From the NCBI RefSeq assembly GCF_008932435.1, contig NZ_WBWE01000021.1:1-42394 (forward strand): a DNA stretch of 42,394 bases. The letters are read 5' to 3'. Made by a program: the position numbers and the translations under genes. Each line of letters begins with the position of its first letter. Positions within the stretch are counted from its first letter, which is position 1. Positions 1-42,394 of the stretch are shown piece by piece. This DNA is from Brucella pseudintermedia (GTDB taxonomy: Bacteria; Pseudomonadota; Alphaproteobacteria; Rhizobiales; Rhizobiaceae). A model generated the notes under the pieces. That model was not told the origin of the DNA and ran no database searches. It worked only from the letters and a program-made list of their open reading frames with translations.

Positions 1-2
1 CG

Positions 3-443
3 CGCCCGGTGCTGACGCGTTCGGTGATGCTGTGGGCGCATGAGCCCTGCCTGTTTGGCTGGGTTCGCGGCAAGAAGCCAAGGATCAATCGCGAGGGTTT
101 TGAAAGCTGGCCGACCACGGTGTGGAATATTCCGTCGTCCGAGATTGAAACCCGCGAGCACCCGACATCAAAACCGGTGCGCGTGTTCACGCTGCCAATG
201 CTGTTGCACACAAGAACCGGTGATATCTGTTACGAGCCGTTTTCAGGCTCCGGATCGCAGCTGATCGCTGGTGAGAAGACCGGCCGCAAGGTTTATGGCC
301 TCGAACTGTCAGAAGCCTTCTGCGATGTCGTCGTCAAACGCTGGCAGGAATATACCGGCAAGCCGGCGACGCTGGATGGTGATGGCCGCAGCTTTGACGC
401 GATCACGGCAGAGCGTGTGCCGGAACAGGCTGATGCGGCATGA
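3..443 (+). CDS. DNA methyltransferase, C-terminal part (5' end outside window)
   Basis: This is the C-terminal part of an N4-cytosine/N6-adenine class DNA methyltransferase. The frame is open from the window edge, so the true start lies upstream. The visible half has HPTSKPV followed by an EPFSGSGS motif, the SAM-binding motif I of the class in which the target-recognition half precedes motif I. After it come a GLELS segment and CDVVVKRWQEYTG, the usual helix at the end of this family. The catalytic DPPY-type motif must lie outside the window and could not be checked. The stop overlaps the next start (ATGA), so the two genes are translationally coupled. Methyltransferases of this kind are common just before the packaging genes of alphaproteobacterial prophages, where they probably protect phage DNA from host restriction. 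Confidence 0.88.
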   Translation, partial: RPVLTRSVMLWAHEPCLFGWVRGKKPRINREGFESWPTTVWNIPSSEIETREHPTSKPVRVFTLPMLLHTRTGDICYEPFSGSGSQLIAGEKTGRKVYGLELSEAFCDVVVKRWQEYTGKPATLDGDGRSFDAITAERVPEQADAA

Positions 444-670
444 AGCAATCGCGCACCATGTCGCTGGTAGAAGCCTTCGCCAATGTCGCAGTTGGTTATG
501 GCATCGCGGTCATCACCCAGATTGTGGTGTTCCCACTGTTCGGACTGACGACCACACTCGCCGAGAACATGGCGATGGGCGCCATCTTCACCGTCGTCAG
601 CATCGCCCGTAGCTACTGTCTGCGCAGGGCGTTTGAAAGCTTGTGGCTGAGCAGAAAACCCAGCGCATGA
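440..670 (+). CDS. small phage membrane protein, DUF7220-like
   Basis: A 76-residue protein that starts inside the stop of the methyltransferase gene (4-base overlap). It has a short polar N-terminus (KQSRTMSLVEAFANVAVGYG), then two hydrophobic stretches (about residues 20-36 and 42-56) separated by a short loop, and a basic C-terminal end. This matches my memory of small two-helix proteins called DUF7220 that recur beside methyltransferase and terminase genes in rhizobial prophages. Function is unknown. It is probably an inner-membrane protein belonging to the phage block. Confidence 0.7.
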   Translation: MKQSRTMSLVEAFANVAVGYGIAVITQIVVFPLFGLTTTLAENMAMGAIFTVVSIARSYCLRRAFESLWLSRKPSA

Positions 671-694
671 AGCTTCGGTGTCGAGCTTTTCTGG

Positions 695-919
695 TCAAGC
701 TTTCCTGGCGCTTGGGAAAAACAATGCGGCAGATTTGCCCCTGAGATCCTCGGCTTCTTTGGCCAGACGAGCGCTGCGTAACCGCAGTGTCTTTTCCTGG
801 CGAGCCTGAGCGATCGGGTCGCATTTTTGGTCGGCGGGCTTCCGGAGAAGAAAGGGTGTTTGAATTTTAGCGAAAGCTATCTCAGCTGTTTGGCGAGATA
901 TGCTGTGTGTTGGTGTCAT
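695..919 (-). CDS. small conserved-looking hypothetical protein
   Basis: A 74-residue reverse-strand frame starting at an ATG at 919; a longer frame begins with TTG at 979 but would start inside the cspA terminator. The C-terminal half is a charged helix, DPIAQARQEKTLRLRSARLAKEA, in the style of small Hyphomicrobiales phage proteins with an 'AK..RLKALRLAKEAA'-type stretch. No clear Shine-Dalgarno site is visible; GGAAG lies about 12 bases upstream. It is codirectional with cspA and lies downstream of its terminator. The function is unknown, and it could also be a remnant. Confidence 0.42.
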   Translation of the reverse strand: MTPTHSISRQTAEIAFAKIQTPFLLRKPADQKCDPIAQARQEKTLRLRSARLAKEAEDLRGKSAALFFPSARKA

Positions 920-962
920 TGTTGGTGTTGTCTTCCAGAGGCCAGCTTCGGTGAGCAGCCAT

Positions 963-992
963 AAAAAAAGGCCAGGCAAATTGCCTGACCTT
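963..992 (-). terminator. Rho-independent terminator of the cold-shock gene
   Basis: Read on the reverse strand, a GC-rich hairpin with arms AAGGtCAGGCAA and TTGCCTGgCCTT is followed by a run of eight T. It sits about 60 bases after the cspA stop and ends that transcript before it reaches the small gene at 695-919. Confidence 0.85.
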
Positions 993-1053
993 GATTGGTA
1001 TTATGCTTTCGCAGTGCCAGTACATCCGTGGTCAAGGGAAAGCGGATACCGTT

Positions 1054-1263
1054 TTAGGCAGCTTGCAGGTTGCAAGCCGACATTTTGCCCGACTTCATGT
1101 CGCGCTCCATGTCATAGGCAATCTTCTGGCCTTCGACGATTTCGCGCATTCCGGCGCGCTCGACGGCAGAGATGTGAACGAAGGCGTCAGCGCCGCCGTT
1201 GTCAGGCTGAATGAAGCCGAAGCCTTTTGTGGAATTGAACCATTTAACTGTGCCAGTGGTCAT
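1054..1263 (-). CDS. cspA: cold-shock protein, CspA family
   Basis: A 69-residue single cold-shock domain (OB fold) that binds single-stranded RNA and DNA and melts RNA structure. Both RNA-binding motifs are intact: RNP1 as KGFGFI (about residues 15-20) and RNP2 as DAFVHI (about 30-35). The start at 1263 gives the family's usual length and N-terminus (MTTGTVKWFN), with AAAGGG a few bases upstream; an in-frame ATG five codons earlier is less likely. The gene runs against the phage genes, with its own terminator (963-992) and a 236-base upstream region that also serves the small terminase gene. That layout is typical of a 'moron': cargo with its own promoter inserted in a phage. The symbol is generic, since these bacteria carry several csp paralogs. 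Confidence 0.95.
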   Translation of the reverse strand: MTTGTVKWFNSTKGFGFIQPDNGGADAFVHISAVERAGMREIVEGQKIAYDMERDMKSGKMSACNLQAA

Positions 1264-1499
1264 AACGAACCCTTTCATAGCAACATAGAGGACTGCAGCG
1301 CCGAGGCGTTACGGATGATGATAGCGATGTTTTAAAGGGAGGGTTCGTTCAAGGCGCGGTGCCAATCGCGCAATAAAAAAGCTCAACAAGAAAATATCGA
1401 TGGCCTTCAATAGGGGCGATTGGACTTGGTGTCAACTTTTACTTTTGCCAATCGTTACGCGAACCGAAATTATCTGGTGCTCACACAAGGAGTTCTGAC
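1264..1499. promoter_or_regulatory. divergent control region with repeated CCAATCG sites
   Basis: No gene is seen here. The region lies between the divergent cspA and small-terminase genes. It holds two direct copies of CCAATCG (1362-1368 and 1448-1454) and one inverted copy (1417-1423). AAGGAG at 1487-1492 is the ribosome site for the terminase gene. In HK97-type phages the cos packaging site usually lies just before the small terminase gene, so the repeats could be terminase-binding sites. They could equally be operators for either promoter; that choice is inference. Confidence 0.5.
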
Positions 1500-1970
1500 A
1501 TGGCCGGCCGCAAGCCGCTGCCAACACATCTGAAGCTGGTCAAGGGCACGGCCCGTCCGCACCGCATGAACAAGGCCGAGCCAAAGCCGGTGGTGGCAGT
1601 TCCCGCGCCGCCGGATCATCTCGACGAGGAAGCGCAGGCGAAGTTCGCCGAGATGGCCGAGATGCTGGCGCGCCATGGCGTGATGACCAAGCTCGATACC
1701 GGTGCGCTCGCCCGTTACGTCGTCATCTGGCGGCGCTGGCTCGACGCAGAACAGGAAGTGAAGCGCCGTGGGCCGGTGGTGAAGACGTCAAACGACAACA
1801 TCATCCAGAACCCGTTCCTGGCCGTCGCCAACAAGTGCCTGGCACAGATGGCGCAGATTGAAAGTGAGTTCGGGCTGACGCCGTCGAGCCGCTCGCGGAT
1901 TCGCATGGCGGAGCCGGCTGAGACCAAAGACCCGTTCGAGGATTTTTTGACCCGTGGCAGAAAAGCGTAA
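1500..1970 (+). CDS. terS: phage terminase small subunit, P27 family
   Basis: A 156-residue DNA-recognition subunit of the packaging motor, which binds near the packaging start site and hands DNA to the large subunit. It begins MAGRKPLPTHLKLVKGT, the signature opening of P27-type small terminases, and keeps the FAEMAEMLARHGVMTKLDTGALARY and SEFGLTPSSRSRI stretches of the family. AAGGAG lies eight bases before the ATG. The length is normal and no frame damage is seen. It overlaps the large subunit gene by 17 bases. Confidence 0.92.
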   Translation: MAGRKPLPTHLKLVKGTARPHRMNKAEPKPVVAVPAPPDHLDEEAQAKFAEMAEMLARHGVMTKLDTGALARYVVIWRRWLDAEQEVKRRGPVVKTSNDNIIQNPFLAVANKCLAQMAQIESEFGLTPSSRSRIRMAEPAETKDPFEDFLTRGRKA

Positions 1971-3726
1971 ATCCGGATCGGCGAGGAAAGCGCCGTCCTG
2001 TCCGGTCGAGGCGTACGCGCGCGCTGTCGCCAGCGGCAAGATTGTTGCCGGGCGCCTGGTGCGGCTTGCCTGCGAGCGTCATCTCGCCGATCTAAAGATG
2101 GGCGCCAAGCGCGGCCTGGTCTGGGATGGCGCTGCGGCACGCCATGCGATCGACTTCTTCGGTCATCTCCGCCATTCGACCGGCGAATGGGCCGGCGAGC
2201 CGTTCGCGCTGCAGCCCTGGCAGCAGTTCGTCGTCGGTTCGCTCTATGGCTGGAAGCGAAAGAATGGGCTGCGCCGTTTCCGTACAGCTTACGTCGAGGT
2301 GGCGAGGAAGAACGGCAAGTCGGTGCTGCTGGCCGGCACGGCGCTTTATGCCTTGATTGCCGATGGCGAGCCCGGCGCGCATGTCTATTCGGCGGCAACG
2401 ACACGGGATCAGGCGAGGATCGTCTTTGGCGAGGCCGAGCGCATGGTGGCGGCAAGCAGCGCCCTGCAGGCAAGGATCACCAGGACGGTGAACAATCTGG
2501 CGGTGCTGCCAACCTCGTCCTGGTTCCGGCCGTTGTCAGCGGATGCCACCAAGATGGACGGTTTGAACATTCATTTTGCGGCTGTCGACGAGGTGCATGA
2601 ACATCCTGGACCCGAGATCATCCAGAAGCTCAACACCGCGACGGGTGCTCGGCGGCAGCCACTGATCTTCGAGATCACCACGGCGGGTTATGATCGCCAT
2701 TCCGTTTGTCGCCAGCATCATGAGTTCTCGGTCAAGGCGCTGGAGGGCACGGTGCCGACAGACTCGTCCGACAGCTGGTTCGGCTATATCGCCACCATCG
2801 ACGACGGCGACGACTGGACTGACCCAGAAGTCTGGGTGAAGGCCAATCCGAGCCTCGGCGTCACCGTCAAACGCGATGACCTCAAGCGCCAGATCGACGA
2901 GGCGAAAGAAATGCCGGCGCAGCAGAATGCGATCCGCCGGCTGCGCCTCAACGAATGGACCGAGCAGGTCACGCGCTGGCTCGACATGAGCGTGTGGGAG
3001 GAAGGCGGACTGCCAGCTGCCACCGACTGGCGCATCGTCAAACACGAACTGGAGGAACTGGAAGGCAAGCTGCTGGGGCGTGAATGCTATGGCGGGCTCG
3101 ACCTGGCCCGCGTCAACGATCTGTCGGCCTTCGTGTTGGTCTTCCCGCCGACACTGGATGAAACGCTTGGAAAGCTTGCCGACAAATGGATCGTCACCTG
3201 CCGGTTCTGGATTCCCGAGGACGACATAGTCCGCCGTGTGCGGCGCGACCGCGTGCCCTATGACGTCTGGCGTGATCAGGGATTCCTGACCGCCACCCCC
3301 GGCAACGCCACCGACTTCGCCTTCGTCGAGAAGGAAATCCTCGAACTGGCATCCCGCTACGATCTGCGTGAACTCTCCTACGACCGCACCTTTGCCGGCG
3401 AGATTGTCCAGCATCTGCAGGATGAAGGCCTGAACCTCGTCCAGTTCGGCCAGGGGTTCTTGTCCATGGCGGCGCCGACGGCGGAACTGGAGCGGTTGTC
3501 GGTCTCTCGCGCCCTCTGGCATGGCGGGCATCCGGTGTTGCGCTGGAACGCATCGAACGTTGCCGTGCGCCATGATCCGGCCGGCAACATCAAGCCCGAC
3601 AAGGAGCGCTCGAGCGAACGCATCGACGGCATTGTCGCGATCTGCAACGCGCTTGGTCGGGCGCTGGCGCGTGACGTCAATGCCGGCCGCTCGGTTTATG
3701 AGAGTCGCGGCATCCTGATGCTGTAG
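1954..3726 (+). CDS. terL: phage terminase large subunit
   Basis: A 590-residue packaging ATPase and nuclease that pumps DNA into the prohead and cuts it into genome units. The N-terminal ATPase has a Walker A variant, ARKNGKS (about 117-123), and a Walker B/DE segment, AAVDEVHEH (about 209-217), followed by an ITTAG coupling motif (about 241-245). The C-terminal RNase H-like nuclease begins at YGGLDLARVNDLSAF (Asp about 383), with a later acidic site near SYDRTFAG. It starts with GTG, 17 bases inside the small-subunit gene. Family: Terminase_1, HK97-like. The frame is full length and intact. Confidence 0.95.
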   Translation: MAEKRKSGSARKAPSCPVEAYARAVASGKIVAGRLVRLACERHLADLKMGAKRGLVWDGAAARHAIDFFGHLRHSTGEWAGEPFALQPWQQFVVGSLYGWKRKNGLRRFRTAYVEVARKNGKSVLLAGTALYALIADGEPGAHVYSAATTRDQARIVFGEAERMVAASSALQARITRTVNNLAVLPTSSWFRPLSADATKMDGLNIHFAAVDEVHEHPGPEIIQKLNTATGARRQPLIFEITTAGYDRHSVCRQHHEFSVKALEGTVPTDSSDSWFGYIATIDDGDDWTDPEVWVKANPSLGVTVKRDDLKRQIDEAKEMPAQQNAIRRLRLNEWTEQVTRWLDMSVWEEGGLPAATDWRIVKHELEELEGKLLGRECYGGLDLARVNDLSAFVLVFPPTLDETLGKLADKWIVTCRFWIPEDDIVRRVRRDRVPYDVWRDQGFLTATPGNATDFAFVEKEILELASRYDLRELSYDRTFAGEIVQHLQDEGLNLVQFGQGFLSMAAPTAELERLSVSRALWHGGHPVLRWNASNVAVRHDPAGNIKPDKERSSERIDGIVAICNALGRALARDVNAGRSVYESRGILML

Positions 3727-3753
3727 GCGCAGGCGCGAAAGAAACGGGAAAAA

Positions 3754-5061
3754 ATGGCATTCTGGTCGAACTGGTTCGGCGGCGCAAAACCGCCGGCCGC
3801 ATCTCCGCGCGCGTCGTTCCAGGATGCGGGTGGCGGGATCGTCATCACCACGGCGCAGCAGCTGGAAGAGGCGCTGCGGTCCGGAGCGGTGACGGCATCG
3901 GGCACGACGGTGACACCCAACAGCGCCATGCGGGTGGCGGCTGTCTATGCCTGCGTGCGCATCATCTCGGGTGCGGTGGCGACACTGCCCTTGCACATCA
4001 AGCGCCGCGTCGATGAGCGCACCCGGCAGGATGCGTCCGACACGCCGATCTGGACGGTGCTGCGACGACGGCCGAACCGCTGGCAGACGCCGTCGCAGTT
4101 TCGCCGCATGCTGCAGGCGCATCTGCTTTTGCGCGGCAATGCCTATGCCATGATCGTGCGCTCGCGCGGGAATGTGCAGGAACTGATCCCGCTGCATCCC
4201 GATCGGGTCGAGGTGAAGCAGACCGACGATCTGACGCTCGAATACACATACAAAAGACAGGACGGACGGCGCATCCAGCTTGCTCAGACGGAAGTGTTCC
4301 ATCTGGTCGGCCTGACGCTCGACGGCGTCCATGGTGTGTCGGCAATCTCTTACGCTCGCGAGACCATCGGCCTGTCGCTGGCCATGGAAGATCATGGCGC
4401 TTCGACCTTCCGCAATGGTGCGCGTGTCAGTGGGGTGCTGAAGCACCCCAACAAGCTCGGGCCAGAGGCTGTCGCCCATCTCAAGGCCGGGCTCGAGGAG
4501 TTCCGCTCCGGCGGCGAGCAGGAGGGAAAGAACCTGATCCTCGAAGAGGGCATGGACTATGCCCGCATCGCCATGACGGCCGAGGATGCGCAATGGCTGG
4601 AGGCCAGAAAGTTCAGCCGCACCGACATTGCCATGTTCTTTGGGGTGCCGCCGCACATGATCGGCGACACCGAAAAATCCACCAGCTGGGGCACCGGCAT
4701 CGAGCAGCAGTCGATCGGCTTCGTCGCCTATACGCTCGAAGACCATCTGACCATGTGGGAAGAGGCGATCAACCGCGACCTGATCGACCCAGAGGGAAAG
4801 CACAACGACAATCTCTATGCCCGCTTTAATCGGGCGGCGCTCGTCAAGGGCGACATCAAGGCGCGCTGGGAAGCTTACGTCAAAGGCCTGCAATGGGGCG
4901 TCTACAGCCCGAACGAAATCCGAGCACTCGAAGACCAGAACCCGCGCGATGGTGGGGATGTCTTCTATCCACCGCCTAACACGGCGGGGATGCCGATCAC
5001 CAACGATGGCGACAATGGCGACAATGATCGGCCGCTCATCGAAAAGGACACTGACACATGA
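3754..5061 (+). CDS. phage portal protein, HK97 family
   Basis: A 435-residue portal subunit, twelve of which form the ring at the capsid vertex through which DNA enters and leaves. Family hallmarks are visible: AVYACVRIISGAVATLPLHI near residue 65, LLRGNAYAMIVR (about 125-136), VFHLVG, and PPHMIGDTEKSTSWGTGIEQQ in the second half, which is characteristic of HK97-type portals. The C-terminus is acidic and disordered. The stop overlaps the protease start by four bases, so portal and protease are coupled as in typical HK97 head modules. Confidence 0.95.
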   Translation: MAFWSNWFGGAKPPAASPRASFQDAGGGIVITTAQQLEEALRSGAVTASGTTVTPNSAMRVAAVYACVRIISGAVATLPLHIKRRVDERTRQDASDTPIWTVLRRRPNRWQTPSQFRRMLQAHLLLRGNAYAMIVRSRGNVQELIPLHPDRVEVKQTDDLTLEYTYKRQDGRRIQLAQTEVFHLVGLTLDGVHGVSAISYARETIGLSLAMEDHGASTFRNGARVSGVLKHPNKLGPEAVAHLKAGLEEFRSGGEQEGKNLILEEGMDYARIAMTAEDAQWLEARKFSRTDIAMFFGVPPHMIGDTEKSTSWGTGIEQQSIGFVAYTLEDHLTMWEEAINRDLIDPEGKHNDNLYARFNRAALVKGDIKARWEAYVKGLQWGVYSPNEIRALEDQNPRDGGDVFYPPPNTAGMPITNDGDNGDNDRPLIEKDTDT

Positions 5062-5903
5062 GCCTTCGCAAACTGCCCGAGGCACGGACGTTCCCTCGGC
5101 CGCAGAACTACCAGTGGGATACGCCGAGCGACGTGCTGGCGAAATGGGCAGAGCACCCTTTTGCCGCTGCGCCCGATGCCGACGCCACCATCTCCATCTT
5201 CGACGTCATCGGCGACGATGGCTGGACAGGCGGCGGCGTCACGGCAAAGCGCATCTCGGCGGCGCTCCGTTCGATCGGAAACAAGGACATTACTGTCCGT
5301 ATCAACTCGCCGGGCGGCGATATGTTCGAGGGGATTGCGATCTACAATCTGCTGCGTGCCCATCCGGCCAAGGTTACGGTCGAGGTGCTGGGCTGGGCGG
5401 CGTCTGCCGCCTCGATCATCGCCATGGCCGGGGATGACATTCGCATGGGGCTCGGCTCCTTCATGATGGTGCACAATGCTTGGGGGCTGGTGATCGGCAA
5501 TCGCCACGACATGCGTGACGCCGCCACCCTGTTCGACCAGTTCGATGCTGCCATTGCTGATATTTACGCAGCACGCACCCGCATGAAGCGCGCCGACATC
5601 GAACAGCTGATGGATGCGGAAACCTTCATGACGGCGGCACAGGCTGTCGAATATGGTTTTGCCGATGTCGTCGACGATGCCGAAATCCACCCAGAGACCA
5701 ATGCGCCCGCGCAGGTCCGTCCTGAAATCCACGCCAAGCGCCGCATCGATGCGGCGTTGGCACAACAGGGCATCTCGCGGACGGAGCGGCGCAAGATGTT
5801 CAACCAGATTGCCGGCATGCACGACGCTGCCGAAACCGCCATGCACGACGCTGGCTCCCATGCAGCCGCCATTCAGCGGCTGATCGACACCATTAGATCA
5901 TAG
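5058..5903 (+). CDS. head maturation (prohead) protease, ClpP-like
   Basis: A 281-residue S14-type serine protease that cleaves the capsid protein's scaffold segment during head maturation. The ClpP fold motifs are present: INSPGGDMFEG (about 82-92), the nucleophile Ser at about 116 in GWAASAAS, the catalytic His at about 139 in MMVHNAWG, and an Asp in the MDAETFMTA helix. The last 80 residues are a phage-specific tail. It lies between portal and capsid genes, with ATGA coupling to the portal stop. No key residue is missing. Confidence 0.94.
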   Translation: MSLRKLPEARTFPRPQNYQWDTPSDVLAKWAEHPFAAAPDADATISIFDVIGDDGWTGGGVTAKRISAALRSIGNKDITVRINSPGGDMFEGIAIYNLLRAHPAKVTVEVLGWAASAASIIAMAGDDIRMGLGSFMMVHNAWGLVIGNRHDMRDAATLFDQFDAAIADIYAARTRMKRADIEQLMDAETFMTAAQAVEYGFADVVDDAEIHPETNAPAQVRPEIHAKRRIDAALAQQGISRTERRKMFNQIAGMHDAAETAMHDAGSHAAAIQRLIDTIRS

Positions 5904-5913
5904 GAGACCCGAG

Positions 5914-7200
5914 ATGGGTATCGAACTGAACCCCGGTGGCCGCGGGCCAGTCCGGGGTATCCTCGGCGTGCGCGCCGAAACCGGTAACGCCACCAAAATC
6001 CTGGCCGAACTGCAGAAGACCTTCGAGGACTTCAAGGTCGAGCGCGACAAGGAACTCGCCGACATCCGGGCCGGCATGGCCGATGTGGTCCAGACCGAAA
6101 AGGTCGACCGTATCAATGCCGAGATCACCGCCCTGCAAAAGGCCCTCGACGAGACCAATGCCGCGCTGGCAGCGGTCAAGGTCGGTGCTGTTGGCGGGAC
6201 GACCGATCCGGACAAGGCCGAACACGCGCAAGCCTTCGACCGCTTCTTCCGTCGCGGCGTCGATGCCGGCCTGCGTGATCTGGAGGTCAAGGCCAAGCTG
6301 ACCACGCAGTCCGACCCCGACGGTGGCTATCTGGTGCCGGAAGAAACCGAAGCCGGCATCGACCGTGTTCTCGGCACGGTGTCGACGATCCGTTCGCTGG
6401 CCCGCACCATCTCGATCTCGACCAATACCTACAAGAAGCTGGTCAATATGGGTGGCGCAACGTCCGGATGGGTCGGCGAGGAACAGGATCGTCCTGGTAC
6501 CGCCACCCCGACCTTGCGCGAGATCGCCATCAATACCGGCGAGATCTACGCCATGCCCGGCGCCACGCAGACATCGCTCGACGATGCCGGCATCGATCTG
6601 GCGGCGTGGCTGGCCGATGAAGTGTCGATCGAGTTCGCTGAGCAGGAAGGAGCTGCCTTCGCCAATGGCGATGGCGTCAACAAGCCACGCGGCATTCTTG
6701 CCTACGACACGGTGGCGAATGCTTCCCATGCATGGGGCAAGCTCGGCTTTATTGCCTCGGGCAAAGCGGATGGCTTCCTGGCTGCGACCGCTTCGGTCAG
6801 CCCGGCCGATTGCCTGATCGATCTCTACTATGCGCTCAAGTCCGGCTACCGGAACGGGGCATCGTGGCTGATGTCGGATGCGACCATGAACACGGTGCGC
6901 AAGTTCAAGGATGCGGAAGGCGCCTATATCTGGGCGCCGCCATCGGGTGCAGCCGAAGTCGCCACTATCCTCGGCAAGCCGGTCTACACCGACGACAACA
7001 TGCCGGCGGCAGAGGCCAGCAAGTTCCCCATCGCCTTCGGGGACTTCGGTCGCTCCTACCTGATCGTCGACCGCATCGGCATCCGGGTGCTGCGTGATCC
7101 GTTCACCTCCAAGCCGAACGTCCTGTTCTACACGACCAAGCGCGTCGGCGGCGGCGTGGTCAACTTCGAGGCGCTCAAGCTGCTGAAGGTCAGCACCTGA
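5914..7200 (+). CDS. major capsid protein, HK97 family
   Basis: A 428-residue HK97-fold shell protein. Residues about 20-90 form a charged coiled coil (ILAELQKTFEDFKVERDKELADI and onward), the delta/scaffold domain expected to be removed by the upstream protease. The mature shell domain starts near the LTTQSDPDGGYLVPEE segment, a standard landmark, and includes ANGDGVNKPRGIL and the C-terminal KRVGGGVVNFEALKLLK. AGGAG ends eight bases before the ATG. The gene is full length, so shell assembly is plausible. Confidence 0.95.
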   Translation: MGIELNPGGRGPVRGILGVRAETGNATKILAELQKTFEDFKVERDKELADIRAGMADVVQTEKVDRINAEITALQKALDETNAALAAVKVGAVGGTTDPDKAEHAQAFDRFFRRGVDAGLRDLEVKAKLTTQSDPDGGYLVPEETEAGIDRVLGTVSTIRSLARTISISTNTYKKLVNMGGATSGWVGEEQDRPGTATPTLREIAINTGEIYAMPGATQTSLDDAGIDLAAWLADEVSIEFAEQEGAAFANGDGVNKPRGILAYDTVANASHAWGKLGFIASGKADGFLAATASVSPADCLIDLYYALKSGYRNGASWLMSDATMNTVRKFKDAEGAYIWAPPSGAAEVATILGKPVYTDDNMPAAEASKFPIAFGDFGRSYLIVDRIGIRVLRDPFTSKPNVLFYTTKRVGGGVVNFEALKLLKVST

Positions 7201-7267
7201 TCCACATGACGGGCGGCTCCGGCTGCCCGTCTCTTCACAATTCCCATTCATCGAAAGGACTCCTGTC

Positions 7268-7654
7268 ATGAAGGACGGTATCTCCGGCCTCAGCCTGGTT
7301 GCGTCTCTGGTTCCGGCCGTGGTCACGGCCACCACCAAGGGCAGCCATGCCGATCTGCAGGGCTACAACGCGGCAACGCTGATCATCACCACCGGGGCGA
7401 TTGCCGGCGACGGCGTGTTCGACGTGAAGCTGCAGCATGCCGACACCACGGACGACGGCGACTTCAGCGACGTTGCCGCAGCCGACCTCCAGGGCACTCT
7501 ACCGGCAGCGCTCGAAGCCGACACGGTCTGCAAGCAGGGCTACAAGGGCAACAAGCGCTACATTCGTGCCGTCATCACCAAAACCTCCGGCACGTCGATC
7601 GCCGCGGGTGCGATCTTTGCGCTCGGCCATCCCCACGACGCGCCGGTCGCCTGA
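7268..7654 (+). CDS. putative virion protein, unknown role
   Basis: A 128-residue protein rich in Thr, Ala and Gly, with alternating beta-like stretches (AATLIITTGAIAGDGVFDVKLQHADTT and similar) and no transmembrane segment. GAAAGGACT lies a few bases before the ATG. It sits between capsid and connector, where phages often encode a head decoration or stabilising protein. I recognise similar unannotated genes at this position in rhizobial prophages but no characterised family, so a structural role is inferred from position alone. Confidence 0.75.
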   Translation: MKDGISGLSLVASLVPAVVTATTKGSHADLQGYNAATLIITTGAIAGDGVFDVKLQHADTTDDGDFSDVAAADLQGTLPAALEADTVCKQGYKGNKRYIRAVITKTSGTSIAAGAIFALGHPHDAPVA

Positions 7655-7731
7655 TCGGTCAGAGCGGCCAGACAGTCGGCAGCGCCGAGATTCTGGCCAC
7701 CCCCCGTTCATCAACCTGTTGGAAGACAGCC

Positions 7732-8301
7732 ATGCTCGCTCCCGTCCGCACGGTTGCGCCCGCGACCATGCCGGTGACGCTGGCCGAGGCCAAAGCCCAT
7801 CTGCGTGTTGATCATGATGACCAGGACGATCTGATCACCGCCCAGATCAAGGCGGCGACGGCATATCTCGACGGCTATGCCGGCATTCTCGGCCGGGCGC
7901 TGATCACTCAGACCTGGCGGCAGGATCTTGCCGGCTTTGCCGATCGCCTGCCTCTGCCAGTATCGCCGGTGATCGCCATCGTCAGCGTCAGCTACTGCGA
8001 CGTCGGCAATGTGGTGCAGACATTGGACGCCGGCGTCTATGACCTGTTTACCGACACGCGTGGCGCCTATCTCACCCTGCGGCCGGGGCAATCCTGGCCG
8101 GCCACCTTCCGTCGCGCTGACGCCGTCTCCATCACCTTCATCGCCGGCTTTGGCGCGGCGGCCGACGTGCCTGAGCCCATCCGCCAGGCCATCCTGCTCA
8201 TCGTCCAGCGGCTGTTCGATGGCGCTGACACCGAAATCGATATCGCCATCGAGGGCACCGTTCATGCCCTGATTGCACCCTACCGGAAAAGTCCGATCTG
8301 A
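7732..8301 (+). CDS. phage head-tail connector (adaptor) protein
   Basis: A 189-residue protein of the phiE125 gp8 / HK97 gp6-like connector type. The N-terminal MPVTLAEAKAHLRVDHDDQDDLI followed by IKAATAYLDGYAG is the classic opening of these adaptors, which stack under the portal ring. The middle is a beta-rich domain (YDLFTDTRGAYLTLRPGQSWP, ITFIAGFG), and the C-terminal helix PEPIRQAILLIVQRLFDG is also typical. It overlaps the head closure gene as TGATG, so the two are coupled. Confidence 0.88.
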   Translation: MLAPVRTVAPATMPVTLAEAKAHLRVDHDDQDDLITAQIKAATAYLDGYAGILGRALITQTWRQDLAGFADRLPLPVSPVIAIVSVSYCDVGNVVQTLDAGVYDLFTDTRGAYLTLRPGQSWPATFRRADAVSITFIAGFGAAADVPEPIRQAILLIVQRLFDGADTEIDIAIEGTVHALIAPYRKSPI

Positions 8302-8648
8302 TGGCCAGGATCACCGCCAACGATCTGCGTGATCGTGTCAGCTTCGAAAAGCGCGAGGAGATCGATGATGGCTATGGCAACACCTATGGCCAGTGGGTGC
8401 CACAGTTCGAGCGCGACGCCTGCATTCTACTCTCCAAGGGCGGCGAGACCGTCATTGCCGCACGCCTGCAAAGCGTTCAGCCGGCGCTGATAATCGTGCG
8501 CTACGATGCCGAGACCGCAACCATTACCGCTGCCTGGCGGCTGATCGAGACCCGTTCCGGCACCACCTACAACATCCGCACATCCGCCGACATGGAGCGG
8601 CGCGGCCGCTTCATCACCATGCTTTGCGAGGCCGGCGCGCCAACGTGA
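8301..8648 (+). CDS. phage head closure protein
   Basis: A 115-residue protein of the SPP1 gp16 / HK97 head-closure family, which seals the connector after DNA packaging and forms the surface that receives the tail. Landmarks are LRDRVSFEKREEIDDGYGN near the start, the RDACILLSKGGE strand and the closing RTSADMERRGRFITMLCE. It starts on the connector's stop. It is the last recognisable morphogenesis gene: the gp10-like tail completion, tail tube, tape-measure and tip genes expected next are absent. Confidence 0.88.
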   Translation: MARITANDLRDRVSFEKREEIDDGYGNTYGQWVPQFERDACILLSKGGETVIAARLQSVQPALIIVRYDAETATITAAWRLIETRSGTTYNIRTSADMERRGRFITMLCEAGAPT

Positions 8649-8770
8649 CCGTAACCCTGGCGTGGGCCGTGGCGGGCCAACGATAAGAACGAAACCCTGA
8701 TCGCACCCCGCCTGGCGCAAGAGCTATGCGTCCTGCCTTTACACTGGCATGCCCGCGAAAGGACATCATC

Positions 8771-9604
8771 ATGAACGCCAACGTGCCCACCGGCGCGGCG
8801 ACCCTGCCTGCGTCCGACAAATATCATGTTTACCGGCCCATGCTCGACTTGATCGGTTTTGCCGAGGGTACCGACCGAAAGCGCGGCTATAATGAAACGC
8901 TCGCCTATGGCGCCTTTACCGGCGGCGACGTCGATCTGGTTGCCATGACATTGCAGGAGGTTGATGCGCTGCAGACCCGGATGCTGAAGCATCCGGACAA
9001 CCGCTTTAACTCATCAGCGCTCGGCCGCTACCAGATCGTCCGCACCACGCTGCGGACGATCGCCAAGACGCTCAAGCTTCCGCCGTCGGCACTGTTTGAT
9101 GCCGAGATGCAGGACCGATGCGCCTGCTACCTCCTCGGCCTGCGTGGCATCGACAAGTATCTGGCGGGGCGGCTCTCGGAAGATACGCTGATCAACAATC
9201 TTGCCCATGAATGGGCTTCGCTCCCCACTGCGATGGGCAAGGGTGCTTATGCCGGCCAGAACGCAGCTGTCGGTCCGGATCGCGTACGTCAGGTTCTTGT
9301 CGAGGTTCGGAAACGCCATGGCGCAACCCAGCCAGCACGCGAGATTGTGGTTGAGAAGGAAATCGACAAGCCTGTGGTTCCGGTCAGCGTTGAAACAGAA
9401 ATCCGCAAGCGTACCGATCAGTGGAGCTGGATCACCACCATCTTCGGCTCGGGCAGTGCCGGACTTGCCGCACTTGCTGGCATGGACTGGCAGTCTGTTA
9501 TGGCAATCGGCGCGCTTGCGCTGGGCGGGCTCATCATCGCGCTGCTGTTACGGCGTCAGATTGTGTGTGCCGTCAGAGACGTGAGAAGAATTATCGAGGG
9601 GTGA
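8771..9604 (+). CDS. lysozyme-like endolysin with C-terminal membrane segment
   Basis: A 277-residue protein. The N-terminal half is a lysozyme-like muramidase domain: IGFAEGTDRKRGYNETLAYG with the candidate catalytic Glu at about 32, then SSALGRYQI (about 81-89), the pattern of lambda-type/GH104 endolysins. Residues about 150-220 are a charged linker, followed by one or two hydrophobic stretches (about 225-262) and a basic tail, so it is probably tethered in the inner membrane. I chose the ATG at 8771 because GAAAGGAC precedes it; a start 15 codons earlier adds an unlikely leader. It follows the head closure gene directly, where tail genes would normally be. No separate holin or spanin is seen, and the hydrophobic tail may help export. 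Confidence 0.82.
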   Translation: MNANVPTGAATLPASDKYHVYRPMLDLIGFAEGTDRKRGYNETLAYGAFTGGDVDLVAMTLQEVDALQTRMLKHPDNRFNSSALGRYQIVRTTLRTIAKTLKLPPSALFDAEMQDRCACYLLGLRGIDKYLAGRLSEDTLINNLAHEWASLPTAMGKGAYAGQNAAVGPDRVRQVLVEVRKRHGATQPAREIVVEKEIDKPVVPVSVETEIRKRTDQWSWITTIFGSGSAGLAALAGMDWQSVMAIGALALGGLIIALLLRRQIVCAVRDVRRIIEG

Positions 9605-9658
9605 CCGTACAAATTGAGACAATGGTATTAGGCATAAGCAGCGCTCAATAAACAAATT

Positions 9659-10828
9659 TCACGCACTCACGAAATTGCTCACAGAACTTGCCACCGTTCG
9701 ATTGCGACCGCTCCTTTTAGCTTCGTAAAGGCGATTATCGGCCGACTTATAAAGATGCTTCCATCGACCGCCCGTCGCGGTCGCTATGCCGAAGCTGGCT
9801 GTTATGCGGGCTCGATCAACAACATGCGAAAAATTTGCCTCCGAAATAGCGGTGCGAAATCGCTCCGCGCATTCGTAAGCTTCTGTGCCGTCTGTGTCTG
9901 ACAGAAAGATGGCGAATTCTTCGCCCCCAACGCGCCCGACTACATCGCGTTTGCGCTTGGTTCGCACCAGGACCTTTGCGATCTCCTGCAGCACCCTGTC
10001 TCCGACCTCATGACCAGGGGCATCATTGATCGATTTGAAGTGATCGATATCGCATAGAATTAGCGAGGCGGTTACGCTACCAGACCGCCGAACAGCAGTT
10101 GCTATAGCGTCTTCGAAGCCACGGCGATTTAGGATCCCGGTCAGATGGTCAATATCCCGCTCATGGCGAAGGTCATCTATAACATCTGCGACGGATGCAG
10201 CGAGGATCGCCAAGGCAAACCCTGAGCCCAGCACTGCAAGTGAGAGTTGAAGCGCTTGCCAGAATACTGAATTTTCAAAGACCGCTGGGTCAATCGGCTC
10301 CGAGAAGCCGATTGTTAAAATAGTGCGGGGAAAAAAATGCAGGCCGAAAGCAAGCAGACTCCAGAAAAGGATACGGTCTCCCAAGCGCCCTCCTGCGAGA
10401 CCTGACAAGCGATACGCTGCCACGAGAAGAATAATGCCATAGCCGAAATTCTGGATGTAAATCCGAGCTATCAGGTTTCGGTCAACGTAGAAGAAATACC
10501 AGAGCAGCCCCCAGAATACGACAAAAATCGCGATGTTTGCGCCGAGGCCAAGGCTTCTTTCGGAGCGCAAAAGAACACCTTCGACGGCCATCAAAACCGC
10601 CGTCGTGTACAGCGCTCCCGAAACCATCGCGTTGAGGCCAATATCCACAGGACAGTGGAGAATCTGGCTAGCAGCGCCCATTGCGAAGAGCATACACGCG
10701 CCGGCTAGCAGCAGGAGATAGTTCCGCTTTCGGTCGATCAACCATGCAGAGGCGAACGCAATCCCGAATACGACGAGTATTCCAGGACCGATTAAGGATA
10801 GGGTAATTCGGACGATGGCGGGATCCAT
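9659..10828 (-). CDS. membrane diguanylate cyclase (GGDEF), product-inhibited type
   Basis: A 389-residue inner-membrane protein with about six hydrophobic helices in residues 1-215, a short linker and a GGDEF domain (about 225-385). The domain is intact: DHLTGILNRRGFE, DIDHFKSIND and the active-site GGEEF. An RKRD sequence five residues before GGEEF matches the RxxD inhibitory site, so feedback inhibition by cyclic di-GMP is expected. It should make c-di-GMP from two GTP. The sensory N-terminus matches no named domain I know. Its 3' end meets the endolysin gene tail-to-tail 54 bases away, marking the right edge of the phage block. A protein of identical length and layout lies at 22109-23278. 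Confidence 0.93.
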   Translation of the reverse strand: MDPAIVRITLSLIGPGILVVFGIAFASAWLIDRKRNYLLLLAGACMLFAMGAASQILHCPVDIGLNAMVSGALYTTAVLMAVEGVLLRSERSLGLGANIAIFVVFWGLLWYFFYVDRNLIARIYIQNFGYGIILLVAAYRLSGLAGGRLGDRILFWSLLAFGLHFFPRTILTIGFSEPIDPAVFENSVFWQALQLSLAVLGSGFALAILAASVADVIDDLRHERDIDHLTGILNRRGFEDAIATAVRRSGSVTASLILCDIDHFKSINDAPGHEVGDRVLQEIAKVLVRTKRKRDVVGRVGGEEFAIFLSDTDGTEAYECAERFRTAISEANFSHVVDRARITASFGIATATGGRWKHLYKSADNRLYEAKRSGRNRTVASSVSNFVSA

Positions 10829-11462
10829 ACTATTGGTCTGCTGTCATTTTGTCAGAAATCGCACAAAGTGCGGCCGTATAAACGAAATTTTCCGTTAAAT
10901 TGCAAATGTCCGTGGCGCCCTGTGAGCGAATGGAAAGAGATTTCAATCTGATTGGCGGAATGGGCAGTAGAAAAGAAGGCCAGCGTTCTGATGCTGGTGC
11001 GCCCGACGACTATGTATTCCCGGGCGCGCCGATAGCCTTTGTGAAGCCGATGGTGGAAGGCGCAGAAGAAGTCATCCGCAATGCCACTACGCTCGGGCCA
11101 CAACGCGGCAGTTCGGCGGCGGTGGCGCTGAACGTCTGGTAGCCATTGGATAGACGGCCTCGACATCGAGCGTTTTATGAGGCTCACGGCTTGGCGTTAT
11201 CGTCCGGATTGCCCCTTCTGGCCCATATGATGCGGCACGCCTCGTCAATCTACTCATCTTCATCAAAATCAGCTAGCGTTTGCTATCTCAGGGAACCCTG
11301 TCCGACCGCTATAGTGAGCGCAGGGAGACAGCGGCGAAGGTCGAAGAGCGTGTTAAACTGGCGGCCATGTGAGACGCCACGGCGGGACGAAGCAGTCCCG
11401 CGCTTGAGCGCCATCAAAGAGCAGACTTACATCTTGTGTAGTATCGGGAAAGGAGAACTCTC
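10829..11462. other. 634-base stretch without a convincing gene
   Basis: Short frames on both strands lack family resemblance. One forward frame near 11285-11370 reads like the decayed end of a gene (LSQGTLSDRYSERRETAAKVEERVKLAA) but is cut by stops on its 5' side. I see no RNA gene or insertion-sequence ends. The promoter of the diguanylate cyclase on the reverse strand should lie near its left edge and the ribosome site of the broken cupin gene at its right edge. Confidence 0.4.
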
Positions 11463-11778
11463 ATGCGTGGATTTGTTGATGATATCGAAGAACTGACCGA
11501 GGGGAATACGGATTTCCGCCGTGTGCTCTACACAGCGAAAAACATGCAGCTCGTGGTGATGGCCCTTGATTGATGGGGTGGTAAGCAAGATCAAGTCCGA
11601 TATGGCCATGATCGTACCCGCTGGCGCGCGGCACAATGTGAAGAACACAGGCGACAAGCCGTTGAAGCTTTATACGATCTATAGCCCCCCGGAGCATGTT
11701 GATGGCGTGGTTCACCCAACCAAGAGCGATGCCGATACTGACCATGAGCACTTCGATGGAAAGACAAGCGAAGGGTAG
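11463..11778 (+). pseudogene. cupin-domain protein broken by an internal deletion
   Basis: The 5' part reads MRGFVDDIEELTEGNTDFRRVLYTAKNMQLVVMALD and then hits a stop. In another frame the sequence resumes at about 11569 with IDGVVSKIKSDMAMIVPAGARHNVKNTGDKPLKLYTIYSPPEH to the normal end. Both halves belong to one small cupin of roughly 130 residues that I recognise from proteobacteria. The missing block, about 28 residues by comparison with remembered homologs, holds the first cupin metal-binding motif (the G..H.H....E strand), and the junction also shifts the frame. GGAAAGGAG still precedes the start. The remaining protein cannot form the metal site. Confidence 0.8.
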
Positions 11779-11852
11779 TTCGCCATTTCCAGGGCAGTCG
11801 CCTGTTAGTCGAAGCGGGAGAACAACGAAGCAGTATCTAACCAGGAGATAAC

Positions 11853-13850
11853 GTGAAGGCCCTGATTAATCTCGATCGTTCGATCGCCCTAACCACGCTG
11901 ACCGTTATCGGGATGCTGCTGGCCATTCTCGCGTTCTGGCCGCTGCGAGGGGATGTCGCCGGCCTCGTTTCGGCGGTGGGTCTTGCCCTTGTCTATCTTG
12001 CAGGCGGTCTGCCCGCAGGCTGGCGGGCTGCCGTCACCTTGTGGGAAGAACGCATCCTCGACATCGACCTTCTCATGGTCGTTGCCGCCGTCGCTGCGGC
12101 AGCGGTCGGCGCTCCGTTCGAAGGCGCGGTTCTGCTGACGCTGTTCAGCATTTCGACCACACTGGAAGAGCGCGCGCTCGGTCGCGCCCGCCGGGCTATC
12201 GAGGCGTTGATGGCGCTGCGCCCGGAAACGGCGCTGCGCAAGGAGGCGGACGGGTCGGTGTCGGAAATCCCCGCCGCCGATCTGCGCGTGGACGACATCG
12301 TGATCCTGCGTCCCGGCGCGCGCGTTCCTGCCGATGCGGTGATCGTCAGCGGTCGCGGCTCTCTCGATGAGGCGAACATCACCGGCGAATCCATGCCGGT
12401 CGCCAAGGAGCCCGGAGCGCAAATCTTCGAGGCCACGGTCAATATCGACGGCGTGCTGGAAGCCGCTGTGACGAAGACGGTCGCGGAAAGCACTGTGGCG
12501 CGCATGATCGCGCTGGTCACCGAAGCGCAGGCAGCCAAGGCTCCTTCGGAGCGGTTCAGCGCATGGTTCGGTCAGCGCTACACGATTGCGGTGATGGCGG
12601 GCGCAGTCCTTGCCTTCTTCGCCTTCTATTGGCTGGGGCGCGATTGGGAGGAAGCGCTTTATCGATCCGCAACCCTGCTGGTGGCGGCAAGCCCCTGTGC
12701 GATCGTCATTTCGGTGCCCGCCGCCATTCTGTCGGCGCTGTCAGCGGCTGCGCGCGGCGGCGTGCTGTTCAAGGGGGGAGCCGCCCTTGAAACGCTGGCA
12801 GCCGTGGACGCCTTCGCTTTCGACAAGACCGGCACACTGACTACCGGCAAAGCGTCCGTCACGCAGGTGGTCGCGCTCGATGGCGACGAGCAGGCTTTTC
12901 TGTCGCTGCTTGCCGGTCTCGAAGCCCAGTCGGAGCATCACAGCGCCGCAGCCATTCGGCAGGAAGCCGCCATCCGGGGCGTTGCACCGGTCGAGGTCAG
13001 CGATGTCGCCACGCGACCGAGCGCGGGCATTGTCGGCAGTGATGGCGCAGGTCTCCTATGGGCGGGCAACCCGCGCCTTGCCGAGCAGATGGGCGCTTCC
13101 ATCGGCCATCCGGCGCTGCGGGCATTGGCGGCGGATGCGCAGACGGTCATCTATGCGGGTCGTGACTCGCATGTTCTGGGCGCGGTCACCGTGGCCGATA
13201 CCGCGCGCGCAACCTCCAAGCCTGCACTTGCGGCACTACGCAAAGGCGGGGTCGAGAGTATCGTCATGATGACCGGAGACCGGCTCCCTGTCGCTCTGCG
13301 GATCGGCACGGAACTTGGGCTCAGCCCTGAGGAAATCCACGCCGACATGCTGCCCGAAGACAAGGTGCGGATGGCTGGCGAACTTGCGGCAAAGGGCAAG
13401 GTGGCGTTCGTGGGGGATGGCGTCAATGACGCGGCGGCACTCGCCCGCGCCGATGTGGGGATCGCCATGGGCGCGGCGGGATCGGACGTCGCGCTTCAGG
13501 CCGCCGATGTGGCACTGCTCTCGGAAGACATGGGGCGGCTTGCCGACGCGCACCGGCTCGCTCGCAGGACGGCAGTGATCATCCGGCAGAACCTGACCTT
13601 CGCCATGGGAGCCATGGCGATACTCGTCATCGGCGGCCTATTTTTCGAGCTGCCCTTGCCATTGGCGGTCATCGGCCACGAAGGCGGAACGGTGCTGGTG
13701 GTGCTGAACGGCCTGCGGCTGCTCAGGGACCCCATCCGCGCCAGAGAGGCAAAGCCGACATCCACTTTCCGTGCGGAGAGTACTACGGACGAGGGCAGTC
13801 CTGTGAAGCGCCATGCCTACACCAGAAAGGTGCCACGGCGGGCGGCGTGA
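11853..13850 (+). CDS. P1B-4-type heavy-metal exporting ATPase
   Basis: A 665-residue inner-membrane ATPase that pumps transition metal out of the cytosol. Motifs in order: TGES (177-180), the membrane metal site SPC (280-282), the phosphorylated Asp in DKTGTLT (324-330), TGD (474-476), GDGVND (521-526), and HEGGT in the last membrane segment (609-613). SPC with HEGGT defines the P1B-4 group (CoaT/CtpD/PfeT-like), whose substrates are Co, Fe(II), Zn or Ni rather than Cu. There is no N-terminal metal-binding domain, as is usual in that group. The dipeptide normally read as HP in the nucleotide-binding domain is HH here (SEHHSA, about 360-365). It starts with GTG after CAGGAG. The C-terminal 35 residues are polar and may be an extension. 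No metal-sensing regulator is adjacent. Confidence 0.93.
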   Translation: MKALINLDRSIALTTLTVIGMLLAILAFWPLRGDVAGLVSAVGLALVYLAGGLPAGWRAAVTLWEERILDIDLLMVVAAVAAAAVGAPFEGAVLLTLFSISTTLEERALGRARRAIEALMALRPETALRKEADGSVSEIPAADLRVDDIVILRPGARVPADAVIVSGRGSLDEANITGESMPVAKEPGAQIFEATVNIDGVLEAAVTKTVAESTVARMIALVTEAQAAKAPSERFSAWFGQRYTIAVMAGAVLAFFAFYWLGRDWEEALYRSATLLVAASPCAIVISVPAAILSALSAAARGGVLFKGGAALETLAAVDAFAFDKTGTLTTGKASVTQVVALDGDEQAFLSLLAGLEAQSEHHSAAAIRQEAAIRGVAPVEVSDVATRPSAGIVGSDGAGLLWAGNPRLAEQMGASIGHPALRALAADAQTVIYAGRDSHVLGAVTVADTARATSKPALAALRKGGVESIVMMTGDRLPVALRIGTELGLSPEEIHADMLPEDKVRMAGELAAKGKVAFVGDGVNDAAALARADVGIAMGAAGSDVALQAADVALLSEDMGRLADAHRLARRTAVIIRQNLTFAMGAMAILVIGGLFFELPLPLAVIGHEGGTVLVVLNGLRLLRDPIRAREAKPTSTFRAESTTDEGSPVKRHAYTRKVPRRAA

Positions 13851-14062
13851 CCAAGGTAGTTGCGCGGCGCGTCTGTCGAAAGACGGTGCTCCTGCCCCTT
13901 GTCGTGATCCATCTTCGATAAGATGGCGCGCATCCGATCCGCGGGAGGATTGGCCATCGCGTCACGTGCAGCAGGGCCGATCCAACGGAGGGTTATGGCC
14001 AGTAAGCGCAAGTCGTTGCAGCGCTCATGAACAGCACTGTTGATCTGGATAACTGCCGCCAT
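13817..14062 (-). CDS. hypothetical protein (weak)
   Basis: An 81-residue frame (begins MAAVIQINSAVHERCNDLRLL) with GC-rich third positions and a protein-like composition. It lies 22 bases after the stop of the small gene at 14085-14333 on the same strand, so the two could form a small operon. The ribosome site is weak (GGGAAG about 11 bases upstream). Its end overlaps the end of the metal ATPase gene by 34 bases, tail to tail. No family is recognised. Confidence 0.4.
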   Translation of the reverse strand: MAAVIQINSAVHERCNDLRLLAITLRWIGPAARDAMANPPADRMRAILSKMDHDKGQEHRLSTDAPRNYLGHAARRGTFLV

Positions 14063-14084
14063 GCAGAGGGCAGCTTCCCGGCAT

Positions 14085-14333
14085 CTATTCCCCTGTGGAG
14101 GGCGGCGTACCCGAACTGATGCAGCTACACGGTTTCAAGGTGACGATTTTCTTACCGCTCTCTGTGAACGGCGCTCGGGCGAGGGCTTCCACGGTTATGG
14201 CGTCCAGCACCTGCAAGCGCTCAAGCAGCAGTGAGAAATTGCGATCGAGTTCGGCATCGAACAAATCCTCGCCTGAGAGCATTGCACGGCTCTGTTCGAC
14301 CCTGTCGCGCACGAGCAAATAGACTGATGGCAT
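14085..14333 (-). CDS. small hypothetical protein with a strong ribosome site
   Basis: An 82-residue protein. The start at 14333 is chosen because AGGAGGT, a full anti-16S match, ends ten bases upstream; a longer frame starting at 14426 lacks such a site. Residues about 8-50 are predicted helical and charged (VRDRVEQSRAMLSGEDLFDAELDRNFSLLLERLQVLDAI), and the C-terminal end is polar with a CSC motif. No transmembrane segment or known family is seen. It lies between the metal ATPase and the EAL gene, pointing toward the ATPase. Confidence 0.55.
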   Translation of the reverse strand: MPSVYLLVRDRVEQSRAMLSGEDLFDAELDRNFSLLLERLQVLDAITVEALARAPFTESGKKIVTLKPCSCISSGTPPSTGE

Positions 14334-14439
14334 TGGTCCTTCCACCTCCTGTAAGAACAATTCCAAGATGGCTGATCTGCTCCCAGAACCAAAGCCGAAA
14401 CAGGCAGTCAGCATTGCCAAAGGCATAACAAAACTGGTG

Positions 14440-14456
14440 CAATTCTAAGGGAATTG
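14440..14456. promoter_or_regulatory. perfect inverted repeat CAATTC-N5-GAATTG
   Basis: A 17-base palindrome with six-base perfect arms lies about 105 bases before the small reverse-strand gene and about 140 bases before the EAL gene, so it could be an operator in a divergent promoter region. The regulator is unknown. Confidence 0.35.
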
Positions 14457-14594
14457 TTTCATTATCATTTGCCGACCTCGCAAGGAGGCTGGGAGGATAC
14501 GCATTTTCTCTTCCGACGATTACCTGTCTGAAGGCATTATGATTTAAGGTAAGCAGCCGCGCGTAGCGCGTGTTCGATAAACCGGATCCACCAC

Positions 14595-17003
14595 ATGGCT
14601 CTTTTGCTGACATTGCAATTCATCGCGCTTTCGCTGTTTCCGCTATATTTTACCACGCTACCTGCGCCAATGCGGCGGGTTCATTTCTATGTCTATATAG
14701 CGCTCGTCCTGCTCATCGGCGGCTTTATGGGGAACGTCTATTCGGTGCCGATAGCCGATGGTGCCGTAATCTCGGGCGGCAACCTCTGCTACGGCGCCTT
14801 CATGATGGCGTCTGTGATGTTTGTCTGGGTCGAGCGAGACACGTTCATCTTGCGACATCTCGTCCGGCTTGTGATTTTCGTCAATATTTTCAAGATCGTT
14901 TTTGCCTTTCTCACTCAAGCCCTTTTGAGGGCGGACGGCGTTATCAATACCCACAATGTTCCGCCGGACATGTTTGAGGCGTCCACCTACCTGATTGTTG
15001 TAGGCGGCGTTCTCATTATCGCTGAATTGCTGATCCTTCTGTTCATTTTCGAGGCGGCCAAAAAGAGGATAAGCTCGCCGCTCGTCAATGGCGCGATCTA
15101 CATCCTCGCGTTCATTCTTGTCCTCGTGTTGGATGGCTTTGCCTTTTTCTTCATTGCCTTCGGCGTCGGTTCGGAAATCGTGGACATTGTTTTCGGAGGC
15201 ATTCCCGGCAAGGTGTTGATGGCGACGGCCTTCAGCATACCGCTCGGTCTGTTCATGTTCTGGCAGCGAGAGGCATTCGTCGATTATCTTGAGAGCGACG
15301 TAGTCCGCTGGCGTCTTCTGACTTCCAGTAGCGCCGGCCTCATCAGGGAGATGGCCAGAAAAGATGAGGAGGTCCAGCGCGGAGCTGCCGTGTTCAGGAA
15401 CTCGTCCGAAGGCCTTGCGATTGTTGATGCGTCCGGTGCGCTGCTCAAGGCAAATTTGGCATTCCGGAAGATGCTTGGGATCGACCCTGAGGCTAAGGAC
15501 GTGAGCAATGCGTTCTGGTACGCGAACAAGCCCCTCAACCTGCCGAAAACGCTTGGGGCGCGGTGGCGCAACGAGGTCACGTTTGGGCGAGACCAGCAGA
15601 GTGTCGGCATTCTTTCCATCGTCCCTGTTGAAGGGGAAAGCGGCCCCCGCGACACCCACGTCTTTTCCCTCGCTGACATAAGCAAGCAAAAACACACGCA
15701 GGAAAGGTTGGAATACCTCGTACTACACGACCAACTGACCGGGCTTCCCAACCGTCGTTTTCTGGACCAACACCTGAGCGGCCTTCAAGAAACGCCGCAT
15801 ATACTCATTGCGGTCGATCTCGATCGTTTCCGCGACATCAACGACAGCTACGGCCACGCTACTGGGGACCGCTTCCTTCAAGTCATAGGTGAGCGTCTTG
15901 ACACACTCCGAACGACGCATCTCGGAGAAGGCGATGTGCTCTGCCACATCGGCGCCGATGCATTTGTCTTCGTCGTCCGGTCACGGGATCGCAAGTTCGT
16001 GGAACGCATCACAGAAGATATTCAGCGCGCGATTGAGCAGACGATCCACATTGACGACAGTCTAGCGGTATTCACCACCGTAACGATCGGCGTGAGCTAT
16101 CAGGACATCGAGCAGAATGGTGATGCCCTTTTAGAGGCGAACACCGCCCTCTGTGCAGCAAAGCGCAAACGGCGCGGTTCTATCGGGGTCTATCATCACG
16201 GCTTGAGTGGCGAGACCCAGAAGAAAATGGAACTGAGCCTCAAGCTGAAAAATGCGTTGGCGGATAATTTGCTGGACGTTCACTATCAGCCACAATTCGA
16301 TACTGTCAGCCGCAAATTGCGCGGCATGGAAGCGCTTGCCCGGTGGACTGATCCGGAACTTGGCGTCATCTCGCCGGGCGATTTCATACCCGTGGCGGAG
16401 GCGACCGGCCTTATTGAAGTCCTTGGCGAATATGTTCTTGAACGCGCTTGTCAGGATGGGCGGCGATGGCTGCAAGACGGGCATCCACCCATCACCGTGT
16501 CAGTCAACATTTCGGCAAGCCAGCTCAGATTCGGGCGCTTTGCATCCGTCTTGCCCAGAACACTGGAAAGAACGGGCTTCCCCGCCCGGCAGCTTGAAAT
16601 CGAGATAACCGAATCCTCCTACATTGAGCGTGAGGAAGAAGTGACGCCCTTGCTCCACAAATTGAGGGAAATGGGTGTCAGCATCGCCATCGACGATTTC
16701 GGTACGGGATACTCATCTCTTGCCTACCTGCGCGACATGCCGTGCGACTATATCAAGATCGACCGGAGTTTCATTACCGACATCCCCCACGATGCCAAAC
16801 AATGCAACCTGACCTCCGCCATAATCGGACTGGCCAAGAGCATGTCGTTCAAAGTGGTGGCGGAAGGGGTGGAAACCAAGGAGCAACTTGATTTCCTGGC
16901 GGCTCAGGGCTGTGACCTTGTCCAAGGATACTATTTCGCACCCGCTCTGCCGAAAAACGAACTGGAAGCGCTGTTGGAGCGGGCGGAAAAGGGGGCCGGT
17001 TAA
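14595..17003 (+). CDS. membrane PAS / degenerate GGDEF / EAL phosphodiesterase
   Basis: An 802-residue protein with about seven hydrophobic helices (1-225), a PAS-like domain (about 262-365), a GGDEF domain (about 375-535) and an EAL domain (about 545-800). The GGDEF signature is GADAF (453-457) and lacks the catalytic acid, so cyclase activity is not expected; it may still bind GTP as a regulator. The EAL domain keeps its catalytic set: EAL in MEALARW (579-581), the Asn in VNISASQ (about 638), ITES, DDFGTG (700-705), KIDRSF (Lys about 721), AEGVE and QGYYFA. It should therefore hydrolyse c-di-GMP. The membrane part resembles no MASE domain I can name. No strong ribosome site is visible before the ATG, so the start is somewhat uncertain. 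Confidence 0.92.
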   Translation: MALLLTLQFIALSLFPLYFTTLPAPMRRVHFYVYIALVLLIGGFMGNVYSVPIADGAVISGGNLCYGAFMMASVMFVWVERDTFILRHLVRLVIFVNIFKIVFAFLTQALLRADGVINTHNVPPDMFEASTYLIVVGGVLIIAELLILLFIFEAAKKRISSPLVNGAIYILAFILVLVLDGFAFFFIAFGVGSEIVDIVFGGIPGKVLMATAFSIPLGLFMFWQREAFVDYLESDVVRWRLLTSSSAGLIREMARKDEEVQRGAAVFRNSSEGLAIVDASGALLKANLAFRKMLGIDPEAKDVSNAFWYANKPLNLPKTLGARWRNEVTFGRDQQSVGILSIVPVEGESGPRDTHVFSLADISKQKHTQERLEYLVLHDQLTGLPNRRFLDQHLSGLQETPHILIAVDLDRFRDINDSYGHATGDRFLQVIGERLDTLRTTHLGEGDVLCHIGADAFVFVVRSRDRKFVERITEDIQRAIEQTIHIDDSLAVFTTVTIGVSYQDIEQNGDALLEANTALCAAKRKRRGSIGVYHHGLSGETQKKMELSLKLKNALADNLLDVHYQPQFDTVSRKLRGMEALARWTDPELGVISPGDFIPVAEATGLIEVLGEYVLERACQDGRRWLQDGHPPITVSVNISASQLRFGRFASVLPRTLERTGFPARQLEIEITESSYIEREEEVTPLLHKLREMGVSIAIDDFGTGYSSLAYLRDMPCDYIKIDRSFITDIPHDAKQCNLTSAIIGLAKSMSFKVVAEGVETKEQLDFLAAQGCDLVQGYYFAPALPKNELEALLERAEKGAG

Positions 17004-17057
17004 TGTGCTCGACATGACTATCGCCGAACGACCCCAGGCCGAGAAGCCTAGCATATC

Positions 17058-17326
17058 GGGCAGCTCGGAACGCTCCCATGATTGCCGGTCAAGCGGGCAG
17101 TTCGCTTGTGCATGGTGCGGTGCAGGTGGAGAGGGCATATCTCCAGGCCCTGCGAGTGGGTTCAGGGCGGCGCGATAGCCCTCTGATCGGGTTCAGCGCC
17201 GATGCGCTGGCGGCATCCAATCGGCGCACGGTTGGTCAGGTGTCCAGAGGGCTGGAACGCCCTTTGCTCGATGGGTGCAGGGAGAGCCGAAGTCTCCCGC
17301 GCGTGGTCAACCGGCGCAACGGTTGG
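17058..17326 (+). repeat. tandem array of stem-loops, candidate structured RNA
   Basis: At least seven compact hairpins follow each other in about 270 bases: 17058-17077, 17090-17108 (CAAGCG/CGCTTG), 17127-17145 (TGGAGA/TCTCCA), 17164-17182 (AGGGC/GCCCT), 17194-17209 (CAGCGC/GCGCTG), 17217-17235 (CCAATCG/CGGTTGG), 17248-17263 (AGGGC/GCCCT), 17280-17298 (GGGAGA/TCTCCC) and 17308-17325 (CAACCG/CGGTTG). They fall into a repeated order of about 85-110 bases, with linkers of the form GGGTTCAG or GGGTGCAG. Equivalent stems differ by paired changes (CAAGCG/CGCTTG against CAACCG/CGGTTG), which suggests selection on the fold. Wobble pairs fit better on the forward strand. It starts 55 bases after the EAL gene stop and could be its 3' region, a separate RNA, or a palindromic repeat family. 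Confidence 0.55.
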
Positions 17327-17382
17327 ATGGCAGAATGAGGCTCGATGCTGAGGTTCCGCCACGGCTCGGGGGATGCAACGGG

Positions 17383-17538
17383 GGTGGCCTGTTGCCACTC
17401 GGCCAAGGTGAAGTTGAGCGGATTCTTCCAGCCATTTTCCTTGTAGCCGTCCGGCAGTTGCCAGCCGTGCTCAAGGAACAGGTCTTTCGATAGGCTATTC
17501 AGCCGGTTCTTGAAGTGCGTTTCGACTTTCTCCAACAC
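17383..17538 (-). pseudogene. relaxase (mobilisation nuclease) fragment
   Basis: The reverse strand reads VETHFKNRLNSLSKDLFLEHGWQLP and then KNPLNFTLAEWQQA, which I recognise as part of the region following the catalytic domain in VirD2/MobA-like relaxases of rhizobial plasmids and integrative elements. About 52 residues remain; the N-terminal Tyr/His nuclease core and the rest are missing, and the frame runs on into unrelated sequence. It is non-functional and shows that a conjugative or mobilisable element was once here. Confidence 0.6.
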
Positions 17539-17616
17539 GTTCGGAAAATATCCCAGTGCCCATTATGCTGGTCGGAAAAAATTCTCGGAGCCGGTTCCAG
17601 GAGGAAGGCAACGGGA

Positions 17617-17644
17617 TTGAATCGTGTGCATTTTTGGTTATATT
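17617..17644 (+). promoter_or_regulatory. sigma-70-like promoter of the toxin-antitoxin operon
   Basis: TTGAAT (17617-17622) and TATATT (17639-17644) are separated by 16 bases. The start codon of the antitoxin follows 30 bases later, with AAAGGAG before it. Antitoxins of this type usually repress their own promoter, so the operator is expected to overlap this site. Confidence 0.55.
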
Positions 17645-17673
17645 GAGTACACCGACATGAAAGGAGCGTTGCA

Positions 17674-17928
17674 ATGTCTCGAACGACCACGATGACGGTC
17701 CGCATCAGTGGCACGCTCAGCGATTTCGTTGCCGCCAATGTCAGCGAGAACGGATCTTATGAAAACATCAGCGAATATGTCCGAGATCTGATCCGCCGCG
17801 ATAAGGAGCGGGTAGAGATGGAAGCATTTGATCGGCTGAAGGGTGAACTGACACTTGCTTTCGCCGCACCCGAGGCGTCCTACAAGCCGCTCACTGCGCG
17901 CGAAGTGATCGCGCGGAACCGGGCCTGA
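17674..17928 (+). CDS. parD: antitoxin, ParD-like (CopG/ribbon-helix-helix)
   Basis: An 84-residue antitoxin. The N-terminal MTVRISGTLSDFVAANV forms the DNA-binding ribbon, and GSYENISEYVRDLIRRDKE is the typical ParD helix pair. The C-terminal half should wrap the toxin. It would neutralise the downstream protein and repress the operon. AAAGGAG precedes the ATG, and the stop overlaps the toxin start (TGATG). The pair lies between a relaxase fragment and an AT-rich gap, a common place for plasmid or island addiction modules. Confidence 0.88.
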   Translation: MSRTTTMTVRISGTLSDFVAANVSENGSYENISEYVRDLIRRDKERVEMEAFDRLKGELTLAFAAPEASYKPLTAREVIARNRA

Positions 17929-18242
17929 TGGCTGCTGTCCGTGTTCAGGAGGCAGCCTCTCACCGTCTCGACGAGATCTACCGCTACACGCAGGAAAGAT
18001 GGGGTACCGATCAAGCAGATCGGTACATTACCGGATTGTTCGATGCTTTCGGCAAGATCGAAACTCACAGTGTCATGTCGAAGCCCGTCCCTGCGGAGTT
18101 CGACGTAGAGGGATATTTCTTCCGATACGAACGGCATTTCGTCTATTGGCGCCGTCTCTCGAACGGAGATATCGGCATCGTTACAATCCTCCACCAGCGC
18201 ATGCACCAGATGGATCGGTTCCGCGAGGATTTTGGCTTGTAA
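17928..18242 (+). CDS. parE: toxin, RelE/ParE superfamily
   Basis: A 104-residue toxin. The pattern VQEAASHRLDEIYRYTQERWGTDQADRYI and later FFRYERHFVYWRRLSNGDIGIVTILHQRMHQMDRF is typical of ParE-type proteins, which share the RelE fold but usually poison DNA gyrase instead of cutting mRNA. The partner gene's ParD character supports ParE. It is full length with no frame damage and is translationally coupled to the antitoxin. The target is inferred from family only. Confidence 0.88.
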   Translation: MAAVRVQEAASHRLDEIYRYTQERWGTDQADRYITGLFDAFGKIETHSVMSKPVPAEFDVEGYFFRYERHFVYWRRLSNGDIGIVTILHQRMHQMDRFREDFGL

Positions 18243-19036
18243 CCCCGGCTGCCACCGGTCGGCCGAGAGAGTTCATCAACGGGTTCTCACTCTTTCGCCA
18301 TCCGAGGCCCGCCACAATTTCTTCAGACTGGAGAAGGTTGGATATCAGGCCCTTCCTCTCCGCCATTTGATTCTTCCCTAGAATAGTCACGTAGAATCGG
18401 TCGGTTGAGTATGTTCCCGCCTGTTCCGCGTACTACGCTTCAGTCGCACTAACCCACCTCACCATATGCATTCCAGATATTCCTTCAAAAGAAATTTATG
18501 CAGATACATTGATGCCGAGCAATAAGCCGCAAGTTCGCTTCTCCCATGAACCGCCTATCGCATCGAAATGACCCACCTGAAGCTGAATAAAATTCATTGA
18601 GGCAGAAGAATTTTGAACAGAATATTTCAATATATATTATGCAAATTTCATATTATCTATTAGCAATATTAAATATACCATTGAGAGGAACGTATAGGTT
18701 GACATTTTTATTCGCTATATCGTAGCCATACCCTTAAAAATGGGAGGGTTATTCAGCACACATCGGTAACCGAAAGTTTCGTATCGAATGACACAACCCG
18801 CAAGGAATTGGGCAATGCGTTCGACTCGCAACCGGAAATTGCCGATGTACCGCAAGGATGGAGCGTCTATCACGCTGTCGAACGGACCGAGCTCTCAGCG
18901 CCTGAAGAGCACTCGTTCCACCGCGTGCTTCCACTTCCGTTTTTTTCCGGCGGGAAACTCGTCAAATCAGCCGTCTCAGATGAGTTCAGGTTTTCCTGCT
19001 TCTCCTAATTTGAACTCCATATGAAAGGGCAAGGGC
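18243..19036. other. 794-base AT-rich gap, probably decayed sequence
   Basis: Bases 18590-18720 are strongly AT-rich compared with the surroundings and hold no gene. On the reverse strand a short frame ending near 18275 (MAERKGLISNLLQSEEIVAGLGW) looks like a truncated N-terminus, cut next to the toxin gene's end. A forward frame at about 18700-19008 (QPEIADVPQGWSVYHAVERTELSAPEEHSFHRVLPLPFFSGGKL) is protein-like but has no good start and no family I know. I read this as scar tissue at the edge of the accessory region. Confidence 0.45.
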
Positions 19037-19807
19037 ATGAATGCTCCGGAAACCTCGAAATTCAGAGATTATGCGCGCACGCTGGCAGCGCGCAGCGTTC
19101 CTAATGGCATTTTGAACCGTAGCGCCGCATTGCGCGGGACGCGCTTTTTGGCCGATGCCGCCCGTGCCGCCAAATCCGGTAAACGACGCCCTTTTCAGAT
19201 GGTAAATGTGGGCGCTTGCGACGGCGTCCTTTTCGATGACGTGACCCCTTGGCTTCACCGGATACCCCACTCCAAAGCAGTTCTGGTCGAACCGGTACCG
19301 TATAACTTGATCAGACTACGCAAGAACTATCCGGATGCAGAGCGGTTCAGGATCGAACCGATTGCCGTCACCAGGGAACGAGGTTCGATCACCGTCAAGA
19401 CTTTCGATGCAAAAGCCCTGGAAGAAGGCACTTTGCCCCTTGAATTCATAGGTTGTTCTTCGGTCACAGATACAAATCTGATGTCCGGCAAGAATGTATG
19501 GGGGCCGGATGATCCCAATTTCCATAAGTTCGCTCCACATCTGAAGGAAATCGTGGTTGCTTCCGATACGTTGCAAGCTGTGTTGGATCGCAATAATGTC
19601 GAGTATATCGATGCATTCTTGGTCGACTGTGAGGGCGCGGACTGGATTGTCTTCGACCAGCTCGATTTGGAGCGCTATCGCCCCGGCCTGATCAAAGTCG
19701 AAGTGGGCGCCCTATCCCCGACTGATGTCGGCAACGTCATCGTAAAGATGAAAGCCGCCGGTTATGATGTTGGCATCTATTGCGAAGATGTCTGGGCATT
19801 TGGATAA
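19037..19807 (+). CDS. FkbM family SAM-dependent methyltransferase
   Basis: A 256-residue methyltransferase. SAM motif I is VNVGACDG (about 56-63), an acidic LVEPVP follows at the end of the next strand (about 83-88), and the FkbM-type DCEGADWIVFDQL motif lies at about 197-209. This family O-methylates sugars, polyketides or peptides. No glycosyltransferase or other biosynthetic gene is adjacent, so the substrate cannot be guessed. AAGGGCAAGGGC precedes the ATG. The gene stands alone between the AT-rich gap and a palindromic repeat. Confidence 0.85.
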   Translation: MNAPETSKFRDYARTLAARSVPNGILNRSAALRGTRFLADAARAAKSGKRRPFQMVNVGACDGVLFDDVTPWLHRIPHSKAVLVEPVPYNLIRLRKNYPDAERFRIEPIAVTRERGSITVKTFDAKALEEGTLPLEFIGCSSVTDTNLMSGKNVWGPDDPNFHKFAPHLKEIVVASDTLQAVLDRNNVEYIDAFLVDCEGADWIVFDQLDLERYRPGLIKVEVGALSPTDVGNVIVKMKAAGYDVGIYCEDVWAFG

Positions 19808-19836
19808 CTGCGCTTCTCGGGAGCGATTTTCGAGTA

Positions 19837-19923
19837 CCGGAGCAGGGCGTACTTGCAAGCATAGTCGCGAAAAGTTGCAGCCTTTTCGGGACTATGCGTC
19901 CGAGAAAGGTACGTGAGCACCGG
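19837..19923. repeat. palindromic intergenic repeat
   Basis: The core is a near-perfect inverted repeat at 19859-19897 (GCATAGTC..CGAAAAG paired with CTTTTCG..GACTATGC, one mismatch). It is flanked by looser arms containing CCGGAGCAGGGCGTAC and GTACGTGAGCACCGG. The layout resembles the intergenic palindromes scattered in Brucella and Ochrobactrum genomes. It sits between two convergent genes. Confidence 0.6.
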
Positions 19924-19927
19924 AATA

Positions 19928-19959
19928 AAGCCGAAGGTTTGCGCCTCCGGCTATGATTT

Positions 19960-19962
<3 letters not shown>
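19928..19962. terminator. bidirectional Rho-independent terminator
   Basis: The stem AGCCGaAGG/CCTcCGGCT with a six-base loop has T-rich sequence on both sides. It ends the FkbM gene on the forward strand and the glutathione transferase gene on the reverse strand; the latter's stop codon is at its edge. Confidence 0.7.
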
Positions 19963-20595
<633 letters not shown>

Positions 20596-20688
20596 CTATC
20601 AATTTTACCCGTGCCCGCAACAAATGAGGGATCACATTTCTTTGTGCCGACCCAAAACTCGAAATATCTTCCTATAGAAGGCTATTCA

Positions 20689-21939
20689 TCAGAAAAGCGA
20701 TGCTATCCGCGCGGGTTTCGACGATTGCATCCGGGTCACGACGACCAGCTTGTTGAACTCGCCGCGCTTGAAGGCGCGCAGGAAGCGAGGATAATCCTTG
20801 AAGACCACGCAGCCATTGGAATCGCCGCGACGCCCCAGCATGAAAGTATGCGCCAGAAGTCCATCGCGATTGTAGCGGTTGTTGCCATCGACGGGCGTCA
20901 GGCGGATCGCCTCGACACCATGGAACAGCGCCTCGCGCATACGCAGATTATAAGTGTGCGGCGGCGTGGGCCCACGGTTCTTCTGGTTTACATAGCGCGG
21001 ATTGTCCCGCATCGGGCCGAGGCCGGAATGGGCTTCCAGACGCTCGCCGCCAGGCAGGTAAACAGTGGCAGCGGAAATATCGTAAATGGCAACCTTGCTG
21101 CGCGAAGCCTCATTGAGGAGCGGACTGAACAAGCCGGTGCGCGGCTCCTCGATTGCGCCGCTTTCCGGCGCATAGGCGAGCTGGGTCTTCTCATGCATAC
21201 GCGAACGGCGCAGCGAAGGCTTTGCGCCGGGCAAAGGCACGTCATCGGGCAGATACGCATCCCGCGTGTCCTCCACGGCCACATCCGCCCTCTGGTCTGG
21301 AGCGAGTTGCGGGACAGGCACGGCATTGCCGACAGGGAGATGTGCCTGCGTCTCAGCCGCATCCATTTCTTCAGCTTGGGACAGAGGCTCTATCTTGCTG
21401 AGCGCCGCTGCCGCGTCAGGCGCTGGCGTATAGGCAAGCGCTGCCGCACCGGTCGTTTGTTGCGGCTGAATACTTGCCACGACGGGTTCTTCCCGCCGAA
21501 CGCGATCAGCGCGCAGTTCAATGAGGGATGCCGTATCGACGGGTTTGTCCTCGATTACGGAATCGGGACCGATATCGGCGATGATTGGCGCATCATCCGC
21601 GTCCTTGCTCCGGCGCCAGTCGAGGTTGGAATAGGCAGTGTCGGCGGTATAGGCGTCGATGAAGCCTCGCCGGATGCGCTGCGACGGTGCGAGCTTGTGA
21701 TCTACGACCGCAAGTGCCTGCGGCGCGGTCAGGGAGACACGGCGCATAACCGGGGCCACAGGTGCAAAGGCCGGCACTACCGTTTCCAGCGTACCGAGCG
21801 CGGTCATCATCCAGCTTCCGGCCACAAGGCCCGTCGCCGCGAATGCCGCAACGCGTATCAGCCCCCTGAAACCGAATGGAAGCCGGATGCTGCTGCTGCG
21901 CGGAGCCGCGTAGCCATACACTTCTGTTACACACGCCAT
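20689..21939 (-). CDS. membrane-anchored DUF2778 (Tlde1-like) protein
   Basis: About 416 residues from the ATG at 21939, chosen because the N-terminus then has a short cytoplasmic part and a single anchor helix (RGLIRVAAFAATGLVAGSWMM). A long low-complexity, Ala/Pro/acid-rich linker of roughly 200 residues follows, then a C-terminal DUF2778 domain. That domain has HSGLGPMRDNP, PPHTYNLR and HTFMLGRRGDSNGC, the His...Ser-x-Gly-Cys pattern of L,D-transpeptidase-like enzymes; I associate this family with Tlde1 effectors that attack peptidoglycan peptides. An anchored, non-secreted form suggests a housekeeping role in the periplasm, but that is inference. There is no clear ribosome site, and a longer frame reaches 22053. 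Confidence 0.8.
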   Translation of the reverse strand: MACVTEVYGYAAPRSSSIRLPFGFRGLIRVAAFAATGLVAGSWMMTALGTLETVVPAFAPVAPVMRRVSLTAPQALAVVDHKLAPSQRIRRGFIDAYTADTAYSNLDWRRSKDADDAPIIADIGPDSVIEDKPVDTASLIELRADRVRREEPVVASIQPQQTTGAAALAYTPAPDAAAALSKIEPLSQAEEMDAAETQAHLPVGNAVPVPQLAPDQRADVAVEDTRDAYLPDDVPLPGAKPSLRRSRMHEKTQLAYAPESGAIEEPRTGLFSPLLNEASRSKVAIYDISAATVYLPGGERLEAHSGLGPMRDNPRYVNQKNRGPTPPHTYNLRMREALFHGVEAIRLTPVDGNNRYNRDGLLAHTFMLGRRGDSNGCVVFKDYPRFLRAFKRGEFNKLVVVTRMQSSKPARIASLF

Positions 21940-22108
21940 GATACAACCCGAGTGGAAAACAACTTTCCCTGCACCGCCTTGCATGTCGGTCCGGCAAAAG
22001 ACGAACAAGACATGGCAAGGCGGTGACTGGAAGGTCATCTCCAGCATCGCCAATTATGGTAACCAAATCCTTTACGGGATGAAGAAAACCGGATCGGCGG
22101 GAACGGGT

Positions 22109-23278
22109 TCAGGCTGTCAGAAGGAATGCGCCTTGCTTGGCGCTTGGAAACTCCAGCCCCTCCACCGCAACCCGATTGCGACCGCGATGTTTGACCCGCA
22201 TCAGGGCGAGATCGGCCCGTGCCGCTGTTTCCCATACTGTCTCGCCGCCGCGCACCATGGCGATACCGAAACTGCATGTCAGCTGGCGGCCTGAAGGCAG
22301 CATCGGAAACTGATGCCGGGCCACGCGTCCGCAAAGCACGTTGGCCAGCCTCTCGCATGTTTCGGCATCGCCGCGGACCAGAAGAACAAACTCTTCGCCG
22401 CCAATGCGCCCGACAATCGTTGTATCGGCAGCGATGGTTTGCAGGATACGGGCAAACTCGACCAGAACCTGGTCGCCGGCCGCATGACCCAGTGCATCAT
22501 TGATCGACTTGAAGTGATCGATATCGGCAATGATGACCCCGTGATCGCCGCGCTGGGGCTCGGCCAGACGCAAGCGCGCCCGGCGTTCCAGGCCGCGGCG
22601 GTTGAAAACGCCGGTCAGCGGATCTGTATCGCGCTCTGCCTGCAATTCCTGCACCACATCGGAAGTCGTCACCGCCAGAAGGACAAGGCCAGCGATCACA
22701 CCGGCAAAGGAACCGAAGATCATGACGCCCTGCCAATAGCGCGAGCGCATCAGTTCGGAGGGGCGGACAATCTCATTGGGGAGCCCCATCGCCATTCCAG
22801 CCTGTACATAGAAATGCGCGGTCAACAGCAGCAACGCACCCAACAGCACGCGATCGATCAAGCTTCGATAGGCAAGACCGCGCGCCTGAATGCAAAGCAC
22901 CGCCATCAGGCTTCCCAATGCCAGATGCACCACGGGCGCAATCCGCGCATAACCCATGCCGTTTGCGTAGCAATAGACCATGGCTGCCAGAAGACCGAAC
23001 CCGATCAGGCGTGGCGCAAGCCGCGAATAATGCTTGCCCATCCGCATCATCACACCTTCGCAAAGCAGCCAGCCGCCCGTAAAATGGAGAGCTGTGGTTA
23101 TCGGCAGCGTCAGGATAAGGCTGTCAGAGATCAGCGATATCGGAATCAGAAGCCCAACGGCGAAACAGGCAAAGCTGAGGCCGAAAAACAAGAGATGCCT
23201 GCGCTTCGTGTCGAGCATCCAGATGCCCAACATCGTCACTGCAAACAGCAATACTATAAGCGGCGGCACAAACTTCAC
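22109..23278 (-). CDS. membrane diguanylate cyclase (GGDEF) without inhibitory site
   Basis: A 389-residue protein with about six to seven hydrophobic helices (1-215) and a GGDEF domain (about 225-380). The domain has DTDPLTGVFNRRGLE, DIDHFKSINDALGH and GGEEF and should be active. The position where the RxxD inhibitory site would be reads AADT, so product inhibition through that site is not expected. Length and layout match the cyclase at 9659-10828, but identity is low outside the catalytic core, so they are members of one architecture class and not a recent duplication. It stands alone; the AT-rich stretch at 23279-23478 probably carries its promoter. Confidence 0.93.
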   Translation of the reverse strand: MKFVPPLIVLLFAVTMLGIWMLDTKRRHLLFFGLSFACFAVGLLIPISLISDSLILTLPITTALHFTGGWLLCEGVMMRMGKHYSRLAPRLIGFGLLAAMVYCYANGMGYARIAPVVHLALGSLMAVLCIQARGLAYRSLIDRVLLGALLLLTAHFYVQAGMAMGLPNEIVRPSELMRSRYWQGVMIFGSFAGVIAGLVLLAVTTSDVVQELQAERDTDPLTGVFNRRGLERRARLRLAEPQRGDHGVIIADIDHFKSINDALGHAAGDQVLVEFARILQTIAADTTIVGRIGGEEFVLLVRGDAETCERLANVLCGRVARHQFPMLPSGRQLTCSFGIAMVRGGETVWETAARADLALMRVKHRGRNRVAVEGLEFPSAKQGAFLLTA

Positions 23279-23478
23279 AAACGGGCCCTGATCGGTCGAA
23301 AATAAAATTGCAAAAAACGCTATTTCAGATTGAACGTAATGTGCAATTACAAACCGGGAGCAAAGTCAAGTTAATAGCTTGTAATATTGATGAACACTAA
23401 AGCCTAAAGCAGCAATCTCGAGTATAAGCGATTGCTAAAAACCATCTGAAAACAACATCATTCAGCACGAAGCTACTT

Positions 23479-24693
23479 TCACGCAGTTTTTACCCCGAGA
23501 TTTATCCCCAGAAGCTTTTCCGCGATCATACGACCTATGGGTATGGAAGATGTCGCAGCAGGTGACGGCGCATTGCAAACATGAAGCATTCTCTCCGTTT
23601 CCCTGAAGAGAAAATCATGCACCAGCGTCCCGTCATCAAGCACGGCTTGCGCGCGTATTCCGGCCCCCGGCGCACCAAGATCGGAAAGCTCCAGCGTCGG
23701 GCAATATTTCCGGCATTCCTTTAGATAGCGCGCGCGAGACGCGGAATTACCGAACTCGGACAGTGCCGATCGCCAGTTCTTCACGGCCATCTTCCAGAAG
23801 CCGGGGAATGCCGCCATGTCTGCAACATCGCCCGCACGGAAACTGCCCTTGTCATAACCTTCGCGCGAAAAGCCCAGAACCGCATTCGGGCCGACAGTAA
23901 CGCCGCCATCAATCGTTCGCGTCAAATGGATGCCGAGGAACGGCAGGTCGGGATCGGGAATGGGATAGATCAGATGCTTGACGATATTCGCTTTCGACTG
24001 CGGCAAGGTGTAGTATTCGCCGCGAAACGGCACGATGCGGTGACGGATATCCAGCCCGGCAAGACGCGCAATGCGGTCCGACTGCAATCCGGCACAAGCA
24101 ACCAGTTTGAAAGCACGCACGGTTTCGCCATTCACCGTCACCGCAACGCCGGTGTCATCCTCCCGGATCGCGGTCACCGGCGAATTGAGCCGAACGATAC
24201 CGCCGCGCTCGACGATTTCGGCCGCCATGGCCCGCGATACCCTCGCATAATCGACAATGCCCGTCGCAGGCACGAGAAGCGCCCCCACTCCTGCAACCGC
24301 GGGTTCGACCTTGCGGAGCGCCTGCTGATCCACATGCTGGAACGCGATATCGTTCTGGACCGCACGTCTGGCCAGGGCCTCCATGCGCTCCAATTCTGGC
24401 GTGGAGGTCGCGACCAGCAGTTTGCCGCATGTTTCGAAGGGGATGGAATATTGCCTGCAAAAGGCTTTCGTGGCTTCCGCACCCGCCCGGCACAATTGCG
24501 CCTTCAACGAACCCGGCTGATAATAGATTCCGGCATGAATGACGCCGCTATTGTGCCCCGTCTGATGCCGCGCGAAATCGCTTTCCTTCTCCAGCAGAAT
24601 GATCCTTGCGCCCGGCTCGGCTTCCTGCATGGCTTTTGCTGTCGCGAGCCCGACAATGCCGCCGCCGATGACGCAGTAATCATAGTCTGCCAC
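23479..24693 (-). CDS. lhgO: L-2-hydroxyglutarate oxidase/dehydrogenase
   Basis: A 404-residue FAD enzyme that oxidises L-2-hydroxyglutarate to 2-oxoglutarate, passing electrons to the quinone pool or oxygen. The N-terminal FAD site is YCVIGGGIVGLATA (about 6-19), followed by the family-specific HQTGHNSGVIHAGIYY. The middle has VPATGIVDYARVSRAM, and the C-terminus AVLDDGTLVHDFLF is also typical of LhgO/YgaF. It starts with GTG after AGGAGGGGACTTC. It is divergent from the exonuclease gene. Its role is repair or recycling of a side product of central metabolism. Confidence 0.92.
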   Translation of the reverse strand: MADYDYCVIGGGIVGLATAKAMQEAEPGARIILLEKESDFARHQTGHNSGVIHAGIYYQPGSLKAQLCRAGAEATKAFCRQYSIPFETCGKLLVATSTPELERMEALARRAVQNDIAFQHVDQQALRKVEPAVAGVGALLVPATGIVDYARVSRAMAAEIVERGGIVRLNSPVTAIREDDTGVAVTVNGETVRAFKLVACAGLQSDRIARLAGLDIRHRIVPFRGEYYTLPQSKANIVKHLIYPIPDPDLPFLGIHLTRTIDGGVTVGPNAVLGFSREGYDKGSFRAGDVADMAAFPGFWKMAVKNWRSALSEFGNSASRARYLKECRKYCPTLELSDLGAPGAGIRAQAVLDDGTLVHDFLFRETERMLHVCNAPSPAATSSIPIGRMIAEKLLGINLGVKTA

Positions 24694-24846
24694 GAAGTCC
24701 CCTCCTCATGCCCTCTCCGACGCGCGCCCTGCCTTGCTGCCGCCTTGCAGGGTGATTACCTGTTACTTATACGATTGCAGCCTTGGTTGCAGCACCGCAA
24801 AATGGCATTCTTTGCCAAATCCGGTTCCCCCTTGCGGAGATGTTAC

Positions 24847-25845
24847 ATGCGCCATCAGTTCGACCTTTTTGCTCCTTCCCACGGGGAAAGGGAGGAACGG
24901 GCAGAACTCCGCCCTGCACGCAGCAGGTCCGGCAAGGCAACCAGCATCGATGAAGCGGAGATGGTGAAGCGCCTGAAAGAAAGCGGGCGCTACCGCATCC
25001 TGCAACGGCTCGATCCGCCGCCGACCGTTTCCGATGCCGACAGCGTCGCCTTCCCGCGTCTGGGCGTTATCGTCGACACGGAAACAACTGGCCTCAATCC
25101 GGCGCAGGAAGAAATCATCGAAATCGGTGCAGTGGCCTTTCGCTATGCGGACGACGGATCGATAGGCGATGTCTGCGCCACGTTCGGCGCGCTGCAACAG
25201 CCATCGAAGCCGATCCCGGCTGATATTACCCGCATCACCGGCATCACCGACGAAATGGTGAAGGGACAGACAATCCCGCGCGAGAAGCTGGACGCGCTCA
25301 TCGCCGAAGCCGACCTGATCATCGCGCATAATGCCGGTTTCGACCGCCCGTTTCTGGAACGTTTTTCCATCGCCTTCGCCAGCAAGCCGTGGGCCTGTTC
25401 GGTCAAGGAGATCGACTGGACCGCGCGCGGCTTTGAGGGCACCAAGCTTGGCTACCTGATCGGCCAGAGCGGCTATTTTCACAACGGCCACAGGGCCGAA
25501 GACGATTGCCAGGCTCTGCTCGCTGTGTTGAGGGAACAGTCAGGCGAGACCACGCCTTTTGCCGAACTGCTGAAGGCAAGCCAGCGCGCGCGGATGCGCA
25601 TCTATGCCGAAAACAGTCCTTTCGAAATGAAGGATCACCTCAAGGCGCGCGGCTATCGCTGGTCGGACGGCAGTGACGGCCGCCCGAAATCATGGTGGAC
25701 GGAAATCGGCGAAGAAGAACTCGAAGCCGAACTCGACTATCTGCGCACCGAGATTTATGGCTGGCGCGACGCCGACCCGCTGATCCAGAAGCTCACTGCC
25801 ACGGACCGTTACAAGGAACGGGCGCCGCTGCGGGCGAAGAAGTAA
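24847..25845 (+). CDS. DEDDh 3'-5' exonuclease, DnaQ-like
   Basis: A 332-residue exonuclease. Exo I is VDTETTG, exo II lies in HNAGFDRPFLE, and exo III is GHRAEDDCQALL, which gives the full DEDDh set. It is not the replicative epsilon subunit: that protein is shorter and has a polymerase-binding tail, whereas this one has an extra N-terminal 75 residues and a C-terminal segment (LKARGYRWSDGSDGRPKSWWTEI and onward) shared by a separate alphaproteobacterial group of exonucleases. GGAG lies eight bases before the ATG at 24847. A repair or RNA-processing role is possible; the substrate is not shown by sequence. Confidence 0.88.
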   Translation: MRHQFDLFAPSHGEREERAELRPARSRSGKATSIDEAEMVKRLKESGRYRILQRLDPPPTVSDADSVAFPRLGVIVDTETTGLNPAQEEIIEIGAVAFRYADDGSIGDVCATFGALQQPSKPIPADITRITGITDEMVKGQTIPREKLDALIAEADLIIAHNAGFDRPFLERFSIAFASKPWACSVKEIDWTARGFEGTKLGYLIGQSGYFHNGHRAEDDCQALLAVLREQSGETTPFAELLKASQRARMRIYAENSPFEMKDHLKARGYRWSDGSDGRPKSWWTEIGEEELEAELDYLRTEIYGWRDADPLIQKLTATDRYKERAPLRAKK

Positions 25846-25867
25846 AGAGGCTGCATTCAGCGCCGCC

Positions 25868-25922
25868 CTCATCCTGAGGAGGTGACCTGAGCGTAGCGAA
25901 GGTTACCGTCTCGAAGGATGAG
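25868..25922. repeat. intergenic palindrome with CTCATCCT arms
   Basis: CTCATCCTGAGGAGG at one end and CGAAGGATGAG at the other form an imperfect inverted repeat of about 55 bases. This resembles the 'CTCATCCTGAGGAG...' REP-like elements that recur in many Hyphomicrobiales genomes. It lies between two convergent genes and may also act as a transcription stop. Confidence 0.6.
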
Positions 25923-25938
25923 AGGCGGGATTTGGCGA

Positions 25939-27327
25939 TCACGCGATAACGGGCCATGGGCGTTGCACCGGCCGCATCTCCTCATAAGCCCTTGCAAGGC
26001 GCAACACGCCCAGATCGTCGAAACGCTGGCCGAAAATCTGCAAGCCGATGGGCAGGCCCTTCGATGTGTAGCCGCAATTGATTGAAATCGCGGGCTGTTC
26101 CGACATGTTCATCGCGACCGTAAAGGCAATGTGCTCGAACGGGCGCTGCGGATCGTTGACTGGAGAGGCCCATTCCGCCGGATAGGTCGGCATCGGCGCG
26201 GTCGGCGAAATGATGAAATCGAAGCCCTTGGAAGCCGCGAGCGCGGCATTGCGCATGGCGTCCATCTGGGCAAAACCGAGATAGACTTCCTCGCCGGAAA
26301 GCCCTTCGGCGGTTTCGGTCCATTGATAGATGTAAGGCAGGATTTTCGCCCGGTTTTCCGGCGTCATCTTCTTGATGTCCGACCAGGAGCGCGCGCGCCA
26401 GAACCGATCCAGACCGTCAATCATGGTGCGGTTCAGGAACGGCGCAACCGGTTCGATGATCGCGCCCGCATCGGCAAATGCTTTCGCGGCTGCTTCAACG
26501 GCGGCGCGGGTTTCATCCCCGGTCGGTTCGCCAAAACCGGCATCGAGCCACAGGCCGATCTTCAGGCCCTTGACGTCGATATTGAGGTCCATCCAGTCGA
26601 TGTCCTGATAAGGCAGGCTCATGGCGTCGCGGCGGTCGGGCCGCGACAGCACCGACATGTAAAGCGCGCTGTCGGCGACAGTGCGGGTCATCGGCCCGGC
26701 CACGCGACCAAGAAACGGCGGATCGATGGGAATGCGCCCGAAGGAGGGCTTCAGTCCGACGAGACCGCACCAGCCCGCAGGCAGGCGGATGGAACCGCCA
26801 ATATCCGTGCCGATATGCAAGGGACCGTAACCGGCGGCAGCCGCACTTCCCGCTCCCGCGCTGGATCCGCCCGGATTGGTGTTCAAGTCCCACGGATTGC
26901 GCGCCAGCTTGTGAAAGCTCGACAGGCCCGAAGACAACATGCCGAGATCAGGCATGGTCGTCTTGGCCAGCAACACGCCGCCAGCCTCACGGCTGCGCGC
27001 CGCAGGCGGAGCGTCGGCGGCGGCAGGCTTTAGCGGCAGCGCAGCGCAGCCGAGCGGCACTGGCGTTCCTTCGGTGGCGATATTCTCCTTGATCGTCAGC
27101 GGCACACCATCGATGGGACCGGCAGGCTCACCCTTCGACCAGCGTGCTTCGGAGGCTTTCGCTGCCGCCCGCGCCGCATCCGGATCATAGGCCCAAAGCG
27201 CATTCAGCTTCGGCTCATAGGCTTCGATACGGGCGATGACCGCTTCCGTGACTTCGACCGGCGACAGCGACTTCGCCTTATAGGCGGACACGAGTTCGAC
27301 GGCTGACAAATCGGCAAGATTCGACAT
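25939..27327 (-). CDS. amidase (amidase-signature family)
   Basis: A 462-residue hydrolase of the amidase-signature family. The Ser-cisSer-Lys triad is complete: Lys at about 80 in VPLTIKEN, cis-Ser at about 155 in PGGSSAGAGSA, and the nucleophile Ser at about 179 in GTDIGGSIR. It has no GatB partner nearby and a divergent C-terminus, so it is a catabolic amidase and not GatA. It is the last gene of the transporter operon, 15 bases after the second ATPase gene, with GAGGAA before its ATG. The likely job is to hydrolyse the imported amide or peptide-like compound. Confidence 0.92.
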   Translation of the reverse strand: MSNLADLSAVELVSAYKAKSLSPVEVTEAVIARIEAYEPKLNALWAYDPDAARAAAKASEARWSKGEPAGPIDGVPLTIKENIATEGTPVPLGCAALPLKPAAADAPPAARSREAGGVLLAKTTMPDLGMLSSGLSSFHKLARNPWDLNTNPGGSSAGAGSAAAAGYGPLHIGTDIGGSIRLPAGWCGLVGLKPSFGRIPIDPPFLGRVAGPMTRTVADSALYMSVLSRPDRRDAMSLPYQDIDWMDLNIDVKGLKIGLWLDAGFGEPTGDETRAAVEAAAKAFADAGAIIEPVAPFLNRTMIDGLDRFWRARSWSDIKKMTPENRAKILPYIYQWTETAEGLSGEEVYLGFAQMDAMRNAALAASKGFDFIISPTAPMPTYPAEWASPVNDPQRPFEHIAFTVAMNMSEQPAISINCGYTSKGLPIGLQIFGQRFDDLGVLRLARAYEEMRPVQRPWPVIA

Positions 27328-27341
27328 AGGGATTCCTCAAA

Positions 27342-28190
27342 TCACTCAGGCAATTTCAGTGTGTAGCTTGAGGGCCGTACGCGCTTGCGGCGACCCGAAA
27401 ACGGCTTCGGCACGGCATCGACCAGCGCCCGGGTATAGTCATGGCGCGGATTGTCGAAGACTTCATTCGTCGGCCCCTGCTCGACAATATTGCCGCGATA
27501 GATCACGGCCACGCGGTCGGTGATGGCGCGCACGACACCCAGATCATGGCTGATGAACAGATAGGAAAGGCCGAACTTTTCCTGCAAATCCATCATCAGG
27601 TTCAAGACCTGCGCCTGAATGGAAACGTCGAGCGCCGACACCGGTTCGTCCGCGACGATTAGCGCCGGTCTGGTGATGAGCGCACGCGCAATGGCAATGC
27701 GCTGGCGCTGCCCGCCGGAAAACTCGTGCGGATATTTTTCCGCCGATGATTTCGGCAAGCCAACAGCTTCCAGCACTTCAGCCACGCGGTCGTCGCGGTC
27801 TTTGGCGCTCGTGCCGCTTTCCAGCGATACAATCGGCTCGGCAATGATGCGCTTGACCGTATGGCGCGGATCGAGCGAGCCGTAAGGGTCCTGAAAGATC
27901 GCCTGAAAGCCCTTGCGCGCCTCACGCAAGCCGGCGCGATCAAGCGCATAGATATCCTGCCCATTGATGAGGACCTGTCCGGATTGCGGACGCTCCAGCC
28001 CCATCACGGCGCGCGCCAGCGTGGATTTGCCGGAGCCACTTTCACCCACGATGCCAAGGCTTTGCCCGGCTTCGATCTCGACATTCACACCATGCAACAC
28101 CCGCAATGCGCCGGGCTTGGAAAAAAACGACGCACGCGGAAGCTGGTATTCGCGCACCACATCGCGCACCTGCAAGATCATGTTGCTCAT
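27342..28190 (-). CDS. peptide/nickel-type ABC transporter ATPase, DppF-like
   Basis: A 282-residue cytosolic ATPase that powers the importer. Walker A is GESGSGKS, the signature is FSGGQRQR, Walker B is LIVADEPVSALD, and a His switch lies in ISHDLG. The start at 28190 is chosen because it overlaps the previous gene's stop as ATGA and gives [12 protein letters not shown]; an upstream frame extends 46 codons into that gene. The N-terminal EYQLPRASFFSKP stretch and short C-terminus fit the DppF/OppF member of the pair. Confidence 0.93.
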   Translation of the reverse strand: MSNMILQVRDVVREYQLPRASFFSKPGALRVLHGVNVEIEAGQSLGIVGESGSGKSTLARAVMGLERPQSGQVLINGQDIYALDRAGLREARKGFQAIFQDPYGSLDPRHTVKRIIAEPIVSLESGTSAKDRDDRVAEVLEAVGLPKSSAEKYPHEFSGGQRQRIAIARALITRPALIVADEPVSALDVSIQAQVLNLMMDLQEKFGLSYLFISHDLGVVRAITDRVAVIYRGNIVEQGPTNEVFDNPRHDYTRALVDAVPKPFSGRRKRVRPSSYTLKLPE

Positions 28191-29200
28191 GCCAGCACCT
28201 CGCCGTCGCGCGGGTGGATACAGGCGGCGCGATGCGCAATCCCCTCGTTCTCCCCGATCAGATCCAGCCCCGGTATCGCCTTGCGGCAATCGTCCTGCAC
28301 GAATGCGCAGCGGTCGGCAAAGGTGCAATAAGGCGGACGCGCCAGCGGGTCCGGCACGACACCTGGAATGGCGGCAAGCCGCTGGCGCCCCGTGCCGTGG
28401 CTGCGCACCAGCGCGGCACCATGGGGAGAAGCCTGGAACAGCCCCCGCGCATACGGATGCGCCATGCGATTGAACACCGCTTCCGTGCGTCCGGTCTCGA
28501 CGATGCGGCCCGCATACATCACGGCGATGCGGTCGGTCATTTCCGAAACCACCCCAAGGTCATGGGTGATGAGCATCAGTGCCGTGCCGGTTTCATCGAT
28601 CAGCTCGTCCATCAGGTCGAGAATCTGCGCCTGCACGGTTACATCGAGCGCCGTTGTCGGCTCATCGGCGATCAGCAGGTCCGGCTCGCAGGCAATCGCC
28701 ATGGCGATCATCACGCGCTGGCGCTGCCCGCCGGAAAGCTGGTGCGGATAAAGATCGAGATCGAAGCGCGGCGCAGGCAAGCCGACACGATCAAGCAGCC
28801 GGCGCGCTTCACGCTCCGCATCGGCGCGGCTTTCGCCAAGATGCAGGCGGCGGCCTTCGGCGATCTGAGCGCCGATGGACTTGACCGGATTGAGCGCCGT
28901 CATCGGCTCCTGAAAGATCATCGCCATGCGCCGCCCGCGCATCTTGCAGAGTTCCGCTTCAGGCTTGTTCGCCAGATCCTCGCCGTCGAAGCGCAAGCGA
29001 CCGCGCACACGCATCCGGTCGGGCAGCAGGCCCATGGCGGCAAGAGCGGTGATCGACTTGCCGCTGCCGGATTCCCCCACGACGCCGAGGCGCTCGCCGC
29101 GATTGAGCGTCAGGGTAATGTCGGACACGATATCGGCGACCTTGAGACCGATCGGCAGTTCGACGGACATAGCGTCCATTTCAAGCAAAGGTGTTGTCAT
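28187..29200 (-). CDS. peptide/nickel-type ABC transporter ATPase, DppD-like
   Basis: A 337-residue ATPase, partner of the next gene. Walker A is GESGSGKS (about 41-48), the signature is LSGGQRQR, and Walker B is [12 protein letters not shown]. The C-terminal oligopeptide-transporter extension has the cysteine cluster seen in DppD/OppD ([12 protein letters not shown]...C...H), which in related proteins binds an iron-sulfur cluster. Four-base overlaps with both neighbours show tight coupling. Confidence 0.93.
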
Positions 29201-30057
29201 CTCTGCCTCCTGACGCGCGGATCGAGCACATCGCGCAATCCGTCACCCAGCATGTTGAGGCCAAGCACGGCGAGCGTGATGGCAAGGCCGGGGAAAATGG
29301 CGAGCCATGGCGCGTCGTAGATGAAAGTCTGTGCATCGTTGAGCATCTTGCCCCAGCTCGGCATCGGCGGCTGGGTGCCAAGCCCCACATAGGACAGGCC
29401 CGCTTCCGCAACGATGGCGAGGGCGAACTGGATCGTCGCCTGCACGATCAGCACATGGTTGATATTGGGCAGCACATGCAAAAGCGTGATCGAAATATCG
29501 CCGCGCCCCGCACAACGCGCCGCCTGCACATATTCGCGCTTCCAAAGGCCGAGCGATGCGCCGCGCGTCACGCGGGCAAAAACCGGGATGTTGAAAATGC
29601 CGATGGCGATCATCGCATTGACAGCGCCGGGCCCGAAAATGGCGGTAATGATGACAGCAGTAAGAAGCGCTGGAAACGCGAAGGCGAGATCGGTCATGCG
29701 CATGACGAAACCATCGATCAGCCCGCCACGCGCCGCCGCAAGCGACCCGAGTGGAATACCGATACCGGCCCCAACCAGCACCGCGATGATCGACACGGCG
29801 ATGGAATTGCGTGCGCCGACCATGATCATGGAAAACACGTCGCGTCCAAAATTATCCGTACCGAACAGATGATTGAAGCTCGGCCCCTGCAACTTGTCGC
29901 GGAAGTTCATCGCCGTCGGCGAATAAGGTGTCCAGACATAGGAGATGACGGCCATCGCGATCAGAATGATCGTGATGAGCGAGCCGACGGCCAGACTGCG
30001 GCTGGTCAATATCGTTTTGAATATGCCCGGTTTGGGGAAAGCCTGCGCCTCGCTCAT
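29197..30057 (-). CDS. ABC transporter permease, DppC-like
   Basis: A 286-residue inner-membrane permease with an N-terminal helix (SLAVGSLITIILIAMAVISYVW) and five more in the BPD_transp domain. HLFGTDNFGRDVFSMIMVGARNS is the usual DppC/OppC signature, and the EAA-type coupling loop is near YVQAARCAGRGD. It forms the channel with the upstream DppB-like protein. It overlaps its neighbours by four bases on both sides. Confidence 0.93.
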   Translation of the reverse strand: MSEAQAFPKPGIFKTILTSRSLAVGSLITIILIAMAVISYVWTPYSPTAMNFRDKLQGPSFNHLFGTDNFGRDVFSMIMVGARNSIAVSIIAVLVGAGIGIPLGSLAAARGGLIDGFVMRMTDLAFAFPALLTAVIITAIFGPGAVNAMIAIGIFNIPVFARVTRGASLGLWKREYVQAARCAGRGDISITLLHVLPNINHVLIVQATIQFALAIVAEAGLSYVGLGTQPPMPSWGKMLNDAQTFIYDAPWLAIFPGLAITLAVLGLNMLGDGLRDVLDPRVRRQR

Positions 30058-31007
30058 CGGCTGCCTCCCGTCGAAAGGCGCGGGTCGATAAAGCCATAGA
30101 CCAGATCGACAACGAAATTGACCGCGATCACGGAAGCCGCCAGCAGCGTCACCAGCGACTGCACGGTCACGAGATCGCGCTGCGCAATGGCCTGAAACAC
30201 CAGCCGTCCAAGGCCGGGCAGATTGAAGACGTTTTCGATGATGATGGTTCCTGCCAGCAGAAAGGAAAATTGCAGGCCGATGATGGTGACAACAGGGATC
30301 AGCGCATTGGGCACCGCATGACGCCAGAGCGCGGCCTTGCGCGTCAGGCCCTTGGCGCGCGCGGTCCGCACGAAATCCTCACCCAAGGTTTCGATGACGG
30401 CGGATCGGGTGACGCGGGCCAGAATGGCGGCAAGCGGCAGGGCCAGCGCCAATGCGGGGAGGAACAGCGAACGGATGCCGTTCCAGAACCCGCCTTCCCA
30501 GCCCGCGAAACCCGAAGCCGGAAACCAGCCAAGCTGCAAGGCGAAGAGCAGGATCAGAAGCAGGCCGAGCCAGAAATTCGGGATCGCGACACCGACCTGC
30601 GCCACGCCCATGGAGAGCACATCGCCGGTCTTGCCGCGCTTGGACGCCGCATAGACGCCGACCGGAATGGCAACCGCGACCGACAGCACCATCGACAGAA
30701 GCGCCAACGGCAGCGTGACCATGATGCGCGGCCCGAGCAATTCACTGATCGGCACGGAATAGGTGTAGCTGGTGCCGAAATCACCTTTCAGAAAGCCGCC
30801 AATCCATGTGAGATAGCGCCACCAGAGCGGCTGATCGAGACCAAGCTGTTTGTGAAGCGCGGCCAATGTTTCAGGCTGCGCATTGATACCCAGGATCACC
30901 GCTGCCGGATCGCCCGGCAGCACCTGCATGAGCAGAAAGACGATGACGGAAGCCGCAAGCGTCGTAAGCAGGAGCGAAACCAGTCGCCCGGATATATAAG
31001 CCAGCAA
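30054..31007 (-). CDS. ABC transporter permease, DppB-like
   Basis: A 317-residue inner-membrane permease. The first helix (LLLTTLAASVIVFLLMQVLPGDPA) and the following GLDQPLWWRYLTWIGGFLKGDFGTSY are the standard DppB/OppB opening, and the coupling loop is near FVRTARAKGLTRKAA. The start codon is TTG at 31007, supported by AAGGAGGT five bases upstream. It lies 133 bases after the binding-protein gene, with the hairpin at 31107-31136 between them. Confidence 0.93.
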   Translation of the reverse strand: MLAYISGRLVSLLLTTLAASVIVFLLMQVLPGDPAAVILGINAQPETLAALHKQLGLDQPLWWRYLTWIGGFLKGDFGTSYTYSVPISELLGPRIMVTLPLALLSMVLSVAVAIPVGVYAASKRGKTGDVLSMGVAQVGVAIPNFWLGLLLILLFALQLGWFPASGFAGWEGGFWNGIRSLFLPALALALPLAAILARVTRSAVIETLGEDFVRTARAKGLTRKAALWRHAVPNALIPVVTIIGLQFSFLLAGTIIIENVFNLPGLGRLVFQAIAQRDLVTVQSLVTLLAASVIAVNFVVDLVYGFIDPRLSTGGSR

Positions 31008-31106
31008 AACGACCTCCTTGAAAAGACGGATATCCGCTTTTCACATTCCAATTCGCCGCACACCCTCCCCTTGTCTTTATGGGACGTACAGCCATTCATG
31101 GTGTTG

Positions 31107-31136
31107 TCCGCCCCTTTGCAAAAGCGCCGGGGCGGA
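31107..31136 (-). terminator. stable intercistronic stem-loop, likely attenuator or mRNA stabiliser
   Basis: TCCGCCCC and GGGGCGGA form a perfect eight-base-pair stem around a 14-base loop, just after the binding-protein stop. There is no T-run after it in the direction of transcription. Such hairpins after periplasmic binding-protein genes protect the upstream mRNA or partly stop transcription, so the binding protein is made in excess over the permeases. Confidence 0.7.
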
Positions 31137-31140
31137 TGTT

Positions 31141-32619
31141 TTATTCGGCCCAATAGGCTTGCGTCAGATCGTCAGCCGGGATCGGCATGTTCTTCCACAG
31201 GCCCTTTACGTTCTTGTTCCACACGCCGATTTTCGGCAGCGCATAGAGGAAGACGTTCGGTTCGTCAGCGGCAAGCTTTTCCTGCAGCTTCTTTACGAGT
31301 TCGAGCTGTTCCTCGTCGCTTCCGGCCTCTGCGTAAGCCTTGTAGAGCGCCTTGTATTCCGGGTTCTGATAGTTGAAGTAATATTTGTCGCGGGCGTAGA
31401 TATCGAGATCGCGCGCTTCCGTGTGCGCGATGATCGTCGCGTCGAAATCCGACCGCTTGAACACCTGATCCAGCCACTGGGCGAACTCGATCGGGACGAG
31501 ATTGGCCTGAATGCCAACTTCCGCCAGCATGGCCGCGATGATCTCGCCGCCGCGTCGCGCATAGGCCGGTGGCGGAAGCGTGATGGTGATTGACGTGCCT
31601 GCCGGAACGCCTGCTTCTTCCAGCAACTGCTTCGCCTTCGCCGGATCATACGGATAGGTCTGCGAGAGATCGACATAGCCCGGATCGACTGGCGCATAAT
31701 GCGAGCCGATCGGCGTGCCGAAGCCGGAATAAACGCCTTCGATCAGCGCCTTGCTGTCGATGGCATGGGCCAGCGCCTGACGCACCTTCACATTGTCGAA
31801 CGGAGCCTTGGCATTGTTGAGCGACAGCAGAACCTTGCCCGCCGTATCGCCCACTTCAACCTGCAACTTGTCGTCGCTCTTGAAGCGGCTGATCAGTTCC
31901 GGTGCCTGGAACATCGGGAAGACATCGATGTCACCGGCAAGGATGGCAGCGGCAGCAGCCGACGGATCGCTCACAAAGCGGAACGTGACGGCGGAAAGCT
32001 TCGCAGGCTCGCCCCAGTAATCCGGGTTACGCTCCAGCTCCACGCGGTCGCCCTGCACCCAGCGCTTGAACTTGAATGGACCTGTACCCACCGGCTTGGT
32101 CTTGTTCTCCGCTGCCGAATTCGGCGCGACCATCACCGCATCGCCCCAGCCCATATTGAACAGGAAGTTCGAGGTCGGGCGCTTCAGCGTAACGACGGCG
32201 GTCGCCGGATCAGGACATTCCGTGCTTGCAATCGGCTCGAACAAGCCCTTTTGCGCATTGGTGGAATCGGGCGCCACCGCGCGCTCATAGGAGAATTTCA
32301 CGACCGAGCAGTCGAACGGCGTGCCGTCATGGAACTTCACGCCGGAACGCAGCTTGAACGTATAGGTTTTCTTGTCGTCGGAGACGGTCCAGCTTTCAGC
32401 CAGAAGCGGCTTCACCGTGCCGTCCTCGACAATCCGAACCAGACCTTCATAAAGGTTCGCATAGGTAACCTGCCGGATACCGGCGGCGGCGTTGGCGGTC
32501 GGATCGAGGCCCGGCGGCTCCAGCACTTCGCCGACCACCAGCGTATCTTTCGCAAAAGCACCGTTGATCGATGCCAGCATCGCGGCTGTGACCAGCCCGG
32601 CTTTCAGCAGCTTACCCAT
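31141..32619 (-). CDS. periplasmic solute-binding protein, family 5 (DppA/OppA type)
   Basis: A 492-residue binding protein. The start at 32619 gives a clear Sec signal peptide (MGKLLKAGLVTAAMLASINGAFA, cleavage before KDTLVVGE), with AGGGGAACC before the ATG; there is no lipobox cysteine, so it is soluble in the periplasm. WTVSDDKKTYTFKLRSGVKFHDGTPFD is the family-5 signature. It hands a peptide-like or other organic ligand to the permeases encoded downstream. Ligand identity cannot be read from sequence; in the Brucella group such systems carry peptides, opines, glutathione or nickel complexes. Confidence 0.94.
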   Translation of the reverse strand: MGKLLKAGLVTAAMLASINGAFAKDTLVVGEVLEPPGLDPTANAAAGIRQVTYANLYEGLVRIVEDGTVKPLLAESWTVSDDKKTYTFKLRSGVKFHDGTPFDCSVVKFSYERAVAPDSTNAQKGLFEPIASTECPDPATAVVTLKRPTSNFLFNMGWGDAVMVAPNSAAENKTKPVGTGPFKFKRWVQGDRVELERNPDYWGEPAKLSAVTFRFVSDPSAAAAAILAGDIDVFPMFQAPELISRFKSDDKLQVEVGDTAGKVLLSLNNAKAPFDNVKVRQALAHAIDSKALIEGVYSGFGTPIGSHYAPVDPGYVDLSQTYPYDPAKAKQLLEEAGVPAGTSITITLPPPAYARRGGEIIAAMLAEVGIQANLVPIEFAQWLDQVFKRSDFDATIIAHTEARDLDIYARDKYYFNYQNPEYKALYKAYAEAGSDEEQLELVKKLQEKLAADEPNVFLYALPKIGVWNKNVKGLWKNMPIPADDLTQAYWAE

Positions 32620-32642
32620 GGTTCCCCTGTTTCCTTCTTTAT

Positions 32643-33389
32643 TTAAATCGAGCGCCCGCCATCCACGTCGAGCGCAACCCCTGTAATCATAGAGGCAGCG
32701 GGCGAGCAAAGGAAAGCCGCAGCTTCAGCCAGATCGTCGGGTTTCAACAGGCGGCCCATCGGGATGGAATCGCGGAATTTTTTGCGGATTTCCTCGGTGT
32801 CCTCACCCATGAAGGTGGTGAGCAGCGGCGTTTCACCGGCAACCGGATTAAGCGCCACAACGCGAATTTTCGCGGGCGCAAGTTCGATGGCCAGCGCCTT
32901 CGTGACCGACACGACCCAGCCCTTTGTGGCATTGTACCAGGCAAGATTCGGACGCGGACGCCCGGCTCCGGTCGAAGCGACGTTGAGAATTACGCCCTCA
33001 CTGTTACTCTTGAAATGCGGAATGAGCTTGCGCGTCATCAGATAAACGCCGCGCACATTGACGCCGAGAATGCGGTCGAACTCTTCCGGCTCCACCAGTT
33101 CGGCATTTTGCGGCTTGTGACCGATCCCGGCATTGTTGATCAGAATATCGACCTTGCCGAATTTCGACAGGGCAGCTTCCACCGCCGCATCCACATCACT
33201 TTCCTTGGAGATATCGGCAGCAACGGCCAGCGCCGCATCGCCAATTTCACCCGCAACGCGTTTCGCGCCCGCCTCGTCGCGGTCAACGATGACGACCTTT
33301 GCGCCGCCATCGGCAAAGCGCTTTGCCATGCCTTCGCCAAACCCCGAACCTGCTCCCGTGATGAGCGCGACCTTACCTTCAAGCGACAT
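32643..33389 (-). CDS. short-chain dehydrogenase/reductase
   Basis: A 248-residue classical SDR. The cofactor motif TGAGSGFGEG is at about 11-20, Asp at about 36 in VIVDRDEA favours NAD(H), NNAG is at about 85-88, and the catalytic Ser139, Tyr152 and Lys156 (NVAST, WYNATKG) are intact. The C-terminal GVALDVDGGRSI is standard. It oxidises or reduces an alcohol or ketone. Placed between the aldehyde dehydrogenase and the binding protein, it probably makes the aldehyde that the next enzyme oxidises. Confidence 0.92.
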   Translation of the reverse strand: MSLEGKVALITGAGSGFGEGMAKRFADGGAKVVIVDRDEAGAKRVAGEIGDAALAVAADISKESDVDAAVEAALSKFGKVDILINNAGIGHKPQNAELVEPEEFDRILGVNVRGVYLMTRKLIPHFKSNSEGVILNVASTGAGRPRPNLAWYNATKGWVVSVTKALAIELAPAKIRVVALNPVAGETPLLTTFMGEDTEEIRKKFRDSIPMGRLLKPDDLAEAAAFLCSPAASMITGVALDVDGGRSI

Positions 33390-33400
33390 CGTGCTTTACC

Positions 33401-34873
33401 CTAACCATGATATACAGAAATCGTCTTCAGCGAGGCGAATCCATAGAGCGCCTCGAAACCCTTCTCACGGCCATGGCCGGATTTTTTCACGCCGCCGAAC
33501 GGCAGCTCGATGCCGCCGCCAGCGCCATAATTATTGATGAAGACCTGACCGGAATGGATGGCGCGGGCCAGGCGGAATTGGCGTCCGCCATCATTCGTCC
33601 AGATACCGCAAACGAGGCCATAGGATGTACCATTGGCAATGGCGATGGCTTCCTCTTCCGTGTCGAAAGGCAGGATAACCTGCACCGGACCAAATATTTC
33701 TTCCTGCGCCAGACGATGATCGGCAGGCACGTCGCGGATCAGCGTCGGCAGGACATAGGCCCCGCCTTCGGGCGCATCTTCTGCGAGCACCCCTTGCGCG
33801 GCGATGGCCAAGCCGCTTTCCTTCGCCAGATCGAGATAGCCATCGACAATCGCCTTCTGGCGCTGCGAAACAACCGGGCCGACAGACAGGTCGGCGCTGG
33901 CCGGACCAACCTTCAATGCGCGGTAGCGCTCGCTCATGCGGGCGACGACTTCCTCATAAATGCTGCGCTCGACCAGAATGCGCGAAGAGGCCGAGCAGGT
34001 CTGACCGGCATTCTGGATGCCTGCGTTGACCAGAAACGGCAAGGCACGGTCGAGATCGGCATCAGCGAAGACGATCTGCGGCGATTTTCCGCCGAGTTCC
34101 AGCGTCACCGGCACGGTGTTCTTCGCCGCCGCCGCCTGCACCGCCTCGCCCGTGCGCACCGATCCGGTAAATGAGATGTGATTGACGTCAGGATGTTCGG
34201 AAAGCGCCGCACCGGCTTCCGCGCCAAGCCCCGTCACCACGTTCAGCGCGCCCTTCGGCAAGCCCGCCTTTTCGGCGATCTTCGCAAATTCGAGGATCGT
34301 GAGGCAGGCTTCTTCGGCAGGCTTCACCACGGCTGCATTGCCCATTGCCAGTGCCGCACCAAGGCTGCGCCCCAGAATCTGCATCGGATAGTTCCACGGA
34401 ATGATATGGCCCGTGACACCATGCGGCTCATAGATCGACAGGACCGTGAAGCCGTTCTGATAGGGCAGCGTATCGCCATGCACCTTGTCGGCGGAGGCGC
34501 CGTAAAACTCAAGGTAACGCGCCAGCGCCACCACATCGGCACGAGCCTGCGTGACCGGCTTGCCGACATCCTTCGATTCCAGATCGGTCAGGAGGTCGAT
34601 ATTCTTCAAGACCTCTTCCGAAATGCGATGCAGCACGCGGCCACGCTCGGTCGCCGTCAGCCTGCCCCAGTCGCCCGAAAGCGCGCTGCGGGCCGCAGCT
34701 ACCGCCAGGTCGATATCGGCCTTGGCGCCGCGCGCAATCAGCGCCAGATCGCTGCCATCGGACGGGTTTTTGAGCGTGATATGCTCGCCGCCAACGGCAT
34801 CCTGCCACTGGCCCGCGATGAAATTGCCATAACGGAGCAAGCCGGCTCCTCCCGTCTTGTTCTCATGCTTCAT
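33401..34873 (-). CDS. aldehyde dehydrogenase
   Basis: A 490-residue NAD(P)-dependent aldehyde dehydrogenase. Asn161 (PWNYP), Lys184 (VKPAE), FTGS (235-238), Glu259 (LELGGKSP) and the nucleophile Cys293 (GQTCSASS) are all present. The start at 34873 follows GGGAGAACGAAA and overlaps the last 11 bases of the regulator gene; a much longer frame exists but would lie inside that gene. It resembles betaine-aldehyde or aminoaldehyde-type members in a general way. Its substrate is probably a product of the transported compound. Confidence 0.93.
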   Translation of the reverse strand: MKHENKTGGAGLLRYGNFIAGQWQDAVGGEHITLKNPSDGSDLALIARGAKADIDLAVAAARSALSGDWGRLTATERGRVLHRISEEVLKNIDLLTDLESKDVGKPVTQARADVVALARYLEFYGASADKVHGDTLPYQNGFTVLSIYEPHGVTGHIIPWNYPMQILGRSLGAALAMGNAAVVKPAEEACLTILEFAKIAEKAGLPKGALNVVTGLGAEAGAALSEHPDVNHISFTGSVRTGEAVQAAAAKNTVPVTLELGGKSPQIVFADADLDRALPFLVNAGIQNAGQTCSASSRILVERSIYEEVVARMSERYRALKVGPASADLSVGPVVSQRQKAIVDGYLDLAKESGLAIAAQGVLAEDAPEGGAYVLPTLIRDVPADHRLAQEEIFGPVQVILPFDTEEEAIAIANGTSYGLVCGIWTNDGGRQFRLARAIHSGQVFINNYGAGGGIELPFGGVKKSGHGREKGFEALYGFASLKTISVYHG

Positions 34874-35543
34874 TTTCGTTCTCCCGAAGCGGCATTCCCG
34901 CCTCCAGTCTTGCCGTGGTTGCGCGGATATGGGCCCGCGCCAGCCGCTCGGCCTCCTCACCGTCACGCGAAGCGATGGCCTCGACGATGGCTCCATGCTC
35001 GCGGATTGCATCGCGCGCCCGATCAACCGACAGCGAAAAGGACGGCGCAAAAACCTGCGATGTCATGCGCAACAGCGGCACGAAGGCAATCAGCGAAGCA
35101 TTGCCCGCCGTGTTCATCACCGCCATATGAAAATCGACATTGGATTGGGTATAGGCCTTCGGGTCCCACGGATCGACAACCGCGCCCTGCCCCACAACAT
35201 GCGCGCGCAGCTTTGCGATATCCGTTTCCGTCGCCCGTTCGGCGGCAAAACGCGCCGCGACCCCATCCAGCACTTCACGCACCGCATAGGCGTCGATCAG
35301 GCGGGTAAGATCAGCAGAAGCGACGCGCACGCCCCGCCCCGGCAGGTGAATGACCAGCCCGTCACGCTCCAGAACACGCAAGGCTTCGCGCAACGGCGTG
35401 CGGCTGATGCCGAACTCGGCCGCGATATGTTCCTGCCTGAGTATCGCGCCCGGCGCGTAATCACCCGCATAAATTCGCTCGCGAAGCGCCTCTGCCACTT
35501 CGTCCAGCAAACGGGTCTGACTGCGCCATTCAAAAGCCGCCAA
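34863..35543 (-). CDS. GntR family regulator, FCD (FadR-type) domain
   Basis: About 226 residues with an N-terminal winged helix (RLLDEVAEALRERIY and HIAAEFGISRTPLREALRVLERDGLV) and a C-terminal FCD ligand-binding domain with metal-binding His and Asp positions (FHMAVMN, EHGAIVEAI, ARAHI). The start is probably TTG at 35543, since GGGAGG lies eight bases upstream; a TTG at 35588 would put the operator-like repeats inside the coding region. As the first gene of the operon it most likely represses the whole unit until the substrate or a breakdown product binds. Confidence 0.9.
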   Translation of the reverse strand: MAAFEWRSQTRLLDEVAEALRERIYAGDYAPGAILRQEHIAAEFGISRTPLREALRVLERDGLVIHLPGRGVRVASADLTRLIDAYAVREVLDGVAARFAAERATETDIAKLRAHVVGQGAVVDPWDPKAYTQSNVDFHMAVMNTAGNASLIAFVPLLRMTSQVFAPSFSLSVDRARDAIREHGAIVEAIASRDGEEAERLARAHIRATTARLEAGMPLRENENEA

Positions 35544-35566
35544 TCGAAAAGCCTCCCAACTTTTCT

Positions 35567-35590
35567 GGACACAATATCCTGGATACAAAA
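35567..35590 (-). promoter_or_regulatory. putative GntR operator
   Basis: GGACACAA (35567-35574) and GGATACAA (35581-35588) are direct repeats one helical turn and a bit apart, and TATCCaGGATA forms a small palindrome across their junction. The site lies immediately upstream of the likely TTG start, where an autoregulating FCD-type repressor would bind. Confidence 0.5.
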
Positions 35591-35661
35591 TCAGTCAATC
35601 TGAAAACCAATTTGCTTTTCAGAAATTAAGCTGGAATGAAAAGACCGGAAATTTCGTAAAT

Positions 35662-35694
35662 GGCGCTTGAAACGATGCAAACTATCAAAGCGCC
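35662..35694 (-). terminator. possible terminator of the LysR gene
   Basis: GGCGCTT and AAGCGCC form a perfect seven-base-pair stem around a 19-base loop, 36 bases after the lysR stop. The T-run is weak. Confidence 0.4.
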
Positions 35695-35729
35695 TCGAAA
35701 TAGCGCCGGGCAACCCATCCGAAGATACC

Positions 35730-36581
35730 TCACTCGCCAACGATTTCCGCCAGCATTGCAGCGAGTTGGCGGATCTGTTCGGGTCCATTGTCCATGTGAC
35801 GAATGACGATTTCCATCGGCTCGACGGACGGCAACCCCGCTGCGGCAGGCACGACACGATGACCGGGCAATGCCACCCGGGTCGGCAGCAGGCTGACGCC
35901 CAGCCCCTCGGCAACCGCGCTCTGGATACTTGCCAGGCTGGAGCTGGTGAAAACCACATGCCAGCGCCTGCCCATCCGGTCGAGAGCTTCCATCATGTCG
36001 CTGCGGTAAAGGCCGTTCGGCGGGAACGCGACAAGCGGCAGCGGATCGACATGCGATACGGGAAAACTGGCACTATCAAACCATGAAAGCGGTTCCGGCC
36101 AGCGCATCGTCCCGACCGTTTCGCCACGCTTCTGCTTCACCATGACAAGATCGAACTCGCCGGTCTCGAACCCTTTCTGCAAATCACGGCTGAGGCCGCT
36201 TGTCACTTCGAGTTTCGTATTTGGGTGGGCGCGCATGAAACGCGCCAGAGCAGGCGTCACCAGCCGCGAGGCGAAATCTTCCGGCAGGCCGAGGCGGAAC
36301 ACGGCGGCGAGCGCCGTGCCGGTCATTGCGGCTGTGGCCTCGTCATGCAGGTGCAATATGCGGCGGGCATAGCCCAGCAGCTTTTCGCCCGCATCGGTCG
36401 GTCGCACATCATGCCGGGCACGTTCCAGAAGCGCCTGCCCGGCAGCTTCTTCCAGCCGGATAATCTTCTGACTCACGGTCGATTGTGTCGAATGCAGTTG
36501 CAAGGCCGCTACCGTGAAACTGCGGCTGTCGACAACAGCCACGAAGGCCCGCAAAAGATCGAGATTGAAAGAAGTATTCAT
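35730..36581 (-). CDS. LysR family transcriptional regulator
   Basis: A 283-residue regulator. LDLLRAFVAVVDSRSFTVAALQLHSTQSTVSQKIIRLEE is a classic LysR DNA-binding helix-turn-helix, followed by a substrate-binding domain from about residue 90. It is divergent from the ankyrin/deaminase/MFS operon with an 84-base gap that contains a T-N11-A site, so it most likely controls that operon and itself. The ligand could be the purine or nucleoside-like compound handled by the deaminase (inference). Confidence 0.93.
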   Translation of the reverse strand: MNTSFNLDLLRAFVAVVDSRSFTVAALQLHSTQSTVSQKIIRLEEAAGQALLERARHDVRPTDAGEKLLGYARRILHLHDEATAAMTGTALAAVFRLGLPEDFASRLVTPALARFMRAHPNTKLEVTSGLSRDLQKGFETGEFDLVMVKQKRGETVGTMRWPEPLSWFDSASFPVSHVDPLPLVAFPPNGLYRSDMMEALDRMGRRWHVVFTSSSLASIQSAVAEGLGVSLLPTRVALPGHRVVPAAAGLPSVEPMEIVIRHMDNGPEQIRQLAAMLAEIVGE

Positions 36582-36604
36582 AGAGCCACTGGAAGCCAGT
36601 TCAA

Positions 36605-36624
36605 CATTTAATTTCCAAATATGT
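36605..36624. promoter_or_regulatory. LysR-type box in the divergent promoter region
   Basis: ATTT-N7-AAAT (36606-36620) is an inverted repeat containing the T-N11-A pattern, extended to ACATTT...AAATATGT. It lies about 25 bases before the LysR start and 42 before the ankyrin start, a normal position for a LysR binding site. Confidence 0.5.
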
Positions 36625-36665
36625 CACTCCGCTTGTATGAATGCAACAAGCAGGAGAACCAGCCG

Positions 36666-37355
36666 ATGCGTCAAACAATATTCAGCTTGAGTGCCTTGGC
36701 ATTGATTGCAGGGACCATAGTCATGACCGAACCGATATTGCCCGGCCACCATGCCGCCGCCCATGCCGAAACTTCTCTTCTTCAAGCCGCGGCAGCCGGT
36801 GACCTTGCCTCGGTCAACGCAGCCATCAAGGCTGGAGCGGATCTGGAAGCGCGTGGCAGAAACGGAGAGACGGCGCTTCTTGCCGCAACTCACGCCAACC
36901 ATGTCGATGTCGCTCGCGCACTGATCGACGCTGGTGCCGACGTCAATGCCAAGGATGCCATCAAGGACAGTCCCTACCTTTATGCGGGCGCACGCGGGCA
37001 CCTTGAAATTCTCAAGATGACACTTGCACATGGCGCGGACCTCAAAAGCACCAACCGCTATGGCGGAACGGCGCTCATTCCAGCCTGCGAACGCGGGCAT
37101 GTCGAAACCGTGCGCACTCTGATCGAGGCTGGCGTCAAGGTCGATCACGTCAACAATCTTGGCTGGACGGCGCTTCTTGAAGCCATCATGCTGGGCGATG
37201 GCGGCCAGCGCCATGTCGAGATCGTCAAGCTGCTCATCGATGCCGGTGCCGACGTCAATCTGGCAGATAATGATGGCGTAACGCCGCTTCAACACGCCCG
37301 CAGCCGCGGCTATGCGCCGATGGTGGCACTACTGGAAAAGGCAGGCGCGAAATGA
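36666..37355 (+). CDS. exported ankyrin-repeat protein
   Basis: A 229-residue protein with a signal peptide (MRQTIFSLSALALIAGTIV, likely cleavage after AHA at about residue 34) and about five ankyrin repeats (for example GETALLAATHANHVDVARALIDAGADVNAKD). The start at 36666 is supported by AGGAGA ten bases upstream; a frame 15 codons longer lacks a signal sequence. It should be periplasmic and bind a protein partner. It is the first gene of an operon with a deaminase and an exporter, overlapping the deaminase by four bases. Short periplasmic ankyrin proteins occur in oxidative-stress contexts in other bacteria, but a function here is not established. Confidence 0.9.
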   Translation: MRQTIFSLSALALIAGTIVMTEPILPGHHAAAHAETSLLQAAAAGDLASVNAAIKAGADLEARGRNGETALLAATHANHVDVARALIDAGADVNAKDAIKDSPYLYAGARGHLEILKMTLAHGADLKSTNRYGGTALIPACERGHVETVRTLIEAGVKVDHVNNLGWTALLEAIMLGDGGQRHVEIVKLLIDAGADVNLADNDGVTPLQHARSRGYAPMVALLEKAGAK

Positions 37356-37822
37356 GCAGCGACAACACATTTCTCGATCAGGCCATAAAGCTCGCCTTCG
37401 ATAATGTTGAAGAAGGTGGACGCCCGTTCGGCGCAGTGGTCGTCAAGGACGGCAACATCATCGCAACCGGCGTCAATCGGATGCAGGCCGATTGCGACCC
37501 GACCGCCCATGCTGAATTGCTGGCATTGCGCGCGGCAGGCAAGGCGTTGCAATCACCGCGTCTCGATGGCTGCGAAGTCTATGCCAGCGGCCAGCCCTGC
37601 CCCATGTGCTTCGCCGCGGTGCGCATGGCGGGCGTCGAGAAAATCCGTTTTGCCTATTCCAACGAGCAGGCCGAACCGTTCGGCCTTTCAACCGCGAAAA
37701 TCGCCGCTGAACTCGCCAAGCCGATCAACGAACAAACCGGCATCAGCTTTGAGCACTCCCCACGGCAAAATGATCCTGAACTCTACGCAGCCTGGGAAAG
37801 CAAGAACAAGGCAGGCGCCTGA
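37352..37822 (+). CDS. nucleoside/guanine deaminase-like zinc enzyme
   Basis: A 156-residue CDA-fold deaminase. Zinc and catalytic residues are in TAHAE (His53, Glu55) and PCPMC (Cys83, Cys86). The spacing and the tail ISFEHSPRQNDPELYAAWESK fit the guanine-deaminase/nucleobase-deaminase group more than TadA, whose RNA-binding residues and essential context are absent. It starts on the ankyrin stop (ATGA) and is followed four bases later by an MFS gene. It probably deaminates a purine, pterin or similar base. Confidence 0.88.
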   Translation: MSSDNTFLDQAIKLAFDNVEEGGRPFGAVVVKDGNIIATGVNRMQADCDPTAHAELLALRAAGKALQSPRLDGCEVYASGQPCPMCFAAVRMAGVEKIRFAYSNEQAEPFGLSTAKIAAELAKPINEQTGISFEHSPRQNDPELYAAWESKNKAGA

Positions 37823-37825
37823 GAC

Positions 37826-39052
37826 ATGCAGACCACCAACCACGCGGCCGCGGGCAGCGGGCGCGCTCCGAGCTTTGCCCTCCTCGCGCTTGTCGTCCTG
37901 ATCGGCCTCAATCTCCGTCCGTTCCTCACCGCGCCGGGACCAGTGCTTTCGGCTATCGCAGCCGATACAGGCATGGGCTTCGGTGCGCTGTCCCTGCTCA
38001 CCTTCCTGCCCATGATGCTGATGGGGCTCGGCGCTTTTGCAACCCCGCGCATCCAGTCGCTGTTCGGCACCCGGCGCAGCATGTTCGCAGCGCTTGCCAT
38101 TCTTGCAGCAGGCTCCCTTCTGCGCGGCTTCGTGCCGGACGGCGTTTCGCTGGTGCTGACCGCCGTCTTGTGCGGCGCAGGCGTGGCGATGATTCAGGCC
38201 TTGATGCCCGGCCTCATCAAGGCCAGCTTCCCGTCGAGCATTGCCCCAGTCACGGGGCTCTACTCAGCCATGATCATGGCGGGCGGCGCACTCGGCGCGC
38301 GGCTGACACCATGGCTTGCGGGAAGCCAGCATAACTGGCGGCTAGCCCTTGGCGTTCTTGCAATCCCCGCAATACTGGCCCTGCTGACCGCAATTCCCAT
38401 TCTCCGCGAAACATCATCCTCCGGCAAAAAAACCGGAATAACCGGTCATCTGCTGCGCCGCCCACGCACCTGGGTGCTCATGGCTGCTTTCGGTCTGGTC
38501 AATGCCGGTTATTCATCCATGGTTGCGTGGCTCGCTCCCTATTACCAGTCGCTCGGTCTTGCTGCCTCCACCACCGGCGATCTCGTCGCGGCAATGGCAG
38601 TCGCGCAGGCGCTCGCGGCATTCGGACTGCCTCTGCTCGCCCGCCGCGGCACCGACCGCCGCCCCTTCCTGCTGCTGACATTGGCCATGCAGGCGGTCGG
38701 CTTCGCTGGCCTTGCCTTTGCGCCGCACTTTTCCCCGTTTTTCTGGTCCGCCATCTGCGGCGCAGGTCTCGGCGGCAGCTTCGCCCTTGCGATGATTACA
38801 TCGCTCGACCATCTGCCCAGGCCCGACGAAGCAGGCGCACTTACCGCCATGATGCAGGGCGGCGGCTTTCTGATCGCCGCTCTCGGTCCGGTCGCCACCG
38901 CGTTCCTGCATGGCCTGACCGGTTCGTTCGCATCGGGCTGGATCATGCACCTCATTCTGGTCGCAAGCATCTGCCCGCTTTATCTGAGCTTCAATCCGCG
39001 CAAATATGCGCATGTGATGAAACTGCCGGTTCAGGCGGAAAATGGCGCATGA
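37826..39052 (+). CDS. MFS transporter, CynX/NimT family
   Basis: A 408-residue protein with twelve predicted helices. GLNLRPFLTAPGPVLSAI is the signature opening of the CynX/NimT (cyanate/nitroimidazole) group. It starts three bases after the deaminase stop, so the two are co-translated. Together with the deaminase it suggests uptake or export of a nitrogen-rich small molecule such as a purine analog; direction and ligand are unknown. No terminator is obvious directly after it. Confidence 0.9.
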   Translation: MQTTNHAAAGSGRAPSFALLALVVLIGLNLRPFLTAPGPVLSAIAADTGMGFGALSLLTFLPMMLMGLGAFATPRIQSLFGTRRSMFAALAILAAGSLLRGFVPDGVSLVLTAVLCGAGVAMIQALMPGLIKASFPSSIAPVTGLYSAMIMAGGALGARLTPWLAGSQHNWRLALGVLAIPAILALLTAIPILRETSSSGKKTGITGHLLRRPRTWVLMAAFGLVNAGYSSMVAWLAPYYQSLGLAASTTGDLVAAMAVAQALAAFGLPLLARRGTDRRPFLLLTLAMQAVGFAGLAFAPHFSPFFWSAICGAGLGGSFALAMITSLDHLPRPDEAGALTAMMQGGGFLIAALGPVATAFLHGLTGSFASGWIMHLILVASICPLYLSFNPRKYAHVMKLPVQAENGA

Positions 39053-39268
39053 TAGCGGTATCCGGCCAGTTTGACGTTCCGTTCCCGCTGCAGCCGTGCA
39101 AGCAGCGCGCAGGCACTTCCGCCATGCGCGCTGATTTCATCCACAGCTTTGGGAAAAACCGCAAATATCTTGCACAAAGAAGCAAATTTCCCTGTTGCAA
39201 TCTCCGAAGCGTTGGTCCATATAGCGCCTGTCTGACGGAAACGAACGGTTCCGGAATGACTGGCGCGA

Positions 39269-39343
39269 GCGGGTGTAGCTCAGGGGTAGAGCACAACCTT
39301 GCCAAGGTTGGGGTCGAGGGTTCGAATCCCTTCGCCCGCTCCA
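39269..39343 (+). tRNA. tRNA-Gly (anticodon GCC)
   Basis: A 75-base gene with encoded CCA. The acceptor stem GCGGGTG pairs with CGCCCGC (one G-U), the D arm is GCTCAGGGGTAGAGC, the anticodon loop TTGCCAA gives GCC, and the T loop is GGTTCGAATCC. All arms fold normally. Confidence 0.97.
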
Positions 39344-39362
39344 GTCACTCAAATCAGGTTTT

Positions 39363-39391
39363 ACGAAGGCTGCCGACAGGCGGCCTTTCGT
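39363..39391 (+). terminator. hairpin after tRNA-Gly
   Basis: ACGAAGGCtGCC and GGCgGCCTTTCGT form a long stem with a four-base loop 20 bases after the tRNA. The following sequence is only moderately T-rich. Confidence 0.6.
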
Positions 39392-39427
39392 GTTTCAGGG
39401 CACCGTGTCATTTGATTTCAGCCAGAA

Positions 39428-39527
39428 CATTTCCAGCAAAAGTGTGAAACGGTTTTGCGTTCGGAAATGCTGCAGAAAAACAAATAGATAGAGCGGTTCT
39501 AACGATTCCGTTGAAACTGGAACCGCT
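39428..39527. repeat. double-palindrome intergenic repeat (about 100 bases)
   Basis: Two palindromes lie in tandem: 39428-39469 (CATTTCC...GGAAATG with inner GCAAAA/TTTTGC) and 39492-39527 (AGCGGTTC...GAACCGCT). The pair, joined by an AACAAATAGATAGAG-like linker, matches my memory of a repeat scattered in Brucella and Ochrobactrum, of the same size as the published Bru-RS elements. The second palindrome abuts the deacetylase stop and may end its transcript. Confidence 0.65.
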
Positions 39528-40574
39528 TTAGATCAGCTTAAACGGCAGCCCGGTAAGGAGCGCCTTTATATAGCGTTTCTTCTGAAAATAGCCATTGAGG
39601 GAAATACGCGGAATAGCCGTGACCGGCATCCTGCCAGCCCGCTGCAGCACGCCCGGCTGTGTGGTTACTCCCGCATCGAAGCCAGCTTTTGCGACGGCAT
39701 TGATTTCCCGCTCACCGACTGCCGTCTTCCAGCCATACGGATAAGCGAAGGATCGCGACCTGTAGCCGGCATAGCGTTCAACAGAGGCAGTCGAATCAGC
39801 GATCTCCCTTGCCAGCCTGTCGTCATCGACACGACGCAGGTTGACATGAGTGACCGTGTGCACTCCAAGGTGCACAAGCGGATTGCGCGCCAAGTCGTGC
39901 AGTTCCGAGGGGCTCATCACCGATTCATCGACAAGAGAAATTGCGTCAATCCCCGCCATCTTCGCGGCCTTGTCAAGGCGGGCTACTGCTTCATCTTCTT
40001 CGAAACATTGCACGAACCGGACAAGCCGGGCAAAGGCCGCTGATTTCTGGCTATGGCTTTTCGAACGGACATCGACAGCGCCGTTTCCAAAGTCGAACTG
40101 GAAACAGTCGGCTTCCATCACCAATGCGGCACTGGTTCTCCACCACATGGATCGCTTGCGTTCCACAAAGCCGGTTGTGATGAAAATCGTGTAGGGAATA
40201 TCGTACCGGGCAAATACGGGGGCCGCAAATTCGGCATTGTTGCGATAGCCGTCATCCAGCGTGAAGGCGACATATTTCCGTCCGTTATCCGGTTCGGAAA
40301 GCAGGTTCGGCAAATCGTGCAGGTGAACGGGCACAAGGCCTGCTTCCAGCGATGCTTCTATCGCCAATTCGAGCGTCTGCGGCGTAATCGAAAGTATTGC
40401 GTTGGGATCCAGCCTGTCTGTCGCTTCTTCCGGTTTGACGTGGTGCATCGTGAAGACCACACCGCGTCCGGCGGCAGAAGGGAAAAGCGCCGCCGCACCG
40501 GAAAAGGCGATAGCCTCCAGTCCCCCACGGATCAGCGGATATTTCAAACTGCCCTTTATCGACCGCAGCGACAT
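39528..40574 (-). CDS. polysaccharide deacetylase (NodB-like)
   Basis: A 348-residue CE4-type deacetylase. The NodB motifs are TLDDGYRNN (catalytic Asp and metal Asp), HTVTHVNL (the HxxxH metal site, located later than usual) and SFAYPYG. It removes N-acetyl or similar groups from a surface polysaccharide or peptidoglycan. No clear signal peptide is present; the N-terminal AIAFSGAAALFP stretch is only weakly hydrophobic. The start at 40574 uses ATG; a TTG two codons earlier is possible. Surface-sugar deacetylases of this long form often accompany O-antigen or exopolysaccharide genes, none of which is adjacent. Confidence 0.88.
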   Translation of the reverse strand: MSLRSIKGSLKYPLIRGGLEAIAFSGAAALFPSAAGRGVVFTMHHVKPEEATDRLDPNAILSITPQTLELAIEASLEAGLVPVHLHDLPNLLSEPDNGRKYVAFTLDDGYRNNAEFAAPVFARYDIPYTIFITTGFVERKRSMWWRTSAALVMEADCFQFDFGNGAVDVRSKSHSQKSAAFARLVRFVQCFEEDEAVARLDKAAKMAGIDAISLVDESVMSPSELHDLARNPLVHLGVHTVTHVNLRRVDDDRLAREIADSTASVERYAGYRSRSFAYPYGWKTAVGEREINAVAKAGFDAGVTTQPGVLQRAGRMPVTAIPRISLNGYFQKKRYIKALLTGLPFKLI

Positions 40575-40678
40575 GGCCAATTCTTTTTCCCCAAAAGGCT
40601 CCTACGGCAACTGCCTTGCCCCCGTTGGCCTATAGCAATTCCGTCACCCCACGTGAATTGCATTCATCCATTCACGCG

Positions 40679-40707
40679 AAAGGCCGCACACTGAGCGCAC
40701 GGCCTTT
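40679..40707. terminator. bidirectional hairpin terminator
   Basis: AAAGGCCG and CGGCCTTT form a perfect eight-base-pair stem with a 13-base loop, 22 bases after the stop of the aldo/keto reductase gene. T-runs are part of both stems. Confidence 0.7.
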
Positions 40708-40728
40708 ATCACGCTCTTCGTTAACACA

Positions 40729-41760
40729 TCAAAGCGAAGTCGAACTCTTCCACCAGTCGGTTCCGCCGTCATGCGCATATTGGTCAATTTCTGCCAGTTC
40801 CGCGGCGCTGAATTCCAGACCCTTCAGGGCACCCAGTGAATTTTCAAGCTGTGCTACCGAACTTGCCCCGATTAGCGAAGAAGTGACGCGCGGGTCTCGC
40901 AGCGTCCAGGCGATGGCCATCTGAGCCAATGTCTGGCCGCGACGTTCCGCAATGGCGTTCAGCGCCCGGATGCGGCCCAGCAGTTCTTCGTTCTGTGCGC
41001 TGGCCTTCAGCGAACCACCCTGATTCGCTCGCGCGCCCTCGGGAATTCCGTTCAGGTAGCGGGATGTCAGCAATCCTTGAGCGAGCGGCGAAAAGACGAT
41101 GCACCCGGTACCCAGCCCCTCCAGCGTATCGAGCAAGCCATTTTCGATCCAGCGATTGAACATATTGTAATTGGGCTGATGGATGAAAAGCGGCACGCGC
41201 TCTTCCTTCAGGATCGCCGCTGCCTTCAGCGTCAGTTCCGGCGAATAGCTGGAAATACCCACATAAAGCGCCTTGCCCTGTCGGTGCAAATGTGCGAGCG
41301 CTCCCATCGTCTCTTCAAGCGGGGTCGTGGCGTCGACACGGTGAGAATAGAAAATGTCGACATAGTCGAGCCCCATGCGCTTCAACGACTGGTCGAGACT
41401 GGCGATCAGATATTTGCGGCTGCCGCCAATCCCGCCATATGGTCCTGGCCACATCTCCCAGCCGGCTTTTGAAGAGATGATCATCTCGTCGCGATAGGGC
41501 CGAAAATCACTGGCCATGATACGGCCGAAGTTTTCTTCCGCCGATCCGGGCGGCGGCCCATAATTGTTTGCCAGGTCGAAATGCGTCACGCCCAGATCGA
41601 ACGCCCGGCGCAGGATTGCGCGACCGTTTTCATAGACATCCCGTCCGCCGAAATTATGCCAGAGGCCAAGCGAAATCGCTGGCAGATCAATGCCGCTTCG
41701 GCCGGTGCGGCGATAGATCATATCCGATTGATAACGGTCGGCCGCTGCAGAATAATGCAT
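40729..41760 (-). CDS. gpr: aldo/keto reductase, YghZ type (L-glyceraldehyde 3-phosphate reductase)
   Basis: A 343-residue NADPH-dependent reductase of the AKR14 type. The catalytic tetrad is visible: Asp and Tyr in FDLANNYG, Lys in SSKAGW, and His in YSHRVD. LSLGLWHNFGG near the N-terminus and QPNYNMFNRW in the middle closely fit YghZ, which reduces L-glyceraldehyde 3-phosphate and methylglyoxal as detoxification. GGAG lies seven bases before the ATG. The gene is single, with its terminator at 40679-40707. The symbol follows the E. coli enzyme and is by analogy. Confidence 0.9.
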   Translation of the reverse strand: MHYSAAADRYQSDMIYRRTGRSGIDLPAISLGLWHNFGGRDVYENGRAILRRAFDLGVTHFDLANNYGPPPGSAEENFGRIMASDFRPYRDEMIISSKAGWEMWPGPYGGIGGSRKYLIASLDQSLKRMGLDYVDIFYSHRVDATTPLEETMGALAHLHRQGKALYVGISSYSPELTLKAAAILKEERVPLFIHQPNYNMFNRWIENGLLDTLEGLGTGCIVFSPLAQGLLTSRYLNGIPEGARANQGGSLKASAQNEELLGRIRALNAIAERRGQTLAQMAIAWTLRDPRVTSSLIGASSVAQLENSLGALKGLEFSAAELAEIDQYAHDGGTDWWKSSTSL

Positions 41761-42228
41761 GATGCATCTCCATGAATGAAATGATCAATCATGCGGAAAA
41801 GCCGATGCCCCTTCCCGCATGACAGACGTGACGCATATTTGAACCCGAAAGGCACACAAGACAACGGCAATCTGTTTTATACCATTCCGGCGAACAACCG
41901 TTTCCGCTCTATCCGGATTATGCGTAGTCTACGTAATCAGTGAGCCGCTCTGACCCAACGCTCGATGCCGGTGATATGACGCGACGCCAAATAGCGGCCC
42001 CGTTTGCCATCCGTTCGATGCAATTCGGCTCACGTTGCAATGCGGATGGTGATCCTGTTTCGAAGGATATTAATTGGGATCTATTTCGCTCGTGGGGAAC
42101 TGGTTCAGTAGAACAATTCCTTTTCGCCACCTTCAAGTCCTTGTGTGAGGGTGAGATTTCAGCGTCCAGCGCGTTGTCTGGGGTGCGGCTTTTGTTGGTG
42201 AGGGGAGCTATCTTAGCTCTACAAACAC
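41761..42228. other. 468-base intergenic stretch
   Basis: No convincing gene is seen. Short frames on both strands lack family likeness, and one forward frame runs into the tRNA. The promoter of the aldo/keto reductase should lie in the first 150 bases on the reverse strand. Confidence 0.5.
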
Positions 42229-42257
42229 AAAAGCCCCGCGTTTTGTTGCGGGGCTTT
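42229..42257 (-). terminator. Rho-independent terminator of tRNA-fMet
   Basis: On the reverse strand AAGCCCCGC and GCGGGGCTT form a perfect stem with an eight-base loop, followed by TTGTGTTTG. It begins 12 bases after the tRNA end. Confidence 0.88.
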
Positions 42258-42268
42258 GTATGTGATTT

Positions 42269-42345
42269 TGGTTGCGGGGGCAGGATTTGAACCTGCGGCC
42301 TTCAGGTTATGAGCCTGACGAGCTACCGAGCTGCTCCACCCCGCG
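42269..42345 (-). tRNA. initiator tRNA-Met (anticodon CAT)
   Basis: A 77-base gene with encoded CCA. It has the initiator hallmark, a C1-A72 mismatch at the top of the acceptor stem (CGCGGGG against CCCCGCA), and the D arm AGCAGCTCGGTAGCTCGT. The anticodon stem is TCAGG/CCTGA, so the three G-C pairs usual for initiators are reduced to A-U, G-C, G-C. Confidence 0.95.
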
Positions 42346-42394
42346 CCAGGGTGTTTGTTTTAGAACCGGTTGGGTATTTTTTGCGTTTAGCGCT

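What the first reader, a model, noticed from the sequence alone, without database searches (positions are those of the whole stretch)
1500..9604. Complete head and packaging module with no tail genes, ending in an endolysin
All eight genes from the small terminase to head closure look intact, with normal lengths and coupling, and the next gene is a lysozyme-like endolysin. A tail module of typically 10-15 kb is missing without any frame damage at the join (8649-8770). Neutral decay of a prophage would be expected to scatter stops. Capsid-forming phage satellites described in other bacteria keep exactly this set (terminase, portal, protease, capsid, connector, closure) and take tails from helper phages. 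This could be such a satellite in the Brucella group. The left end, with integrase and replication genes, is outside the window, so a clean tail deletion remains possible.
Basis: partly seen in the sequence, partly recalled or inferred. Interest (0 to 1): 0.72.

Follow-up and report, generated by a model that had tools for sequence, protein, structure and literature searches.

The report
Phage-sized satellite that lacks tail genes
This stretch is part of a mobile DNA element that carries genes for a virus head, DNA packaging and cell lysis but no recognisable tail gene; related tail-less copies sit in many other bacteria of the same class, so it likely builds its own heads and would borrow tails from other phages to carry defence and probable metal-resistance genes between cells.

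Summary
In detail: eight intact head and packaging genes (1500-8648) are followed directly by a lysozyme, with no tail gene. It is not a deletion in this strain. The genome has a second element, 85-91% similar through the head module, with the same join. Collections gave 42 non-redundant copies of the packaging lineage (TerL at least 65% identical); none hits any of 18 tail profiles, while 27 of 30 control relatives do; 21 of the 42 have long downstream sequence. Head genes are under purifying selection (median dN/dS 0.06-0.26). Three lysis modules and several head modules are swapped on one backbone: serine recombinase, AlpA-like regulator, Sak4-like protein, helicase, primase, HNH nuclease, terminase.

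Where both ends are seen, elements lie between the 3' end of a tRNA-Ser gene (or the preceding unit) and a 36-nt right-end motif; the window's right end is 18365, so the element runs far beyond the finding and carries cargo. Eight complete units are 37-45 kb, about three times the published cf-PICI average (14 kb). Segment lengths compensate (permutation P 0.016), suggesting a packaging limit.

Best reading: a phage-sized lineage of capsid-forming satellites in Alphaproteobacteria, with cargo where tail genes would lie. Packaging, helper and tail capture are inferred.

The parts
1..443 (+). 3' part of ParB/N6-type DNA methyltransferase; rest lies on the shared left arm (contig C10:11600-12657)
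   Evidence: Pfam N6_N4_Mtase; window 1-127 = C10:12531-12657 exactly
440..670 (+). DUF7220 protein, found before TerS in the family
   Evidence: Pfam PF23858; maps
1054..1278 (-). cold-shock-domain protein (optional gene, present in some elements)
   Evidence: Pfam CSD; family F36 in window, Aae, Fsh, V2844
1500..1970 (+). terminase small subunit
   Evidence: Pfam Terminase_4, phrog_83; median dN/dS 0.078
1954..3726 (+). terminase large subunit, marker of the tail-less lineage
   Evidence: Pfam TerL_ATPase, TerL_nuclease; no phage or plasmid record at 60% or more
3754..5061 (+). portal protein
   Evidence: Pfam Phage_portal
5058..5903 (+). ClpP-type head maturation protease
   Evidence: Pfam CLP_protease, phrog_1684
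5914..7200 (+). HK97-type major capsid protein
   Evidence: Pfam Phage_capsid, phrog_10; median dN/dS 0.085
7268..7654 (+). conserved head-module protein of unknown function
   Evidence: phrog_5707
7732..8301 (+). head-tail adaptor (Ad1-like)
   Evidence: Pfam Phage_connect_1, phrog_442/40
8301..8648 (+). head closure protein Hc1, last virion gene and predicted docking face for a foreign tail
   Evidence: phrog_25; docking role inferred
8726..9604 (+). lysozyme-type endolysin with a hydrophobic C-terminal segment (residues 257-275)
   Evidence: phrog_90; hydropathy
9659..10828 (-). cargo: diguanylate cyclase (GGDEF)
   Evidence: Pfam GGDEF; lysozyme plus this region 97% identical over 2.46 kb in Aquamicrobium aerolatum
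11578..11778 (+). cargo: cupin-domain protein, shared cargo family F46
   Evidence: Pfam Cupin_2, just below the curated cut-off; F46
11853..13850 (+). cargo: P-type ATPase, shared cargo family F28 (metal export by inference)
   Evidence: Pfam E1-E2_ATPase and Hydrolase; F28 in six elements
14670..17003 (+). cargo: GGDEF-EAL signalling protein
   Evidence: Pfam EAL, GGDEF, VUPS, PAS_8
17692..17928 (+). cargo: probable antitoxin partner of the ParE gene
   Evidence: no Pfam hit; inferred from position
17928..18242 (+). cargo: ParE-family toxin
   Evidence: Pfam ParE_toxin
18330..18365 (+). right attachment site: 36-nt motif ending in the tRNA-Ser 3' end (CTCTCCGCCA)
   Evidence: motif in 11 of 18 extended sequences; the chromosome beyond it lies downstream of tRNA-Ser(GGA) in relatives

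Best explanation
The block is the packaging, head and lysis segment of an integrative element that encodes no recognisable tail and most likely spreads as a capsid-forming phage satellite, predicted to build and fill its own heads and to fit them with tails supplied by a helper phage. Shown from sequence: the gene set, the absence of tail-gene hits across the lineage, the tRNA-Ser insertion site with its two ends, purifying selection on every head gene, and the exchange of lysis, head and cargo modules. Inferred: the serine recombinase, with the AlpA-like protein as excision factor or regulator, would excise the element; the primase, helicase and Sak4-like protein would replicate it; HNH, TerS and TerL would cut and pump its DNA into HK97-type heads; Ad1 and Hc1 would close the head and present the face to which a siphovirus tail docks; its own endolysin would help release. 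The place where sister phages keep their tail genes holds cargo instead, so the element stays near the length of a full phage genome (37-45 kb in complete units) rather than shrinking to fit a small capsid. Helper identity is unknown; two prophages with tail genes in the same genome are candidates.
For: Head genes intact. Second element in the same genome with the same join. 0 of 47 lineage sequences (fragments and decayed copies included) hit any of 18 tail HMMs, against 27 of 30 control relatives, several of which appear to be the same genomes as training contigs. Wider set, duplicates included: 0 of 76 sequences with TerL at 65% or more, i.e. 42 non-redundant TerL clusters from 71 full-length copies, 21 of them with at least 6.5 kb beyond the capsid gene; of 145 other relatives 87 have tail hits, 50 are too short to judge, 8 are long without a hit. 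dN/dS medians: TerS 0.078, TerL 0.062, portal 0.119, protease 0.212, capsid 0.085, g5707 0.182, Ad1 0.255, Hc1 0.152, from 16 of the 26 mapped elements, 107-119 of 120 pairs each. Left arm: Resolvase+Recombinase, DUF2924, HTH_17; excisionase/regulator-like, Sak4-like, helicase, primase/helicase, RuvC-like, HNH. Borders: tRNA-Ser left of the recombinase in 7 of 18 extended sequences plus contig C11, right-end motif in 11 of 18; most of the rest do not reach that end. Empty site in the relatives examined. Unit lengths mean 42.0 kb, SD 2.2 kb, n=8, against 4.6 kb if segments varied independently, permutation P 0.016. MCP tree: most lineage capsids nested among tailed phages, a second capsid type joining a different tailed relative. 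Two prophages with tail genes in the same genome. In Hyphomicrobiales, incomplete prophages preferentially lose head genes and are enriched in tail genes (passage in PMC11080155), the opposite of this pattern.
Against: No particle, packaged DNA or transfer was observed. No helper is identified. The tail HMMs come from sister phages, so a wholly different tail type could be missed; the PHROG tally shows only 25 of 116 families hit by the 92 downstream proteins and is not exhaustive. Three control relatives (L136, L159, L233) also lack hits. 39 of the 76 lineage sequences have under 6.5 kb beyond the capsid gene. Some copies are damaged: two in Chelativorans sp. Marseille-P2723 (Chv_c without a capsid gene, Chv_d without a head module and with a TerL stop), a third there has its capsid in two overlapping frames, a partial TerL in Mesorhizobium Root157 has a stop, and the Paracoccus 2a lysis module is truncated; these were left out of the dN/dS set. 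The length test rests on eight units, and some borders lie inside tandem arrays. The window element's full length relies on exact 127-nt contig overlaps, not on one contig.
Confidence: 0.8

Rival explanations
1. Deletion remnant: a temperate siphophage lost its tail module by a clean deletion and is decaying.
For: Head genes are phage-derived, capsid up to 87% identical to tailed sisters. The left arm has integration and regulatory genes. Some copies are decayed.
Against: No tail hit in 42 non-redundant copies, and three different lysis modules follow Hc1. Purifying selection in all eight head genes. Units keep near phage length. Incomplete prophages in this order tend to keep tails and lose heads (PMC11080155 passage).
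Confidence: 0.04
2. Split phage: the element depends on one fixed tail locus in the host chromosome, for example a resident gene transfer agent, rather than on a phage.
For: 221 of 297 family genomes hold a capsid homologue at E 1e-40 or better, mostly one per genome and, among the rows listed, mostly 46-52% identical, as a chromosomal GTA would be (the GTA reading is recalled, not tested). Connector genes and a tail-terminator-type gene lie beside three such loci examined (L102, L107, L111).
Against: No match between the element's Hc1/Ad1 and such a locus was tested or found. The sister tailed phages are much closer in capsid.
Confidence: 0.08
3. Domesticated particle producer (gene-transfer-agent-like) that packages host DNA rather than itself.
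For: Head module without phage tail; chromosomal; conserved under selection.
Against: It looks mobile: att sites, tandem arrays and near-identical pieces in different genera. It has its own replication, HNH and terminase genes; GTAs keep tails (recalled).
Confidence: 0.04
4. Virion with an unrecognised self-encoded tail, or a tail-less virion.
For: Several proteins have no known function (for example phrog_5707).
Against: A lysis gene follows Hc1 directly in 22 of 26 mapped elements, and cargo beyond it differs widely between elements, leaving no shared candidate tail gene there.
Confidence: 0.04

Closest known systems
Capsid-forming PICIs (cf-PICIs)
   Same: Own capsid, protease, portal, connectors, TerS, TerL and HNH, no tail genes; dependence on helper tails only (definition from a passage of PMC10690885; the original paper, doi 10.1016/j.chom.2022.12.001, was seen only as a reference). 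Integrase, AlpA-type regulator and primase also shared (recalled for PICIs).
   Different: 37-45 kb against an average of 14 kb (PMC10803314 passage); large serine recombinase and DUF2924 at tRNA-Ser; own swappable lysis module (whether cf-PICIs have one was not checked); large cargo; Alphaproteobacteria, which the same passage does not list among main cf-PICI hosts. Homology to PICI regulators or primases not tested.
MulchRoom/MiniFlayer satellites of Streptomyces phages
   Same: Own head and packaging module; MulchRoom particles have a helper-length tail that the authors attribute to the helper (PMC10690885 passages).
   Different: Small (about 44 nm) capsids and no primase; here a primase/helicase is present and the genome is phage-sized.
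Tailed HK97-type phages of Hyphomicrobiales (L043, L044, L045, L129 and others)
   Same: Capsid up to 87% identical, same head gene order.
   Different: TerL only 19-33% identical, tail modules present.
P4-like satellites and SaPI-type PICIs
   Same: Integrase, AlpA-type regulator, primase, cargo and defence genes (recalled).
   Different: Those take the helper's capsid (recalled); this element encodes its own.

Membership tests
cf-PICI | encodes capsid, protease, portal, connectors | tested here: met
cf-PICI | encodes TerS, TerL and HNH endonuclease | tested here: met
   (HNH at C10:11052-11468 on the shared left arm)
cf-PICI | no tail genes | tested here: met
   profiles from sister phages only
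cf-PICI | integrase, AlpA-type regulator and primase | tested here: met
   the integrase is a large serine recombinase
cf-PICI | small genome (published average 14 kb) | tested here: not met
   units 37.4-44.9 kb
cf-PICI | small capsid | not testable with these tools
   needs electron microscopy
cf-PICI | homology to the PICI backbone | not tested
   no PICI sequence compared
cf-PICI | induced by and tailed by a helper phage | not testable with these tools
   needs experiment
temperate tailed phage | tail module | tested here: not met
gene transfer agent | complete head and tail cluster, not self-mobilising (recalled) | tested here: not met
   no tail-gene hits; att sites and tandem arrays
decaying prophage remnant | relaxed selection, disrupted frames | tested here: not met
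   open frames in the window and dN/dS in 16 of 26 elements; a few other copies are damaged

The most novel reading that the evidence does not exclude
A lineage of full-length satellites, spread over several families and two orders of Alphaproteobacteria, has given up the whole tail module and uses that space as a cargo bay (DISARM, type I restriction, probable metal and arsenic resistance, c-di-GMP signalling, in one case groESL) while keeping a phage-sized genome and a normal-sized capsid. It re-equips a fixed integration, replication and terminase backbone with head and lysis modules taken from tailed phages, and relies on any resident phage, or even the host's gene transfer agent, for tails: a modular delivery vehicle, not a dwarf parasite.
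Probability: 0.55. Interest if true: 0.85.

Novelty: new variant of a known kind. Interest (0 to 1): 0.76.

Why it matters
Described satellites have genomes about one third of their helpers', and many shrink the capsid to fit (PMC10803314 passage). A satellite lineage that keeps phage length and fills the place of the tail module with cargo would be a route for moving well over 10 kb of cargo, including whole defence systems, between distant bacteria, without encoding host range. It makes testable which tail features a foreign head accepts and whether several helpers can serve one head. In an order with many 'incomplete prophages' (PMC11080155 passages), some tail-less ones may be working elements. 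The listings of the searches made showed no report of capsid-forming satellites in Alphaproteobacteria; most listed papers were not opened, and the library lacks most subscription papers.

Tried and rejected
Attachment sites were first sought as direct repeats between the two ends; only short matches of 11-17 nt, none shared between elements, appeared. Mapping the left border in Mesorhizobium Root552 beside groEL gave no right flank; the tRNA-Ser found later at 8142-8231 of that extended stretch puts groESL between the element's left end and its recombinase. Rfam found no RNA at the right end. A loose motif scan gave mostly noise and its output was cut; a stricter one replaced it. A search of the genus with the DNA just right of the lysozyme found only short GGDEF-domain similarity, which first suggested that this region is cargo. 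That C10 and the window element simply form a tandem array was weighed against C10 being a closed circle; C10's recombinase and its right end both resemble Gellertiella's, which favours the circle, but reads are needed. Phage and plasmid records hold no close TerL, so the element is not an isolated phage or a plasmid of those collections. Names given to mer- and ars-like cargo, the M15- and GH19-like lysis genes and groES come from reading the sequences; groEL has a PHROG hit in a tally. The labels of the tail HMM families come from gene position together with the PHROG tally.
Full report
What is there. The window is contig C13 of a 44-contig genome of 4.39 Mb and begins inside the element. 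Genes 1500-8648 are a complete HK97-type packaging and head module. The next gene, 8726-9604, is a lysozyme-type endolysin. Nothing resembling a tail gene follows.

Not a local deletion. Contig C10 of the same genome has a second element: its TerL is 94% identical, its DNA is 85-91% similar up to Hc1 and about 80% in the lysozyme, and the Hc1-lysozyme join is the same. IMG/VR and named genomes gave more: Chelativorans, Chelatococcus, Paracoccus, Falsochrobactrum, Labrys, Nitrobacter (partial), Mesorhizobium, Aquamicrobium and Gellertiella, that is Hyphomicrobiales and, with Paracoccus, Rhodobacterales (for four of them, the rest recalled). Gene maps of 26 elements show one backbone: serine recombinase, DUF2924 protein and a further small protein on the leftward strand; then AlpA-like, Sak4-like, SSB-like, helicase, primase, RuvC-like, HNH, methyltransferase, DUF7220, TerS, TerL, head genes. 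Right after Hc1 comes a lysozyme in 9 elements, an M15-like module in 9 and a GH19-like module in 4; two stretches run out and two copies are decayed. One element (Labrys) carries two lysis modules; in Paracoccus 2a the M15-like gene is truncated. In several layouts the left arm is partly inverted or replaced.

Tail test. I built HMMs from 18 gene families downstream of the head module in 22 sister contigs. PHROGs finds tail completion, major tail, tape measure and distal tail families among such genes (57 proteins from 5 of the sisters). Against six-frame ORFs, 0 of 47 lineage sequences and 27 of 30 control relatives hit at E 1e-3 or better. The misses are L136, L159 and L233; several controls appear to be the same genomes as training contigs. 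In the wider set, duplicates included, 76 sequences have TerL at 65% or more and none has a tail hit; 39 of these have under 6.5 kb beyond the capsid gene and are weak evidence alone. They hold 71 full-length TerL copies, which collapse to 42 clusters at 99.5% identity, 21 with long downstream sequence. Of the 145 other relatives, 87 have tail hits, 50 are too short, and 8 are long without a hit (L017, L067, L136, L159, L233, L245, L246, L260; L017 has a 94% capsid and no TerL on its fragment). The PHROG tally of 92 dereplicated proteins within 8 kb after Hc1 in 20 elements shows no tail family among the 25 of 116 families listed; the only tail-labelled hits seen are cross-matches of the lysozyme. 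Four IMG/VR copies (L225, L226, L228, L229) have TerL 70-80% identical but quite different head modules, again with no tail hit.

Selection and origin. All eight head genes show purifying selection in 16 of the 26 elements, damaged and divergent copies left out; the adaptor Ad1 is the least constrained (0.255). In the MCP tree (109 rows, quick method) 25 of 30 lineage capsids fall in one group of 36 rows that also holds four tailed relatives (L043, L044, L045, L131); a second capsid type (Pko_1, L222, L223, L253) joins tailed L148 with 99 support; L224 is apart on a long branch that the program flags as unsure. The tree needs at least 10 label changes, 6 forced by well-supported branches. I read this as head modules gained more than once on the same TerL backbone. 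No phage record (of 2,291 with a match) and no plasmid record (of 555) has TerL at 60% or more.

Borders. In 18 extended sequences, ARAGORN finds a tRNA-Ser left of the recombinase in 7; most of the others do not reach the left end, and in Chelatococcus the left neighbour is another unit's right end. A right-end motif ending in CTCCGCCA is found in 11 of 18; in the decayed Chv_d it lies left of the recombinase. The window's motif is at 18330-18365. Of 35 genomes of the genus, 32 match the DNA right of it in some part; I fetched 8 of the best. In all 8 a tRNA gene lies upstream of the syntenic segment (window 19927 on): tRNA-Ser(GGA) in 7, a tRNA of unassigned type in L352. The distance is 72-81 nt in four (L349, L351, L352, L353), about 0.5 kb in L354, 1.8 kb in L350, 4.4 kb in L348 and 12 kb in L355, which may hold other inserts. 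In L353, window 18356-18384 aligns at 93% to the tRNA 3' end plus the following bases. Contig C11 ends in the same site: its chromosome is syntenic with the three relatives compared (L348, L349, L353) up to tRNA-Ser(GGA) 525037-525126, and the left end of an element follows. Window 18366-19926 lies between attR and the syntenic segment and is not explained.

Left arm of the window element. The last 127 nt of C11 equal the first 127 nt of C10, and the first 127 nt of the window equal C10:12531-12657. So C10:1-12657 is read as a left arm shared by both elements. C10's own first and last 127 nt are identical, and it holds a junction that joins a right-end motif directly to an element left end; a search of the assembly with 270 nt across it found only this place. 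C10's recombinase region (93%) and right end (96%) both match Gellertiella's element. I read C10 as a closed circle of 44,593 bp, that is an excised form, with the window element as the chromosomal copy (about 36.9 kb); a tandem array (about 44.3 and 37.2 kb, by hand) is not excluded.

Length. Eight complete units (seven bounded by att sites and the C10 circle) average 42.0 kb (37.4-44.9, SD 2.2). With the Falsochrobactrum unit (40.0 kb, uncertain right end) and the window element added, the mean is 41.3 and the SD about 2.6 (by hand). Left, early and right segments vary by SDs of 2.9, 1.8 and 3.1 kb, yet the total varies less than independent segments would (4.6 kb; permutation P 0.016). Sixteen IMG/VR relatives outside the lineage with contigs of 38 kb or more, chosen by that cut, have a median of 41.9 kb (lengths); they may be incomplete, and one of them (L067) has no tail hit. 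I infer a packaging limit near that of a full HK97-type head.

Cargo. In the window: GGDEF, cupin, P-type ATPase, GGDEF-EAL, ParE with probable antitoxin. In C10: a DISARM set (DrmC, DrmB, DrmA, DrmMI, DrmD, DrmMII) and a sulfate-permease-family gene. Elsewhere: type I restriction, mer- and ars-like genes and groESL read from sequence. Aquamicrobium aerolatum shares 2.46 kb of lysozyme and cargo at 97% with the window, which points to recent transfer.

Mechanism. Step by step, with what is shown and what is inferred, see Best explanation. Candidate helpers: two prophages with tail genes in the same genome (C7 and C21); in Mesorhizobium Root157 a tailed sister with a capsid 87% identical to the window's.

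Known kinds. It works like a cf-PICI. It meets the gene-content features I could test, but not the size feature, and homology to the PICI backbone was not tested. I therefore call it a new variant: a phage-sized capsid-forming satellite.

Noticed in passing
C10 (L006, L007, L356), 44720 bp: Contig ends overlap by 127 identical nt and the fused end junction occurs once in the assembly: probably a closed circular form of the second element.
   Followed up: partly
L007:1686-17176 (C10:21686-37176): DISARM defence set (six Drm-type proteins) as cargo of the second element.
   Followed up: yes
Paracoccus kondratievae chromosome 2 array (L183, L317): A 14.2-kb island between two right-end motifs with no hit to the recombinase, TerL or capsid queries: a cargo-only unit in the tandem array.
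   Followed up: partly
window 8726-9604; lysis genes in L183, L191, L197 and others: Three different lysis enzymes (lysozyme type, M15-like, GH19-like) carry a hydrophobic C-terminal segment in 20 of 21 copies by hydropathy, suggesting membrane-tethered endolysins.
   Followed up: partly
window about 19821-19925: About 100 nt that recur many times in genomes of the genus: a dispersed repeat just before the syntenic chromosome.
   Followed up: no
window 18366-19926: 1.6-kb segment between attR and the syntenic chromosome; in 4 of 8 relatives examined only 72-81 nt lie between the tRNA and that chromosome.
   Followed up: no
L009 (C7) and L008 (C21): Two prophages with tail genes in the same genome; the C21 TerL match has one in-frame stop.
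   Followed up: partly
L192, Mesorhizobium Root552: A groESL operon lies between the element's left end at tRNA-Ser and the recombinase.
   Followed up: no
L225, L226, L228, L229: Same TerL lineage (70-80%) with very different head modules and no tail hit.
   Followed up: partly
Chv_b element in L178: Capsid gene read in two overlapping frames (element coordinates 21845-22216 and 22213-23127): a split gene or a frameshift.
   Followed up: partly
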